64,000 bases of DNA, from assembly GCA_021796215.1 (NCBI GenBank), contig JAJYOK010000008.1, positions 1-64,000 of the forward strand, given 5' to 3'. The DNA is from Bacteroidota bacterium (GTDB lineage Bacteria > Bacteroidota > Ignavibacteria > UBA10030 > UBA8401). This document shows positions 1-64,000 of this stretch, piece by piece (within the stretch, counting starts at the first letter, position 1; the number at the start of each line of letters is the position of its first letter). The translations under genes were made by a program, and so were the position numbers. The notes below the pieces were generated by a model that was given only the letters and a program-made list of their open reading frames with translations, searched no databases and had not been told where the DNA came from.

Positions 1-1894
1 CCGTCGTCAGATACTTCATTACAGAATCGGCAACGATTGGAAGCTGCTCTGCTTCTTTCCTCTTATCACGCGATGCTTTCACATCGGCAACTGCGGTCGA
101 CGCCATCACCTCGTCGTACGACTTATAGATCGTCTTCGGCGTGATGTTGTTCTCTTCGTTATACTTCATCTGTTTTTCACGGCGGCGCTCTGTTTCATCA
201 ATCATTCGCTGCATCGAATCAGTGATCTTATCGGCATACATGATGACAAGTCCTTCCGCATTGCGCGCTGTTCGCCCCGCTGTTTGAATCAGCGAGCGTT
301 CGGACCGCAGAAACCCTTCCTTATCCGCATCGAGAATTGCCACAAGCGAAACTTCCGGCAGATCAAGCCCTTCACGAAGCAAGTTCACACCGACAAGCAC
401 GTCAAAATTTCCAAGACGGAGATTGCGAAGAATTTCCACACGTTCCAGCGCATCAATGTCTGAATGAATGTACCGCACACGCACTGAAATGTCCTGCAAA
501 TATTCGGTCAAATCTTCCGCCATCCGTTTCGTCAGCGTTGTGACGAGCACGCGTTCTTTCTTCTTTGCGCGCTGGCGGATTTCTTCGATCAAATCATCAA
601 TCTGATTTTTCACCGGACGAATCTGGACTTCGGGATCGAGTAAACCGGTCGGGCGAATGACCTGTTCGACAAATACACCTTTGCATTTTTCCAGCTCATA
701 CGGCCCCGGCGTTGCGCTGACAAAAATCACTTGATTCACCATTTGCTCCCATTCATCGAATTTAAGCGGACGGTTATCAAGCGCCGACGGAAGGCGAAAT
801 CCGAAACTTACGAGCGTTTCTTTTCGTGAGCGGTCGCCATGATACATTCCGCCGACCTGCGGTACTGTAACATGCGATTCATCAATCACGAGCAGAAAAT
901 CTTTTGAAAAATAATCGAACAGGCAGTACGGGCGAGAACCCGGCGGACGTCCGGCGAGATGGCGCGAATAATTTTCGATGCCGTTGCAGTAACCAACCTC
1001 GCGCATCATTTCAATATCAAAGCGAGTGCGCTGCTCAAGCCGCTGCGCTTCGACAAGCTTATTCATTCCGCGCAATTCGGCAAGCCGTTCTTTCAATTCT
1101 ATTTCAATTGACTTGACGCCGCGCTCGATAGATTGCCGAGTCGTGACAAATTGTTTCGCCGGATAAATTACTTCGTAATCAGTTTCGCCGAGAATGGCAC
1201 CGTCCATCCGGTTGATAATTGAAACGCGTTCGATCTCGTCGCCGAAGAATTCAATGCGCACCGCTTCTTCGTTTTCGTATGCCGGAATCACTTCCACCAC
1301 GTCGCCGCGGACACGGAAGGAGCCGCGGACGAAATCATAATCATTCCGCGTGTACAGAATATCAAGAAGTTTCTTGAGTAATTTGTTCCGCTCGATATGT
1401 TCCCCCTTTTTCACCACTACCATTTGCTCCATCCATTCGTCGGGCGCGCCGATGCCGTAAATGCTGCTGACTGATGCAACGACAATCACATTGCGCTCGC
1501 CGCTGAGCAGCGCGCTTGTTGCGCGAAGACGAAGCCGGTCAATTTCATCGTTCACCGACGCGTCTTTCTGAATATACGTGTCCGTCGTCGGCACATATGC
1601 TTCCGGCTGATAATAATCGTAATAGCTGATGAAGAACTCGACATGATCGTTCGGGAAAAATCCCTTGAACTCCGCATACAACTGCGCCGCAAGTGTTTTG
1701 TTGTGCGACATTACAAGCACCGGGCGATCAATTTGCGCAATGACATTCGAGACAGTGAATGTCTTTCCGCTTCCCGTCACGCCGAGCAGCGTTTGATATT
1801 TATCGCCGCGCCGGATGCCGTCCAGCAATTGCCGGATCGCTTCCGGTTGGTCGCCTTGCGGCGTGTAATCAGAAACAAGATGAAACATAGACAT
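1..1894 (-). CDS. uvrB: UvrABC system protein B, cut by window start
   Basis: UvrB is the DNA-loading helicase-like subunit of nucleotide excision repair; it takes over damaged sites from UvrA and recruits UvrC. The translated minus strand shows the Walker A motif GVTGSGKT (residues 38-45), the strand-separating beta-hairpin [12 protein letters not shown] (about 91-102), a DESH helicase II motif near residue 339 and the conserved helicase end [13 protein letters not shown]. About 631 residues are visible; the usual length is 660-680, so only the C-terminal UVR (UvrC-binding) motif should lie beyond the window. The start [10 protein letters not shown] is chosen; a second ATG two codons later (1888) is equally possible and no good ribosome binding site separates them. 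It begins 14 bases after the upstream permease stop, so the two may share a transcript. Confidence 0.96.
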
Positions 1895-1908
1895 TTATAA
1901 TTTTCAAT

Positions 1909-3201
1909 TTATGCTTTAATCGTTTCCAGTCCGTGCGCGTGTGGACCCATTTCGCTCCGCCTTAATAGAAACGCAAAAAGCAGCCCGAAAAATCCAAGGC
2001 ACGAAAAGATCCACATGCCGAGATGATAACCGCCGGGATTAACTGCACTCGCACCTGAATAGTCGTTCGCCCAGCCAATAAGCAGATTGAATCCGGCAAG
2101 CCCGATATTCTGGATCATCGTCATCAATCCGTACGCCGTTCCTAATTTCGATTGGTCAACAATATACGCAACGGAGGGCCACATGATGGCGGGAATCAAT
2201 GAGAATGCAATGCCCATCATCGCCATCGGCACATACAAAGAAATATTCGTGTACGCCATGATAAGATAAACGGGGATCAGCAACAGCGATCCGAACATCA
2301 TGAACAGCGAACGTTTGCCGACACGGTCAACCATCAGGCCGAACAACGGCGTTGCGATCATTGCAAAAAGCGTGAGAATGCTCGAAAGAAATCCGCCGAA
2401 TTCGCGCGTGGTGCCGTGCGCTTCAATGAAAAATTTCACCGCGAATGTCTGAAACGGAAAGATACCCGAATAAAAAGTAATACACAGCGCAACAATGAAC
2501 CAATACGACGTCCCGAATTTGAAAATATCCGAGAACACCACCTTGTCTGTCGCGCCGCCCTGCCCGATCTCATATTTCTTTGCCGCGTTATCTTCCAACC
2601 CCCAATACAATATTGCTCCCGCAACGCAGATCACTCCCGCTGCAACGGTGATGAAGAGCGGAAGCTGCCAGTTCCTGAAATACGACGACGCCCAGGACGG
2701 CGAATTCAACGCGGCAAACGATCCGAGACGCGCAATGGTGAGATTCAAACCGAACGCGAAGCTCAGCTCTTTTCCCTTGAACCATTTTGCAATCGCCGTT
2801 GTCACCGCAACGATCAGCGATTCGGCACCGAGCCCGAAAATCAATCGGCCGGTTGCCATAATACCCAGAGTCGGTGTTGCAGCAGTCACCGCGGCACCGA
2901 GCAGGCACAGCACAGCAAAGATCAGCGTAGATTTTTTCGTTCCTAACCGATCAATAATAAATCCGCCGATCAACACCATGAACACATTCGGTATGCTGTA
3001 GATCGCCTGCAGCAAGCCGATGTCGGAATCTGAAAAATGCAGCTGCTTCGCCAGTACATCCGCCAGCGGGCTGATCGCATCGTAAATATAATAGTTGCCG
3101 AACATCGCCAGACTGATGAGCACAAGAACAATCCAGCGGTACGCGCGCGGCGGCGGGGGAAGTGCGCCTTCCGCACTATTCTTCGCAAGTAGTTCCGACA
3201 T
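1909..3201 (-). CDS. Major facilitator superfamily transporter
   Basis: A 430-residue inner-membrane protein with about 12 hydrophobic segments, the usual length of a major facilitator permease. The signature loop GGFIIDRLGTKK (79-90) and its second-half counterpart FGLMVDRVGKRS are both present, as expected for two six-helix halves. The N-terminus is short and proline-rich (PPPPR). The sequence YYIYDAISPLADVL followed by IPNVFMVLIGGFIIDR resembles the MFSD1-like clade, which contains a lysosomal dipeptide exporter, but substrate cannot be assigned from sequence alone. It lies directly upstream of uvrB with no evident functional link, and downstream of a weak terminator-like hairpin that separates it from the phosphorylase gene. 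Confidence 0.85.
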   Translation of the reverse strand: MSELLAKNSAEGALPPPPRAYRWIVLVLISLAMFGNYYIYDAISPLADVLAKQLHFSDSDIGLLQAIYSIPNVFMVLIGGFIIDRLGTKKSTLIFAVLCLLGAAVTAATPTLGIMATGRLIFGLGAESLIVAVTTAIAKWFKGKELSFAFGLNLTIARLGSFAALNSPSWASSYFRNWQLPLFITVAAGVICVAGAILYWGLEDNAAKKYEIGQGGATDKVVFSDIFKFGTSYWFIVALCITFYSGIFPFQTFAVKFFIEAHGTTREFGGFLSSILTLFAMIATPLFGLMVDRVGKRSLFMMFGSLLLIPVYLIMAYTNISLYVPMAMMGIAFSLIPAIMWPSVAYIVDQSKLGTAYGLMTMIQNIGLAGFNLLIGWANDYSGASAVNPGGYHLGMWIFSCLGFFGLLFAFLLRRSEMGPHAHGLETIKA

Positions 3202-3261
3202 TGTGTGCCTTTCTAAAGGAATGGATAAATTGAATTTGTGAAATAAGCTTGTCCGAAGTTG

Positions 3262-3282
3262 AAAAACCGCGCCGCAGGCGTG
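3262..3282 (-). terminator. Possible terminator after pyrimidine phosphorylase
   Basis: Read on the minus strand, a short GC-rich hairpin (CACGCC, loop TGC, GGCGCG, one wobble pair) is followed by GTTTTTC. It sits about 80 bases after the phosphorylase stop and before the permease start. A second small hairpin (ACTCC/GGAGT) precedes it. The stem is only six pairs, so this is a moderate-to-weak call. Confidence 0.4.
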
Positions 3283-3363
3283 TGGACTCCGTGGAGTTGA
3301 AAGTACGAAGAGCGTGCCGAAAAGTCAAAAAAGGGCGAGATTGAATTGACGTATATCGGCAGT

Positions 3364-4695
3364 TTACAGCACAAAAGGCTTCACACCGTTTTTATCCACT
3401 TGGCTGAGAATAAGCGGATTACGTTTAGGCGGATTGCTTCCGATTGTGAATGTTTTTGCAACACGTTCAGCAGCAGAATCAAGAACATTTTTGTTATCGG
3501 TGAAGAAAGTCGCCAGTGGTTCTCCGTTTTTCACCGTATCGCCGATCTTTTTTGCAAGAAGAATTCCCGCCTTCGGGTCAATCACATCATCAACTTTCAT
3601 TCTGCCTGCTCCGAGCTGCACAGACGTTAAGCCGAGTTCAAGCGCATCAATCGCTGTAACGTATCCGCCTTCCTGTGCAGTAACAGTGCGCGAAAATTTT
3701 GATACGGGATATTTTTCAGGATGCTCGATGAAGCTGACATCGCCGCCTTGTCGTTTCACCATCTGCACAAATTTTTCGTACGCGGCGCCGCCCTTCACAA
3801 CGTCCTTGCAGCGATCAATTCCTTCTTTCAGCGACGACGCTTTCTTGCCAAGCATCACCATTGCGCCGCCAAGAATGTACGTCAGCTCCATAATGTCGGG
3901 AATATTTTCCCCACGCAGGCAGTCAACCGATTCCATCACTTCATTCCAGTTGCCGATGGCATAACCGAGCGGTTGGCTCATATCTGTGATGAATCCGATG
4001 GTTTCTTTGCCGAAGTTAGTGCCGGTGTCAACAAGAGTCTGCGCAAGCTCGGCAGCCTTCTCATAACTCGGCATGAATGCGCCGCGCCCCGTTTTAATAT
4101 CAAGCACAAGTGCGTCTATTCCTTCTGCTAATTTTTTGCTCATAATGCTTCCGGCGATCAATGGAATACATTCAACTGTTGCCGTCACATCGCGGAGCGC
4201 ATACATTTTTTTGTCCGCCGGTGCAATTTCTTTCGTCTGACCGATCATGACAATGCCGATTTCGGCGATGACCTTTTTATATTCCGAAATTGAAAGTGCA
4301 GTGTTGAAACCGGGAATTGCTTCGAGCTTATCAAGTGTGCCGCCGGTGTGCCCCAATCCCCGCCCGCTGATCATCGGCACAGGAACGCCGCACGCCGCAA
4401 CTATCGGCGCGAGCGGAAGAGAAATTTTATCACCGACGCCGCCGGTAGAATGTTTGTCAACTTTCACGCCCGGGACTGAGGAGAGGTCAGCAATTTCGCC
4501 CGAGTGAAGCATTTCGCGTGTAAAAGCGTTTGTTTCCTCCGCGTTCATCCCCCGAAAAAACGCTGCCATAAGAAATGCCGACATTTGATAATCGGCAATC
4601 GCACCGCTGACATAGCCGCTGATGATGAAATGTAATTCTTCGGGAGAGAGTGACGCGCCTTCCCGTTTTTTTCGAATGAGCTCGACAGCTGTCAT
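3364..4695 (-). CDS. deoA: Pyrimidine-nucleoside / thymidine phosphorylase
   Basis: Catalyses phosphorolysis of thymidine (and perhaps uridine) to base plus (deoxy)ribose-1-phosphate in nucleoside salvage. The 443 residues match the family length (E. coli DeoA 440, Bacillus Pdp 433). The phosphate-binding signature KHSTGGVGD (81-89) is followed by SGRGLGHTGGTLDKLE (from 110), the family's diagnostic block, and the C-terminal alpha/beta domain is complete. Whether it is thymidine-specific or a broader pyrimidine phosphorylase cannot be settled by eye. The start lies 3 bases after the HAD-phosphatase stop, making a tight operon with the phosphatase and NUDIX hydrolase, a sensible nucleotide clean-up and salvage set. 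Confidence 0.93.
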   Translation of the reverse strand: MTAVELIRKKREGASLSPEELHFIISGYVSGAIADYQMSAFLMAAFFRGMNAEETNAFTREMLHSGEIADLSSVPGVKVDKHSTGGVGDKISLPLAPIVAACGVPVPMISGRGLGHTGGTLDKLEAIPGFNTALSISEYKKVIAEIGIVMIGQTKEIAPADKKMYALRDVTATVECIPLIAGSIMSKKLAEGIDALVLDIKTGRGAFMPSYEKAAELAQTLVDTGTNFGKETIGFITDMSQPLGYAIGNWNEVMESVDCLRGENIPDIMELTYILGGAMVMLGKKASSLKEGIDRCKDVVKGGAAYEKFVQMVKRQGGDVSFIEHPEKYPVSKFSRTVTAQEGGYVTAIDALELGLTSVQLGAGRMKVDDVIDPKAGILLAKKIGDTVKNGEPLATFFTDNKNVLDSAAERVAKTFTIGSNPPKRNPLILSQVDKNGVKPFVL

Positions 4696-4698
4696 GTT

Positions 4699-5352
4699 TT
4701 ATAGAAAAGTGAGAAGTTGAGGGAAATTTTGTATGATAAAACGGGGGTGAAGCGCATGCATTTGATCTTCGGTGAAGGTACCGAACGTAACGCCGCACAC
4801 GGCAACGCCGGCATTTTTACCGCAGAGAACGTCTTTGTCCGTGTCGCCAACCATCAGCGTTTCGGATTTTTTCCATCGCTGCTCTTTGATAATTTTCCGG
4901 ATGATGTACGGATCGGGTTTGTACGGCATTCCTTCGTCCGTTCCCTGTACCTGAGAAAAATATTGTGCAACGCCAAAATGCTGCAGCACTTTTTTTGTTG
5001 TCTCGCTCGATTTTGTTGTTGCCGTCGCTAGGCAGATTTTTTTGTGATGAAGAATTTCGATTGTTTCTTTCACGCCGGGAAACAATGTTGTCGTATTCAG
5101 CGCGCGCGGACGATAGTAGTCGCGGTACATTACTGCAGCTTCTGGAATACGCGAATGAAGCTCGCGGGGAAGCAGTTGTGAAAATGTCTCCTGCAGTGTT
5201 TTGCCGATATGAGGATAAAGATCTTCTGCGGAATACTCATCAACACCTAATTGCCGCAGCACCCACAACTGTGCGCCTGCAATGTCGCGTTTGGAATCAA
5301 TCAGCGTGCCGTCAACATCGAAAATAATATTTTTGATCGTCAGAGCCTTCAT
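4699..5352 (-). CDS. HAD-family phosphatase (phosphoglycolate phosphatase-like)
   Basis: A soluble 217-residue haloacid-dehalogenase hydrolase. Motif I is FDVDGTLIDS with the nucleophile and acid at D12 and D14; motif II is the TATTK segment; motif III lysine is in KPDPY; motif IV is MVGDTDKDV. The helical cap between motifs I and II places it with the Gph/PpaX/beta-phosphoglucomutase subfamily. Likely substrates are small phosphoesters such as phosphoglycolate, pyrophosphate or a nucleotide; the exact one is unknown. Its start overlaps the NUDIX stop by 4 bases (ATGA), indicating translational coupling, and its stop is 3 bases from the phosphorylase start. Confidence 0.88.
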   Translation of the reverse strand: MKALTIKNIIFDVDGTLIDSKRDIAGAQLWVLRQLGVDEYSAEDLYPHIGKTLQETFSQLLPRELHSRIPEAAVMYRDYYRPRALNTTTLFPGVKETIEILHHKKICLATATTKSSETTKKVLQHFGVAQYFSQVQGTDEGMPYKPDPYIIRKIIKEQRWKKSETLMVGDTDKDVLCGKNAGVAVCGVTFGTFTEDQMHALHPRFIIQNFPQLLTFL

Positions 5353-5900
5353 GTTTTACTTCTCAACAACCGCTGGCCGAGCATAATTCCGGCAATGGAT
5401 TTGCCATCAACAATTTCATTGCGCTCAATTTTCTGCATCGCTTCATCAAGCGGCATGCGCACCACGCGGAGCTCTCCGGCCGATTCGCCTTCTTCGAGTG
5501 CCTGACCATCCGGTGATTGAAATAAATCCTGCGCCATAAAAATGTGAAGCCGTTCATCACAGAATCCCGGCGTCGTGAAAATCGCCGTCAGCTTTTGCCA
5601 GTGCTTCGCTTCGTATCCTGTTTCTTCGCGAAGTTCACGCTGCGCGCAGTGAAGCGGCTGTTCCTGCACATCGAGTTTCCCGGCTGGAAGCTCAAGCACA
5701 TGCTGTTTCACCGGATAGCGAAATTGATTCACCAAAAGAATATCGTGGTTCTCGAATACCGCCAGCACAACGCTGCCGCCTGGGTGTTCTATAACTTCTC
5801 GCACCGAGCGATTGCCGGAATTATATTCGATGTTGTCAACAACAAGGTTGACAATCTTCCCTCGGTAGATTTCTTCTTTTTTCAGAACACGAAAATTCAT
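5349..5900 (-). CDS. NUDIX hydrolase, ADP-ribose pyrophosphatase type
   Basis: A 183-residue NUDIX enzyme. The NUDIX box is perfect: G74, E80, then R88-E89-L-R-E92-E93-T-G95-Y96, fitting GX5EX7REUXEEXGU. The surrounding sequence (QFRYPV upstream, ELPAGKLD at the box, GFCDE downstream) is that of ADP-ribose pyrophosphatases, which split ADP-ribose or nucleotide sugars to AMP plus a sugar phosphate in the cytosol using Mg2+. It is first of a three-gene unit with the HAD phosphatase and the pyrimidine phosphorylase. Substrate specificity is inferred from subfamily resemblance only. Confidence 0.9.
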   Translation of the reverse strand: MNFRVLKKEEIYRGKIVNLVVDNIEYNSGNRSVREVIEHPGGSVVLAVFENHDILLVNQFRYPVKQHVLELPAGKLDVQEQPLHCAQRELREETGYEAKHWQKLTAIFTTPGFCDERLHIFMAQDLFQSPDGQALEEGESAGELRVVRMPLDEAMQKIERNEIVDGKSIAGIMLGQRLLRSKT

Positions 5901-5998
5901 TTGAAAGGCGCTCTTTCTTTACATGAATACGGAGAAACGGGAAATCAATTTCCAGAAAGATGAATCGTTCGGAAAATTAAGGAAAGGATTCACCGCGT

Positions 5999-6580
5999 CT
6001 ATTTCATTCCCCTGCTGCCCGGTTTCACTGCATGTCCGCCCGCTTTGCACAGCGGACATTCTTCTTTTTTGTAGGTAACAACATCCATTTGAAGAACCGA
6101 AAGTGTTTTCGCTTCAAACTTTACGCTTCCGTTGCTGCGGTCAACAATGTAGCCGACGCCCGCGAGCCGCGCTCCATGATCTTTCACAAGCCCTATTACT
6201 TCTTCCACCGAACCGCCGGTGGTGACAACATCTTCCACAACCAGCACACGTTCTCCTTTTTTCATTTCGAAGTCGCGCCGCAGCGCCATCTTACCATCTT
6301 CGCGTTCGGCAAAAATTGTGCGAACGCCGAGCAATCGCCCGACTTCCGTGCCGACCACAATGCCGCCAATCGCCGGAGAAATTACCAGTTCTATTTCGCT
6401 GTACTCAAAATGCCTTGCAATTTCGCCGGCGAACAAATGAAGATATTTCGGAAATTGCAGCACCTTGGCGCATTGAAAATATTGCGGGCTGTGCAAGCCC
6501 GATGTCAGCTCAAAATGCCCTTCGAGCAGAGCTTTGGTTTGCTTGAAAATCTCCAGTAATTCTTCTTTGGGGAGTTTCAC
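5999..6580 (-). CDS. pyrE: Orotate phosphoribosyltransferase
   Basis: Transfers ribose-5-phosphate from PRPP to orotate, making OMP in de novo pyrimidine synthesis. The PRPP-binding loop [13 protein letters not shown] is at residues 112-124, and [13 protein letters not shown] near the N-terminus binds orotate. The end carries a short tail, [17 protein letters not shown], seen in a subset of bacterial PyrE proteins. The start codon is GTG, supported by a GAGGAG Shine-Dalgarno six bases upstream. It stands about 100 bases upstream of the NUDIX gene, with no other pyr genes nearby. Confidence 0.95.
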
Positions 6581-6641
6581 GTGTGGCTCCTCATGTGATA
6601 ATTAGTGAACAAATGACCGAGCGGTTCATCCCGCTAACAAA

Positions 6642-6974
6642 TCACCACTCATCTTCTAATTCTTCTAACTCTTCTTCCATTTCTTTCCTCTCGTGGAAAT
6701 CGTCCGGAGAGGTCGCGGTTTCAATGCCGCGGCGATAAATTGTTTTCGCCTCCTGAGATTGATTCTGCCTGCTGTATATTTTGCCGAGTTGATGATAAGC
6801 GGGAATGTACTTCGCATTGCGCTCAATCAATTCGAGCAATGTTGCGATTGCAAGCTGCGTTTCGCCGGCGCTGTCGTACTCAAGCGCAAGCGCATAGCGC
6901 GAGAAGGAGTCGTTCGGATCTTCTGCTAAAGATTTTTTCAATACTTCGATCCGCGTTATTGTTTTTGTTGCCAT
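6642..6974 (-). CDS. Small tetratricopeptide-repeat protein
   Basis: A 110-residue protein of helical TPR pairs. Repeats can be read at about residues 18-51 (DSFSRYALALEYDSAGETQLAIATL) and 52-85 (AKYIPAYHQLGKIYSRQNQSQEAKTIY), with the usual small/aromatic spacing, then an acidic tail (EEELEELEDEW). No signal peptide, so cytoplasmic. Such small TPR proteins mediate protein contacts; the partner is unknown. Neighbours are pyrE and the pterin dehydratase, which give no functional hint. Confidence 0.75.
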   Translation of the reverse strand: MATKTITRIEVLKKSLAEDPNDSFSRYALALEYDSAGETQLAIATLLELIERNAKYIPAYHQLGKIYSRQNQSQEAKTIYRRGIETATSPDDFHERKEMEEELEELEDEW

Positions 6975-7020
6975 AATTATAGTAATGATAATGCTGTTGG
7001 ATGTGAAAAATTGTGTACCG

Positions 7021-7299
7021 CTACTTCAGTGTGTTGATTGCCTTCGCTAACGAAAAATCTTTGTCTGTCAATCCGCCTGCGCTGTGTGTGGAAAGCACCA
7101 GCGTGACTTTGTTCCATTGAATAACAATATCGGGATGATGGTTTGCTTTTTCCGCGAGCAATGCCACCGATTGAACAAATCCCATCGCACGGACAAAATC
7201 TTTCTTAATGAAAATTTTGAAAATCTGATCATTGTTCCGCTTCCATCCGTTAAGGGATTTCATCGCGGCTGCAATTTGTTTTTCATTATAAAGTCCCAT
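7021..7299 (-). CDS. phhB: 4a-hydroxytetrahydrobiopterin dehydratase
   Basis: A 92-residue pterin-4a-carbinolamine dehydratase, the standard family size. It dehydrates the hydroxylated pterin left by aromatic amino acid hydroxylases; in many bacteria without such hydroxylases its role is unclear or linked to molybdopterin. The active-site pattern is present: H54-H55-P56, W62, H72 and D79/D81 (KANHHPDIVIQW ... THSAGGLTDKD). A strong AGGAGG site lies 4 bases before ATG. The gene is 12 bases after the radical SAM gene stop, so the two are co-transcribed. Confidence 0.92.
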   Translation of the reverse strand: MGLYNEKQIAAAMKSLNGWKRNNDQIFKIFIKKDFVRAMGFVQSVALLAEKANHHPDIVIQWNKVTLVLSTHSAGGLTDKDFSLAKAINTLK

Positions 7300-7311
7300 A
7301 TATCCTCCTCT

Positions 7312-8298
7312 TTACTTTTTAAACGGTTCTTCGCGATTCACAAAATCCGGCTGATAATAATCCTGACTTTCAAATTCCTGTGCCCACCCGTTTTCCAAGC
7401 CGAATTTATCAAGCAGAAAAAGTACTTTGTTGAATTCACTTTCGCGGATGCGGCGGTCAAGCAATTCCGTCGTTACCGCTTTGTGCGTCGGATAATATTG
7501 CGCCATGATGCTGAGTGTGACGCGCTTATCAAGTTCTGCAGCGATCCATTCAAATGTTTCTTCCGACGAAGCAATATCGTTAGGCAAAACAAGATGGCGA
7601 ATAATCAATCCGCGTTTGACCAGTGCATCTTCGCCGTATACCAATTCGTGTCCCGTCTGCCGGAACATTTCCTTAATTGCAGCGCGAGAAACGGCGCGGT
7701 ACGATTTCACTTTGGAATACCTGTAACCGAATTCGTCATCGGCATATTTTAAATCAGGAAGATAGATATCAAAAATGCCGTCGAGCAATTTCAGCACTTC
7801 CACCGAATCGTAAGCATTAGTGTTGTAAATGAGCGGCAGGTTTAATCCTTGAGGAATGGCAATCGAAAGAGCGCGCACGATCTGCGGAACAAAATGCGTC
7901 GGCGAGACAAAACCGATGGAATGACATCCTTTCGCCTGAAGCTCAAGCATCATTTCCGCCATCCGTTCAAAGGAAACCGCGTTTTTGCTCTCAGTTTTCC
8001 AATTCTGACTGATCTGATAATTCTGGCAATAAACACAGCGCAGGTTGCAATTGCCGAGGAAAATATTTCCGACTCCGTTTGTCCCGACGAGTGCCGGCTC
8101 TTCTCCGAAATGCGGACAATAAGCTGAAACAACAGGCAAATAACCGGAATAGCAGCGGGCGATTTCGTTTTTCAGGCGGTTATTTCCGCAATCGTGAGGG
8201 CAAATAACGCATGCAGAAAGCATTGCTTCCAACGCTTCCAAACGTTTGTGGAATTCACCCGATTCAAACAGTGGTATGTACGAGGGAATAAAAGGCAT
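7312..8298 (-). CDS. Radical SAM protein, PflA-like (COG1313 type)
   Basis: A 328-residue radical SAM enzyme. The [4Fe-4S] motif CNLRCVYC uses C84, C88 and C91. An N-terminal set C30-x2-C33-x3-C37 plus C49 and C61 could hold another cluster or zinc, as in proteins annotated 'putative pyruvate formate-lyase activating enzyme'. Typical family blocks follow: GFVSPTHFVPQIV, NTNAYDSVEVLKLLDG and DIYLPDLKYAD. It is probably a glycyl-radical activase or a relative of unknown target; no glycyl-radical enzyme is nearby, so the target is open. No strong ribosome binding site is visible at the ATG. Confidence 0.85.
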   Translation of the reverse strand: MPFIPSYIPLFESGEFHKRLEALEAMLSACVICPHDCGNNRLKNEIARCYSGYLPVVSAYCPHFGEEPALVGTNGVGNIFLGNCNLRCVYCQNYQISQNWKTESKNAVSFERMAEMMLELQAKGCHSIGFVSPTHFVPQIVRALSIAIPQGLNLPLIYNTNAYDSVEVLKLLDGIFDIYLPDLKYADDEFGYRYSKVKSYRAVSRAAIKEMFRQTGHELVYGEDALVKRGLIIRHLVLPNDIASSEETFEWIAAELDKRVTLSIMAQYYPTHKAVTTELLDRRIRESEFNKVLFLLDKFGLENGWAQEFESQDYYQPDFVNREEPFKK

Positions 8299-8572
8299 TG
8301 TGTTCTACTAACGTGGATAAATATACGGAAGTTTCGGAATGAATTCCAATGTGAAAAAAACCGAACGCGTTTCAAGATTCTGTATCTTCACTCTTTGTAG
8401 AAAGTCCGTCCCGATGAATTCTGCAATCGTTGACTGTAGACAGAATGTTTTTCCCCTTCACATAAAATTTCTGCTTGGTTCTCGCACTTAATTAGCGTAT
8501 TTTACAATACTTTTTGACGAGGTTTTCAAGGCACTCCGCTAACGCTGCACCATAACAATTACTTGAGGCTCC

Positions 8573-9091
8573 ATGGACTCAATCGAAAATCTTTCCCGCG
8601 AAGAATTACTAACCCTTGTGAAGGTCTACGCAAAAAACTGGCTTGCCCATGACGGCTGTTGGTTTCTTGCCGCGGAAGAAGCGTTTGGAATGGACGCTGC
8701 AATCACTCTTGACACAAAATCGTGGGAGCGGTTTGCCGTTGCAGAAGCAAAAAGAATTATGAAGGAATTTAACATCTCACCCGAAAGCGGGCTAAAGGGA
8801 TTGGAGCGAGCGTTAAGTTTCAGGATGTATGCGGCGATCAACAAACAAGAAACAGAATGGATTGACGAAAAAACATTGATATTCCGCATGATTGAATGCC
8901 GCGTGCAGACGACCCGAATATCAAAAGGCTTAGCGCCATTTCCATGTAAATCGGTCGGTAATGTTGAATTCACTCAGTTCGCCCGAACAGTGAACCCGCA
9001 CATTAAAACTCAATGCCTCAGCTGTCCGCCCGATCCCGTAAAAGATTCTTACTGTTCATGGAAATTTACAATTGCTGAAGATGCGAAGTAA
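8573..9091 (+). CDS. Cysteine-rich cytosolic protein, DUF6125-like
   Basis: A 172-residue protein without signal peptide or membrane segment. The N-terminal half is helical (SREELLTLVKVYAKNWLAHDG). The C-terminal half carries C109, C125, C148, C151 and C161, arranged ECR, PCKSVG, QCLSCPPD, YCSWKF, which looks like a metal- or cluster-binding site or redox cysteines. The overall pattern recalls the DUF6125 / 2-aminothiazoline-carboxylate-hydrolase-like group, but I recognise it only loosely. It is divergent from the radical SAM gene and followed 44 bases later by the GH20 gene on the same strand. Function unknown. Confidence 0.65.
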   Translation: MDSIENLSREELLTLVKVYAKNWLAHDGCWFLAAEEAFGMDAAITLDTKSWERFAVAEAKRIMKEFNISPESGLKGLERALSFRMYAAINKQETEWIDEKTLIFRMIECRVQTTRISKGLAPFPCKSVGNVEFTQFARTVNPHIKTQCLSCPPDPVKDSYCSWKFTIAEDAK

Positions 9092-9135
9092 CCTTCTTCG
9101 TTTGCATCTCACGCGAGGTTTCCATAACTTTTCAT

Positions 9136-10665
9136 GTGATAAGTCCATCTTTGCTGACAGAAACACTCATCGAAAAACAAAAACTGAATTATTCCTTACG
9201 CGATATTATTCCTCTCCCCAAATCTGTTCTTTCCTCTGATGAAAAGGCATTCACATTAAAAGCCGGCGCGCACATCTCCGTCGAACCCCGAACGACGGAA
9301 ATGTTGAACCTCGGCGAGTATTTAGCAAATAAATTGAATGCCTCGACAGGGTATGGAATTCAGATTTTGCCGGAGACAGGCGCTCCGGCAAAAGGAAGCA
9401 TTCATCTCACAATCTCCGACTCCGACCCGACGTTAGGTGAGGAAGGATACCTTTTAACTATTTCGGAGAATCTCGTCTCTCTTTCTGCAAACAAACCTGC
9501 GGGAATATTCAGAGGTGTTCAATCAATTCGGCAATTACTGCCGCCGTTGATTGAAAGCACGGCAGTCCAAACCGGTCCGTGGCTAATACCGGCAGGCACA
9601 ATACGTGACATCCCGCGATTTTCCTGGCGCGGTGTGATGCTGGATGTTGCCCGACATTTTTTCAGTGTGAAAGATGTTGAACGATTCGTTGACCTGATGG
9701 CGTATTACAAGATGAATCGTTTTCATCTCCATCTTTCCGATGATCAAGGATGGAGACTGATGATCAATTCCTGGCCCAAGCTTGCAACGTACGGCGGAAA
9801 CACACAGGTTGGCGGCGGCCGCGGCGGTTATTATTCTCAGGAAGAATACGCGCACATTGTAAAGTATGCACAACGCCAATACATCACGGTGATTCCCGAG
9901 ATCGATATGCCCGGGCACACAAACGCGGCTCAGGCTTCGTATGCCGAGTTAAATTGCAATGGCGTCGCACCGTCACTGTATTCCGGCATTGATGTCGGTT
10001 TTAGCGCGCTATGTGTTGACAAGGAAATTACGTACACGTTTGTGAATGATGTCGTGAAGGAACTTGCCGCGCTCACTCCTGGTCCGTACATTCACGTCGG
10101 CGGCGATGAAGTTTCAACGTTGAGCGCTGCCGACTACAGCCGCTTCATTGAACGAGTGCAAGCCATTGTGCAATCGCACGGCAAACAAATGATCGGCTGG
10201 GCTGAAATTGCTCAAGCGCATCTTTCTTCTTCTTCCATTGCGCAACATTGGAAAGATAATTTCGCTCAACTCGCAGTACAGCAAAATGCAAAAGTAATCA
10301 TGTCTCCCGCAAATAAATTGTACATGGACATCAAATACAATGACTCAACACATCTCGGATTAATCTGGGCTGGATATATCGGGGTGAAAGATGCGTACGA
10401 ATGGGAACCGACAACAATCGTCAGCGGAGTCAGGGAGGACGATATCCTCGGAATCGAGGCGGCTCTTTGGTCTGAAACAATTCAAACAATGACTGATGCT
10501 GAATACATGGTTTTTCCGCGGCTTCCCGGTTATGCTGAAATTGGATGGTCTCAAGTAAAAGGCAGGACGTGGGAAGATTATGAAAGGCGCCTCAGCCGCC
10601 ACGGAGCGCGCCTCAAAGCGCTAGGTGTAAATTTTTATCCATCCTCAGAAGTTGCCTGGAAATGA
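9136..10665 (+). CDS. Beta-N-acetylhexosaminidase, GH20
   Basis: A 509-residue family 20 glycoside hydrolase that removes terminal beta-GlcNAc or GalNAc by substrate-assisted catalysis. An N-terminal GH20b-like domain (about 20-150) precedes the catalytic barrel. Family blocks are FHLHLSDDQGWR, IPEIDMPGHTNAA and HVGGDEV, where D324-E325 is the catalytic pair; GIEAALWSE comes later. The GTG at 9136 is the first usable start, because the frame is closed upstream and no ATG precedes it. There is no signal peptide, so the enzyme is predicted to be cytoplasmic, acting on imported oligosaccharides. It converges on the GH18 chitinase gene across a 35-base gap. Confidence 0.93.
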   Translation: MISPSLLTETLIEKQKLNYSLRDIIPLPKSVLSSDEKAFTLKAGAHISVEPRTTEMLNLGEYLANKLNASTGYGIQILPETGAPAKGSIHLTISDSDPTLGEEGYLLTISENLVSLSANKPAGIFRGVQSIRQLLPPLIESTAVQTGPWLIPAGTIRDIPRFSWRGVMLDVARHFFSVKDVERFVDLMAYYKMNRFHLHLSDDQGWRLMINSWPKLATYGGNTQVGGGRGGYYSQEEYAHIVKYAQRQYITVIPEIDMPGHTNAAQASYAELNCNGVAPSLYSGIDVGFSALCVDKEITYTFVNDVVKELAALTPGPYIHVGGDEVSTLSAADYSRFIERVQAIVQSHGKQMIGWAEIAQAHLSSSSIAQHWKDNFAQLAVQQNAKVIMSPANKLYMDIKYNDSTHLGLIWAGYIGVKDAYEWEPTTIVSGVREDDILGIEAALWSETIQTMTDAEYMVFPRLPGYAEIGWSQVKGRTWEDYERRLSRHGARLKALGVNFYPSSEVAWK

Positions 10666-10700
10666 TGCGATATCTTCTGTTCCTTTGCAGCCGCTTGTAA

Positions 10701-11918
10701 TTATTTCCGTTCTTTGCCGTTGAATTTTGTGTAGATCACGTTCAACAGCGGCGATTCACCGTTCGGCAAATAATCTCCCGTAATCTCCCAAATGCCAATG
10801 CCGTGAGCATTATTGTCAAGAACATATTGCGACTTCGCTCCTACCGATTCTTCGTCGTCATAAGAAATAAATTCATTCCATTCTGAGCTGATAAGATACG
10901 GCACTTTGGCGCGGTCATCCCAGTACCGCCTGAACTTATCCATTACTTTCACAACATCATTATAATCTGAACCGTGCAATGGAAAATGAACTGAGTCGGT
11001 TCCGTTGAATGATGCGTACGGCGCGGTGCATTGCATAAACGTATGCGCATAAAACGGAACGCCAATGTTGATCTTTGAAGCTGGAATATTGTACGTTTGA
11101 GTATACAGCTTGAATGCCGCATCAACGTTCCGAACGCTGTCGTCGGCACGGGGAGCATACAGCGGAGAATTGTACCCGCTCAACGAATCCCATGGGCCGC
11201 AGAAATCATATGTCATAACATTAAGCATGTTCAAAAAACCGGAAATTTTTTCTACCTCAAAACCTGCTGCCGTTTCAGCACCGGCTGGGAGTGCAGCGGT
11301 AAGCAGGAGTTTTCTACCTGTCAGTTTTTCCAACGCATCGAGACTGTCCCGTGTAATCTGCAAAAGTAATGTGCAATTGACTTTATCGTCCGGTGTTCCA
11401 TTGTGAGCAACATAGCATGGGAATTCCCAGTCAATATCTATTCCGTCGAAACCGAACTTTTTGATCTGTTCAACACACGAATGAGCGAATGCTTTTCTCG
11501 TTGGATCGCTCGATGCAACTTCCGGAAAATTGTATGAATCCGCCCACCCGCCGACTGACAGCAGCACTTTCACCCCGTGATGGTGTGCAAGATCGGTCAA
11601 TGCTGTACCCGATTTAAATGTTCCTGTTGTAGAATCGCGCTCTCCTTTAAGAATCATCTCGTCAGCAACCGAATCACGCCCGACGATTTCTCCGTCCGGC
11701 AAAGGATAGAAGAACGCATAATTAATCATCGTAAGCATGTTGTAAGGTATTTTCTCCGGCGTCATCGGATTGTCCATTGTTCTCCATTTCCATGAAGGAT
11801 AATAGCCGATGATTTCTTTTCTGCCATTAGCGTTATTTTCAATTTGCTGCCCGAGTGCCGGAATGTCTGCCAAAATTAACATTGCCAAACAAAAAAAGAC
11901 GATTACGTTTTTCATCAT
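10701..11918 (-). CDS. Secreted chitinase-like glycoside hydrolase, GH18
   Basis: A 405-residue GH18 enzyme. The N-terminus (KNVIVFFCLAMLILADIPALG) is a signal peptide. The catalytic DxxDxDxE motif reads D158-G-I-D161-I-D163-W-E165, with E165 the acid. GYYPSWKW near the start, LLSVGGW and NVMTYDFCG are further barrel strands typical of chitinases. It has no carbohydrate-binding module and no T9SS tail, so it may stay periplasmic or be outer-membrane-associated. AGGAGG lies just upstream; the second of two adjacent ATGs (11915) is better spaced. It follows the AmpG-like permease gene by 37 bases and belongs to the putative chitin/GlcNAc locus. Confidence 0.92.
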   Translation of the reverse strand: MMKNVIVFFCLAMLILADIPALGQQIENNANGRKEIIGYYPSWKWRTMDNPMTPEKIPYNMLTMINYAFFYPLPDGEIVGRDSVADEMILKGERDSTTGTFKSGTALTDLAHHHGVKVLLSVGGWADSYNFPEVASSDPTRKAFAHSCVEQIKKFGFDGIDIDWEFPCYVAHNGTPDDKVNCTLLLQITRDSLDALEKLTGRKLLLTAALPAGAETAAGFEVEKISGFLNMLNVMTYDFCGPWDSLSGYNSPLYAPRADDSVRNVDAAFKLYTQTYNIPASKINIGVPFYAHTFMQCTAPYASFNGTDSVHFPLHGSDYNDVVKVMDKFRRYWDDRAKVPYLISSEWNEFISYDDEESVGAKSQYVLDNNAHGIGIWEITGDYLPNGESPLLNVIYTKFNGKERK

Positions 11919-11955
11919 GCCTCCTGAGATAACACATCTTTAGGATTTCTGAATA

Positions 11956-13275
11956 CTAAGTCGTCAGAACTGCCGCTCCGGAACCGCCGGATTCTATGTC
12001 GTCATTGGCGTCATCTTCGATTTTCCGGAACGGAACCAACCATGTTATTAGAAATGACGGCACCGTTGCAATCATTACCCAAATGAAAAAATGTTTATAA
12101 CCAAGATAATCGCTGATCACGCCGCTGATCATCGAAGGGAGCAAATACCCTATTTGCATGAGCGATGTTGCAAATGCATAGTGTGCCATTTTATATTTTC
12201 CGGGCGCGATTTGCTGCATCATAAAGAGCATCAATCCAACAAAGCCAAAACCGTAGCCGAAATATTCAAACACCACAAGGATCGTAATGGTAAAAAAACT
12301 CGTCGGCTGAAAAATCGCCAAGATCACATATACGGCGAAAGGAATGTTGAAAAAAGCGCACAACACCAGCAACGCTTTCCGAAGCCCTCTGTTTGCCGTG
12401 AAGTAGCCGGATAAAACAGAGCCCACGATAAACGCCAGCGGCGGAAAGATACCATAGAGCACGCCTACATCTTCTGTCGAAAGCCCAAGCCCGCCAATGT
12501 CCCGTCCGGCACGCATAAAGAGCGGTACAATTTTGATTGCCTGCCCTTCAGCAAAGCGATAGAAAACAAGAAACAAAATTGCCCACACAATATATTTCTT
12601 CTGAAAAAATGTAACAACGACGTCCCAAAATGTTGTGACGGTTTCTTTGATCGTTTTCACTTCGCCTGATTTTCCACCTGTCGGTAGAAAACGCCAATGA
12701 TAAATGCTCATCAACAGCAAGATTACACCGAACGAAGCCATCACAATTGTCCATGCGGATACAACGCCAATACTTTTCTCCATGCGTCCGGCTAAATACA
12801 CAAACGCGCCTTGCGACAAAACTTTCCCGACATTGTAAAACGCTCCCTGCCACCCGACAAATTCCGCTTGTTCTTTATTTGATAACACATTGATATATAC
12901 ACCGTCGGCGGCGGTATCATGAATTGCTGAATTGATTGCAATAATGCCGAACAGAATAAGCGTCCACGTAAAGAACGACGGAAGATGAAGTGAAAGCGCA
13001 AGTAACCCAAAACTGATGCCGCCCAAAAACTGCGTTGCTAGAACAAAATACTTTTTCGTCTTGAACATCTCGAGCAGGGGTCCCCAGAGAGGTTTCAGCG
13101 CCCATGGAATAGCAACGAGGCTGGTAAAAAAAGCAATTTCGGAATCGCTCTTGCCCAAGCTTCGATACATCAACACAGCAACTACATTAACAATAACAAA
13201 AGGTAAGCCTTCGGCAGTGTACAGCGTTGGCACCCAAAACGCAGGGCTGGTGGGTTTTGAAGCTTTAACGGCCAT
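11956..13275 (-). CDS. AmpG-like MFS permease
   Basis: An inner-membrane permease of 439 residues with about 12 hydrophobic segments. The N-terminal block (TLYTAEGLPFVIVNVVAV, then AIPWALKPLWGPLLE) and HDTAADGVYINVL match the AmpG/acetyl-CoA-transporter-like branch of the major facilitator superfamily, whose bacterial members import GlcNAc-anhydromuropeptides. Next to GH18 and GH20 genes it is a good candidate for bringing GlcNAc or chitobiose into the cytoplasm. The start is placed at MAVKASKP because AAAGGA lies 8 bases upstream; a longer form from 13302 has no such site. Substrate is inferred from context. Confidence 0.85.
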   Translation of the reverse strand: MAVKASKPTSPAFWVPTLYTAEGLPFVIVNVVAVLMYRSLGKSDSEIAFFTSLVAIPWALKPLWGPLLEMFKTKKYFVLATQFLGGISFGLLALSLHLPSFFTWTLILFGIIAINSAIHDTAADGVYINVLSNKEQAEFVGWQGAFYNVGKVLSQGAFVYLAGRMEKSIGVVSAWTIVMASFGVILLLMSIYHWRFLPTGGKSGEVKTIKETVTTFWDVVVTFFQKKYIVWAILFLVFYRFAEGQAIKIVPLFMRAGRDIGGLGLSTEDVGVLYGIFPPLAFIVGSVLSGYFTANRGLRKALLVLCAFFNIPFAVYVILAIFQPTSFFTITILVVFEYFGYGFGFVGLMLFMMQQIAPGKYKMAHYAFATSLMQIGYLLPSMISGVISDYLGYKHFFIWVMIATVPSFLITWLVPFRKIEDDANDDIESGGSGAAVLTT

Positions 13276-13390
13276 GAAAGAATCCTTTTCTCGAATAATC
13301 ACAGGAATGAATTCAGTGTCACATGCATCGCACGTTACGGCGTTGCATCAATCTACATATTTTTTTAACGAAGTAAAATCGTGCACTTAC

Positions 13391-13428
13391 AAAAACGTCC
13401 CGTCACGGCGCTGAACGTAACGGGGCGT
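13391..13428 (-). terminator. Rho-independent terminator after beta-helix protein gene
   Basis: On the minus strand a 13-pair stem with minor mismatches (ACGCCCCGTTACG, 8-base loop, CGTGACGGGACGT) runs directly into TTTTTG. It lies about 60 bases after the beta-helix gene stop and separates it from the AmpG-like permease gene. A second inverted repeat (GATGCAGG/CCTGCATC, 13442-13470) sits just before it. Confidence 0.8.
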
Positions 13429-13486
13429 GGTGGAGAAACACGATGCAGGCCTTTGATAGCATCCTGCATCTCAGCAACATTGATAA

Positions 13487-15235
13487 TTATTTCAGCAAAA
13501 TCATTTTTTGTGTGATAGCTCGGGCACCTTGCTCGAGTCTATAAAAATACACGCCGCTGTTAAATTTATCCATGTTCACATTGAAATCATAGCTTTGATG
13601 CGCCAGCGCGTTGCCTTCGAATACCGTCATCACCAGCTGTCCAAGCGTGTTGTACACTTTCAGGCTTGCCGGTGCATTCCGATCAACCGTGAAGCTAATC
13701 TCTGTTGACGGATTAAACGGGTTGGGATAGTTGTTGCTCAGTTCGAATTTTTCCGGAACGGAAGCCGGCAATTGTTTGACGGCGGTCGGTGTATGGGTGA
13801 ACCAATATGGATCGCCATATACTTTTCCATCGGATGCTGTGAGTGATGCGGAATATTTTAGATCATCCGATGTTTCTTCCGGAAGAGGCCATGTCGGCTT
13901 CCAGTTGCCGCTAGAATAATCAGGTATTGCCATTTTATAACCCCAAAAATCGGTAGCAACGCCTGCGGCTCTGAACTGCTGTAGCCAAGGAATGAATCCA
14001 ATACCATCGTCTGAAGGAACTGTTGTGCCCGATGCACCAAGCATTGTCGTAATTCCTGCACCGAATCCGGGATCAACATTTTGATTGCCGTTCTGATGGA
14101 AATTCGAATGATTCCCGAACATGGTTGCAGTGTAATCGTTCATCCAATCGGTCTCGTAAATCCATGTATAATGAGTGCTCGCAGTATCGGCATTCCATGT
14201 TGTTATCGCATCAGTTATAGATTGTGGTTTAAAATAAACATTATCGTTAATTTCGATAATTCTTGCCGCTTCAGCCGTTGTTACCCAATTTGCCTGCGTT
14301 GTATCAATGCCAAAACCGCCTGCAATTTCTTTGCTCAGCGTATCAAGATCAATAACAGAGCCGACGCCCGGAGCCCAAATACGATCCCACCATGGGTATT
14401 CACCGTTTCCCATTCCGCCAGCGAATGCAGCATAAAAAATATTGTGCTGGCATACCCAGTTCGTTGCATTCATATTAAAGAATGGATTCTTAAACGTGGC
14501 AACAACGGTGTTATGTTCAAAATCAAAATACCGCATATAGGATGTTACACCAACTGCTGCCACATATCCATTCAAGCCCAGGAATGTATTATACTTCATA
14601 GAAATCGTATCGGTGGGGAAATGGCCGAGATCGTTTCTGAACCTGAGTGCCTCTCCGGTGTAATCACTTCCGGGATTTACAAAATTTCTGAATTTGCAAT
14701 TTGTAATCCAAAAACTATCCCAGTTGCCCGAATAGTCAATGCCGAACTGACTCCATTGTTCAAACACGACATTATCAATATAGCATTTGATACTGTCGCC
14801 GGTCACCGTTATTCCAAACCCATCACCTGAATTTATTGTGTTGTTTACCGAGATACCGATAAGGTAAAGGTTTTTGATTTTCACAATTGAGCCGGACTTG
14901 GTGAATGTAAACAAATGTCCCGGTATGGATGCATCAGAAAGCACGTCCGGCTGGATGCACGGGGGCCTTCCGTTGGAACCTGATTTACCAATAAATGTGA
15001 CGCTGTTATCCACTGCCACGGTTGCATCGAACGTATATGGCGTATCAACAGAAACGAGTTGATACACAAGGTGTGGGGTGCCGCTTGCTTGATCTTGTGC
15101 TACAACTTTATCAAGCGTATTGGCTATTGGTGTTGCATACACAACAAGCGTATCATTCGCGGCAAACGAATGGTTCGGCATAATAAGCAACATCATCAGT
15201 GCAACGAAAAGAGTTGCGTAGAGAAAGCGTTTCAT
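13487..15235 (-). CDS. Secreted parallel beta-helix protein with T9SS sorting domain
   Basis: A 582-residue exported protein. MKRFLYATLFVALMMLLIMP... is a signal peptide. Residues about 60-300 read as stacked strands with repeating asparagine and aromatic turns (IVKIKNLYLIGISV, CYIDNVVFEQWSQFG, FWITNCKFRNF), characteristic of right-handed parallel beta-helix proteins such as pectate-lyase-like folds. The last 75 residues form a type A T9SS tail: NNYPNPFNPSTEISF, LKVYNTLGQLV, GVYFYRLE and a basic end. It is therefore exported to the surface or medium. An AAGGAG site lies 7 bases before ATG. Its place between the TonB receptor and the permease suggests a glycan-binding or glycan-cleaving role; no catalytic residues are assigned. 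Confidence 0.85.
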   Translation of the reverse strand: MKRFLYATLFVALMMLLIMPNHSFAANDTLVVYATPIANTLDKVVAQDQASGTPHLVYQLVSVDTPYTFDATVAVDNSVTFIGKSGSNGRPPCIQPDVLSDASIPGHLFTFTKSGSIVKIKNLYLIGISVNNTINSGDGFGITVTGDSIKCYIDNVVFEQWSQFGIDYSGNWDSFWITNCKFRNFVNPGSDYTGEALRFRNDLGHFPTDTISMKYNTFLGLNGYVAAVGVTSYMRYFDFEHNTVVATFKNPFFNMNATNWVCQHNIFYAAFAGGMGNGEYPWWDRIWAPGVGSVIDLDTLSKEIAGGFGIDTTQANWVTTAEAARIIEINDNVYFKPQSITDAITTWNADTASTHYTWIYETDWMNDYTATMFGNHSNFHQNGNQNVDPGFGAGITTMLGASGTTVPSDDGIGFIPWLQQFRAAGVATDFWGYKMAIPDYSSGNWKPTWPLPEETSDDLKYSASLTASDGKVYGDPYWFTHTPTAVKQLPASVPEKFELSNNYPNPFNPSTEISFTVDRNAPASLKVYNTLGQLVMTVFEGNALAHQSYDFNVNMDKFNSGVYFYRLEQGARAITQKMILLK

Positions 15236-15445
15236 CTTAACTCTCCTTCTTTATATTAGGATTGTGTTGATTGTCCGTTTTTGCTTGTTTTATTTTATCG
15301 AAAACGGTTTTACTCCTACAACTTTTTCCCATCTGCCTTTTATTGTAAAACCTCCTTTCCTAGGCATTGAACCGAATTGAAATATGTACCAAGGTTTAAT
15401 TAATTCGTTACTACGCTCTTTGTGTTCTTCTATCAAAGAATTTGA

Positions 15446-18370
15446 TCACAATTGATAACGAAGCCCTAATTCCATTGTATACTTATAATTCTGCTGTTGT
15501 GACGGCACACCGGTTGGTGCGGCAATGACGCTGACGTCGTTGGCGCCGGAAAAATTATCCAAACTGTAGAATACTTGAAGTCCTTCTATTGGCAGTTTCT
15601 GCCTGAGAGCAATATCCCAGCGGTGATATGCTGAAGTGTACGTTCGCAACTGAGGCCAGAAATTTGGTCCGGTAAATATTTTGTCCGAAAAGATAGATGA
15701 CACACGAATCGAGAATCCTTCGTAATCATATCCGATGGAAAAATTCAGAATATTGTCCGGTTGATAGAGAAGCGGGGCGTAATAGCTTGAATCAACATAT
15801 CTGTTCGGGCGGGTATAGTTAAAGGTGATCGGGTATTTTGCTTTTGAAAAGATATGCGTGTAGTTTATGTTTGCTACTAATCCGTTAAAGGGCGGCGGCA
15901 AATACCAAAAATGTGTTTGCCAATCAAGCTCCATTCCGTAATCATCTATTCTGTATGGATTGTTGATGTACGTTGTAACGGCAATTCCGGCGGAAGTCGG
16001 CGGTGCGGACCAGGATGGATAATACTTTGCCAGTTCCGCTACTGTGGGAGGCGTAAATTGATATTGGTATATCAGATTGGAAATTTGTTTCAGAAATGCG
16101 CCCGCGGTAAACAATCCGATACTATTGTCATAAAAAGAAAAATATGCATCGTAATTTTTCGACCGTATTGGATTTAAATTAAATCCGTTCCACTGAAGCG
16201 TGCCCGCGCTCTGTGCTACAGTAATTATTGGTGCTAATGATGAATAATCCGGATACGATACCGTGTTGGAGTACGCAAGGCGCACATCAAACCATTCTAA
16301 AGGTTTGTACCGTACCGACACATCAGGAAGCCAGTAGGGGTGATATGTGGCAATTGTCACCACGCGGTTATTGTATCCATCGTACGGATTAGGTCCCTGC
16401 AATCCTTGAGCGGCAGTATAAACTGTTTTAAGTTGTTGATAACGAACACCGGGGATGACAGTGAGCGAATTCCCAACATTGATGGTTGCCATTACATAGG
16501 CGGCACCAATATCTTCCGTTCCTGAATAATCACTTCTCGTTGAGTTCCCCAAATCATAATTATAGCTGATATTTTGAGGAAGCTGATGTGCATTCATAAA
16601 ATTCACTATTGTGTGCAAGCGAGAAAAATCCTGCGGTAAAGCCATCATATAGTTCCCGTCGAGAAATTTTCCATAATTAAAATTTGGATCAATAAAAATT
16701 GACATCGGCGCAGTATTGGGATTTCCAGACGCCGATTGAAACCAGGGGAAGGCTTCCTTTAATTGATTGATAATTGCTCCTCCGCTGGCGTAAAGAAAAG
16801 CCTCGCCATCAATTGCATTCAAATCGTACGATCTTGTTTGGTGTCTGTATTTCCCGCCAAACTTTACTACGGAGGAAAACATATCCGATATATTGATTGG
16901 AAAATCGAAGTCTAGGGCGGCGGTTAAATTTCGTTCTCTTGTAAAGCTGCTGGTTGATGAGACCGTGCTCAAAAATGTGTTCGACAAACTATCATTGGCG
17001 GCATTAGCGACGGTCTGAGGATTTAAATTCGCTTTATTAAAAAACTGGCCGAGATTAGCGCCGTTATTTATAAACGTGAATACCCAGTCGTTCGGGTCTT
17101 TTGTTTCGGAATATGAATGAGAAAGTGTTACATTGGCGTGCATAAACGAAACCTGCTGTTCATAGTCGAACACGTTTGTAATCATATTCAACGTGCTTTT
17201 GGTGTATTGCGGCACGAAACTTTGGTTGGATGCGGTCCCAATTGTGTATAGTTCCTGACGGTCTTCCGTTTCTGTTGTGCCGGCACTGAAGAAATTTGAG
17301 AGGGATATCTTGCCGTTGGGAAATTTATAATCCAGTCCGATAACCCCATTCTTCCGCTGTCTGTCCCGCGCTATGTCATCTGTTCTAATATTTTGAGTGA
17401 GATAGTCTACAAAGGAATTACCCTGAGAAAGATAGGAAGCTCCCAATTCATTGGAAGAAAGGTTTCGTCTCTCTAAGGATGCTTGGAAAAGAACACCTAA
17501 TTGACTTTCAAAAAAACGATTTTCAATTCCTACGACGTACTTGTAATTGTTGAACTTGCGATAGGCATCGGGTAAACCAATGTATGATCCTTGGGCAAGA
17601 AGATTAATTTTGAATACTCGATTTTCTTCCGTCGTTTGCGCCTGCCGCAGCGTGAAGTTTACTGAACCGCCTAAGACATCTGCATCTTGATCGGCAGTTG
17701 CAGTTTTTGAAACTTCAATTCCGTTTAGCATATCAGAGGAAATCATGCTCAAATCTGTACTTCGGTCGCCGGAATTTGATGAAGCTATTTTTACCCCATC
17801 AATTAAAATTTCATTGTACTTCGGGGCTAACCCGCGTATCACAACTTGCGCACCTTCACCGCCCGTTCTTAAAAGCGAAATTCCGGGAAGCCTTGCTACA
17901 GATTCAGAGGCGTTTGCATCGGGCAATTCCTGAATCCTTGCCGCAGAAACAACATTTTTTATCTGCATTGCTGAAAGCTGTTGGTTAATTGCCGCGTTTT
18001 GTCCTTCTGCTTGAGCGGTCACGACAACAGCTTCTCCCTGAACCCCGATTGCTTCCAATTTAAAATTCTGTCTCGCGTCAACGCCTTCCTGAATTTTGAT
18101 ATTCATCTCCATGCTTTTGTAACCGATATAGGTGGCACGAATGGTGTACGATCCTGCAGGTACATTTTTGACTATATACTTCCCGTTGATATCGGTTGAC
18201 GCCCCCAAACTGGTCCCCGTAAGAAACACCGTAGCGCCGGGAAGCGGCTCACCGGTTTGAGCATCTTTTACATATCCTTCCAGATTAGAACTTACTACTG
18301 CTGCGAGGGAACCGGAATAAACCGCACAGAGAATTGTGATGCTTGAAACAACCATAAACCTTCTATACAT
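15446..18370 (-). CDS. TonB-dependent receptor, Xanthomonas/Caulobacter type
   Basis: An outer-membrane active transporter of 974 residues. After the signal peptide (MYRRFMVVSSITILCAVYSG) comes a carboxypeptidase-regulatory-like domain (LEGYVKDAQTGEPLPGATVF ...), then EAVVVTAQ as a TonB-box-like stretch, then the plug with RLPGISLLRTGGEG, VVIRGLAPKYNEILIDG and TATADQDADVLGGSVNF, and finally the barrel ending in LGLRYQL. The plug blocks resemble the TonB-Xanth-Caul family, some of whose members import chitin oligosaccharides or GlcNAc. The start is moved 23 codons inside the longest frame, to the ATG with AAAGGAG 8 bases upstream. No SusD-like partner follows. Confidence 0.9.
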   Translation of the reverse strand: MYRRFMVVSSITILCAVYSGSLAAVVSSNLEGYVKDAQTGEPLPGATVFLTGTSLGASTDINGKYIVKNVPAGSYTIRATYIGYKSMEMNIKIQEGVDARQNFKLEAIGVQGEAVVVTAQAEGQNAAINQQLSAMQIKNVVSAARIQELPDANASESVARLPGISLLRTGGEGAQVVIRGLAPKYNEILIDGVKIASSNSGDRSTDLSMISSDMLNGIEVSKTATADQDADVLGGSVNFTLRQAQTTEENRVFKINLLAQGSYIGLPDAYRKFNNYKYVVGIENRFFESQLGVLFQASLERRNLSSNELGASYLSQGNSFVDYLTQNIRTDDIARDRQRKNGVIGLDYKFPNGKISLSNFFSAGTTETEDRQELYTIGTASNQSFVPQYTKSTLNMITNVFDYEQQVSFMHANVTLSHSYSETKDPNDWVFTFINNGANLGQFFNKANLNPQTVANAANDSLSNTFLSTVSSTSSFTRERNLTAALDFDFPINISDMFSSVVKFGGKYRHQTRSYDLNAIDGEAFLYASGGAIINQLKEAFPWFQSASGNPNTAPMSIFIDPNFNYGKFLDGNYMMALPQDFSRLHTIVNFMNAHQLPQNISYNYDLGNSTRSDYSGTEDIGAAYVMATINVGNSLTVIPGVRYQQLKTVYTAAQGLQGPNPYDGYNNRVVTIATYHPYWLPDVSVRYKPLEWFDVRLAYSNTVSYPDYSSLAPIITVAQSAGTLQWNGFNLNPIRSKNYDAYFSFYDNSIGLFTAGAFLKQISNLIYQYQFTPPTVAELAKYYPSWSAPPTSAGIAVTTYINNPYRIDDYGMELDWQTHFWYLPPPFNGLVANINYTHIFSKAKYPITFNYTRPNRYVDSSYYAPLLYQPDNILNFSIGYDYEGFSIRVSSIFSDKIFTGPNFWPQLRTYTSAYHRWDIALRQKLPIEGLQVFYSLDNFSGANDVSVIAAPTGVPSQQQNYKYTMELGLRYQL

Positions 18371-18454
18371 TTTTTTCTCCTTTGGTAATTGATTCCAATG
18401 GAAAATTTTTTTCTTCATTCTTTGTATTTGCTCAGTCATAAAGACTATAAGAAG

Positions 18455-19426
18455 TTATTCAGCACTTATTGGTTCATTAATATCTATCACTGAGCTCGCG
18501 CCAAGAATCGCTGCTTCGCCATCGCTGAACTGGGAAGGGAAAACTGCAATTTTCCCCCGCAGTGAGCTGAGCACATTCTCGTTGAAAGATTTCAGTGTTG
18601 GCTTGAATAAAAACTCTCCGGCATGCACTAATCCTCCCGACAGGATGATTGCTTCCGGGTCAAACGAGACAACGGTACTCGCCAGCATCTTCCCGAAAAT
18701 TTCGCCTGTTACTTCAAAAGTTTTGCGTGCCAGAATGTCTCCCTCGATTGCAAGATCATAGAGTACTTTCGCGGTCAAGTTACTGTACGTTCGCTCGCGC
18801 AGCTTTGATGCATCAAGCTCGCTTGACATAAGCTCAAATGCTGTTCTGCACATACCTGTTGCCGAGACGTATGTCTCTACACAGCCTCTTCGTTTGCACC
18901 CGCACTTTCTGCCGTTCGGTTCAACAATAATATGACCCAGTTCACCGGCAAACCCGTTCGCTCCGTTAACCAGTTCGCCGTTCATCACAACGCCTGCACC
19001 TAAGCCTGTCCCTAATGTGATGGCGACAAAATTTTTCATGCCCCGCGCTAATCCGTACTTCATTTCACCAAGAGCTACGGCGTTACTATCATTGATAACG
19101 GTAATCGGAAGGTCGTACTGCTGTTTCAGCAAATCAGCAATATTGATTGTTCCCCACAATAAATTTGCAGGGTTTTGAATGAGTCCTGCTCGATGTTGTG
19201 CCGCAGGTGCTGCGATACCAATTCCAACTGGATGCACTTCATGTGTATCAATCATGCAGATTTCACGAACTGAGCGGGCAAGCTTAGAGATGAATTCTTC
19301 TATGCTTTTGTTCGCAGATGTGGAAAAGTTTATTTTCTTAATACACCTGCCGTTAGTATCCACAAGGCCAAGCGATGTATTGGTGCCGCCGATATCAATG
19401 CCGATTTTATATTCCAAGTCTTTCAA
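18455..19426 (-). CDS. ROK-family sugar kinase (glucokinase or GlcNAc kinase)
   Basis: A 323-residue ROK kinase that phosphorylates a hexose or N-acetylhexosamine with ATP. Visible features: phosphate-1 motif DIGGTN (11-16), catalytic aspartate D113 in INDSNAVALGE, phosphate-2 loop LGTGLGAG (138-145), GELGHI (161-166) and the zinc site CGCKRRGC with C175, C177, C182. The start codon is TTG, with GAGG six bases upstream. It follows the ROK repressor by 12 bases and is surely co-transcribed. Neighbouring GH18 and GH20 genes make GlcNAc the favoured substrate; glucose cannot be excluded. Confidence 0.88.
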   Translation of the reverse strand: MKDLEYKIGIDIGGTNTSLGLVDTNGRCIKKINFSTSANKSIEEFISKLARSVREICMIDTHEVHPVGIGIAAPAAQHRAGLIQNPANLLWGTINIADLLKQQYDLPITVINDSNAVALGEMKYGLARGMKNFVAITLGTGLGAGVVMNGELVNGANGFAGELGHIIVEPNGRKCGCKRRGCVETYVSATGMCRTAFELMSSELDASKLRERTYSNLTAKVLYDLAIEGDILARKTFEVTGEIFGKMLASTVVSFDPEAIILSGGLVHAGEFLFKPTLKSFNENVLSSLRGKIAVFPSQFSDGEAAILGASSVIDINEPISAE

Positions 19427-19438
19427 TGTCTGCCTCTT

Positions 19439-20662
19439 TCAAAGAGCGATACGATAGTCAGTAAATATTTTTCGAATAGACAACGCCGCAGCACCGAGCA
19501 GCGGCGGATTACCGGTTAAAGATGTCGGAAGTATAGCTGTGTTCCGCTGCTTTCCGAAAAAACCTCTTTTATTAACTGTCTCCATGATTTCCGGGTAAAT
19601 CAATTCCCATGCTTGTATAATCGTTCCCCCGATGATGATTACTTCTGGATCAAATGAACGGATGATGTTGGCAATGCCCAAGCCGATATATTGCGCGGAT
19701 TTTGTAAGCGCTTCTTTTGCCACATCGTCGCCATGCGCAGCCAATCCAATGATACTTTCTAATGATGTGTTTGCAGTTTGCTCCTGAGATAATTTTTTTT
19801 CTGCTGCATAACGACGAATCGTAGCGCGGTCCGACGCATACACTTCCCAGCACCCTTGATTGCCGCACGTGCACCGTTCTCCTCCTTCCACAATTGTCAT
19901 GTGGCCGAATTCCCCCGCTGCATGTGAACCACCGCTGAGAATATGGTTATCAACCACAATCCCCGCGCCGATACCGGCGCCTACAGAAAGAAAAACAACA
20001 TTCGTCGGATTAACTTTATGGGTTCCCAAAAGAAGTTCAGCCAAAGCGGAAGCTTTCGCATCATTTTCCACTGTCACCATTTCGATGGCTGGCGCGTAAT
20101 CACGAACGACTTGTCCCAAATCCAAATCCTGCCAACCCAAATTCGGCGCGTAGACAACTTTCGATTGCGCCGCATCAACGATTCCCGCAACCGTAACCCC
20201 GATGCCTCTGAAATGATGCGGATGAAATTGCCCCCTCATGACATTCAATTTTTTAATGCATAGGGAAACAAACTCTGAAGGGTTTCCGATTTCCGTTTTT
20301 ATCTCCGCACTGCTGATAATGGTGCCGTCCATATCTATAACGGCGAGTTCTGTCTTTGAAGAATCAAAATAAATTGCGCCAACATAATGTTTTCCTCTTT
20401 TCACACGCAGGTTGATTGGACTTCGACCAATTCCCCTCGGACTGTGATCTGGCTCCTCAATGATAAGGTCTTCAGCAATGAGACTCGCAACAATGCTTGA
20501 GACGGTACTCTTGTTAAGCTTCGTCAAGTCAGAAATCTTTGCCCGTGAAATAGGCTGTCGTTCGCGAATAGAGTTCAAGATAATTGCCCGGTTAATGTTC
20601 CGCGCTACCTTTGCGTTGATACTGAGAATATTACCGTGTCTTGTCTTCTTTGTGAGAGGCAT
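19439..20662 (-). CDS. ROK-family transcriptional repressor (NagC/XylR-like)
   Basis: A 407-residue regulator with an N-terminal winged helix-turn-helix (about 21-70; PISRAKISDLTKLNKSTVSS) fused to a ROK sugar-sensing domain (about 90-395) containing LSVGAGIGAGIV, GEFGHMTI and the zinc site CTCGNQGCWE. Family members such as NagC and XylR release DNA on binding their sugar or sugar phosphate. It heads the glycan locus and is followed by a ROK kinase. Two palindromic sites and a sigma70-like promoter lie directly upstream, so autoregulation is likely. No clear ribosome binding site precedes the ATG. Confidence 0.92.
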   Translation of the reverse strand: MPLTKKTRHGNILSINAKVARNINRAIILNSIRERQPISRAKISDLTKLNKSTVSSIVASLIAEDLIIEEPDHSPRGIGRSPINLRVKRGKHYVGAIYFDSSKTELAVIDMDGTIISSAEIKTEIGNPSEFVSLCIKKLNVMRGQFHPHHFRGIGVTVAGIVDAAQSKVVYAPNLGWQDLDLGQVVRDYAPAIEMVTVENDAKASALAELLLGTHKVNPTNVVFLSVGAGIGAGIVVDNHILSGGSHAAGEFGHMTIVEGGERCTCGNQGCWEVYASDRATIRRYAAEKKLSQEQTANTSLESIIGLAAHGDDVAKEALTKSAQYIGLGIANIIRSFDPEVIIIGGTIIQAWELIYPEIMETVNKRGFFGKQRNTAILPTSLTGNPPLLGAAALSIRKIFTDYRIAL

Positions 20663-20676
20663 ACATAAATTTCAAA

Positions 20677-20697
20677 TTTGTTGGTTGCTACAACTTA
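20677..20697. promoter_or_regulatory. Candidate ROK operator 1, leader of the repressor gene
   Basis: TTTGTTG, seven bases, CAACTTA: an imperfect 21-base dyad 15 bases before the repressor ATG. It shares half-site, spacing and orientation with operator 2, so it is probably a second binding site acting as a roadblock or loop partner. A lone TTTGTTG half-site lies between the two at 20724-20730. Confidence 0.55.
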
Positions 20698-20759
20698 TTA
20701 AATATTTAAACAGCTTGAATACTTTTGTTGCCTGAATATTATGCAGAAATAAAGAAATG

Positions 20760-20780
20760 TTTGTTGTTTCAACCAACAAA
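20760..20780. promoter_or_regulatory. Candidate ROK operator 2, at the transcription start
   Basis: TTTGTTG, seven bases, CAACAAA: a perfect 7+7 dyad of 21 bases. It begins 2 bases downstream of the predicted -10 box of the repressor promoter, so bound protein would cover the transcription start. Size and AT-rich half-sites fit ROK-family operators; binding itself is inferred. Confidence 0.65.
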
Positions 20781-20782
20781 TG

Positions 20783-20811
20783 AGTTTAATAAATTTTCGT
20801 TAACTTGTCAA
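20783..20811 (-). promoter_or_regulatory. Predicted promoter of the ROK repressor operon
   Basis: On the minus strand, TTGACA (20811-20806) is a perfect -35 box, followed after exactly 17 bases by TAAACT (20788-20783), four of six matches to TATAAT. The start would fall near 20776, inside operator 2, leaving a leader of about 115 bases that contains operator 1. Confidence 0.6.
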
Positions 20812-21293
20812 GTACTATTTTAGAAAACATAACTTTTGTGGTTTTTGGCGTCTCTAGGGGGATTCGTAATACAAAATACACATAAAATCCTCATTGTTTC
20901 GTGTTTGTTTTTGCTACAGTTCCTTCGTACTTGGCTAACAAGTACTCGTCAATAAAATTTTTCATGCTTGCCAAAATGATTAACAGCGACTAAAAAGGCA
21001 ATTGCCTATTTCGTCACGCTTGCTTGAATATGCTCGGCTATCACTAATTTCAACGGCGATATTTTTTTATTTCGACAAGCAATATATGCTCTCGTATTTC
21101 TAAGAAACATCTTATATTGATTGTGACGAATTTCACTTTACCCATTCATTCTATTGAAAACTCAGAAAATCTTTCTTATCTTGATGCAGTTCGAATCGGG
21201 CTAAAGAATTTAATAGTGTATTTTAAGCGTCAGCAGCTTAATCCCATAGATGATCGGGGTTTCGCTAGAAGTTCATTTTTCAGAATTTGCAAT
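20812..21293. other. Non-coding stretch between ROK promoter and tRNA-Arg
   Basis: AT-rich, about 480 bases. Open frames here are short and one runs through the tRNA, so none is believable. The stretch should contain the promoter of the tRNA-Arg unit, but I see no box pair good enough to name. No repeat or attachment site was recognised. Confidence 0.5.
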
Positions 21294-21367
21294 GCGCCGA
21301 TAGCTCAACTGGATAGAGCATCAGCCTACGAAGCTGAGGGTTGGGGGTTCGACTCCCTCTCGGCGCA
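21294..21367 (+). tRNA. tRNA-Arg (anticodon ACG)
   Basis: A complete 74-base cloverleaf. The acceptor stem GCGCCGA pairs with TCGGCGC, the D arm contains AGCTCAACTGGATAGAGC, the anticodon stem CAGCC/GGCTG-like arm presents ACG in the loop CTACGAA, and the T arm carries GGTTCGACTCC. The discriminator is A and the CCA end is not encoded. ACG is the precursor of the inosine anticodon ICG, made by TadA, whose gene lies 640 bases downstream. Confidence 0.96.
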
Positions 21368-21389
21368 CTAAAACATCAAAAAAATACTC

Positions 21390-21992
21390 ATGCCTACTGA
21401 TACGATGGAAGCGACAGTTGCCCCGCACGTAATTTTTTTTCGCCCAGCGAAAAACGTGTTCGACGCCATTGTACGATTTATTAGCCGCTACCCTGCAATT
21501 CTCTCAGCCTATTTTATCTACGGCTACTATTTCATTTCGACAATGAATTTTTATATCCGATTCAAACAAAAACATTTTGGTGCAAGCGAAGTCTTGTCGC
21601 ATTTCGATACAATCCTCTGGATGTGGCTCCTTGCATGGTTGCTTGTTCGCATCATCGAGCTCCGTGAAAACCTTCACAAAAAAGAAAAAGAAAACCTTCA
21701 ACATCAATCCTTAATTCAGATAAAAGAGACACAGCTTAAAACTTTGCATGAAGTTGTGTTGACTCTGAAACACCAGATCAACAACCCGCTTGCCATTATC
21801 CTCGGCTACGTACGTTTAGCGCAAAAGAAAAACACTGATCAGGACATCACAAAAAAGTTGGACGAAATAGAGATTGCCGCTCAGCGTATCAATAGTATCG
21901 TACGTGATTTTACGGTTGCCCGTGAGTATGAAGTAACGGAATCCCCCGTAGGCAATCTTGTTGTTCTCCCTTCTGAAACAAAAAAATCATAG
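21390..21992 (+). CDS. Membrane protein with histidine-kinase dimerisation domain, no ATPase domain
   Basis: A 200-residue protein. Two hydrophobic segments (about 33-52 and 73-92) are followed by a charged coiled coil (92-120) and a HisKA-like helical hairpin, [20 protein letters not shown], with H128 in the phosphoacceptor position. It then stops at residue 200, so the HATPase_c domain that should follow is absent; the next gene starts 11 bases later in another function. It may be phosphorylated by a partner kinase, act as a dimerising anti-kinase, or be a decayed remnant. No response regulator is nearby. Confidence 0.7.
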
Positions 21993-22003
21993 CTGTTATT
22001 TCC

Positions 22004-22465
22004 ATGACGTTGCATGAGCGCTGGATGATGCACGCTGTCTCCGAAGCGCGGCAGGCATTTCAAAACAATGAAGTTCCTGTCGGGGCTATTGTTGTGCATA
22101 ATGGTGCCATCATCGGGCGGGGATATAATCAGGTTGAAATGATGAACGACCCGACAGCGCATGCCGAAATGATCGCCCTCACGGCAGCGGCATCTCATCT
22201 CCAATCAAAACAATTGAAAGGCTGCACGCTTTATGTTACACTCGAACCGTGCCCGATGTGTGCCGGAGCAATTGTGCTTTCAAAAATTCCGAACCTTGTC
22301 TTCGGCAGTTATGACCCGAAAATGGGGGCTTGCAGTACTTTATATTCTATTGTTGAAGATAAGCGATTAAATCACCGTGTGCACACAATCGGCGGAGTTC
22401 TCGATGATGAATGTGGGGAGCTTTTGAAAGAGTTTTTTAAGAAGAAACGGGGAAGAGAATCCTGA
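22004..22465 (+). CDS. tadA: tRNA-specific adenosine deaminase
   Basis: Deaminates A34 to inosine in tRNA-Arg(ACG), allowing it to read CGU, CGC and CGA. The 153 residues match the family. The zinc site is H53-A-E55 (PTAHAEM) with E55 the proton shuttle, and C83/C86 in [10 protein letters not shown]. The C-terminal helical end [11 protein letters not shown] is also typical. It lies 11 bases after the HisKA fragment and converges on prfA with a 15-base gap. Confidence 0.95.
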
Positions 22466-22480
22466 GACTGTGCGGTACCG

Positions 22481-23560
22481 TCACTGCGTTGCACCAACGC
22501 CGCTTTGAAGTTTCTCTGCGCGATCTGCCAATCGTAACTGTTCGATCAATTCATCGAGCTTGCCGTCAATCACTTCTGCCAAATTATACAATGTAAGCCC
22601 GATGCGGTGATCGGTCACCCGGTTCTGTGGAAAGTTATATGTGCGGATTTTATCACTCCGGTCGCCGCTCCGGATCATAGATTTCCTTTGCGCCGCCATT
22701 GATGCAGTCTGTTCTTCCAGCTTGATTTCATAGAGCTTCGCGCGAAGCATTTTCATTGCCCGCTCGCGGTTCTGAAACTGCGACCGCTCTTGCTGGCATG
22801 CGACAACAATTCCCGACGGTTTGTGTGTAATGCGCACCGCGGTTTCAACCTTGTTCACATTCTGACCGCCTTTGCCGCCGGCACGGAACGTGTCAATCTG
22901 CAAATCAGCCGGGTTGATATCAACCTCAACATCTTCCACTTCTGGCAGAACAACAACGGACGCTGCAGAAGTATGGACCCGCCCTTGCGCTTCAGTTTCA
23001 GGAACACGCTGCACGCGATGCACGCCGCTTTCAAATTTCATCATGCCGTACACATCGTCTCCCGTAATTCCGAAAGCAACTTCCTTAAAACCGCCCTTGC
23101 CGGTTTCGTTCCAATCGAGTGTTTCAACTTTCCAGCCTTTTTGTTCGGCAAAACGTGTGTACATGCGGTATAGATCGGCGGCGAAAAGAGCGGCTTCTTC
23201 GCCTCCGGTGCCGCCGCGAATTTCCACAATAATATCTTTACTGTCATTCGGATCTTTTGGAACAAGAAGCTGCTTCAAATGTTCTTCTAATTTTTCCAAT
23301 TGCGGCTGAAGTTCCGCCAATTCCATTTCTGCCATTTCCTTCAACTCCGCTTCGCCGCCGTGATCAAGAATCTCCTTGCTTCCTTTCACACTCATATACA
23401 ACTGCTTATAGCTTTGATACACTTTAATAATTTCTGAAAGCTCACGGTATTCTTTACCCAATTCCTTGCTTCGCTCTTGATTCGAGATAATGGATGGGTC
23501 GGAAAGAAGGCGCGTTACTTCATCGTAACGTTCTTTGATTTTTTCTAATTTCTCAATCAT
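22481..23560 (-). CDS. prfA: Peptide chain release factor 1
   Basis: Recognises UAA and UAG stop codons and triggers peptide release. The 359 residues match RF1. The GGQ motif is at 231-233 within [15 protein letters not shown], the catalytic tip in the peptidyl transferase centre; its glutamine is normally methylated by Prm[16 protein letters not shown] and the end block [20 protein letters not shown] are family hallmarks. It follows the DUF1385 gene by 30 bases, a conserved pairing in several bacterial groups. Confidence 0.97.
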
Positions 23561-23590
23561 ATGTTAGCAGAAAAATACAACGGCGGGCAA

Positions 23591-24610
23591 TCATCCTACA
23601 GCAACCTTCTGAAGTTCGGAAGAAGCTTCCACAGCATCCACACCAAGTGCCGCCTTCATTGCTGTCAGCGAAACTTCCATCTGACTTTCATCCGGCTCTT
23701 TTGTGGTAACTTTCTGAAGCCACAAACCTGGCGCGACAAGAATTCTTCCGAGACGCGTTGTGCTGTGCCGGGCAGAAAATTTAAGAAGTTCGTACGCAAT
23801 GCCGCCGACAACCGGGATGAACGGAAGATGTGTGAGCAAACGAACCGGCAGCGACAACGGATGAATAAATTGAAGAGTAATAAGATCAAGAAAAGAAAAA
23901 AGAAAAATTGCAATGAGCATAACTATCAGCACGAAGCTTGTGCCGCAGCGCGGGTGAAAACGTGTATACTTCATCGCTGTCGTGATTTCCAGCCGATCGT
24001 TTTGCTCGAACGTAAACACCGCTTTGTGCTCTGCCCCGTGATATTGAAACAACCGGTGAACATCTTTCATCAGTGAAACGCTGTAAAGATATGCGAGAAG
24101 AATCGTAATACGGATTCCGCCGGCAATGAGATTAAATGACAGCGGCTGCTGCTCAACATTGAAAAAACGCGTCGCTATGAACAGAGGAAGAAAAAAGAAA
24201 ATACCCACACCAAGCACTAATGAAACTATTAAGGTAAGTATAAGGGAAAGAGTGTTTTTTCCTTTCTTCACCTTTTTGTCTTTTGTGTCCGTTAAATCGT
24301 CCGCATCGGCAAGGGCAATTTCTGCAGAATAATTCAGTGTCTTTATCCCGATGTACATCATTTCCAGTAAGCCGAGCGCACCGCGAAGGATGGGAATCTT
24401 CAGCTTCGGATAACGTTCAAGCAACGAGTGAAACTCTTCCTTCTTCACCACAATTTTTCCGTCATGCCGACGTACGGCTGTTGCGATCACATTCTTCGCA
24501 CGCATCATTACTCCTTCAATCACCGCTTGCCCGCCTACCTGCAGCGGCTCGTTCGGATTGAATTCCGGGTTGACGGGTTGCCATGCATCAAATCTTTTAT
24601 TGGAACTCAT
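23591..24610 (-). CDS. DUF1385 / YqhQ-family membrane protein
   Basis: A 339-residue member of the YqhQ family. Hallmarks are [13 protein letters not shown] near residue 27, [27 protein letters not shown] and [14 protein letters not shown]. At least four hydrophobic segments (around 120-150, 165-185 and 205-260) place it in the inner membrane. Histidine and cysteine residues in the conserved blocks suggest a metal site, but the biochemical role is not settled. Its position just upstream of prfA is common in other genomes. Confidence 0.88.
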
Positions 24611-24681
24611 TTTCTTCTTTGTAATTAAAAAAAATCATTTCTAATGTTATAATATACAATTTTTTAGGCGACGTTCACAGT

Positions 24682-26379
24682 TCAATAGCCAACTGCCTCG
24701 CCGGAGCCGCGTGCATCTGGTGCACCAAACAAAACGCCATCCTTCTCATCAAGAAGAACGGCATTGACAATTGCAGAATAGCTGTGTATATCAACATCAT
24801 AACCCATCGCTTTTAATTTTTCGACTGTGTCCGGTGAAAGCCCGTGCTGTTCGGAAAAAATTATATCGGGCAGCCATTGCTGATGAATGCGCGGTGCATC
24901 AACCGCTTCCTGAATATTCATTCCAAAATCAATCACATTCACAATCACCTGTGCAACTGACGAAATAATCCGCGAGCCGCCTCGCGCGCCAAGCACCATG
25001 AATGGTTTGCCGTCTTTCAACACAATGGTTGGTGACATGGAACTGAGCATTCGTTTATTCGGCGCGATGGCGTTAGCCGTGCCGCCGACAAGTCCAAACA
25101 TATTCGGTGCACCGGGCTTCGCGCTGAAATCATCCATTTCATTATTCAGTAAAAATCCTGCCCCCTCTACAACAACTTTTGAACCGAAAAGTCCGTTGAG
25201 CGTTGTTGTTACGCTGACGCAATTTCCCTCCTTGTCAATAACAGAAAAGTGGGTCGTTTGATCAGATTCATGAGCCGGCGGAATTCCATGAGAAACGGCG
25301 CTGCTCGGCGTCGCCATAAGAGAATCAATAGTTGCGCGTCGTTCGTCTGCGTACTTTTTAGAAAGCAGCCATTGAAGGGGAATCTTTACAAAGTCTGCGT
25401 CACCAAGAAATTCAGCGCGGTCCGCAAACACGCGCCGCATTGCTTCTGCAAGCACGTGAATCTCGTGCGCCGAATTCCAACCAAAACTTTGTAGATTATA
25501 TCCCTCAAGGATATTGAGAGTTTGGATCAACGCCGTTCCACCAGAACTCGGTGAGCCCATCGAAATTATTTCATATCCGCGGTACGTTCCACGCACGGGA
25601 TCGCGCAACACAGGTTTATAATTCAGCAAGTCTTCTTTCGAAATCAATCCGCCGCCTCGTTTCATTTCTGCCACGATCATGTCTGCAGTTTCACCGGAAT
25701 AAAAACCGTCACGCCCGTCCTTCTGAATTCTGCGAAGTGTTGCCGCAAGGTCGGGTTGTTTGAAGAGATCACCTTCGGCGTACGGGGCGCCGTTATGCGT
25801 AAACTGCTTCATCGAGCCTGAAAATTTTGAAAGCTCCGGAATAACATGTTTAAATTTTTCTGCCATTTCGTAGGTCAGAGTATAGCCGTCTTCCGCAAAG
25901 GTGACAGCGGGCTGCAAAACATCTGCACGTTTCATCGTGCCGAATTTTTCCAGTGCAAAAAGCAGCCCTGCGACAGAGCCGGGCACACCAACCGAAAGAT
26001 GTCCGTATGTGCTTTTCTCGGGAAGAAAATTTCCATGCTCATCCAAATACATATTTTTCGTCGCCGCGGCGGGCGCTTTTTCGCGGAAATCAATGGTCTC
26101 CGTTGTTCCGTTTGCAAGCCGAACAACCATAAAACCGCCGCCGCCAAGATTGCCGGCTTCCGGATACGTGACGGCCATTGTAAACGCTACGGCAACCGCA
26201 GCATCTACAGCATTACCGCCGTGCCGGAGAATTTCGACGCCAACGTGTGCCGCAATCGGATCGTCGGAAACAACGATGCCATGATATGCTCTCACCGGCG
26301 TGCGTGAAGCTGCTGTCAACACAGATTGTTGAATAAAAAGAATGATCGCAATTGCAATAAACGACATACTTCTTTTCAT
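24682..26379 (-). CDS. ggt: Gamma-glutamyltransferase
   Basis: A periplasmic enzyme that cleaves glutathione and other gamma-glutamyl compounds and transfers the glutamyl group. The 565-residue precursor has a signal peptide (FIAIAIILFIQQSVLTAA). Autoproteolysis before T375 in DQTTHFSVID yields the large and small subunits; the threonine is the nucleophile. Other conserved blocks are GGNAVDAAVA, RVFADRAEFLGD, NNEMDDF, SSMSPTIV and GARGGSRI. The gene overlaps the stop of the CorC-like gene by 4 bases (ATGA), implying coupled translation. Confidence 0.95.
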   Translation of the reverse strand: MKRSMSFIAIAIILFIQQSVLTAASRTPVRAYHGIVVSDDPIAAHVGVEILRHGGNAVDAAVAVAFTMAVTYPEAGNLGGGGFMVVRLANGTTETIDFREKAPAAATKNMYLDEHGNFLPEKSTYGHLSVGVPGSVAGLLFALEKFGTMKRADVLQPAVTFAEDGYTLTYEMAEKFKHVIPELSKFSGSMKQFTHNGAPYAEGDLFKQPDLAATLRRIQKDGRDGFYSGETADMIVAEMKRGGGLISKEDLLNYKPVLRDPVRGTYRGYEIISMGSPSSGGTALIQTLNILEGYNLQSFGWNSAHEIHVLAEAMRRVFADRAEFLGDADFVKIPLQWLLSKKYADERRATIDSLMATPSSAVSHGIPPAHESDQTTHFSVIDKEGNCVSVTTTLNGLFGSKVVVEGAGFLLNNEMDDFSAKPGAPNMFGLVGGTANAIAPNKRMLSSMSPTIVLKDGKPFMVLGARGGSRIISSVAQVIVNVIDFGMNIQEAVDAPRIHQQWLPDIIFSEQHGLSPDTVEKLKAMGYDVDIHSYSAIVNAVLLDEKDGVLFGAPDARGSGEAVGY

Positions 26380-27665
26380 TGGACATCTCCTTGCGGTTGT
26401 TGAATTTCTGCTGTCACAAACTGAAGCCGGTTTTTCTCAATACGTTGTATAATAAACAGGATGTTTTGATAAAGAATGCTCTCATTCTCGCGCGGAATTT
26501 TCCCGAACAAATGGAAAATAAACCCGCCGAGCGTATCATATTCTGCGTCTTCCGATTGTAAAGGAATACCAAGAATATTCGATGCTTCCTCAATGCCGAT
26601 GTTCGCATTGAAACGGAATGTGTGTTCCGCAATTTTCTGAACTTCGGATTCAGCCGTACGTGATTTGCCGCCATCTCCTACAACCGCGCGAATAATGTCC
26701 TGAAACGTCACAATGCCGGCAGTTCCACCATATTCATCCACAACAATTGCGACGTGCGTTTTTTTCTCTTGAAAGTCCTCAAGCAGCGCTCCGACGCTTT
26801 TACTTTCCGGAATAAAATACGCTTCACGGCAAAGTGAAAGAATATCAGCGCCTTTTCTGCCGGAAGAAAGAAGTGGAAGGACATCTTTCGCATAGAGAAT
26901 TCCGATAATCGCATCAATCGAACCGCGCTGTACGGGAATACGGGAATGATGCCTCTTCGCAAAAAGCGCGACAACGTCTTCGAATAATAATTTTCCCGCA
27001 TCAAGTGCGACGATATCAGTGCGAGGCGTCATAATTTCCCGTACGATCGTCTCCTTCGCATCAATCATCCGGTGAATGATATTGCGTTCCTCTTCATTGA
27101 TTTCACCGTCTTCGCTGACCACATCGGCGAGAATTTTCACGTCTTCATCGGTCAGCGGGGCGCGCTGCTGATCAAGCGGTAATCGCCGTTCGAAAGCACT
27201 GATGAATCCGACAAGAGAAACAATAAGAGGATACAGGATCAAAGAAATGAGATACAACGGAGGCGCAATTTTCCGCGCGGCAGACGAAGGCAACCGCGCC
27301 GCAATGACTTTCGGAGTTGCTTCACTCACAACAATGACAATAAATGTTACCGCAACAACCTCCACAGTAAATGACAGTGTTTCATTCCATCCAAACTGTG
27401 CGGCAATGCGCGCGGTGAGCAAAGCAGCAATGACGGCGATAGCGGTATTGACAAGTGTGTTTCCAACAAGAATAGTGATAAGCAACCGACGCGGATGCCG
27501 CAACAAACGGACAACATATTTCCATCCGGCAGGTTTCGCCGAACTGAGTTCTTCAAGTGCAGATTCGTGGAGAGAGAACAGTGCAACTTCCGCTCCAGAA
27601 AAAAAGGCGGAACATGCAAGAAGAACAATGATTGCAATGGTAACAGAAACGCTGACTTCACTCAT
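26376..27665 (-). CDS. CNNM/CorC-type transporter-associated protein with CBS pair
   Basis: A 429-residue membrane protein of the hemolysin-C/CorC group. An N-terminal DUF21 (CNNM) region of about four membrane segments spans residues 1-180. A CBS pair (IMTPRTDIVALD ... VDEYGGTAGIVTFQDII) follows, then a C-terminal CorC_HlyC domain (about 340-425, ending in YDTLGGFIFHLFGKIP). Family members export Mg2+ or Co2+, or in Bacteroidota act with gliding/T9SS machinery (GldE); which applies here is unclear. It overlaps ggt by 4 bases. Confidence 0.88.
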   Translation of the reverse strand: MSEVSVSVTIAIIVLLACSAFFSGAEVALFSLHESALEELSSAKPAGWKYVVRLLRHPRRLLITILVGNTLVNTAIAVIAALLTARIAAQFGWNETLSFTVEVVAVTFIVIVVSEATPKVIAARLPSSAARKIAPPLYLISLILYPLIVSLVGFISAFERRLPLDQQRAPLTDEDVKILADVVSEDGEINEEERNIIHRMIDAKETIVREIMTPRTDIVALDAGKLLFEDVVALFAKRHHSRIPVQRGSIDAIIGILYAKDVLPLLSSGRKGADILSLCREAYFIPESKSVGALLEDFQEKKTHVAIVVDEYGGTAGIVTFQDIIRAVVGDGGKSRTAESEVQKIAEHTFRFNANIGIEEASNILGIPLQSEDAEYDTLGGFIFHLFGKIPRENESILYQNILFIIQRIEKNRLQFVTAEIQQPQGDVQ

Positions 27666-27705
27666 TATTTGTCAGTAAATGTAATGCATAAACCATCAAC
27701 AACGC

Positions 27706-27731
27706 AATAGCCCCGTTATGGCGGGGCTATT
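27706..27731. terminator. Hairpin downstream of ssb
   Basis: A perfect 10-pair stem AATAGCCCCG / CGGGGCTATT with a 6-base loop, 28 bases after the ssb stop and 40 bases before the CorC-like start. There is no strong T-run on either side, so it may be a Rho-dependent or RNA-stabilising hairpin. Confidence 0.6.
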
Positions 27732-27759
27732 GGATTCCTGCAAAAATGGATTGGTGCGA

Positions 27760-28173
27760 CTAAAACGGTAGGTCGTCAGCTTTTTCAGGCGCAGCATCAG
27801 AAGCAGCCCCTGCATCTGCCGGTGCTTCAGAAGCACTCTTGCCGCCGCCATCGAGCATAATCAAATCTGACGCGACAATTTCAGTAATATATTTTTTGAC
27901 GCCGTCTTTCTCATAGCTGCGCGTTTGAAGTTTGCCTTCAATGTATACTTTCTTACCCTTCTTCAACCACTCGCCGCATATTTCTGCCAACTTTCTCCAG
28001 GCAACAATGTTGTGCCACTCCGTTCGTTCCTGCATGTTCCCGTCCTGGTCTTTCCAGGAATCGGATGTCGCAATACTAAACGTCGCAACGGCGATTCCGC
28101 TGCTGGTGTAACGCATCTCCGGGTCTTTTCCGAGATTGCCGATCAGTTGGACTTTGTTCAGGCTTTTTGCCAT
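27760..28173 (-). CDS. ssb: Single-stranded DNA-binding protein
   Basis: A 137-residue SSB that coats single-stranded DNA during replication and repair. Residues 1-105 form the OB fold ([50 protein letters not shown]). An Ala/Asp-rich flexible linker leads to the acidic tip ADDLPF, the docking peptide for partner enzymes. AGGTGG precedes the ATG. It is flanked by an 80-base gap upstream and the hairpin downstream, so it is probably monocistronic. Confidence 0.96.
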
Positions 28174-28253
28174 GACTGCCCCACCTAGTTAGTGAGAAAA
28201 TGAGGTTGAATTAATTCCACACAACGATGGATAAACAGCGGAAAAACTGCCGC

Positions 28254-29177
28254 CTACTGTTTTGTTCCAGCGACAGCATTCCCCACAAGCATTGTATGGT
28301 TAGTGAGTATAAAAAGTTTTGAGGAAAGAATCAAGGCATCACGGATTTCATCGTGCTCAGGAAAGCCGGCGATTTGCTGGCGCCGGATGGTATATATTGA
28401 TGTTCCATCAAATGCATAGGCTGTAACCGACGACGCTGACGAAATAAGAACTCCGCTTTCGAAGCAATTGAGTGCAAGCGTTGTGTCTACTGCTGGAAGA
28501 GGAATGCTCCCGACATAATTTCCGAAAATGTCGAACTCAACCGCACGATGAACATCTAAGACAAACACGGTATCACCGGTGCTGATTGCGATATCAACCG
28601 GATCTGCGAGCGTTCCTGCACCGGCTGAGTACGAACCGAATTCTTTTTGAAGATTCTGATTCTGATCGAACTTGAGAATGCGCTTGCCTTCAGATTCCAC
28701 AACAAATAATTCTCCCTGTGATGACATGGCGCAGGCGCGGGGATAAAAACTGCCGCTGTAAGACGACGGCAAATTCTCTTCAGTAAATGACTGAATAAAA
28801 TTCAGTTTGCGATCAAATCGCTGTACGCGGCGGTTATTATAATCCGCAACATAAATATCGAGCGGAAATGAGGCACAGACATCGGTCGGATGGTCAAATT
28901 CCAAATCGCCCCAGCCCTTACCGCCGATAAATCTAAGTTGATTATTGCTTTCTGTCCATTGATACAGCTTATCGGCACCGGCATCAACAACGCATATTTC
29001 TCCCCCTCCATTTGTCGAAAACGATACAGCGTCAGCAAAATTGCCGACGGAATAATCAACCACAAACATTACTTTATGAGAAGAATCGCGCGGTGCAACA
29101 GGAATGCTTGCCTGCGTTTCGACGAAAGAGACAAGCAACAATAGGTATGCACAAATTAAGAAAAAGTTGCGGTGCAT
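28254..29177 (-). CDS. Secreted six-bladed beta-propeller (NHL-type) protein
   Basis: A 307-residue exported protein. MHRNFFLICAYLLLLVSFVETQA is a signal peptide. The rest reads as NHL/SMP-30-like blades with recurring 'VYVADYNNRRVQRFD', 'LFVVESEGKRILKFD' and 'VFVLDVHRAVEFD' strands, i.e. alternating glycine, hydrophobic and R-x-x-x-F-D positions. Such propellers usually bind ligands or partner proteins. It starts 23 bases after the stop of the PIG-L-like gene, so the two form a unit and may work together at the cell envelope. Function unknown. Confidence 0.8.
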   Translation of the reverse strand: MHRNFFLICAYLLLLVSFVETQASIPVAPRDSSHKVMFVVDYSVGNFADAVSFSTNGGGEICVVDAGADKLYQWTESNNQLRFIGGKGWGDLEFDHPTDVCASFPLDIYVADYNNRRVQRFDRKLNFIQSFTEENLPSSYSGSFYPRACAMSSQGELFVVESEGKRILKFDQNQNLQKEFGSYSAGAGTLADPVDIAISTGDTVFVLDVHRAVEFDIFGNYVGSIPLPAVDTTLALNCFESGVLISSASSVTAYAFDGTSIYTIRRQQIAGFPEHDEIRDALILSSKLFILTNHTMLVGNAVAGTKQ

Positions 29178-29200
29178 ATTGCCGAACTATAAGTGCGATG

Positions 29201-31513
29201 CTATTTTGCCGTCATATTTGCAAGAAGCCGATATGACGTTTCATCTAAACTGAGCAGACGGGGGAAAAGATTCAGCGCGCAGTAGTACACGCTTCCTTTG
29301 CCCATCGGTCTTTCGACAAGCAGCGGTGCATGAACAGCTTCGGAACTCATCAACACTTTCATTCCGTTGTCAAATGTGCCGCGAAGTCCGCCAAACGAAA
29401 GCGGGAACATTGTACCAAGAAAATTATTTGCTGCAATTTTATTGGGAGTTTCAAAAACTCCATTCGCGCTATCAACTTGCACTGCTTCGTCACTGCCAAT
29501 GAGAGGAAGATAAGAAAAATTGATCGCATCATCCAGAAACGGATTTTTTGCTTCACTTTCATATTGCGGAAACATAATTAGCTTTCCGCCATTGCTGACC
29601 CACTGGAATAAAGCCGTTACATTCCCAGGAGATGAAAACGCGCTGTGCGCAGAAAACCGGTCAATCACAATTACGGCTAACTTCGACAGATTGTCCTCCG
29701 TAAATTGTACCGAATCAAGCTGTTCCGGTGAATGACCTAAACGAGCAATGGCAACGCGCAATGGACTGTTGCTGATAACAGAATACAATCCGATTTTTGT
29801 TCCAGCGCTGCTTTTCACATCAAGATAACGGCACACAACACTTCCAACAGTAAGATTTCCGCCCGCCCGTAATTTTACTTCATGATTTTCGGTGATGAGC
29901 GTGTCTTTCCATTGAAGGGGAACCGTATCCGTTACAACATAATTCTTCCCGGGAAGGCTCACTTTCACTTTCGGAGAAGAAACCAGCGAATCGGAGATGT
30001 ACATGTCTCCTCCCGAATGGTCGCGCACGTTGCTTCGTACACGAACATAGACGACACTGTCCCGGTATGTAGCAATTTGCGGAGTCAACACCTCCACAGA
30101 GCGAAACGGTGCAATGATAAGCGGAATTTGCCTGCGATACATAAAACTCCGGGCGCTGTTCTTATCTCTGTGCACTATAAGGAATGTGAAGAATGCGCGA
30201 TTCTGAAGAGAAGAAAAACCTTGAGGCGTTTCTGTTGAAGTGAGTTGAAGCTCGCGGGGCGTAAGGACCCTAAACGTTTGACTATCATCAAGTGCATAGA
30301 ACGATTTTCGGCTTTCGTTCACTACCCATTCTTTCTGAATCGTGCCCGGGAAAACAATTTGTGTTGTGCTGTCTTTCATCCAAGCATCAAGCTGTTCGAT
30401 ACGGAAAAAAAACAACTGGCGCGGCGTTACAATGCTGTCGCTCACGCTGTACGGAATACTTACTCCTAAAACGGCACAGCGCAAATTTTCAAGCTTTGAT
30501 TTCCACGTTGTAAGAATTCTGAGATCGCTTGCATTCAGCATATACTCGTACATGCCAATCGAAGCATCGACAGTCCTGATAACTGTCTCGAGGGTTTTAA
30601 GCTTTTTCTCGACGCGTTTTTCATTTTCAACAGCGAAGGAATTACGAACGGATAGATAAAGTTTTTTCAATTGTGGGCCAAAACTCGGCAACCCGGCATC
30701 AAGCGATGACGGCACTTTCGCCGGTTCAGGAAAAACCTGCCGATACTCATGGTGCTCATTTTTCTCCCACAATGGAATTTGAAATCTCAGGCTCTTGTAA
30801 CAAAGCGTGGCTTCGTTGGCAATTTGCAAGTAACTTTTTTTCCACAAAAGATTTTTTCGTTCAACCGGAACCTTCACCACCTTTTTCGTTCCATTTGTTT
30901 GAACAAAAATACGCTTGATTGTACCGGCATGTCTGCGGCTGAAAGCAATTAGTGTATGTTGAAGGTCAGCAAGCCGAGTTGAAAACCCATTGGTGGATGG
31001 TCTTACTGCTGATGAAAGCGGATCGCTGTTGAGTACCACAACGTCCGGCTTTACTAGCGTCATCAGCGTGTCAAGCTTACTATCGAGCGCCATGGCAAGA
31101 TTGGGTGACGAGTGAAATCTGCCGTCGCCCGCGGGAAATTCATCCACCGGGATATTCAAAAAAAACGACTGTGCACCCAGCAATGACAATGCCTGATATG
31201 ATTCTTCTTTTCGCCGAGCCGCAAGCTGATAAAACATTTCTCCGCTGAAATCACTTGGCAGATCCTCACCATTGGTAACATACGCAACGGCGACTGTTGC
31301 TCCGCGCGCAATTCTATAGTAGGCAATCGCCGCACGGTCTTCAAAGCCCGGTGCAAGTGCGATCATTAAGATAACGCTTGGGTTTTTCAATTCATTGATA
31401 TTTTGCACGATAGCATTGTTACCAACCGCAGGAAAATACGGCGACGGCTGTTGTGCATGTGCAGATATGAAGCCGATAAGAAGAATAAAAAGAAAAAGTT
31501 TTTTGAATCTCAT
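29201..31513 (-). CDS. PIG-L/LmbE-like secreted protein with lost metal motif
   Basis: A 770-residue exported protein. The signal peptide is MRFKKLFLFILLIGFISAHA. Residues 46-230 align with PIG-L/LmbE N-acetylglucosaminyl deacetylases (VILMIALAPGFED, RIARGATVAVAYVTNGE, RRKEESYQALSLLGA, LADLQHTL). The zinc motif, normally PHPDDE, is A54-P-G-F-E-D59, so the first histidine and the aspartates are missing; only the later H in LQHTL remains. It is probably catalytically dead or changed. The C-terminal 180 residues look like a class I amidotransferase-like fold (LAVIVIDRFSAH, NGGKLIMFPQ, GKGSVYYCALNLFP). The ATG at 31513 is preferred to a TTG eight codons earlier. Confidence 0.75.
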   Translation of the reverse strand: MRFKKLFLFILLIGFISAHAQQPSPYFPAVGNNAIVQNINELKNPSVILMIALAPGFEDRAAIAYYRIARGATVAVAYVTNGEDLPSDFSGEMFYQLAARRKEESYQALSLLGAQSFFLNIPVDEFPAGDGRFHSSPNLAMALDSKLDTLMTLVKPDVVVLNSDPLSSAVRPSTNGFSTRLADLQHTLIAFSRRHAGTIKRIFVQTNGTKKVVKVPVERKNLLWKKSYLQIANEATLCYKSLRFQIPLWEKNEHHEYRQVFPEPAKVPSSLDAGLPSFGPQLKKLYLSVRNSFAVENEKRVEKKLKTLETVIRTVDASIGMYEYMLNASDLRILTTWKSKLENLRCAVLGVSIPYSVSDSIVTPRQLFFFRIEQLDAWMKDSTTQIVFPGTIQKEWVVNESRKSFYALDDSQTFRVLTPRELQLTSTETPQGFSSLQNRAFFTFLIVHRDKNSARSFMYRRQIPLIIAPFRSVEVLTPQIATYRDSVVYVRVRSNVRDHSGGDMYISDSLVSSPKVKVSLPGKNYVVTDTVPLQWKDTLITENHEVKLRAGGNLTVGSVVCRYLDVKSSAGTKIGLYSVISNSPLRVAIARLGHSPEQLDSVQFTEDNLSKLAVIVIDRFSAHSAFSSPGNVTALFQWVSNGGKLIMFPQYESEAKNPFLDDAINFSYLPLIGSDEAVQVDSANGVFETPNKIAANNFLGTMFPLSFGGLRGTFDNGMKVLMSSEAVHAPLLVERPMGKGSVYYCALNLFPRLLSLDETSYRLLANMTAK

Positions 31514-31537
31514 TCGATATTCCAAGATAGACCACAA

Positions 31538-31578
31538 AAAAATAAAAAAGGGGACGCCAGTGTTAGCGTCCCCTTTTT
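31538..31578 (-). terminator. Strong Rho-independent terminator of the surface operon
   Basis: A 13-pair perfect stem (AAAAAGGGGACGC / GCGTCCCCTTTTT, loop 31558-31565). On the minus strand it ends in TTTTTTATTTTTTTG. It begins 18 bases after the PorV-family stop. The flanking A/T runs would also let it work on the plus strand. Confidence 0.92.
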
Positions 31579-31596
31579 ATTGTAACTAAACAGACT

Positions 31597-32643
31597 TTAG
31601 AACCCAAGCTTCAACGTAAAAACCTGATTTGCATTCATAAATGCTTGATGTCTGTACCCATAATCTAAAGTCATATTTATTCCACCTAAATCATAATTGA
31701 CGCCGGCTCCGAGTGTATAATCGAAAAGCTCGACTGACTGACCTGTGGGATCTTTCGGAGCGTTTGGCGACAGGTTATAGCCTCCGCGAACGAAAAACAA
31801 ATTACGGAAACCATATTCGGCGCCGAACTTCCAAATATCGTCCTGGTAGTTATTATTCTCATAATCCGTGAAAATAGTAACATTGTTCATTTCGTCAAGC
31901 TTCTTGTCATACGCCAACGCAATTTCCATTTGCGAAGGAAGCTCGAACGCTGCCGCTTGTACATCATACCACTGTGTGCCGCGGATGTCACCGACCGTTG
32001 AGCCCTGTCTGAGCAAATTTGATCCGCCGAATGTCATGTTCGGACCAACATTCCTTACCACAACACCAAGTTTCAATTCAGGAAGTCCAAGACCATTGTA
32101 CTGCACACCGGCATCAAAAGAAAATCCGGTTGCCGACGTGCTCATAATGGCTTCGCTTACGAGGTTGAAATTTGCGCCGACGGAAATACGGTCACTCAAC
32201 AGACGAGAATAGGTCAAACCCGTTGTAACAAACGTCGGAGAATAAGTTTGCCCTGTCCCGTCGGGGTTGTCTTCGGTTGTTACCAGAATGTTCCCGAAGT
32301 TAATTGATTTCAGAGAAACACCGAATGTTCCGATGCCTTCTGCTGTCACACCGACGGCGCCGTACTCAACACCAATATCTGCAAGATAGGTCATGTGTGA
32401 GAACTGCGCTTCCGTACTGAAGCCTGACCGTGCCAAGCCGGCCGGGTTCCAGTAGATTGCATCAACACCAGAGACAAATGCAATATTGCTGCCGCCGAGA
32501 GCGATTGCTCTCGCTCCGACAGGAACTAAAAGCTCCTGCGCGCCGGCAGTACCTGTGCGATTTATGTTTCCTGCGATAGCAGACAAGCACATCAAGCTGC
32601 TAAGCACGAGGAAACTCGCCAACCGCCTTACCGTGATATACAT
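31597..32643 (-). CDS. PorV/PorQ-family outer-membrane protein
   Basis: A 348-residue beta-barrel. The signal peptide is MYITVRRLASFLVLSSLMCLSAIAG; it is followed by TGTAGAQELLVPVGARAIALGGS and AIYWNPAGLA, the signature of PorV-like proteins, which receive T9SS cargo at the outer membrane and pass it to the sortase. Regular amphipathic strands follow to the final LKLGF. The start is set at the ATG with AAAAGGAG 7 bases upstream; longer upstream frames overlap that site. It is last in an operon with a TonB receptor and a giant secreted protein, which suggests a dedicated partner for that cargo. Confidence 0.88.
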   Translation of the reverse strand: MYITVRRLASFLVLSSLMCLSAIAGNINRTGTAGAQELLVPVGARAIALGGSNIAFVSGVDAIYWNPAGLARSGFSTEAQFSHMTYLADIGVEYGAVGVTAEGIGTFGVSLKSINFGNILVTTEDNPDGTGQTYSPTFVTTGLTYSRLLSDRISVGANFNLVSEAIMSTSATGFSFDAGVQYNGLGLPELKLGVVVRNVGPNMTFGGSNLLRQGSTVGDIRGTQWYDVQAAAFELPSQMEIALAYDKKLDEMNNVTIFTDYENNNYQDDIWKFGAEYGFRNLFFVRGGYNLSPNAPKDPTGQSVELFDYTLGAGVNYDLGGINMTLDYGYRHQAFMNANQVFTLKLGF

Positions 32644-32709
32644 ATAATTTCTCCTTTTCATTGAAATTAAAGGGACGATCAACTTTTTGGTTTCCATTGT
32701 TCCGGACTC

Positions 32710-35700
32710 TTAATAGTGATCCAGGAATTGCTGTTCCGGAATAATTGCCAGCTTCAATGTTTTTGTCTGACCGATGTCCGGCAGGTCTATATATGCAACA
32801 TACATACCTGCTGCAACGGGCAATTGATACTCGTTCAAGAGATCCCAATCCTGATACTCAGAAGCGTCATTCTTTTGCAATGTTCGAACAAGAATGCCCG
32901 CCAAATTGTAAATACGGATTATTGCCTTCTGCGGCAAATGTGTAAACCTGACAAACCGAGTATATTTATCTCTCTCAAGTTTGTTAAACCCAAAGTATGG
33001 GTTCGGGAAAACATTGATTTTGCTGACATCCTGCTTAGCCACCGCTGCCGAGTATTGCGCCTTGGGGACTGTATAAGAAAATTTATCTATCCCAATTTGG
33101 AGCGGTTTGTTATAAAGAATCTTGATATCATCGCCTGTAGTGAAAGCAGACGCCATAAATACCCAATTCCACGTTCCACTGTCTTTTACAGCTGTAGCGG
33201 TCGGACTTATGACAGAAGTAACGTATTTAGTGTTTACTACCCACACGTACATTCTATCTCTTGTATTCCACACTTGAAATCCGTCCTTTATGCCGTTTGC
33301 GTCTCCATTTGTTTTACCGGCATTACGATCATAGACCAGAAGGTTTACCTGCTCATGTTTATCTATGTTCCACACCTCGAAAGGAATCCTTACTGTGAAA
33401 GGGGCAGTAGTGCCTGGTGCCGGATTGAGCGGATGATTTTTGATAGAGTAGTTACTGGCACCAAAAATAGTCGCTATGGAGCCGCCGGACTTTGTTATTA
33501 CAACGGTTTTACCATTTATTGTGGTATCACCAGTTACGCCTGTCCATTTGAGCTCATAACCTTGTTGCAGGTCATTGATATCTGTTAGCGGTACACCTGT
33601 TGTCCCACCGTAAAGCGGCAAGGTGGTAGTTACGCTCGCATCACCATAACCAAACAATGTAAAATCAGTTATGTCATAGCCACCGCTGACGTACTCATTT
33701 TGAGAAGCACCGGAGCCGGCACGTCTTAATTTTGTGCCATTCAGATAAAGCTTACCAATTGTGACAGGGGCATCAAAACTGCCGTTCACCTCAACTGTCA
33801 TGCCGTCAAAGAGAGCGGGGCTTAATCCTACGTTATAGCTATTGGTTCCGGTTGAACCGCCGGGACCGTATAATCCGGTAGCTTTATAATAAGTGCTTTG
33901 GTCATAAATGTCGGCACCACCGTAAATTGTTTGGTTTTTAATTGCAAGTTTCCCGGTTGTTACATCTTTAACATCCCATTGATGTTGAGTCACCATATTC
34001 TTGGCAACCTGCGTTAACGTATCGATGCCCGACACATCAATAAGACCGCCATAATAACCATTATTATCGCCCCAATTGTCATCAAACATCTTATAATTGG
34101 TTATTATTGGTATGCTACCAGAAACTAATAGCACTATATCTTCGCCGCCTGCAAAAACACCATTTTGGCTTCGATTAGTTGTATCGCCATTTACTAAAGA
34201 GTCTAAGCTAATTTCACCATAAAACAAAGTATTTGTGGACCTATCCAATGTAACCGGAATAGGATTACCTGTATTGTTACTGATCGGTTCATAAGCAGTA
34301 TCAATAGTAACACCTGCAGGCAATTTTATTTGAACTCCATCGCAGTAATCATAGTTAGGCGATTGAACATCTACCAAATAGTGAATCTCAAAATGACCTG
34401 GTGTCTCGCTCCATAAACCTGCAGAGGTCAATGATGAACCGGTCAAATCAGCAGTTTTGCCTAACCTTTTGCTCTTGCTAAGCGCGGTTTGGTCAACCCA
34501 CTTTCCATCAGAGCCAAGCGTATATACTTCGTTGTGGAAGTATACCTGATATTGATGACCGGTTACAGAGAACGGGTCAACAACTGTCACATTAGTGCTC
34601 GCATCTGCGATTCCTGTGTGCGTAACATTTGAAAATGACCCTTCATCTGGAGCGGTGTAACCAGCCGGCAACGACTGCGCACGAACATCCAGGATGTTGC
34701 CTGCTATAGGGCTTTCAAGATTATTCGGCTCGACACCCGTTCCATTATAGCTGTATGCGGTTACCGCAAAATAGTAGTCACGGTCATTCACAATTGGCGT
34801 GTTTGTCAACGCATCTTGAGCGATGGTAAGAGAATGAGTCAACCCCGAGTGGGTTCCGTATTGGACCGGCTCCATTACAATGTATCCCGTTATCGGGTCA
34901 AAGGCAAGATCCTGAATTATACCTTGGCTTGTTGTCAAGTCGTATGTGTAAAGACGCTTGGCGCCAGTCGAAGAATTTGAAGGTAATTGCCAGACATTGT
35001 AACCCTGAAAATCATAGCCCTTTGAAGTAAAGTGCTCGATCTCATAGGGTTTATGTGGTGATGCTACAGTCGAATCACCCCATGTAAGCACTATCTTACC
35101 ATTTAGCTGAACTACTTTTACTTGCGGTGACGGTGGCGAAGACGGAAGATCAAAGAGATAATTATAAGCAGTCTGCGCTATATCATCGTAATATTTCAAG
35201 AATGACACACTCGACAAATAATCACTCCCTTGAGCCGCCACTGCGGCTACCACAACTTGCTGTGTGTCTCCTGGCGCCATCGTAAAATATCCTGAGTTAA
35301 GGCACATTCGAACGTCGGCCGGCGGGGAAACTCTTGCTTTGCCAATATACGTTGGCCCATTTCCCGTGACAGGATCACCGGGGTAGCAATACGGCGTGCC
35401 GTTTGTAACCGATTCAGGAAAAGGTGCGCCTGTTGTGCTTATCAACCCTTTCATGAGGTTATACCACTGTCGTGTACCGTCTGCATCGTTTAATGGCGGA
35501 TCCGTGAAAGTTGAGTTACCATTGATAAAAAATGAGAAGGACGTCATCGGCAAATTTTTCTTGCCTGGCACATATTTCATATCAAAGATAGCGGTATCAG
35601 TCACTGCTCCGGGCACAATAGCGCCCTGAAAGAAATCGTAGCCGACCGCAGGGGGTGCTAGTCCTAAATTGGCATAATTCGCATCTCTCGCAACACCATT

Positions 35701-36687
35701 ATATACAAATCCAAGGCTCTTGTTTACATCGCAACCAACAGCATCATCTCCAGCATAGCCAAGGTCTGCATCGGCCCATTGAGATACGTACACTGTATCC
35801 AATGGCACACCGCTTTTGTTAACAAATTTGTAGCTTGTAAAAATAGTGTTCCCTAAAGCTCCCGGCCGGTTATATGCCCAGATTGTTCGCTGCACTTCAA
35901 TGCCCATCGGATTAGACCCATACAAACTTAATGTCAGCGTCTGGTTCAAATCATTCATGACCATCCATTCGGTTTGGTCGGAGCCGGGAAAACCGGGAGT
36001 ACATGTAGCTGCATTGTAACCACTGCCGCCGCTAATATGAGCGACGCCATTGGCATCTGTGAATGGAGCGCCTTCGCTTGCGGGCCATTGATTCCAATCA
36101 TCCCAGTATTGCTGCAAAAGCTGTTCTGCGGTGTAACTTTCAAAACGTTCAATGTAAGTCACTTCATTTGATAGAGCGGCTAATTCGCTGGCCGCTTTGG
36201 GATCGTCCGGATTCGTCACCCCGGCTATTGGCTTCATGTCGGGACGGACACGATACACTCTGTTAGCAGGCGCGTCGGGATCGTCCGCCGTAGGCAAGGT
36301 TCCTGCCGTTCCGTTTGTGAGTATCCTGCCGGGCTGCAGTCCGTGGTTATAAGTTGAACCGCCTGCATAAAGAGTATCGTTCTTGTATGCTGTCCAGACA
36401 AGACCGTCTTCAAAAATTGCGGTCCCGTCATTAGAGCCGATTGGGAATTCAAACCCTTCATTACTCGTTGAAAACTTATTGAAGGATCCGTCACCGTTAT
36501 TTGAATAGTAATTGAAAATATTATTGATGTCCATGGGCCTGTAAGAATTAGTTGTCTGCACCTTGGACAATCTTTGTGTGTTACCGCTTTTCTCCGCCGA
36601 GCCTTTGGCTTGCACCGGAGGCGCTGCAGCCAAAGCAAGGAGAAGAAGGGCAGCGATAACGCCGTTAAGAAATTCTTTACGAATCAT
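32710..36687 (-). CDS. Giant secreted surface protein with T9SS-like C-terminus
   Basis: A 1325-residue exported protein. The signal peptide is MIRKEFLNGVIAALLLLALAAAPPVQA. A fibronectin-like module lies at about 515-640 (VKVVQLNGKIVLTWGDS ... YEIEHFTSKGYDFQGYNVW). Low-charge, Gly/Thr/Asn-rich beta structure fills the remainder. The last 95 residues (INVFPNPYFGFNK, IIRIYNLAGILVRTL, YVAYIDLPDIGQTKTLKLAIIPE) form an FlgD-like/T9SS type A tail. AGGAGG lies 8 bases before the chosen ATG. No enzyme motif is seen. It sits between the TonB receptor (28-base gap) and the PorV-family gene (66-base gap), so it is likely the cargo or surface partner of both. Confidence 0.82.
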   Translation of the reverse strand: MIRKEFLNGVIAALLLLALAAAPPVQAKGSAEKSGNTQRLSKVQTTNSYRPMDINNIFNYYSNNGDGSFNKFSTSNEGFEFPIGSNDGTAIFEDGLVWTAYKNDTLYAGGSTYNHGLQPGRILTNGTAGTLPTADDPDAPANRVYRVRPDMKPIAGVTNPDDPKAASELAALSNEVTYIERFESYTAEQLLQQYWDDWNQWPASEGAPFTDANGVAHISGGSGYNAATCTPGFPGSDQTEWMVMNDLNQTLTLSLYGSNPMGIEVQRTIWAYNRPGALGNTIFTSYKFVNKSGVPLDTVYVSQWADADLGYAGDDAVGCDVNKSLGFVYNGVARDANYANLGLAPPAVGYDFFQGAIVPGAVTDTAIFDMKYVPGKKNLPMTSFSFFINGNSTFTDPPLNDADGTRQWYNLMKGLISTTGAPFPESVTNGTPYCYPGDPVTGNGPTYIGKARVSPPADVRMCLNSGYFTMAPGDTQQVVVAAVAAQGSDYLSSVSFLKYYDDIAQTAYNYLFDLPSSPPSPQVKVVQLNGKIVLTWGDSTVASPHKPYEIEHFTSKGYDFQGYNVWQLPSNSSTGAKRLYTYDLTTSQGIIQDLAFDPITGYIVMEPVQYGTHSGLTHSLTIAQDALTNTPIVNDRDYYFAVTAYSYNGTGVEPNNLESPIAGNILDVRAQSLPAGYTAPDEGSFSNVTHTGIADASTNVTVVDPFSVTGHQYQVYFHNEVYTLGSDGKWVDQTALSKSKRLGKTADLTGSSLTSAGLWSETPGHFEIHYLVDVQSPNYDYCDGVQIKLPAGVTIDTAYEPISNNTGNPIPVTLDRSTNTLFYGEISLDSLVNGDTTNRSQNGVFAGGEDIVLLVSGSIPIITNYKMFDDNWGDNNGYYGGLIDVSGIDTLTQVAKNMVTQHQWDVKDVTTGKLAIKNQTIYGGADIYDQSTYYKATGLYGPGGSTGTNSYNVGLSPALFDGMTVEVNGSFDAPVTIGKLYLNGTKLRRAGSGASQNEYVSGGYDITDFTLFGYGDASVTTTLPLYGGTTGVPLTDINDLQQGYELKWTGVTGDTTINGKTVVITKSGGSIATIFGASNYSIKNHPLNPAPGTTAPFTVRIPFEVWNIDKHEQVNLLVYDRNAGKTNGDANGIKDGFQVWNTRDRMYVWVVNTKYVTSVISPTATAVKDSGTWNWVFMASAFTTGDDIKILYNKPLQIGIDKFSYTVPKAQYSAAVAKQDVSKINVFPNPYFGFNKLERDKYTRFVRFTHLPQKAIIRIYNLAGILVRTLQKNDASEYQDWDLLNEYQLPVAAGMYVAYIDLPDIGQTKTLKLAIIPEQQFLDHY

Positions 36688-36715
36688 AAAGTGTTCCTCC
36701 TGGGTTTTCGTTTTC

Positions 36716-39640
36716 TTAATAATCAATTTTTACTCCGAACCTTATCTGGCGCGGTGAAGTATAATTGTTTGCATTGTTGCCAAGAAAGGCGGCAGAATAA
36801 ACTTGCTGATAGAGAGCCGGGTCAGTTTGTGATGCTGCGTATGATTGTCCTTCTTGTGTGCCGAGCCAGCCGTCATTCGCCGGATCGCCTGTTCGTATAA
36901 AGACGCTGCTTGCATTATGTGCATTCAAAAGATTCTGCACATAGATATAAAACATCGTTTCCAGTGAAGAAATGTTCACGGTCTTGTCTATACGAAGATT
37001 AACTTCAAACGTCCAAGGAGTCGTTGAATATCCAATCGGTTCCACGGGAACCTGAAAACGATCATCGCCTAAGTTATTCTGAGATATCCTTTCCAAGGTG
37101 AACGGGAAGCCGCTTCCAAACGTCATTAAGAGATTTAATCCAGAACGTTCGAGAATGGTGCCACCATCATCCTTAGCAAAATGGTAGTCAACATTAATGC
37201 TTCCTGTATTTGCCTGGCTGAATGTTGTGGGGAACGGTATTTTTGCTGTGTAGCCATGCTGATCCGACGCACCACCAGCCGAACTGTTAGATGCCGATCC
37301 CGTACCTTCGGCACTTGCAAATGTATAATTCACCTGTGCTTGTATCCGGTTCGTTCGGCGAAGAGTAAATTTAAACTCTACACCCTTGCTCGTCGCAAAA
37401 TCACCGTTGACGAGAGAATAATAACTTCTGTTCTCTGCACCGGGTGCAGGCAAAATCAAACGAAACTGTACCAAGTCTCGTATATCCTTGTAGAATGTGG
37501 TAATATCGAAAGAGGCATTATCTCCAAGCTGCTGTGAAAATCCTGCTTCATAATGTGTGGTACGCTCCGGCTTCAAGCCTACGTAACTGGTCGGTGTTTG
37601 ATAGTAGTTTCCACCTGCGGTTATGTTGTACATCAAGCCCATACCGGCATAGGAATCAACTAATTCCGACTGCTGAACGAACTTTCCATACTGTGCGTGA
37701 AATACAGTCCGATCCGTTACAGGGAAAGAAACACCCATGCGCGGGCTTATTTGGTTTGTGGCAGGCGTTTTCGTCAACGATGAACGTTTAACAACACCCA
37801 GCGTGCTATTGTAATGGACGTTGCGGGAATCCGAAAATTGCCAGCTATCCGGGTTAATGTAATCATATCTCACCCCAACATTCAGGTTGATATCAGGTAG
37901 CTGTATTCCGTCCTGGACATACGCCGCAGCATTGACCGGATGCGGTGGACCAAAATCTGTGATATCACCGGTTGCTTTATCTACTGCATCATTGGCAATC
38001 GGATTTCCATGTACATCATATCCATAATTATTAGACCCTCCCCCTCTCAACGCTGCCGGGCTATTCCAATTCCCTGATATTCCCGTAACTCTTGACGGTC
38101 CGTAATGACGAATCGTAAAGTAGGTGTATTCACCGCCGAACTTCAAAGCATTATTGTCGCTCTCTGAAGTAAAGTCTAATCTTCCCCCCAAAGATGTCTG
38201 TGAACTTAACGCGGGCGTTGTAGCAAGCAGCGCTCCCGGCTGATAGACTCTGTAACCGCTCGGCGGGGGACCGAAGAAGTTCCAGCCATAAGTGCGGTAG
38301 TCTATATTGCTTCCCAAGAAATAATTAAACCCATATTTTGCGTTTGCGGCAGAATCACTGTACGCACCGAAATTCGTTGACAAGTATGGGTCTAACCCGG
38401 TTTGTGAATAATTTCTATAATAATTCAGATTAAACTCATAGTACATCTTCGGTGTAAAGAACTGGGTCAATTTAATGTTGCCAAACCCGTTTTGATACTT
38501 GTTAACAGGAAGCCTTTTGGCATCAAGAAACGTAGTAACGCTGGCTGCGTTCTGCGAGAACGTATGGGAGAACGATCCTGCTGTACGCAGTTTAATATCC
38601 CCGAGATCGAACAAAATTGTTCCCGTATAGTTGTAGCGATTTTGCTGACCACCAATGGTATTCCCGGCTGGATAATTAAGATTAAGAGTGTCAGGGGAAT
38701 AGTTACTTGGATGTTTAGTAGTGTACTGGGGATCCGCAACAAGCCCTTTAAAATTCATACCACCCCAAAACCTTGTGCTTGGATCGCGGTAGAATTCATT
38801 TTCTGCCATTCCAAAGAAACGTATCTTGTTAGACAGTATCGGTCCGCTTACACTGGCAACATAATCGGAATAGCCATAGGAATACCCGCCTAATGATTTG
38901 GTATTTTGCTTTGTATAATTATCAGTTTCTGCTCTCAGCGACGCATGCAGTTTTTCTCCGCCCGTGCGAAGATCCGTACTAATAATACCGCCGTTTGCAC
39001 CGCCGTACTCAGCAGGATAGCCACCTGTTCGAACCTGAATTTGCTCGACAGCATCTTGTGAAATTGTCACGCCACGCCCGCCGTTAACCGGGTCGGTAAC
39101 ATTGACGCCATCCAGCACGAAACCGGTTTCGTCAGCACGGCTTCCTCTCACATAAACATCGTTGCCAACAAGAACAACACCAGGCTGTAATGCGGCAGCT
39201 TGTGTCACGCTTCGGATAGGAATCGCATTCAGAACGTCGCTGTCGATAATGTGCGTTTCGTTCGTTGCTGATTTTTCAATTAACGGACGTTGTGCAACAA
39301 TCTCGACCGTTTGTACTTTCACGCCTTCGGCGGGAAGCGCAAAGTTTGCTTCCGTTGTTAAATCTGCATTTACGCGCACATTGGCTAGCGTAATTGCCTG
39401 GTAGCCGATATAGGATGACTTCAACGTGTAAGTGCCCGGATCAAGATTCAGAATTGTAAAGACACCGTTGACATCAGTTGTTCCGCCGTAGGATGTTCCT
39501 ACAACCTGAACAGTGGCGCCAACCAGTGCTTCCCCTGACTCACGATCGGTCACCTTGCCCTTTATCTTTCCACCAGCCGCCATTAATACCGCCGGTAGAA
39601 GCAAGGCAACAAGCAGTAAGGTGTAACGCTTCAGTTGCAT
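36716..39640 (-). CDS. TonB-dependent receptor with carboxypeptidase-regulatory-like domain
   Basis: A 974-residue outer-membrane transporter. Signal peptide MQLKRYTLLLVALLLPAVLMAAG; regulatory-like domain (IKGKVTDRESGEALVGATVQV ... YIGYQAITL) to about residue 95; plug with ALQPGVVLVGNDVYVRGSRADE and GFVLDGVNVTDP, GGYPAEYGGANGGII; then a barrel ending QIRFGVKIDY. The start moves to the ATG with AAGGAG 7 bases upstream. Unlike the receptor in the glycan locus, it is of the OmpA/carboxypeptidase-regulatory general type. It heads the three-gene surface operon. The substrate is unknown. Confidence 0.9.
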   Translation of the reverse strand: MQLKRYTLLLVALLLPAVLMAAGGKIKGKVTDRESGEALVGATVQVVGTSYGGTTDVNGVFTILNLDPGTYTLKSSYIGYQAITLANVRVNADLTTEANFALPAEGVKVQTVEIVAQRPLIEKSATNETHIIDSDVLNAIPIRSVTQAAALQPGVVLVGNDVYVRGSRADETGFVLDGVNVTDPVNGGRGVTISQDAVEQIQVRTGGYPAEYGGANGGIISTDLRTGGEKLHASLRAETDNYTKQNTKSLGGYSYGYSDYVASVSGPILSNKIRFFGMAENEFYRDPSTRFWGGMNFKGLVADPQYTTKHPSNYSPDTLNLNYPAGNTIGGQQNRYNYTGTILFDLGDIKLRTAGSFSHTFSQNAASVTTFLDAKRLPVNKYQNGFGNIKLTQFFTPKMYYEFNLNYYRNYSQTGLDPYLSTNFGAYSDSAANAKYGFNYFLGSNIDYRTYGWNFFGPPPSGYRVYQPGALLATTPALSSQTSLGGRLDFTSESDNNALKFGGEYTYFTIRHYGPSRVTGISGNWNSPAALRGGGSNNYGYDVHGNPIANDAVDKATGDITDFGPPHPVNAAAYVQDGIQLPDINLNVGVRYDYINPDSWQFSDSRNVHYNSTLGVVKRSSLTKTPATNQISPRMGVSFPVTDRTVFHAQYGKFVQQSELVDSYAGMGLMYNITAGGNYYQTPTSYVGLKPERTTHYEAGFSQQLGDNASFDITTFYKDIRDLVQFRLILPAPGAENRSYYSLVNGDFATSKGVEFKFTLRRTNRIQAQVNYTFASAEGTGSASNSSAGGASDQHGYTAKIPFPTTFSQANTGSINVDYHFAKDDGGTILERSGLNLLMTFGSGFPFTLERISQNNLGDDRFQVPVEPIGYSTTPWTFEVNLRIDKTVNISSLETMFYIYVQNLLNAHNASSVFIRTGDPANDGWLGTQEGQSYAASQTDPALYQQVYSAAFLGNNANNYTSPRQIRFGVKIDY

Positions 39641-39729
39641 GTTTTGTCTCCTTGTTATTGTTCTTGTGGACAATTGTTGATCTGCGCTCCGTACAAAACT
39701 ACACACATGATCAGTTAATTAAATACAAT

Positions 39730-39764
39730 GAAAAAAACAAACACCGCTTTTTAAACAAAGCGGT
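39730..39764 (-). terminator. Terminator-like hairpin ahead of the TonB receptor operon
   Basis: ACCGCTTT / AAAGCGGT, 8 perfect pairs with a 6-base loop. On the minus strand it is followed by GTTTGTTTTTTTC. It lies about 90 bases upstream of the receptor ATG, so it would stop transcripts arriving from the serA side, or attenuate the operon. Confidence 0.65.
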
Positions 39765-40142
39765 ATCCATAATTTCTGTCTCTTATCGCTTAAATCGGCA
39801 ATGGGAAATTTTTGACTTTCGTCTCGTATCAATACTTTCACGCACTCTCTACGTTAGTGACTTCGCTTAATTTACGATTCGCCGATTCATTTGTCAAGTA
39901 CTACTCGCTGTATCTTCTTTCCCCGCAACAGGGTATCATCATTCTTCTCACAAAAGCCTGCCGAGAAGCGATTGAATATTTCCGCATCTTTCCCATTCGC
40001 GAAAAGAACTGCTGCGGTGAAAAGAAATTACAGAGAAAATGCCAAAAAAATCTAAGAGATTATTTATAACGTTTTTCGAAAAGGGGGTAACAGCATACAA
40101 CTTCCTTGCAGAAATTTCGATGGGAAATATTACAGCAACAAC

Positions 40143-40316
40143 ATGATACCAAAAGATCACAAAAAATTCCTTCGGAACGGGCATTTCAGCAACCGCGAAA
40201 AAGAAACCGTGGGAAACCTCTACGGCACGAGTCCTCACCAAGAACGAAAAATTATACAACGTTTCTTTCAAACTCGACCCGCGCATTTCTTCTCCTCAGC
40301 AGTAACACCATCATGA
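40143..40316 (+). CDS. Possible small protein of 57 residues
   Basis: An ATG-to-TGA frame reading MIPKDHKKFLRNGHF and then a charged, helix-prone stretch (SNREKETVGNLYG, HQERKIIQRFF). Codon choice looks more gene-like than the overlapping frames. There is no Shine-Dalgarno site and no recognised family. It could be a genuine small gene, a decayed fragment or chance. Confidence 0.25.
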   Translation: MIPKDHKKFLRNGHFSNREKETVGNLYGTSPHQERKIIQRFFQTRPAHFFSSAVTPS

Positions 40317-40410
40317 GACATAATAATCATCATTATCGAGTGTGATGCAAAAGATAGAGATTCGATTCTATTTTGTCAAGTCAAAAATGAGAAATATTCG
40401 TTTAAAGCCC

Positions 40411-40459
40411 GCTGCCAAAGGAGATGAAAAAGGCACATCTTTTTAAGGTTTTTGGCAGC
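40411..40459. repeat. Nested inverted repeat between serA and the surface operon
   Basis: Outer arms GCTGCCAAA (40411-40419) and TTTGGCAGC (40451-40459) enclose inner arms AGATG (40422-40426) and CATCT (40436-40440). The whole forms an interrupted hairpin of 49 bases. It has no T-run, so it may be a processing site or a protein-binding dyad. Confidence 0.5.
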
Positions 40460-40497
40460 CATTCAGTCACATTTACCGGAGTTAAGGCACAGCACTG

Positions 40498-40526
40498 AAA
40501 ATCAATAGAATCAATCTCTTGATTTT
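40498..40526. terminator. Weak hairpin downstream of serA
   Basis: AAAATCAA and TTGATTTT, 8 pairs with a 13-base loop, about 45 bases after the serA stop. AT-rich and weak; a tentative terminator. Confidence 0.35.
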
Positions 40527-40568
40527 TATCTTGGTGGACTTATAGCTGAATAAATACTGTCAAACCAA

Positions 40569-42146
40569 TTACAGCGACACTACCTTGGCTTCATAAATTC
40601 CGTCAATGGAATTCATTTTTGCAAGCACTCCATCGGAAATCGGATTATCAACGCTGACGACCGTGAGTGCTTTGCCGCCAAAATTCGAGCGGCCAAGCGC
40701 TAACCCTGCGATGTTTATTTTTTCCGATGCGAGAATAGAACCGACTTGTGCAAGCATTCCGGGCTTGTCTGTATTTGTATAAAATAAAAGAATGCCTTCC
40801 GGGTTCACTTCAAAATAAAACGAATCGATCCGAACAATGCGCGGCTTTGTTGTGCCGAACACCGTGCCGGCAAATATTCTTTCTTCAACATCGGTGGAAT
40901 ATCCCACCGTCAATAAATGAGAATAGTTTTCGCTGTCGCGTTCCTTTTTTTCGCTGATGCGAATACCCATCGACGCGGCAATAATCGGCGCGTTAATATA
41001 ATTCACCGGCTCGCTCATCAGATGCGAGAACAATCCTTTCAACACACCGTCCGTCAACAGCTCATGATGTTTTTGCAAAAGTTCGCCGCGCGTTTCGATG
41101 GTGATTTCCCGCAGCGTTCCTTTCATCAACTGCGCCTGCAAACTGCCGAGTGTTTCAGCGAGTGAAAGATACGGCTTGATTTCATTTGGAATACCTGCCT
41201 GCAATGCAACTGCGTTGACGGCACCGGAAATTCCGCGGTCATGAAGCGCGTCGGCGATTTGTTCTGCAATCTGAATTGCAACTTTCTCCTGCGCTTCTTC
41301 TGTTGAAGCACCGAGATGCGGCGTACACACAATGTGCGGGTGTTGAACCAACGGATTATCTTTCGGCGGCTCGCTCATGTACACATCGAGCGCCGCTCCG
41401 GAAACCTGTCCGCTGTTCAAAGCGGCGAGCAAAGCTGCTTCATCAATAATCCCGCCGCGCGCGCAATTGATGAGCCGAACTCCTTTTTTACATTGAGCAA
41501 TTGTTTTCTCGTTCAGCAGTCCGCGTGTTTCATCATTCAACGGCGTATGCACAGTGATAAAATCCGACCGGCGATAAATTTCGTCGAGCGACACCAATTC
41601 GATTTTTAATTTCAGTGCAACATCGCTTGAAAGCACCGGATCGAAACCGATCACGTTCATGCCGAACGATTGGCAGCGTACCGCAACTTCGCGGCCGACT
41701 TTCCCTAAACCAACAACGCCGAGCGTTTTTCCGAAAAGTTCTGTCCCCATATATTTTTTCCTCTCCCATTTCCCCTGAATCAAACTCATCTGAGCGTGAG
41801 GAATATTGCGCGCAAGCGAGAGCAGGAGAGAAACTGTGTGTTCTGCTGTCGAAATTGTGTTGCCTCCCGGCGTGTTCATCACAATAATACCGCGGCGCGA
41901 TGCCGCTTCAACATCAATATTGTCAACACCGGCACCGGCTCTGCCGATGACTTTCATATTCTTTGCCTGTGCAATAATGTCCGCAGTAACTTTTGTTCCG
42001 CTGCGAACCACAAGTGCATCGTAATCGCCGATGATGGATTTCAATTCATTTGCCGGAATTCCCGGCTTCGCGTCAACCTGAAACCCTTCGCGGGTCAGAA
42101 TGTCAACGCAGCTTTGTTCTATTGGATCGCTGATGAGTATTTTCAT
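40569..42146 (-). CDS. serA: D-3-phosphoglycerate dehydrogenase
   Basis: Oxidises 3-phosphoglycerate to phosphohydroxypyruvate, the first step of serine synthesis. The 525 residues match the long form, as in Mycobacterium: N-terminal substrate and NAD domains (Rossmann motif GVVGLGKVGREVA, NCARGGIIDEAAL, catalytic histidine in TPHLGASTEEAQ), an intervening domain (about 315-450) and a C-terminal ACT domain (about 452-525; LLFYTNTDKPGMLAQVGSIL) for likely serine feedback. It follows the class V aminotransferase by 119 bases, consistent with a serine pathway pair. Confidence 0.95.
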   Translation of the reverse strand: MKILISDPIEQSCVDILTREGFQVDAKPGIPANELKSIIGDYDALVVRSGTKVTADIIAQAKNMKVIGRAGAGVDNIDVEAASRRGIIVMNTPGGNTISTAEHTVSLLLSLARNIPHAQMSLIQGKWERKKYMGTELFGKTLGVVGLGKVGREVAVRCQSFGMNVIGFDPVLSSDVALKLKIELVSLDEIYRRSDFITVHTPLNDETRGLLNEKTIAQCKKGVRLINCARGGIIDEAALLAALNSGQVSGAALDVYMSEPPKDNPLVQHPHIVCTPHLGASTEEAQEKVAIQIAEQIADALHDRGISGAVNAVALQAGIPNEIKPYLSLAETLGSLQAQLMKGTLREITIETRGELLQKHHELLTDGVLKGLFSHLMSEPVNYINAPIIAASMGIRISEKKERDSENYSHLLTVGYSTDVEERIFAGTVFGTTKPRIVRIDSFYFEVNPEGILLFYTNTDKPGMLAQVGSILASEKINIAGLALGRSNFGGKALTVVSVDNPISDGVLAKMNSIDGIYEAKVVSL

Positions 42147-42209
42147 GATGGTAGTATGTGAGTAAGTGAATAAATGTACAACGATGTGAATTGTGAAACT
42201 TTATTTTTG

Positions 42210-42237
42210 CCATCCGATTGCTTTAAGAATCGGATGG
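42210..42237. repeat. Perfect hairpin between aminotransferase gene and serA
   Basis: CCATCCGATT and AATCGGATGG, 10 perfect pairs with an 8-base loop, 28 bases after the aminotransferase stop. On the minus strand it is followed by CAAAAATAAAG rather than a T-run, so it is not a classical terminator; it may tune serA expression or protect the upstream message. Confidence 0.5.
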
Positions 42238-42265
42238 TTTGATGATGTGCCGTTATGCACCGTCT

Positions 42266-43411
42266 TCAGGCGCCATTTTCTGTTTGAAGATATTTTACGA
42301 CAGCCTGAACACCGATACCGGCATCAAATTTGTAACCGCTTTCGCGCAGCGTCATTTCCAGCGCCGTCATCATTGTCACCATATCCATTTCGTCATAATA
42401 TCCCAAATGCGAAATGCGGAAAATCTTCCCCGCATAATCATCTTGCCCGCCGGCAATGGTGATGCCGTATTTTGTTTTCAAAATCTTGTTGAATGTTTTC
42501 CACTCAACGCCTTCAGGCACCCACACCGGCGTAACGGCGTATGACGGTGAATTGGAAAACAACTTCAATCCGAGCGCGGAAACGCCCGCGCGAATCGCCG
42601 TTGCTAACCGTTCATGTCTCTTCCAGACATTTTCAATTCCTTCAGCACGGATCATTTCCAGCGCTGCATCAACTCCAATAACGAGCGACACCGCCGGCGT
42701 AAACGGCGTATCGTTTTTTTCGTATGACTTAACTGCCTTACGGAGATCAAAATAAAATTTCGGCAGCGTCGAATGTTCCATCGCTGAGATGGCGCGCTGA
42801 CTGAGTGCAACAAACGCAAGTCCCGGCGGAATCATCAATCCTTTTTGTGAGCCGGTCACGCACGCATCAATTCCCCATTCATCAAAACGCAATTCGTGCG
42901 CGCCGACAGCCGTAATGCCGTCAACACACACAAGCGCGTTGGAATTCTCCCGAATAACGCGGGCAAGTGTTTTTACATCCGTTGCCGTGCCGGTGGATGT
43001 TTCACTATGCGTAAGATACACTGCTTTTGCTTCCGGATGTTTTCGTAATTCAGAAAGTATTTGATCTGCCGTCGGCGCTTTTCCCCATTCCAATTTAATT
43101 TCAACAGCGTTCAAACCGAACGCCCGCGGCATTTTCACCCAGCGCTCTCCGAACTTTCCGCCATTCACCGAAATGATCGTGTCGCCGGAAGAGAACAAGC
43201 TGACGAACGTTGCTTCAACACCGCCGGTACCGGAACTCGTAAGCGTAAGCACCGGCTGTTCAGTTTGAAAAAGATATTTGAGGTTGCGGTTGACGCGTGT
43301 GAGAATTTCATTAAACTCCGGATTGCGGTGATGAATAATCGGCTCAGCCATTGTTAACATCACATGTTCCGGAACCGGAGTTGGTCCTGGGGTGAATAAT
43401 CGTTTTTTCAT
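42266..43411 (-). CDS. Class V aminotransferase (serine/alanine-glyoxylate type)
   Basis: A 381-residue PLP enzyme of the alanine-glyoxylate / serine-pyruvate aminotransferase family. FTPGPTPVPEHV at the start and SSGTGGVEA near residue 60 bind substrate and phosphate. The PLP lysine is K190 in TGSQKGLM, with the D in CVDGITAVGAHE pairing to the pyridine nitrogen. AGGAA lies 7 bases before the ATG. Because serA is next and no serC is in the window, it may aminate phosphohydroxypyruvate, as related enzymes do in some archaea and bacteria; glyoxylate or pyruvate amination is the alternative. Confidence 0.88.
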   Translation of the reverse strand: MKKRLFTPGPTPVPEHVMLTMAEPIIHHRNPEFNEILTRVNRNLKYLFQTEQPVLTLTSSGTGGVEATFVSLFSSGDTIISVNGGKFGERWVKMPRAFGLNAVEIKLEWGKAPTADQILSELRKHPEAKAVYLTHSETSTGTATDVKTLARVIRENSNALVCVDGITAVGAHELRFDEWGIDACVTGSQKGLMIPPGLAFVALSQRAISAMEHSTLPKFYFDLRKAVKSYEKNDTPFTPAVSLVIGVDAALEMIRAEGIENVWKRHERLATAIRAGVSALGLKLFSNSPSYAVTPVWVPEGVEWKTFNKILKTKYGITIAGGQDDYAGKIFRISHLGYYDEMDMVTMMTALEMTLRESGYKFDAGIGVQAVVKYLQTENGA

Positions 43412-43526
43412 ATTGAAGTTCCTGTGAAAAAAAATGTAGGCACAGTGGAAGAATTGATACTCTTTACATATTGAAAGTACTGGAAATACGAAAGAGAATC
43501 AAGCTAAGGAGAAAGTGTTGCTATTT

Positions 43527-44222
43527 TTACGCAACAGCGGTAGTCCGGTCGGAATCCTTTGAAGAAAATCTGCCGTTGCGGGAAGAATTAAATTCGTCGC
43601 GGCGGATAAATTTCTTTAACGATGAATCCTGCGCGACTAAGATGTGCTCTTCTATGATTTTCAGCAAGTCGTTTCGACCATCTCCGGTCATGGCAGAAAA
43701 CGGAACAATTCCATGCAAATAATGATATTTGCTCATTGCCTCTTCGACAGCGATCATCTGTGTCTGGAGCCTGCTGGACGGGGTTTTATCTGCCTTCGTA
43801 AGAACGAGAACGAATGGAATCTTGTAAAAGTCGAGCCAGCCTATCATCAGGTTATCGAGGTCGGTGGGACCAAGTCGTGCATCCACTATTTGCACAGCAA
43901 ACGCGATTTGTTTCCGTGAGTGAAAATAATTTTCAATCAACGCCGTCCACCCGGCTCTCACGTGTTCCGCAACTCTTGCGTAGCCGTAACCGGGAAGGTC
44001 TACAAAATAAAGCTGTTTGTTGACAAGGTAATAATTCAGTTCACGGGTTTTTCCCGGAGTTGAGCTGACGCGGGCAGTTTTTTTCCTGTTTGCCAATTTG
44101 TTCAGCAGCGACGACTTTCCGACATTCGACCGTCCGATGAACACAACCTCCGGTAAACCATCTTTCGGAAGCTGATGCAAATCTACAGCACCAACGGTAA
44201 AATCAACAGAGGCAATTTTCAT
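43527..44222 (-). CDS. engB: Ribosome biogenesis GTPase YihA/YsxC
   Basis: A GTPase needed for 50S subunit assembly. The 231 residues include G1 GRSNVGKSS near residue 30, G2/G3 with STPGKTRELNYY and VDLPGYGYA, and G4 LTKADK. The C-terminal 25-30 residues (LKKFIRRDEFNSSRNGRFSSKDSD) extend past the usual 195-210-residue family length and look disordered and basic. AGAGAGG precedes the ATG. It follows rplQ by about 120 bases, a sensible neighbour for an assembly factor. Confidence 0.94.
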   Translation of the reverse strand: MKIASVDFTVGAVDLHQLPKDGLPEVVFIGRSNVGKSSLLNKLANRKKTARVSSTPGKTRELNYYLVNKQLYFVDLPGYGYARVAEHVRAGWTALIENYFHSRKQIAFAVQIVDARLGPTDLDNLMIGWLDFYKIPFVLVLTKADKTPSSRLQTQMIAVEEAMSKYHYLHGIVPFSAMTGDGRNDLLKIIEEHILVAQDSSLKKFIRRDEFNSSRNGRFSSKDSDRTTAVA

Positions 44223-44341
44223 ATATCCTCTCTTCAGATAGAATGGAATTGATTCCGCTACTCAGTCATTGAGAACAACAAGCAGCGGATCGCGGGCTCC
44301 TGTATGTTGGAAACGAGGCGAGCTTTGCTTCGCGAAATGTG

Positions 44342-44947
44342 TTATGCAGTTGTTTCCGGTTTGTCCGCCGCCTTTGCGGCGGAAGTTTGTTCCGGCTCGG
44401 AGGTTTGCGCTTCGGTTTTTACTGAAGCTTGTTCAGTTTCTTCCGGCGCGGTCTCTGCCGCATCCGTCTTGGCGGAATTTTCAACTTTATTCTGGCTCGC
44501 TTTTCGTGGACGACGTGCACGGCGCGAGCGTGCCGGCGCTTTCGTTTCTTCCTGTGCGACGTTATAGTCAACAAGTTCTAGAATTGCAACATCGGCCCCG
44601 TCACCCAAACGCTGTCCCAGTTTCACCACGCGTGTATAACCGCCTGCGCGGCCCGCCACCTTCGGAGCAATTTCATTAAAGAGAAGCTTCACAACTTCTT
44701 TGTCATGAATGAAGCGCGCTACTTCACGGCGGGCATGGACATTCTTTGGCACGCCTTCGCTTTCTTTTGCCACTGCGCGTTTCGCACGGGTAATTATTTT
44801 TTCCACAACCATGCGGGTTTCTTTTGCTTTAGCAACGGTCGTGCGGATTTTCTTGTGGCGCAACAGCGACGTTGAGAGCGCACTTAATGTTGCTCTCCGA
44901 TGGCTCGCCGTTCGTTTTAATTTCCTACCTGATCTACCGTGAATCAT
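44342..44947 (-). CDS. rplQ: 50S ribosomal protein L17, extended
   Basis: L17 sits at the polypeptide exit tunnel side of the large subunit. The first 120 residues are standard (MIHGRSGRKLKRTASHRRA, LLRHKKIRTTVAKAKETR, GRAGGYTRVVKLGQRLGDGA). A tail of about 75 residues rich in Ala, Glu, Lys and Thr follows, disordered in appearance and absent from the short L17 of E. coli. It closes the alpha-operon part, 14 bases after rpoA. Confidence 0.96.
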   Translation of the reverse strand: MIHGRSGRKLKRTASHRRATLSALSTSLLRHKKIRTTVAKAKETRMVVEKIITRAKRAVAKESEGVPKNVHARREVARFIHDKEVVKLLFNEIAPKVAGRAGGYTRVVKLGQRLGDGADVAILELVDYNVAQEETKAPARSRRARRPRKASQNKVENSAKTDAAETAPEETEQASVKTEAQTSEPEQTSAAKAADKPETTA

Positions 44948-44961
44948 TATCGTTCCTTTGC

Positions 44962-45948
44962 TTAGTCACCGTCTTTTAAATATTTTTCGACATCCATTCC
45001 GAATGTCAAACCCTGTTCTTCAATGATCGCCGATAATTCTGCAAGCGACTTGCGTCCGAAGTTGCGGAACTTCAGCAACTCTGCTTCATCACGGCGGACA
45101 AGATCGGCAATAGTTTTGATGTCGGCAGCCTTCAAACAATTGTGCGAACGAACAGATAATTCCAAATCGTCCACGCTCATCTTCAGCACTTTACGAATGC
45201 GGGCAACTTCGGCATCTTCTTCTATTTCCTCTTTTTCACCTTCCAGCTCTGCTGAAAGATTAATAAAGAGCTGAATGTGATCGCGCAGAATTTTCCCTGC
45301 ATACGTCAATGCTTCTTTGGGAGAAATAGAGCCGTCGGTTTCAATTTCGAGCATCAGCTTTTCGTAATCCGTCTGCTGTCCGACGCGCGTCGGTTCCACG
45401 GCATAGCGGACGTTCGTTATCGGTGTAAAAATAGAATCAATCGCAACCACGCCGAGCGTTTGGTCCGGCAATTTGTTTTCTTCAGCAGTCACATATCCTT
45501 TGCCTCGTCCAATACGAAGCTCCATATCGAAATCCGCATCTTTGTTAAGGGTGGCAATGTGATGCTCAGGGTTCAAAATTTCAACTTCCGGGCTTTGCTC
45601 TTGAATATTGCCCGCTTTGAATTCTCCCGGACCCTTAAGATGCACAACCACCTTGCCGACTTTTTTGTTGGTCGCTTTCAAGCGGACTTCTTTCAGGTTC
45701 AAAATCATGTCGGACACATCTTCAACCATGCCGGGCAGTGTTGAAAATTCGTGGACGACATTATCAATATGAATAGCAGTAATCGCATGGCCGGGAAGCG
45801 ATGACAAGAGTACGCGGCGGAATGCGTTTCCGATTGTGACTCCAAATCCCTTTTCCAGTGGCTGAACGATAAACCTGCCGAACCGGGTGGTGTGGCTTGC
45901 ATCATCCAGCACAATTCCTTCGGGCATTTGAAAGTTAACAGTACTCAT
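44962..45948 (-). CDS. rpoA: RNA polymerase subunit alpha
   Basis: The 328-residue alpha subunit nucleates polymerase assembly. The N-terminal dimerisation domain (GFGVTIGNAFRRVLLSSLPGHAI) is joined by an acidic linker (EGEKEEIEEDAE) to the C-terminal domain, two helix-hairpin-helices (LELSVRSHNCLKAADIKTI, FRNFGRKSLAELSAI), which contacts UP elements and activators. It lies between rpsD and rplQ, the usual alpha-operon order. Confidence 0.98.
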   Translation of the reverse strand: MSTVNFQMPEGIVLDDASHTTRFGRFIVQPLEKGFGVTIGNAFRRVLLSSLPGHAITAIHIDNVVHEFSTLPGMVEDVSDMILNLKEVRLKATNKKVGKVVVHLKGPGEFKAGNIQEQSPEVEILNPEHHIATLNKDADFDMELRIGRGKGYVTAEENKLPDQTLGVVAIDSIFTPITNVRYAVEPTRVGQQTDYEKLMLEIETDGSISPKEALTYAGKILRDHIQLFINLSAELEGEKEEIEEDAEVARIRKVLKMSVDDLELSVRSHNCLKAADIKTIADLVRRDEAELLKFRNFGRKSLAELSAIIEEQGLTFGMDVEKYLKDGD

Positions 45949-45993
45949 GAGTTCAACTCACTTTCGCACGTAGTTAAATGAAAAAAATATGAA

Positions 45994-46623
45994 TTACTTG
46001 GAATACAACTCGACAACAAGTTGTTCGTTCGCCGGCAAAGGAATGTCCGCCCGCTCCGGAACCTGCAAAAATGTTCCCAGCAAATTTGCTTTGTCTAAAC
46101 TCAGCCACGGAAGCATGGTGTTGTCTTTCATCCGCTTCATCGAGCTGTGAATAGCGTCGAGCTTTCGGCTGCGTTCGTTTACCTGAACAACATCTCCGGC
46201 ACTCAGAAGAAGCGACGGGATGTTGCACATTTTGTTGTTGACGGAAAAATGTCCGTGCCGGATAAGCTGGCGCGCCGCTTTCCGCGACGCTGCAAATCCA
46301 AGCCGGTAGATAACGTTGTCAAGACGCCGTTCGAGAGTCTTTACAAGAATCTCACCCGTTTTTCCGGTCTGTGATAACGCTTTCTCAAAATAATTCCGGA
46401 ACTGCGTTTCCATCAAACCGTAGTGGCGGCGGATTTTCTGTTTCTCGCGGAGCTGAATTCCGTATTCAGAAACTTTCTGCCGGCGTGATTGTCCGTGCTG
46501 TCCCGGCGGATAGCCGCGCCGTTCGAGTGGACATTTTTCAGTAAAACATTTTGTGCCTTTGAGGAACAACTTTTGTCGTTCACGTCTGCACAATTTACAA
46601 CTGGCATCAATATATCTTGCCAT
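45994..46623 (-). CDS. rpsD: 30S ribosomal protein S4
   Basis: A primary 16S rRNA-binding protein of 209 residues. The N-terminus has a zinc-type cysteine set (CKLCRRERQ at 9-13 and KCFTEKCPLERRGYPPG), so it is the zinc-containing form. An S4 RNA-binding domain follows (RLDNVIYRLGFAASRKAARQLIRHGHFSVNN). S4 is the translational autoregulator of this operon in E. coli; a leader site was not identified here. Confidence 0.97.
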   Translation of the reverse strand: MARYIDASCKLCRRERQKLFLKGTKCFTEKCPLERRGYPPGQHGQSRRQKVSEYGIQLREKQKIRRHYGLMETQFRNYFEKALSQTGKTGEILVKTLERRLDNVIYRLGFAASRKAARQLIRHGHFSVNNKMCNIPSLLLSAGDVVQVNERSRKLDAIHSSMKRMKDNTMLPWLSLDKANLLGTFLQVPERADIPLPANEQLVVELYSK

Positions 46624-46661
46624 TGAAGAAGAATTCCTTTTTGGTTAGTAATATTTTTTCG

Positions 46662-47075
46662 TTACACTCTTCTGCGTTTCGGCGGACGGCACCCGTTATG
46701 CGGAATCGGTGTGATATCCCGGATGATCGTCACTTCCAAGCCGGCAGTTTGTAAAGAACGAATTGCGGCCTCGCGCCCGGAGCCCGGGCCTTTCACAAAT
46801 ACTTCAACTTTTCGCAGCCCGAGATCGTGCGCTTCTTTCGCCGCTGCCTCTGCAGAAACCTGTGCGGCAAACGGTGTATTCTTCCGCGAGCCTTTGAATC
46901 CATTTTTCCCTGCAGAAGACCATGCAATGGTGTTGCCGTAAGTATCGGTCAGCGTCACGATTACATTGTTGAATGTCGCTTTGATGAACGCTTTGCCGTT
47001 GACATCAACGTGAATTTTCTTTTTCTTTTTTACGGCAGCAGGTGTGCTGCTGGTTTGTGCTGCTGGTTTTGCCAC
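46662..47075 (-). CDS. rpsK: 30S ribosomal protein S11
   Basis: A platform protein of 137 residues. The N-terminus is extended and basic (PAAVKKKKK), and the core carries [33 protein letters not shown] and the C-terminal PPKRRRV. The initiation codon is GTG. It lies between rpsM and rpsD. Confidence 0.97.
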
Positions 47076-47174
47076 TCTGTTTTTCCTTTCAAGCTAATTT
47101 TTCTTCTCTGCATCTTCGTGTCTCTGCGTTTTATATTTTGACTGATGAACGCTGAGGCGGGAGACGTTGAGTTC

Positions 47175-47558
47175 TTACTTCTTGGCGATCGCTTTCTTCT
47201 TCCCTGCCACTGTTTTGCGTTTACCCTTTCGCGTGCGTGAATTGGTGCGTGTGCGCTGTCCGCGAACCGGAAGCCCTTTGCGGTGACGCAAACCGCGGTA
47301 CGAGCCGATGTCCATCAGCCGTTTGATATTCATCTGCATTTCCGAACGCATCGCGCCTTCAACTTTATATTCAGCTTGAAGGAGAGTGCGAATCTCGCCG
47401 ACTTCTTCATCGGTCAATTCACCGACGTGCTTGTTCGGATCAATATTGGTTTTTTTCAGAATTTCGAGCGCTGTTGAACGACCTATGCCATAGATATAGG
47501 TTAACCCGATTTCAGCGCGCTTATTTTTTGGTAAATCTACTCCAGCAATACGAGCCAC
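47175..47558 (-). CDS. rpsM: 30S ribosomal protein S13
   Basis: A head protein of 127 residues contacting the P-site tRNA and the subunit bridge. [25 protein letters not shown] and the basic tail [20 protein letters not shown] are diagnostic. It starts with GTG, with TAGGAG 6 bases upstream. Confidence 0.97.
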
Positions 47559-47586
47559 ATTTACTCCTAATGAAAATTAACTTGTT

Positions 47587-47700
47587 TTATCCTTGACGCT
47601 GCTTGTGTTTCGGATTTTTGCAGATCACTTTCACGACGCCTTTGCGACGGATGATCTTGCAGTTCTCGCACAGCTTTTTTACTGATGCCCGGACTTTCAT
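47587..47700 (-). CDS. rpmJ: 50S ribosomal protein L36
   Basis: Only 37 residues, read directly from the minus strand: [17 protein letters not shown] then [20 protein letters not shown]. The zinc ligands are C11, C14, C27 and H32, so this is the zinc-binding form. It lies 28 bases upstream of rpsM and 21 bases after infA, the standard order. Confidence 0.97.
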
Positions 47701-47721
47701 ACGTTTGCCTTTTTCTTCCGA

Positions 47722-47940
47722 TCACTTATAACGATAGGTGATTCTGCCTTTGGTTAAATCGTACGGCGACAACTCTACTGTTACTTTGTCACCGACTAAA
47801 ATTTTTATGTAATTCATCCTCATTTTGCCTGAGATATGAGCAAGAATTTCATGCCCGTTGTCGAGTTTCACTCTGAACGAAGCATTCGGCAGGGTTTCTG
47901 TAATCGTGCCGTCAACTTTTATTGCGTCCTGCTTTGCCAT
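47722..47940 (-). CDS. infA: Translation initiation factor IF-1
   Basis: A 72-residue OB-fold factor that blocks the ribosomal A site during initiation. It reads [39 protein letters not shown] and ends KGRITYRYK. It lies 5 bases after map. Confidence 0.97.
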
Positions 47941-47945
47941 CTCAG

Positions 47946-48704
47946 TCAGTGTGTCAGAATTTCTGCGTTGTCTTTTCGAACAACAACAGTGTGCTCGAAA
48001 TGAGCCGACGGCTCTGCATCGAATGTCTGTACCGTCCAGCCGTCTTCCGCAATGCGGACTTTGTATGTTCCGGCATTGACCATCGGTTCAATTGCCAGCG
48101 TCAATCCTTCTTTCAGCTTCATTCCGGTCTTCGCTTTGCCGAAATTCGGCACCGCCGGATCTTCGTGCAACTCGCTTCCGACGCCGTGCCCGACAAGATC
48201 GCGAACGACAGAAAAACCTGCCGCCTCAACATGCTCTTGCACCGCCGCAGAAATATCGTGCAGATAATTTCCTGCGACAGCCTGTTCAATTCCTTTTGCG
48301 AGAGACTCCTGCGTTACTTTCATGAGCCGCTCTTTTTTTTCTGAAACCTTACCGACAGCGAATGTTGCGGCTCCGTCTCCGTAATAACCGTTCTTTCGAA
48401 CGCCAACATCTATTGAAATGATTTCTCCTTCGTGCAATGTCCGGGCGCCCGGAATGCCGTGAACAACTTCATCGTCAATCGAGGCGCAAATCGTTGCAGG
48501 AAAAAGATTGAACCGATCCCGACCGTAACCTTTGAATGCCGGTTCGCCGCCGTTGCTGCGGATGAAATCTTCTGCCACTCGATCCAGTTCCTGCGTTGTG
48601 ACTCCGGGTCGGACCTGCGATTCCAGCAATCTTAACACCTCCGCAACTATTTTGCTGCTTTCGCGGATAAGGGCAATTTCATGTTCGGTTTTCGTTTTAA
48701 TCAT
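47946..48704 (-). CDS. map: Methionine aminopeptidase, type I
   Basis: Removes the N-terminal methionine from nascent proteins. The 252 residues include the five metal ligands: D and D in SIDVGV and [10 protein letters not shown] in [12 protein letters not shown] in LAIEPMV and E in AHFEHTVVV. The gene sits between secY and infA without adk, which E. coli-like orders also lack but many Gram-positives include. Confidence 0.96.
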
Positions 48705-48726
48705 TAAAAAATATTGAGCGTTTTTA

Positions 48727-50070
48727 TTATCCTCGTCCGATACGTCCGCGAATTTTACCGCTCTTCATAAATCCATCATAATGGCGCATCAAAAGATGCG
48801 ATTCAATTTGCTGCAAAGTATCAAGCGCCACGCCGACAATAATAAGCAAACTTGTTCCGCCGAAGAACGATGCGAAGCTCGATGTTACACCGAACCGCAC
48901 CATGAATGCGGGCAAAATTGCAATCACGGCAAGAAAGAATGACGCCGGCAGCGTGATCTTTGTCAGAATATTATCAATAAAATCTGACGTGTTTTTCCCT
49001 GGGCGGATGCCGGGAATAAATCCGCCTTGCTTCTGCATATTGTCCGCAACATCTTTCGGATTGAATGCAATGGCGGTGTAAAAATATGTGAAGAACACGA
49101 TCATCAGCCCATAGATGAACGAGTAGGTGAATGATGTGTACTGAAAATATCCGGCAATTGATGCAACAAAGTCGCTGTTCGGAAAGAATGACAACACGGT
49201 GCTCGGAATAAACATAATGGACTGCGCGAAAATAATCGGCATCACGCCCGCAGTATTAACGCGCATCGGAATATATTGCGTGACCCCGCCGTACACTTTT
49301 CTCCCGACAACGCGTTTTGCATATTGCACAGGAATTCTTCGCGTTCCCTCCGTCACCAGCACGACGCCGGCAACAATGAGAATCATCAACGCCCAAATAA
49401 TCAATTCAACAATAATTGGGCGCGCACCGGAACCTACTAACTGAAACTCATCCAGCAACGCATGGGGAAACCGCGCTATAATACCGATGAAGATAATAAG
49501 CGAAATTCCGTTGCCGATACCACGGTCGGTAATTTGTTCGCCGAGCCACATCATAAAAATTGTACCCGTCGTCAGAATAATAATTGTGCTCAACGTGAAA
49601 CCGATGCCTTGCACCGCTGCCGGCACAATCGGAACACCGCCCGCATTCAAGCTTATGAGACGTACACTCACACCCCAGCCTTGAAGCGCCGCGATGAGCA
49701 CTGTTCCGTAGCGTGTCAACTGCGTAATTTTCTTTCTGCCGTTCTCACCTTCCTTCTGCAATTTCTGGAAGTAGGGAACAACTGCGCCGAGCAATTGGAT
49801 GATAATTGAGGCGCTGATGTACGGCATGATACCTTCAGCAAAAATAGCCGCATTGCTGAATGCACCGCCGACGAACAAATCGTATAAACCGAACAATGTG
49901 TTCGATGCCTGATTTCGCATTGACTCGGCAAGCACTGTCGCATCAACGCCCGGCAGTGTAACGTGTGCACCGATGCGCACAACGATCAGGAGTCCTGCGG
50001 TGAACAACACACGTGTCCGCAGTTCCTGAATTTTGAAAATGTTTCGAATATTTTCGTTAAATCTGCTCAT
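48727..50070 (-). CDS. secY: Preprotein translocase subunit SecY
   Basis: The channel subunit of the Sec translocon in the inner membrane, needed for export of all the signal-peptide proteins in this window. The 447 residues contain about ten hydrophobic segments, with family blocks GIMPYISASIIIQLL, YFYTAIAFNPKDVADN and the C-terminal LMRHYDGFMKSGKIRGR. It follows rplO by 14 bases. Confidence 0.97.
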   Translation of the reverse strand: MSRFNENIRNIFKIQELRTRVLFTAGLLIVVRIGAHVTLPGVDATVLAESMRNQASNTLFGLYDLFVGGAFSNAAIFAEGIMPYISASIIIQLLGAVVPYFQKLQKEGENGRKKITQLTRYGTVLIAALQGWGVSVRLISLNAGGVPIVPAAVQGIGFTLSTIIILTTGTIFMMWLGEQITDRGIGNGISLIIFIGIIARFPHALLDEFQLVGSGARPIIVELIIWALMILIVAGVVLVTEGTRRIPVQYAKRVVGRKVYGGVTQYIPMRVNTAGVMPIIFAQSIMFIPSTVLSFFPNSDFVASIAGYFQYTSFTYSFIYGLMIVFFTYFYTAIAFNPKDVADNMQKQGGFIPGIRPGKNTSDFIDNILTKITLPASFFLAVIAILPAFMVRFGVTSSFASFFGGTSLLIIVGVALDTLQQIESHLLMRHYDGFMKSGKIRGRIGRG

Positions 50071-50084
50071 GAGATGTCGTTAAA

Positions 50085-50570
50085 TTATTTCGCAGGAGCC
50101 GCAACAGACTGTTGCAATTCTTTCACCGTGCCGCCTGCGGCGGTAATTTTCTCAACGGCAGATTTACTGAATTTGTGTGCCGAAACATTGAGCTTCGCTT
50201 TCAGTGAACCGTTGCCGAGAATTTTTACCAATTCTGCTTTCTTGGAAACCACACCTGCTTCATATAACACTTCCGGCGAAACCGTGTCTTTGATTTTTCC
50301 TTCTGCCGCAAGTTTTTCCAATGTTTCAACATTCACTACACGATATTCTACTCTAAATGGATTCGTAAAACCGAATTTCGGAAGACGGCGCGTTAACGGC
50401 ATTTGTCCGCCTTCGAATCCGCGTTTGAAACCGGAACCGGAACGTGAATGCTGGCCTTTATTGCCGCGCGTTGCTGTTCCGCCGTGACCCGAACCTTGAC
50501 CGCGTCCGATGCGTTTTGTTTTTCTTCGCGAACCTTTCGCGTACCGTAAGCTGCTCAGTGTAACTGTCAT
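50085..50570 (-). CDS. rplO: 50S ribosomal protein L15
   Basis: A late-assembly large-subunit protein of 161 residues. The glycine/arginine-rich extension RIGRGQGSGHGGTATRGNKG near residue 20 threads into 23S rRNA; the globular C-terminal half carries GGTVKELQQS. It lies between rpmD and secY. Confidence 0.97.
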   Translation of the reverse strand: MTVTLSSLRYAKGSRRKTKRIGRGQGSGHGGTATRGNKGQHSRSGSGFKRGFEGGQMPLTRRLPKFGFTNPFRVEYRVVNVETLEKLAAEGKIKDTVSPEVLYEAGVVSKKAELVKILGNGSLKAKLNVSAHKFSKSAVEKITAAGGTVKELQQSVAAPAK

Positions 50571-50619
50571 GAAAATTTCCTCTGCTTATATCGCTGCGCT
50601 GAAATAAATCTGCGGCGCA

Positions 50620-50808
50620 TTACTTCACTTCTTCCACTTTCACAAGATGCCGCACCGCTTTCACCATTCCGCGAATTTGCGGTGTGTCCGTATGAATGAC
50701 AGAATAATTCGGTCTGCCAAGACCAAGTGCTTTAATTGTGCGTTTGTGTGCTTCGAGCGTATGAATCACGCTTCGAATTTGAGTAATCTTAATTTTATGC
50801 GCTGCCAT
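50620..50808 (-). CDS. rpmD: 50S ribosomal protein L30
   Basis: A 62-residue protein of the usual short bacterial form: KIKITQIRSVIHTLEAHKRTI, ALGLGRPN and RGMVKAVRHLVKVEEV. It sits 17 bases after rpsE. Confidence 0.95.
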   Translation of the reverse strand: MAAHKIKITQIRSVIHTLEAHKRTIKALGLGRPNYSVIHTDTPQIRGMVKAVRHLVKVEEVK

Positions 50809-50825
50809 AATAATGTATTGCCGTG

Positions 50826-51329
50826 TTAGTTCTGAAATAATTCCTGGACTGAAAGCCCGCGCGATTCCGCCGTTGACTGTGCATCACGAAGACTTAAAAG
50901 TCCTTGCAATGTCGCTTTCACAACATTATGCGGGTTTGCTGAGCCCATTTGTTTCGTCAATATGTCACGCACGCCGGCAGATTCGAGCAGCGCACGAACA
51001 CCGCCGCCGGCAATTAATCCTGTTCCGGGAGACGCTGGTTTCAAAAGAACTCTTCCTGCACCGAACTTTCCAATAACCTCGTGCGGAATTGTACCGTTCA
51101 CAATCGGGACTTTGACAACATTTTTCTTTGCATCGTCAACGCCTTTGGAGATTGCATCGGCAACTTCGTTCGCCTTGCCGAGTCCGATTCCGACATGTCC
51201 GTTCCCATCGCCGACAACGACAATGGCATTGAAACTGAACCGCCGTCCGCCTTTCACCACTTTTGCGACTCGGTTAATGTGAACCAGTTTGTCTTTTAAC
51301 TCAAGCTCGCTTGCTTTAATGCGTGCCAC
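50826..51329 (-). CDS. rpsE: 30S ribosomal protein S5
   Basis: A body protein of 167 residues involved in mRNA entry and decoding fidelity. The double-stranded RNA-binding half reads [19 protein letters not shown]; the C-terminal half reads [19 protein letters not shown]. The start codon is GTG, with CGGAG 5 bases upstream. Its usual neighbour rplR is 222 bases away because a tRNA gene and AT-rich repeats intervene. Confidence 0.97.
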
Positions 51330-51342
51330 GTATACTCCGAAT

Positions 51343-51380
51343 AAAAATTAAAAGTGAAAAATTAAAAACGAAAAATTAAG
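51343..51380. repeat. 14-base AT-rich tandem repeat
   Basis: Three consecutive units, AAAAATTAAAAGTG, AAAAATTAAAAACG and AAAAATTAAG, lie between rpsE and tRNA-Gln. TTAAGAAT at the end of the array is repeated inverted as ATTCTTAA at 51425-51432, so the array and the tRNA 3' flank can fold together. Confidence 0.65.
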
Positions 51381-51442
51381 AATTATCGCCGCCAAAAACC
51401 TGATATTTAATTTCTCAATTATCATTCTTAAACGTACCTTCG

Positions 51443-51513
51443 CTGTCGGGAGAGGATTCGAACCTCTACAGACGCCTCCAAAGGGCGTTGTCCTGCCATT
51501 AGACGACCCGACA
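51443..51513 (-). tRNA. tRNA-Gln (anticodon TTG)
   Basis: A 71-base cloverleaf on the minus strand. The acceptor stem TGTCGGG pairs with CCCGACA; the D arm contains GTCTAATGGCAGGAC; the anticodon loop CTTTGGA presents TTG; the T arm carries GGTTCGAATCC. The discriminator is G, as expected for glutamine, and CCA is not encoded. It lies inside the ribosomal operon between rplR and rpsE, in the same direction, so it would be released from the operon transcript by RNases P and Z or have its own promoter. Confidence 0.95.
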
Positions 51514-51551
51514 ATATTCGGCTGTCGTGTTCGGCGCATCCCAACTGGCGG

Positions 51552-51920
51552 TTAAAATTTCAAGCCGCCTTCTCGCGCGCCGTCGGCAAAAGCTTTTACC
51601 CTGCCATGATAGAGATAACCGCCGCGATCGAACACGACGTGCTTGATATTTTTCTCCAGCGCTTTCTTTGCAAGCAATTTTCCCACGATGACGCTCTTAG
51701 AAACTTTGCTCTTCGCGGCTTTAATTTCTTCTTGTAGTTCTTTCGAAAGCGACGATGCCGCGGCAAGAGTAGTGCCGGTTGTATCGTCAATAATTTGGCC
51801 AAAAATATTATTCAGGCTGCGGTACACGCTGAGACGCGGGCGTTCAGTCGTGCCGGTAATCCGTTTACGGATGTGCTGCTGAATTTTCTTTCGCCGCAAT
51901 GTAGCATTTTTGTTGATCAT
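51552..51920 (-). CDS. rplR: 50S ribosomal protein L18
   Basis: Binds 5S rRNA in the central protuberance. The 122 residues read [38 protein letters not shown], and end [25 protein letters not shown]. It is followed by tRNA-Gln rather than directly by rpsE. Confidence 0.97.
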
Positions 51921-51954
51921 AACGTTCTTACTTCACCAATTGAACATCGGTACA

Positions 51955-52506
51955 TTATTTTGTGCCGCTCGACGCAGCAGTTTTTCCTGCTTTACGGCGG
52001 ATGTATTCGCCTTCATACTTAATTCCTTTGCCTTTGTACGGCTCCGGCGGACGCAGTGATCGAATTTTTGCTGCCACCAAACCGACCAACTGTTTGTCAC
52101 TTCCGCTAATCATAATACTGGTTTGAGTGGGTGCTTCCAGTTTAATATCATCCGGAGCGCGAAATACGATCGGATGAGAATAGCCGAGCGCAAGCTGTAG
52201 AACTTTTCCTTTCATTTCCGCACGATAACCAACGCCGACAAGCTCGAGTTTTTTTGTATAGCCTGCCGTCACGCCTTTGATCATGTTGGCGATCAAAGCA
52301 CGAAACAATCCGTGCAATGCGCGATGTTCTTTCACATCACTCGGGCGCGTGACAAGAACTTCTTCGCCTTTCACTTCTACAGTAATGTCGGGATGAATCG
52401 CCGTGTTGAGCGTTCCTTTTGTTCCGCTCACTTTCACTGCTCCGTTTTTGATTTCCACTTTCACGCCCTTCGGAATCGGGACGGGCTTTCTTCCAATTCG
52501 TGACAC
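51955..52506 (-). CDS. rplF: 50S ribosomal protein L6
   Basis: A 183-residue two-domain protein at the base of the L7/L12 stalk. SRIGRKPVPIPKGVKVEI opens it, and GLVAAKIRSLRPPEPYKGKGI is the conserved C-terminal block. The start is the GTG with TAAGGAG 7 bases upstream; the longer frame from an upstream ATG would add nine unrelated residues. Confidence 0.97.
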   Translation of the reverse strand: MSRIGRKPVPIPKGVKVEIKNGAVKVSGTKGTLNTAIHPDITVEVKGEEVLVTRPSDVKEHRALHGLFRALIANMIKGVTAGYTKKLELVGVGYRAEMKGKVLQLALGYSHPIVFRAPDDIKLEAPTQTSIMISGSDKQLVGLVAAKIRSLRPPEPYKGKGIKYEGEYIRRKAGKTAASSGTK

Positions 52507-52542
52507 TGTATGCTCCTTAAAACTCCAATTCAAAAATAAAAT

Positions 52543-52938
52543 TTACCACACAAAGCACATGACTTCGCCGCCGAGATGTTCTTTCAGCGCCTGTTTGTTT
52601 GTCATGATACCTTTTGATGTCGAAATAATTGCGACACCTAATCCATTGTTGACACGCGGCAAATCATCGGCAGAGCGGTACCGGCGAATGCCCGGACGGC
52701 TGACACGGCGTAAGCCTGTAATAACACTCTGTCCGTTGTAATATTTTAATTGAATCCGAATCACGCCCTGCTTTTCATCTTCGACCATCGCATAATTCGT
52801 GATGAGCTTTTGTTCGTGAAGAATGCGCGTGATTTCTTTTTTCAGATTCGACGCCGGAATATCAACGCGCTTGTGATGTGCGCGAACCGCATTGCGAAGC
52901 CGAGTAAGATAATCTGCGATTGGATCAGACATTGACAT
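52543..52938 (-). CDS. rpsH: 30S ribosomal protein S8
   Basis: A primary 16S rRNA binder of 131 residues, the spc-operon regulator in E. coli. It reads DPIADYLTRLRNAVRAHHKRV, STSKGIMTNKQA and GGEVMCFVW. AGGAAGG lies 9 bases before the first of two in-frame ATGs, favouring the first. Confidence 0.97.
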   Translation of the reverse strand: MSMSDPIADYLTRLRNAVRAHHKRVDIPASNLKKEITRILHEQKLITNYAMVEDEKQGVIRIQLKYYNGQSVITGLRRVSRPGIRRYRSADDLPRVNNGLGVAIISTSKGIMTNKQALKEHLGGEVMCFVW

Positions 52939-52981
52939 TGAACATTACCTTCCTAAAAAATCATTGCAATGATATACTGAA

Positions 52982-53167
52982 CTACCAGCTTGCTTTCAGC
53001 ACGCCGGGAATTTTTCCTTCCAGCGCCATCGAACGGAAGCACATTCTGCAAACGCCGAACTTGCGGATATAGGCACGGGGCCTTCCGCAAATGGTGCAGC
53101 GATTATGCTGACGCGTTTTGAATTTCGCCTTCCTTTTTGCTTTCACAACCATTGCTAAACGTGCCAC
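52982..53167 (-). CDS. rpsN: 30S ribosomal protein S14, zinc type
   Basis: The short, 61-residue zinc-binding form (type Z). The ligands are C24 and C27 in CTICGRP and C40 and C43 in CRMCFR. It starts with GTG, with AGGAG 5 bases upstream, and lies between rplE and rpsH. Confidence 0.97.
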
Positions 53168-53180
53168 AACAACTCCTGTT

Positions 53181-53846
53181 TTATCGTTGAATTTGTTCGC
53201 GTTTCACGAACGGCATTCCGAATCCTTTCAGCAGTTCCATTGCTTCAAGGTCCGTTTTCGCCGTTGTTACGAACGTAACATCCATTCCGCTCAATCGCGT
53301 TACTTTATCAGCGTCAATTTCACGGAAAATAATTTGCTCTTTTATTCCCAGCGTATAATTTCCGCGGCCGTCAAAAGATTTATCCGACACACCCCGGAAA
53401 TCTCGGATCTGCGGCATGGCAACACTGACTAACCGATCAAGAAATTCGTACATCTTTCTCGAACGCAGTGTTACACGTGCACCGATTGGAACTCCCTGGC
53501 GCAATTTGAAATTCGAGATCGCTTTTTTCGCTTTGGTGATTGCAGGTTTCTGTCCCGTAATCGCCGCCATCTCTTGCGCTGCAATTTCCAAAAGCTTTGC
53601 ATCCTGCGTCGCCATCCCGATTCCGCTGTTCACGGAAATTTTTTCGAGACGGGGAACCTGCATGATGCTTTTATAGGAAAAGCGTTTCATCAACGCAGGG
53701 ACAATTTCTTTTTTGTACAGTTCGAAGAGGCGGGGTGAAGCGCCTTTCTCCTGCTTGTGAGAAGCTTTAGCTTCCTTCGATTCCGTTTTCTGTGATGCTT
53801 TTTTTTCTTTTTCTTTTGCCATAGCTGTGTTATCAGTGTGTGCCAT
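53181..53846 (-). CDS. rplE: 50S ribosomal protein L5 with basic N-terminal extension
   Basis: L5 contacts 5S rRNA and the P-site tRNA. The core ([18 protein letters not shown] to the end) is normal at about 180 residues. Before it are about 40 residues rich in Lys, Glu and Ser ([20 protein letters not shown]), with no start codon between them and the core. So the extension is real if the frame is correct. Neither candidate ATG (53846 or nine codons later) has a Shine-Dalgarno site. Confidence 0.94.
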
Positions 53847-53876
53847 GTTATTCGCATAGCACCGATGGATGTAAGC

Positions 53877-54200
53877 TTAAAACATTTCGCCGCAATTGCG
53901 GCAAATTCTCATCGTTGTTTTTTTGCCGGACGCTGCATCAGTAACATGCTTATGACCAATACGCGTCGGTGCGCTGCATTTCGGGCATTTCACCATCACG
54001 TTCGATGCGTGGATTGGCGCTTCCTTCTGCACGACACCGCCCTGTGGATTTTGCTGCGACGGCTTTGTGTGCCGCTTGATCATATTCACGCCTTCAATGA
54101 TGATCCGGTTTGTTGCGGGAAATACTTTTAATACTTTCCCTTCTTTGCTGAGATAGTTGCCGGTTTTGACAACGACTGTATCATTTTTATGAACATGCAT
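53877..54200 (-). CDS. rplX: 50S ribosomal protein L24
   Basis: An assembly initiator of 107 residues. The KOW motif is near the start (KNDTVVVKTGNYLSKEGKVLKVFP). Two cysteine pairs, CPKC and CRNC, in the C-terminal half give a zinc-type L24. The ATG at 54200 is preferred to a TTG two codons earlier. Confidence 0.96.
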   Translation of the reverse strand: MHVHKNDTVVVKTGNYLSKEGKVLKVFPATNRIIIEGVNMIKRHTKPSQQNPQGGVVQKEAPIHASNVMVKCPKCSAPTRIGHKHVTDAASGKKTTMRICRNCGEMF

Positions 54201-54220
54201 AATCAAACTCTTTGATAAAG

Positions 54221-54589
54221 TTATAATACTTCAGGTGCAAGCGAGACAATCTTCATGAATTGTTTTTCCCGCAGTTCGCGCGCAACAGGACCGAAGATGC
54301 GTGTTCCACGCGGTTCGTTTAGCGGAGTGATCAACACAACGGCATTCTCATCAAACCGAATAAAGGAACCGTCTTTGCGGCCGACTTCTTTTTTTGTCCG
54401 GACAACAACGGCGCGGGAAACTTCGCCTTTCTTCACTCCGGCTCCCGGAATAGCCGACTTTACAGACACCACGACCAAATCGCCGACACTGGCGTACCGG
54501 CGGTCATGACCGCCAAGAACACGGATGCAGCGCACTTTTTTCGCGCCTGAATTATCCGCCACTACGAGATTCGTTTCTTCCTGAATCAT
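54221..54589 (-). CDS. rplN: 50S ribosomal protein L14
   Basis: A 122-residue protein at the subunit interface contacting 16S helix 44. [38 protein letters not shown] and [14 protein letters not shown] are the standard blocks. Confidence 0.98.
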
Positions 54590-54609
54590 GACATACTCCT
54601 GAGGATCAA

Positions 54610-54870
54610 TTACTTTGCCTTTGTGACAACTTCAACCAGGCGCCAGCGTTTCATTTTGCTGAGAGGCCGGGTTTCCATGATTTTCACCGTATCGCCGACT
54701 GCCGCTTCGCCTTTTTCATCGTGCGCCATCAGCTTTGATGTCTGACGGAAATATTTCTTGTACAATTTGTGCGGCACGCGCCGTTCAATCGCGACGACAA
54801 TGCTTTTCGCCATTTTCGCGCTGACAACTTTTCCAACGCGTGTTTTGCGCCGGGTCGTTCGGTTATTCAT
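54610..54870 (-). CDS. rpsQ: 30S ribosomal protein S17
   Basis: An 86-residue 16S rRNA-binding protein: [61 protein letters not shown]. The start is the internal ATG at 54870, which overlaps the rpmC stop by 8 bases and has GGAGAG upstream; a longer frame from 54900 has no binding site and unusual residues. Confidence 0.95.
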
Positions 54871-55096
54871 TCGTCGTGCTCTCCGTTCCCGATGCGGCAA
54901 CCGCCGCTTTCGTTTTGCGTTCTGTTAATATCGTTCTCATCCGGGCAATATCCCGGCGGATGTGACCGATTTCAGCAGTGTTATCAATCTGCTTGGTCGC
55001 TTTTTGGAATTTCATGTGAGCAAGATTTTCCTGCTCTTCGATAATTCTCTTCTCCAATTCGACATCAGAGAGTTGACGGACTTCAAATGCTTTCAT
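54863..55096 (-). CDS. rpmC: 50S ribosomal protein L29
   Basis: A two-helix protein near the exit tunnel. The 77 residues include [21 protein letters not shown] and [16 protein letters not shown], plus a short disordered tail ([14 protein letters not shown]). Its stop overlaps the rpsQ start. Confidence 0.95.
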
Positions 55097-55111
55097 AGAA
55101 TCGTACTTGAA

Positions 55112-55534
55112 TTAATGGGCTTCGTAATCGAAGCGTGTAACAAATTTTGTTCTGATTGCCAGCTTGTGCGCGGCAAGCATCAGCGCTTCGTGCGCCAGTT
55201 CTTTTTTTACACCGCCTATTTCGAACATGACCGTGCCGGGTTTTACGACCGCGACCCAGAATTCCGGGTTTCCTTTACCGCTTCCCATACGTGTTTCTGC
55301 GGGTTTCTTCGTTACCGGCTTATCCGGAAAAATACGAATCCACACCTTGCCTTCACGTTTCATCATGCGGGTCAGCGCAACACGGGCAGCTTCGATCTGT
55401 CGCTGCGTAATCCAGCCGGGCTGCATTGCCTTGAGTCCGAAATCGCCGAAGGAAACCTGAGCGCCGCGCGTTGCCACGCCGGTCATTCGCCCGCGCTGCG
55501 ATTTTCTGTATTTGACACGTTTCGGCATTAACAT
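55112..55534 (-). CDS. rplP: 50S ribosomal protein L16
   Basis: A 140-residue protein beside the peptidyl transferase and A-site t[43 protein letters not shown] and [20 protein letters not shown] are diagnostic. The ATG at 55534 has GGAG 10 bases upstream; the second ATG (55528) encodes the usual start MPKR and is equally plausible. Confidence 0.97.
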
Positions 55535-55574
55535 AATATTAGAACTCCAGTTTCGATCTGAAAAATAATTTCAT

Positions 55575-56213
55575 TTAACGGCTGCTCGAGCCTAAAACTT
55601 CGCCTTTGCAAATCCACACTTTGACGCCAATTAATCCGTAGATTGTTTGCGCCGCGGTGTTTGCATAATCAATATCCGCACGCAGCGTATGGAGCGGAAT
55701 TCGTCCTTCTTTGTATTGTTCGCGGCGCGCCATTTCCGAGCCGCCAAGCCTGCCGCTGCACATCACGCGAATTCCCTCTGCACCCATGCGCATTGCAGCG
55801 GTAATCGCCTGCTTCATTGCGCGTCGGAATGAAATGCGTCCTTCGAGCTGCGATGCAATATTTTCTGCAACAAGGAACGCATCCAATTCGGGGCGCTTGA
55901 TTTCGCTGATAAGAATTTTCACTTCCTTGCTGGTAACTTTTTTCAACTCTTCTTCGAGCTGTGAAATTTCTTTTCCGCTTTTGCCGATTACAATACCCGG
56001 CCGCGAGGTATGAATCGTAATGCGTGCGTTTTTTGCTGTCCGCTCGATTTGAATGCGGGAGACGCCCGCTTTTTTCAAACGGTTCCGGACATAATTTCTG
56101 ATCATGACATCTTCGTTCAGCTTCCCCGCGAATCCCTTTTCTTCATACCAGTTGGAATCCCAGGTTCGAATAACTCCTAAGCGAAAACCGATTGGATGTG
56201 TTTTTTGTCCCAA
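55575..56213 (-). CDS. rpsC: 30S ribosomal protein S3
   Basis: A 212-residue protein at the mRNA entry tunnel. [21 protein letters not shown] opens it; the KH domain contains [20 protein letters not shown]; and the C-terminal domain includes [19 protein letters not shown] and [15 protein letters not shown]. Confidence 0.98.
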
Positions 56214-56282
56214 AGTAATCTCCTACAACCCGTAACGGTGATTGAAATTCATAGTTGTATTCCTCATGCTGTGAGTTGTTTT

Positions 56283-56636
56283 TTATTTCTTTACGTCGCG
56301 CTGCGCAACAATAATGGTGACATGGTTCGAGCGTTTCAACATACGAAATGCGCGTCCCTGGGGTGCCGGCAAAATCCGCTTCATAGACGGGCCGCCGTCA
56401 ACAAAACATTCCTTCACATACAACGAGTCGGTATCAACCCTGCCAGCATCATCTTTGTTTTGAATATTGGCAATGGCAGAGCGCAGCACTTTTTCTGCCG
56501 CTTTCGATGCATGCTTCGGCGAAAAATGAAGGATGTTCAATGCATCGCCGACCGATTTGTTACGGATGAGATCAATGATTAATCTCATTTTTCGCGGCGA
56601 CGTTCCGATAAATCTGTTAATTGCTTTTGCTTCCAT
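56283..56636 (-). CDS. rplV: 50S ribosomal protein L22
   Basis: Its hairpin lines the exit tunnel. The 117 residues read EAKAINRFIGTSPRKMRLIIDLIR and RAFRMLKRSNHVTIIV. The ATG at 56636 is chosen because GGAG lies 7 bases upstream; an upstream TTG would add two residues. Confidence 0.96.
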   Translation of the reverse strand: MEAKAINRFIGTSPRKMRLIIDLIRNKSVGDALNILHFSPKHASKAAEKVLRSAIANIQNKDDAGRVDTDSLYVKECFVDGGPSMKRILPAPQGRAFRMLKRSNHVTIIVAQRDVKK

Positions 56637-56674
56637 ACACAAACTCCGATTGAAAAATCCCTTCGGGATACTCG

Positions 56675-56962
56675 TTACGCAGGCGTCGTTGTCGTTTCTG
56701 ATTTCAGGCCGGGATGCCCGCGGAAAATCCTCGTCGGTGCAAACTCGCCCAATTTGTGTCCAACCATCGCTTCCTGAATATACACCGGAATAAATTTGTT
56801 GCCGTTATGAACGGCAAACGTGTGACCGACAAACTCCGGCGAAATAGTTGACGACCGCGACCATGTCTTAATGACTTGTTTGCGGTTTGCTTTATTCAGC
56901 TCTTCGACCTTTTTTAACAGCTTCGGGTCAATGAACGGGCCTTTTTTTACTGAACGACTCAT
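56675..56962 (-). CDS. rpsS: 30S ribosomal protein S19
   Basis: A head protein of 95 residues: [42 protein letters not shown] and [16 protein letters not shown]. Confidence 0.98.
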
Positions 56963-56982
56963 AGATTCACTTTAGTTGAGTG

Positions 56983-57807
56983 TTACTTACGACGCTTTAC
57001 AATGTATTTATTCGATTCTTTTTTCCGCTTTCGCGTTTTCAGACCTTTCGACTTCTGCCCCCACGGGCTTACCGGATGTCCGCCGCCCGATGTTTTTCCT
57101 TCACCGCCGCCCATCGGATGATCAACCGGATTCATCGCAACACCGCGGACGTGCGAACGAATGCCAAGCCAGCGGGAACGTCCCGCTTTTCCGATGCTGA
57201 TGTTTTCATGATCGAGATTGCTCAACATGCCGATCGTTGCGTAACAATTGCCGCGCACGTTGCGAATTTCACCGGAAGGAAATTTCAACAACACAAAATC
57301 GCCTTCCTTCGCCTGAACGATTGCAAAATTTCCCGCGCTTCGTGCAACCTGCCCGCCCTTGCCTTCCCGCATCTCAACGTTATGCACCTGTGAGTTCACA
57401 GGAATATTCTTCAATGGAAGCGCGTTCCCGATTTTTATTTCAACTTCATTGCCCGCGACAATCTGATCGTTTACTTTCAGTCCTTCAGGCGCGAGTACAT
57501 ATTTTTTTTCTCCGTCAGGATAGACAACAAGCGCAATGCGCGTTGAGCGGTTTGGATCATACTCAATAGCGAGAACTTTTGCAGCGACATCATGTTTTGC
57601 GCGTTTGAAATCAATCACGCGGTAGCGGCGTTTGTGCCCGCCTCCGCGGTGACGCGATGTGACCCGGCCAAGATTATTTCGTCCGCCTGATTTTTTAATC
57701 GGCGCAAGCAATGATTTTTCCGGTTCAGTTTTCGTTACCTCTTCGAACGTTGAGATCGAATAGTAACGAGTCGCAGGCGTATTTGGTTTTAATTTACGAA
57801 TTGCCAT
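56983..57807 (-). CDS. rplB: 50S ribosomal protein L2
   Basis: A 274-residue core protein near the peptidyl transferase centre and subunit bridge. [23 protein letters not shown] near residue 40, [18 protein letters not shown] with the conserved histidine, and [16 protein letters not shown] at the end are family signatures. Confidence 0.98.
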
Positions 57808-57827
57808 AAGTTTTTCTCGCTGCTGCT

Positions 57828-58118
57828 TTATACGTTCTCGAAGAAATCAATCTTCTGATCTTTTGCGAGCGTTACGATCGCTTTTTTGAAATCGGCGCGT
57901 CTTCCGGGAATCCGTCCGCGCTTTGTCATCTGCGCTTTCGTTTTCCCTTTCACATTCACGACACGAACACTTGTCACACTGACGCTGAATTTTTTCTCGA
58001 CGGCTTTTGCAATATCAATTTTGTTTGCTACACCATCCACCTCAAATGCGTATTGGCGCTGCTCGCCAAGTGCAGTCATTTTTTCAGTAATAATAGGACG
58101 CTTAAGAATTACGCTCAT
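57828..58118 (-). CDS. rplW: 50S ribosomal protein L23
   Basis: The exit-tunnel docking site for trigger factor and SRP. The 96 residues read [38 protein letters not shown] and [17 protein letters not shown]. Confidence 0.97.
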
Positions 58119-58130
58119 TGCATTCTCTCA

Positions 58131-58763
58131 TCAATTTGAAAATGTTTTCTGAAGAGCTTCAACCGCGCTTTTCTGCATTACCAGCACTGCGCTGTCCATG
58201 ATTTCATACGTCGAAGCTTTTGCCGCTTCGAGAACATTCAGTTTTTGAATATTGCGGCTCGAAAGAAGAACGTTTTTGTCCACCTTCGGAACAAGGAACA
58301 GAGTTTTCTTTGATGAAAGCTGTAATGCGTCGAGCACCGTTTTCATCTCTTTTGTTTTCGGCTCATCGAGTGTGAAATCTTCGACGATAACAATATTCGA
58401 ACCTTTCGCTTTATAGGACAACGCCGATTTTCTTGCAAGAATTTTCACTTTTGCCGGCAGCTTCACAACATAATCGTGCGGATGGGGGCCGAATATCGTA
58501 CCGCCGCCAATTTGCAGCGGCGAACGGCTGGTTCCTTGACGCGCGCGTCCGGTTTTTTTCTGCGCAAACGGTTTTTTACCGCCGCCGCGCACATCGGAGC
58601 GCTCTTTCGTTTGATGCGTTCCGTGCCGCTGGTTCGCCATGTATGAACGCACCGCAAGGTAAATCGCATGATCGTTCGGCGCAATTTCAAAAATTTCCGG
58701 TATGAGTGTTACCGTCTCACCGGATTTCGAACCATCTTTTTTCAGCACTTCTATTTTCATCAT
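58131..58763 (-). CDS. rplD: 50S ribosomal protein L4
   Basis: A 210-residue protein with an extended loop lining the exit tunnel (GGGKKPFAQKKTGRARQGTSRS, PLQIGGGTIFGPHPHDY). L4 represses the S10 operon in enterobacteria; no equivalent leader is visible here. Confidence 0.97.
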   Translation of the reverse strand: MMKIEVLKKDGSKSGETVTLIPEIFEIAPNDHAIYLAVRSYMANQRHGTHQTKERSDVRGGGKKPFAQKKTGRARQGTSRSPLQIGGGTIFGPHPHDYVVKLPAKVKILARKSALSYKAKGSNIVIVEDFTLDEPKTKEMKTVLDALQLSSKKTLFLVPKVDKNVLLSSRNIQKLNVLEAAKASTYEIMDSAVLVMQKSAVEALQKTFSN

Positions 58764-58805
58764 TCAAGCACTCTCTTCAAGAAGTTCCGCAAAAGCGAAA
58801 CAAAA

Positions 58806-59426
58806 TTATTTCCTGATTTCGACATATGTGTTCTTCGCTCCGGGAATCGAGCCTTTCACCAAAATCAAATTCGATTCCGGAATGACTTTTACAACGACAA
58901 GATTTTTCACAGTGACATTGTCGAATCCCATACGACCCGCCATGCGCATTCCTTTGAATACGCGCGATGGATACGACGATGAGCCAATCGAACCCGGCGC
59001 ACGCACACGGTCTGACTGGCCGTGCGTTGTCATTCCAACACCGGAAAAGTGATGGCGGCGAACAACGCCCTGAAACCCTTTTCCTTTTGACTTTGCCGTA
59101 ACAGAGACTTTATCTCCTTTTGCAAACACATCTACCTTCACCTCTGCGCCAATTTTCAAATCTGCGGAATTGAAATTTTGAAATTCACGCAGCAAGCGCA
59201 GCGCCTTAGTGCTCGCCTTAGCAAAGTGACCTTGAAGGGCTTTTGTGAAAAGGCGATCGGGTTTTTCATCAAAACCCAATTGCACGGCCTCGTAGCCGTC
59301 CCGTTCTTTGGTCCGGATTTGTGTAACATAACAAGGTCCCGCTTCGATGACGGTGCATGGAATAGAAATTCCATTCTCATCATAGATACTTGTCATGCCG
59401 ATTTTTTTACCTAATAAACCGCTCAC
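58806..59426 (-). CDS. rplC: 50S ribosomal protein L3
   Basis: A 206-residue early-assembly protein. [16 protein letters not shown] opens it; the conserved loop is [22 protein letters not shown], followed by [13 protein letters not shown]. Confidence 0.98.
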
Positions 59427-59509
59427 AATAATAAACTCCTTCGGTATCTTTTTTCGAAACCGGAAACTCCGGAATGCATTCGGAGGTGAACACTCCGGAA
59501 GAGAATCGT

Positions 59510-59818
59510 TTAGACTTTGATTTCGACATCCACACCAGCCGGCAGATCAAGCTTCATCAACGCATCCACCGTTTTTGTTCCTGATGTGAGAATATCAATC
59601 AGCCGTTTATGGGAACGAGTCTCAAACTGTTCGCGTGACTTCTTATCAACATGCGGCGAGCGCAGTACCGTGTAGAGCGATCTTCGCGTCGGCAGGGGAA
59701 TAGGGCCAGAAACCACGGCGCCCGTTGACTTCACAGTCTTAATAATTTTCTCCGCCGACTTGTCGATAAGATTATGGTCGTACGACTTTAACTTGATGCG
59801 TATTTTTTGACCAGCCAC
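59510..59818 (-). CDS. rpsJ: 30S ribosomal protein S10
   Basis: A 102-residue head protein that also joins transcription antitermination as NusE. It reads [43 protein letters not shown] and [14 protein letters not shown]. The start is the GTG with AAAGGAG 7 bases upstream; the longest frame would add 21 residues foreign to the family. Confidence 0.97.
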
Positions 59819-59884
59819 AGCATAACTCCTTTGAAATGCGGTCTGTTTTTTTGCAGACCGCATCACGGAAAAAGAAAACATTAT

Positions 59885-61096
59885 TTATTCAATAATCTTT
59901 GTTACAATACCGGAACCGACTGTGCGTCCGCCTTCACGAATAGCGAAACGAAGTTTTTCTTCCATCGCTATCGGCGAAATCAGTTCGATCGTCATGCTGT
60001 CCACGTTATCGCCCGGCATAACCATTTCCACTCCCTGTGGAAGCGTGACAACGCCCGTTACATCGGTTGTGCGGAAGTAGAACTGCGGACGATAGCCATT
60101 CAAAAACGGCGTATGGCGCCCGCCTTCTTCTTTCTTCAACACATACACTTGAGCGGTAAATTTTTTGTGCGGCGTAATCGAGCCCGGTTTTGCAATAACC
60201 ATGCCGCGCTCAAGTTCGTTCTTTTCAATGCCGCGGAGAAGAAGTCCGGCATTGTCGCCGGCGACAACTTCATCCAGTTCTTTGCGGAACATTTCTGCAC
60301 CGGTCACAACCGTCTTTTTGTGCTGTCCCAGTCCAATCACTTCAACTTCGTCGCCGACCTTTGCACGTCCGCGATCAACTCTGCCCGTACCAACAGTGCC
60401 ACGGCCGGTAATAGAGAATACATCTTCCACCGGCATCAAAAACGGTTTGTCAACATCGCGCTGCGGAAGAGGAATATAGCTGTCAACCGCATCCATCAAT
60501 TTGTAGATGCACTCAAAAGCAGGATCATCCGTTTTTACATCCGGACGAAGTGCAGCTTCCATTGCTTTCAACGCCGAACCGCGGACAATCGGAATCTCGT
60601 CGCCGGGAAATTGGTACGATTTCAACAAATCGCGCATTTCCATTTCAACAAGGTCCAACAGTTCAGGATCATCAACCGCATCAACTTTATTCAAAAAGAC
60701 TACGATACGCGGCACGCCAACCTGACGTGCAAGAAGTATGTGTTCGCGCGTTTGCGGCATTGGTCCGTCGGTACCAGCAACCACAAGAATGGCGCCGTCC
60801 ATCTGCGCCGCACCGGTGATCATGTTCTTCACATAATCGGCGTGACCCGGACAGTCAACGTGCGCATAGTGACGCTTTTCGGTCGAATACTCGACGTGTG
60901 CAGTTGCAATGGTGATTCCACGCGCCTTTTCTTCCGGAGCATTGTCAATGCTGTCGAACGTGCGGACAGACGATAAACCTTTCTTCGCCAAGACCATCGT
61001 GATTGCAGCGGTCAAGGTTGTTTTCCCGTGATCAATGTGGCCGATTGTTCCGACATTGACATGCGGTTTGCTGCGATCAAATTTTTCTTTTGCCAT
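59885..61096 (-). CDS. tuf: Elongation factor Tu
   Basis: Delivers aminoacyl-tRNA to the ribosome. The 403 residues carry G1 GHIDHGKTT (19-27), G2 in [13 protein letters not shown]3 DCPGH, G4 NKVD, and the tRNA-binding domains 2 and 3 up to [11 protein letters not shown]. The switch I segment reads ITIATAHVE, with alanine where many bacteria have asparagine. It lies between fusA and rpsJ. Confidence 0.98.
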
Positions 61097-61145
61097 AAGG
61101 ATGTCTCCTTTAGTATAGATAAGAAGATGAGTTAATCATTGTTGC

Positions 61146-63248
61146 TCAAGCAGGAACGGCTTCTTTGCCTTTTACTTTTTCGATGATCTGCTGCGAAATA
61201 GATTTCGGCGTTTCGTCATAATGCGAAAATTGCATTGTATAGAGCGCGCGTCCTTGCGTCATTGAGCGCATTTGTGTAGCATAGCCGAACATTTCCGAAA
61301 GCGGAACAGTCGCTTTCACCACTTGTGCATCTTTGCGGGACGAAATTCCTTCGATCTTTCCGCGCCGCGAATTCAAATCGCCCATCACGTCACCGAGGTA
61401 TTCCTCCGGCGTCACGACTTCGACCGCCATGATCGGCTCGAGTAAAACGGGATCGGCTTTCTTTGCACCGGCTTGAAATCCAATTGAGCCGGCGATCTTA
61501 AATGCCATTTCAGAAGAATCTACATCGTGATACGAACCGTCGAACAATTTTACTTTGATATCTTCCATCGGATAGCCGGCAAGAACGCCATTCTTCATTG
61601 CCTCTTGAATTCCTTCAGACACAGGCTTGATGTATTCCCGCGGAACGACGCCGCCGACAATCGCGTCTTCGAATTCGTACCCTTTTCCTTTTTCATTCGG
61701 CCCCACTTCAAGCCAAACATGCCCGTATTGTCCTCTGCCTCCGGATTGGCGGACAAATTTTCCTTCTGCCTGTACTTTTTTTCGAATGGTTTCTTTGTAC
61801 GCAACTTGCGGTCTGCCGACATTCGCTTCGACTTTGAATTCGCGCTTCATGCGGTCAATGATAATTTCAAGATGAAGCTCACCCATTCCGCCGATAATGG
61901 TCTGGCCGGTTTCTTCGTTCGTTGAAACACGAAATGTCGGATCTTCCTCGGCAAGCTTCTGAAGCGCTTCGCCCATTTTTTCCTGATCGGCTTTCGTTTT
62001 CGGTTCAATCGCCTGATGGATGACCGGCTCCGGGAAAATCATCTTCTCGAGAATAATCGGATCGTCTTCGTCGCATAAGGTGTCACCTGTGCGCGTGCTC
62101 TTAAAACCAATCGCCGCAAGAATGTCGCCTGAATAACCTTCATCAACATCTTCACGATGATTGGCGTGCATGCGAAGAACTCGTCCGATGCGTTCTTTCT
62201 TTCCGCTTATCGAATTGTAAATGTACGAGCCGGCTTTTACTGTGCCGCTGTATATTCGGAAAAATGTCAGCCGCCCGACAAACGGATCGGTCATAATCTT
62301 AAACGCGAGCGCCGTGAATTTCTCATCGTCACTGACGGTGCGCTGGATGCTATCCCGCATATTGGGATGATGTCCGGTAATTATACCGTCATTGATATCA
62401 GTCGGCGCAGGAAGAAAATCAACAATCGCGTCCATAAGGTTTTGGACGCCTTTATTTTTAAATGAAGAGCCACACAACACCGGTACGATACTTACTTTCA
62501 AACAGGCGCGGCGAAGAACGCTAATAATTTCCTGCGGCGTAATTTCTTTTCCTTCTAGATATTTCTCAAGGAGCGTATCGTCTTCTTCGGAAACCGCTTC
62601 GAGCATTTTTGTGCGGTACTCTGCCGCAAGCGCTTGAAGATCGTGAGGAATATCAATATCCTCCCACGTTGTTCCGATTGTTTCTTCGTTAAAGATACGC
62701 GCTTTCATCGTGATCAAATCAATCATGCCGCGGAACATTTCCCCTTGGCCGACGGGCAAATGTATCGGCACCGCATTCGCACCGAGACGATCTTTCATCA
62801 TTTGAACGGCGCCGAGAAAATCCGCGCCAACACGATCCATTTTATTAACAAATGCGATGCGCGGAACGCCGTACTTGTCAGCCTGACGCCACACGGTTTC
62901 AGATTGCGGTTCAACACCTCCAACAGAACAAAACAATGCAACGGCTCCATCAAGAACGCGGAGCGAACGCTCAACCTCAATTGTAAAGTCAACGTGACCC
63001 GGCGTATCAATAATGTTCACGCGATGGTCTCTCCAGAAACATGTTGTCGCGGCGGAAGTGATTGTAATGCCGCGTTCTTTTTCCTGTTCCATCCAGTCCA
63101 TCGTCGCTGCACCGTCGTGCACTTCGCCCATGCGATGCAATACGCCGGTATAGAACAAAATGCGTTCTGTTGTCGTCGTTTTGCCAGCATCAATGTGAGC
63201 CATAATGCCGATGTTACGGGTCCGTTCTAATGTATACTTCCTTGCCAT
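61146..63248 (-). CDS. fusA: Elongation factor G
   Basis: Drives translocation after peptide transfer. The 700 residues include G1 [15 protein letters not shown] (17 on), [15 protein letters not shown]3 [10 protein letters not shown]4 NKMDR, then domains II-V with [10 protein letters not shown] and RGRIEGISS-like [11 protein letters not shown]. It lies between rpsG and tuf, the classical str-operon position. Confidence 0.98.
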
Positions 63249-63356
63249 ACTCCTACGCTACATCTTCCTCTTCTAACATCTAAAGACACTGCATCGCCAC
63301 AGACGCATATCTGCGCGATTTTTTTTCAGCAAAAAAACACTTCGCTTTTTATTTGC

Positions 63357-63824
63357 TTACCACTTGAAATGCGCAAAAGCTTTGTTTGCTTCCGCCATCC
63401 GGTGAGTGTCTTCTTTTTTCTTTACAGCATTTCCTTCACCGTTAGCAGCGGCAAGAAGCTCAGCAGCAAGCTTCTGCGACATTGACTTGTCCGAACGTTC
63501 GTTGGCATAGGTTATGAGCCAGCGGATTGCAAGAGCGGTTCGCCGTTCGGGACGAACTTCTGTGGGTACCTGATAGGTTGCTCCACCAACGCGTCGTGCG
63601 CGGACTTCAATTAGCGGTGCAACATTGTTTACAGCTTTCTTAAACACATCTATTGAAGGAACGCTTGCGCGTGTACCGACAACATCAAGAGCATCATAGA
63701 AGATAGATTGAGCAAGATTCTTCTTTCCCCTCTTCATAATGCTGTTGATAAAACGAGAAACCAACGGATCGTTGAATTTCGGATCTCCCTGCGTATGTCG
63801 TTTTTCTGCTGTTTTCTTTCTCAT
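63357..63824 (-). CDS. rpsG: 30S ribosomal protein S7
   Basis: A 155-residue head protein beside the E site. It reads KRHTQGDPKFNDPLVSRFIN, SIMKRGKKNLAQSIFYDAL, EVRARRVGGATYQVPTEVRPERR and ends with the short form EANKAFAHFKW. It lies 17 bases after rpsL. Confidence 0.98.
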   Translation of the reverse strand: MRKKTAEKRHTQGDPKFNDPLVSRFINSIMKRGKKNLAQSIFYDALDVVGTRASVPSIDVFKKAVNNVAPLIEVRARRVGGATYQVPTEVRPERRTALAIRWLITYANERSDKSMSQKLAAELLAAANGEGNAVKKKEDTHRMAEANKAFAHFKW

Positions 63825-63840
63825 TGATCAGTTCATTCTC

Positions 63841-64000
63841 TTACTTGGGGCGCTTTGCTCCATATTTAGAGCGCCCTTGTTTGCGTTCATTCACTCCGGC
63901 TGTATCCAAGGTTCCTCGAATAATATGATAGCGAACGCCGGGAAGATCTTTCACTCTGCCGCCGCGGATCAGTACAATAGAGTGTTCTTGCAAGTTGTGA
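63841..64000 (-). CDS. rpsL: 30S ribosomal protein S12, cut by window end
   Basis: Only the C-terminal 52 residues are inside the window: [20 protein letters not shown], then [16 protein letters not shown] and the basic end [13 protein letters not shown]12 controls decoding accuracy and is the classical streptomycin-resistance protein; the resistance-associated region near the conserved PGVRYH block is partly visible and looks wild-type. Confidence 0.96.

Follow-up and report, generated by a model that had tools for sequence, protein, structure and literature searches.

A SusD-free chitin uptake operon pairs a TonB-Xanth-Caul receptor with an uncatalogued family of type IX secretion cargo

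The window analyzed here, a 64,000-nucleotide stretch of a Bacteroidota contig, contains a chitin/chito-oligosaccharide uptake operon. Its TonB-Xanth-Caul receptor gene is followed by a gene for a protein with a type IX secretion system (T9SS) tail. This protein belongs to an uncatalogued family, here called BODY1, and the pairing of receptor and BODY1 is found across many families of the phylum. Because glycan uptake in Bacteroidota is usually inferred from SusC/SusD pairs, a genome that lacks SusD is easily assumed to have no such loci. A SusD-free pair that can be recognized from sequence would allow polysaccharide loci to be called in little-cultured groups, and would make it testable whether a T9SS-delivered beta-helix protein can form a lid on a TonB transporter.

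All seven genes named in the original prediction (GH18, GH20, permease, beta-helix protein, receptor, and two ROK proteins) are present, six of them co-directional (Table 1). The order of transcription on the minus strand is ROK repressor, ROK kinase, TonB receptor, T9SS protein, AmpG-like permease, and GH18. The GH20 gene, with a gene for a DUF6125 protein before it, converges on the operon from the opposite side, and this DUF6125-GH20 neighborhood is retained in the sister species (locus L071).

Table 1. Genes and regulatory elements of the chitin uptake locus (positions in the window)
Feature	Position	Strand	Evidence
DUF6125 protein	8573..9091	+	PF19620 228 bits; upstream of GH20
GH20 beta-N-acetylhexosaminidase	9136..10665	+	PF00728 309 bits; hexosaminidase 1hp4 533 bits
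GH18 chitinase	10701..11918	-	PF00704 234 bits; chitinase 5gzu 308 bits
AmpG-like MFS permease, probable chitobiose importer	11956..13302	-	MFS_1; TIGR00901 113 bits
BODY1, T9SS-exported beta-helix protein	13487..15235	-	TIGR04183 44 bits, cut-off 23
TonB-Xanth-Caul receptor	15446..18439	-	TIGR01782 343.7 bits, cut-off 310
ROK sugar kinase, probable GlcNAc kinase	18455..19426	-	PF00480 207 bits
ROK repressor, winged helix and ROK domain	19439..20662	-	PF00480 195 bits, HTH_27
Operator 2, TTTGTTGGTTGCTACAAC, directly before the repressor start codon	20677..20694	+	aligned in most relatives
Operator 1, TTTGTTGGTTGAAACAAC, directly after the -10 box	20763..20780	-	aligned in relatives
-10 box TAAACT, 17-base spacer	20783..20788	-	sequence
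-35 box TTGACA, operon promoter	20806..20811	-	sequence; kept in most aligned relatives

The proposed TonB-Xanth-Caul membership of the receptor was borne out by a match above the TIGR01782 cut-off that spans model positions 2–867 of 868, and no other receptor in the genome passes this cut-off. The SusC/RagA model TIGR04056 scored 66 bits against a cut-off of 368 and aligned with the N-terminal part only; the N-terminus of the receptor bears a carboxypeptidase-regulatory domain. The predicted absence of SusD extends from the locus to the whole genome, where PF07980 and PF14322 have no match. The gene after the receptor matches no SusD model, and with no SusD gene beside its receptor the locus is not a SusCD-type polysaccharide utilization locus.

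Full-length relatives of the T9SS protein in the window adjoin TonB-Xanth-Caul receptors. Receptors were picked from 60 relatives by TIGR01782 score alone and their neighbors then examined. With simple gene calling, a T9SS tail is encoded by the following same-strand gene for 47 of 60 receptors, compared to 15 of 544 background genes. After tail removal, single-linkage clustering placed 48 partners from the order in one family. A six-frame profile search identified BODY1 within 1.5 kb downstream of 54 of the 62 receptors in the order. This and the other locus counts given here are counts of sequences and should not be taken as independent events. The receptor profile behind this count and behind the one for loci outside the order was built from paired receptors, a bias that touches receptor recognition and not adjacency. 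The suspicion that the beta-helix protein might be a new component was thus well placed, as its family is uncatalogued and accompanies the receptor almost constantly. BODY1 is absent at all 27 control loci with other TonB receptors. Eight receptors in the order have no BODY1, one of them at a contig edge, and the remaining seven indicate that receptors of this class can function in its absence. At 13/13 loci of an intermediate receptor class, a different T9SS family (BODY2) is present.

We searched for BODY1 across the phylum with a profile of the body only. The family is present in 53 of 395 genomes and 36 of 170 genera. Outside the order, 38 of 39 BODY1 loci adjoin a TonB-Xanth-Caul receptor, with the gene order inverted at three. 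The pair also occurs at three loci in named records, one each from an Ignavibacteriae, a Caldithrix, and a Bacteroidetes MAG. A contig scan with the T9SS-protein alignment, in which the tail motif dominated the matches, gave three clear full-length relatives of the body (L176, L177, and L179), and a viral scan gave no match. Across 48 pairs, the trees of receptors and of BODY1 are strongly correlated (r = 0.94). When partners were permuted among paralogs within genomes, none of 5,000 trials reached this value (maximum r = 0.745), and the correlation for paralogs from the same genome is also 0.94. The mirror trees show a stable receptor-BODY1 unit and not contact between the two, because co-inheritance of a locus gives the same signal.

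BODY1 in the window has 582 residues and matches no Pfam family above cut-off except in its tail, which passes as a type A sorting domain (TIGR04183). The genome encodes PorU (1,004 bits), so type IX secretion is available. The tail is detectable in 47 of the 53 BODY1 members of the order; the six without one seem to be truncated or to have a broken reading frame. Complete BODY1 proteins from outside the order have a signal peptide, judged by eye as were all signal peptides in this study, and a C-terminus of T9SS type; in two of them the profile missed this end or scored it low. Given these two export features, BODY1 should be located outside the outer membrane.

The fold of BODY1 is predicted, with moderate confidence, to be a right-handed parallel beta-helix. 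AF2 gave a poor model for the full-length protein (pLDDT 47). The body alone, modeled on four sequences, had a mean pLDDT of 54 and a pTM of 0.67, with pLDDT mostly 66–86 over residues 31–160. The Pfam Beta_helix model matches 24 of 45 BODY1 members. Profile comparison related the family remotely to DUF4957/DUF5123 of Bacteroidia (probability 97.7 over 213 columns) and returned no similarity to SusD; no solved structure related to BODY1 by sequence was found. The DUF5123 model itself (PF17161) does not match BODY1 in the window, matches four of 45 relatives weakly (best E value 2e-4), and has no match in this genome.

Genes downstream of receptor-BODY1 pairs code for GH18, GH94, GH88, GH42, GH2, GH10, GH28, GH43, GH26, and GH130 enzymes, a uronate isomerase, and sugar permeases. 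These enzymes suggest that the substrates of the partner loci are chitin, xylan, mannan, and pectin-type glycans. One conserved protein across so many glycan chemistries fits a role in capture, or as a lid, better than a single catalytic activity. The most likely role of BODY1 is to capture glycan and deliver it to the receptor, in parallel to the role of SusD beside SusC. We consider it unlikely that BODY1 is instead a beta-helix surface enzyme, a lyase or glycosidase that supplies the receptor by degrading polymer. Parallel beta-helices are frequent among lyases and glycosidases, and such enzymes are the top structural matches of the body model: the best VIA-align match is the PL6 lyase 7dmk, residues 424–747 (Z = 22.8), superposed at 3.5 Å over 284 residues. 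Asp209 and His241 are also invariant across the family. However, the best PL6 matches cover residues 424–756 of those chains, which we take to be the non-catalytic C-terminal helix, and BODY1 in the window matches no Pfam enzyme family. Lyases also need uronic acids, at odds with the range of glycans that the partner loci appear to target.

A secreted accessory protein, either an adhesin or a free glycan binder that is co-expressed with the receptor and never touches it, is a still less probable reading of BODY1. Cargo of the T9SS can be released or anchored to a surface glycolipid, and both fates would suit such a protein, as would mirror trees that co-inheritance yields by itself. A free binder would nevertheless have no need of one fixed receptor class, and adjacency of BODY1 and receptor is near-universal in both directions while all other neighbors vary. 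The odds lean slightly toward an architecture that stands beside SusC/SusD pairs and partnerless receptors, in which TonB-Xanth-Caul receptors work with dedicated T9SS-delivered beta-helix capture proteins on many glycans and in several classes of the phylum.

The assignment of the locus to chitin/GlcNAc agrees with the resemblance of its GH18 to chitinases and with the operons of relatives, which encode a chitobiose phosphorylase and so fix the substrate class. This GH94 enzyme occurs in five loci of relatives from other genera, where it replaces GH20 (identity 71%–82%), and its best match among solved structures is the chitobiose phosphorylase 1v7v (1,172 bits; runner-up 542). GH18 has a signal peptide and the motif DGIDIDWE, with no T9SS tail. 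Among the sampled loci, GH20 is limited to the window and the sister species. No Sec signal was seen at the N-terminus of GH20 or its ortholog, so the enzyme is probably cytosolic. Our reading is that chitobiose reaches the cytosol intact, to be cleaved there, phosphorolytically in most relatives and hydrolytically in the window species.

The genes nagA and nagB had been reported as not in the window, and both are present elsewhere in the genome: nagA lies at G000:C10:58873-60012 and nagB at G000:C37:77436-78080 (TIGR00502, 425 bits). A glucosamine isomerase family match on contig C18 was rejected as a 6-phosphogluconolactonase. In one relative (L113), a NagB-like gene adjoins the receptor-BODY1 pair. 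The claim of a complete route is better founded than before because nagA and nagB are in the genome and relatives' operons encode chitobiose phosphorylase. The permease falls short of the AmpG cut-off of 350 bits, and the ROK kinase reached no NCBIfam equivalog cut-off, with 80 bits for N-acetylglucosamine kinase NF009835 (cut-off 380) and 208 bits for glucokinase TIGR00744 (cut-off 260). Salvage of GlcNAc from peptidoglycan or host N-glycans rather than chitin is suggested by the similarity of the permease to AmpG, a muropeptide transporter, but is very improbable given that sub-threshold score, a GH18 nearer to chitinases than to endo-beta-N-acetylglucosaminidases, and the chitobiose phosphorylase of relatives.

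The operon is preceded by a promoter with two operators, of which operator 2 is a second copy of operator 1 in reverse orientation. The -35 box begins at position 20811, where the stretch covered by the original prediction ends. The 3.37 Mb genome has two perfect operator matches, both at the operon promoter, which makes the ROK repressor the most likely regulator of the operon that encodes it. Looser matches in the genome scan are no more common than with a reversed-pattern control. A one-mismatch operator on contig C5 was set aside, as it appears inside a coding region, and a search upstream of GH20 found no operator. The promoter-operator arrangement recurs, with variation, in six further species. 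At full length the repressor scores 185 bits with the NagC model NF047937 (cut-off 650), which places it, by profile score, in a group of ROK repressors other than NagC.

Taken as a whole, a chitin-oligosaccharide uptake operon with BODY1 as capture protein is the probable explanation of the locus. The ROK repressor would close the promoter through its two operators until sugar appears. BODY1 at the surface may then bind chito-oligosaccharides and pass them to the TonB-Xanth-Caul receptor, which would move them into the periplasm, and GH18 is predicted to trim them. The AmpG-like permease could bring chitobiose inward for cleavage by the cytosolic-type GH20, a step for which relatives would employ chitobiose phosphorylase, and the ROK kinase would yield GlcNAc-6-P. 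NagA and NagB, encoded elsewhere in the genome, would complete the route.

Searches of the open-licence literature for a receptor/T9SS pair, for SusD-less loci, and for TonB-Xanth-Caul receptors turned up no description of such a system. The M. roseus genome has one SusCDE set and Por-tailed enzymes, and the parts of its description consulted do not name a receptor/T9SS pair of this kind (PMC3534657). Unlike BODY1, in which a T9SS tail accompanies a plain signal peptide, the DUF4957/DUF5123 proteins of Bacteroidia that were examined have lipoprotein-type N-termini and an fn3 domain. TonB-Xanth-Caul receptors for GlcNAc and chitin occur in the proteobacteria Caulobacter, Xanthomonas, and Shewanella. 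These share with the window receptor the TIGR01782 model, a link to GlcNAc catabolism genes, and the lack of SusD. To our knowledge they have no T9SS partner, and the window receptor differs from them in its N-terminal domain and near-constant partner. The window pair can be likened in its working to a SusC/SusD pair, from which it differs in receptor model, partner fold, and export route. The ChiUL of Flavobacterium johnsoniae, which has two SusC/D-like pairs and the T9SS-secreted chitinase ChiA (PMC5127042), is alike in placing a TonB receptor gene beside a surface-protein gene, in its chitinases, and in its sugar-dependent regulation. Both loci use the T9SS, for ChiA in ChiUL and for BODY1 in the window. 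The partner in ChiUL is SusD, with a tetratricopeptide fold, whereas the window locus has a T9SS-exported, predicted beta-helix partner, a receptor that is not SusC, and a ROK repressor in place of a two-component system.

Departures from the usual arrangement were found in the pairing of BODY1, the T9SS-exported beta-helix family, with TonB-Xanth-Caul (TIGR01782) receptors. The BODY1 partner is absent at the two top-scoring TIGR01782 receptors of the order (L061 and L062). Gene order is reversed in three loci outside the order (L316, L318, and L320), with BODY1 upstream of the receptor and a receptor-like gene of 225–247 residues separating the two. Long BODY1 proteins of 866–892 residues, ~300 above the usual length, occur in L303, L306, L307, L308, and L322 and are likewise paired with a receptor.

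A second T9SS-tailed family (BODY2), with the motif WGGIIILG, is located directly 3' of intermediate-class TonB receptors in 13 out of 13 loci (L163–L175). BODY2 was identified in none of the 27 control loci, which have other TonB receptors, and no Pfam family matched it aside from the T9SS tail. Many control receptors are followed by genes coding for 940–1300 residues, some with weak T9SS tails. The protein that comes after the further TonB receptor in the window has 1338 residues and zero Pfam or NCBIfam matches.

Features in the window outside the predicted uptake operon
Feature	Position	Strand	Context
Further TonB receptor	36716-39706	-	
Receptor plus following 1338-residue protein	32710-39706	-	
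tRNA-Arg (ACG)	21294-21368	+	immediately upstream of operon promoter

Chitin-type loci of relatives (L064, L073, and L087) code for an additional GH18-like protein between BODY1 and the permease; this protein is T9SS-tailed in at least L064 and L087. The window locus differs from these relatives in lacking this GH18-like protein.
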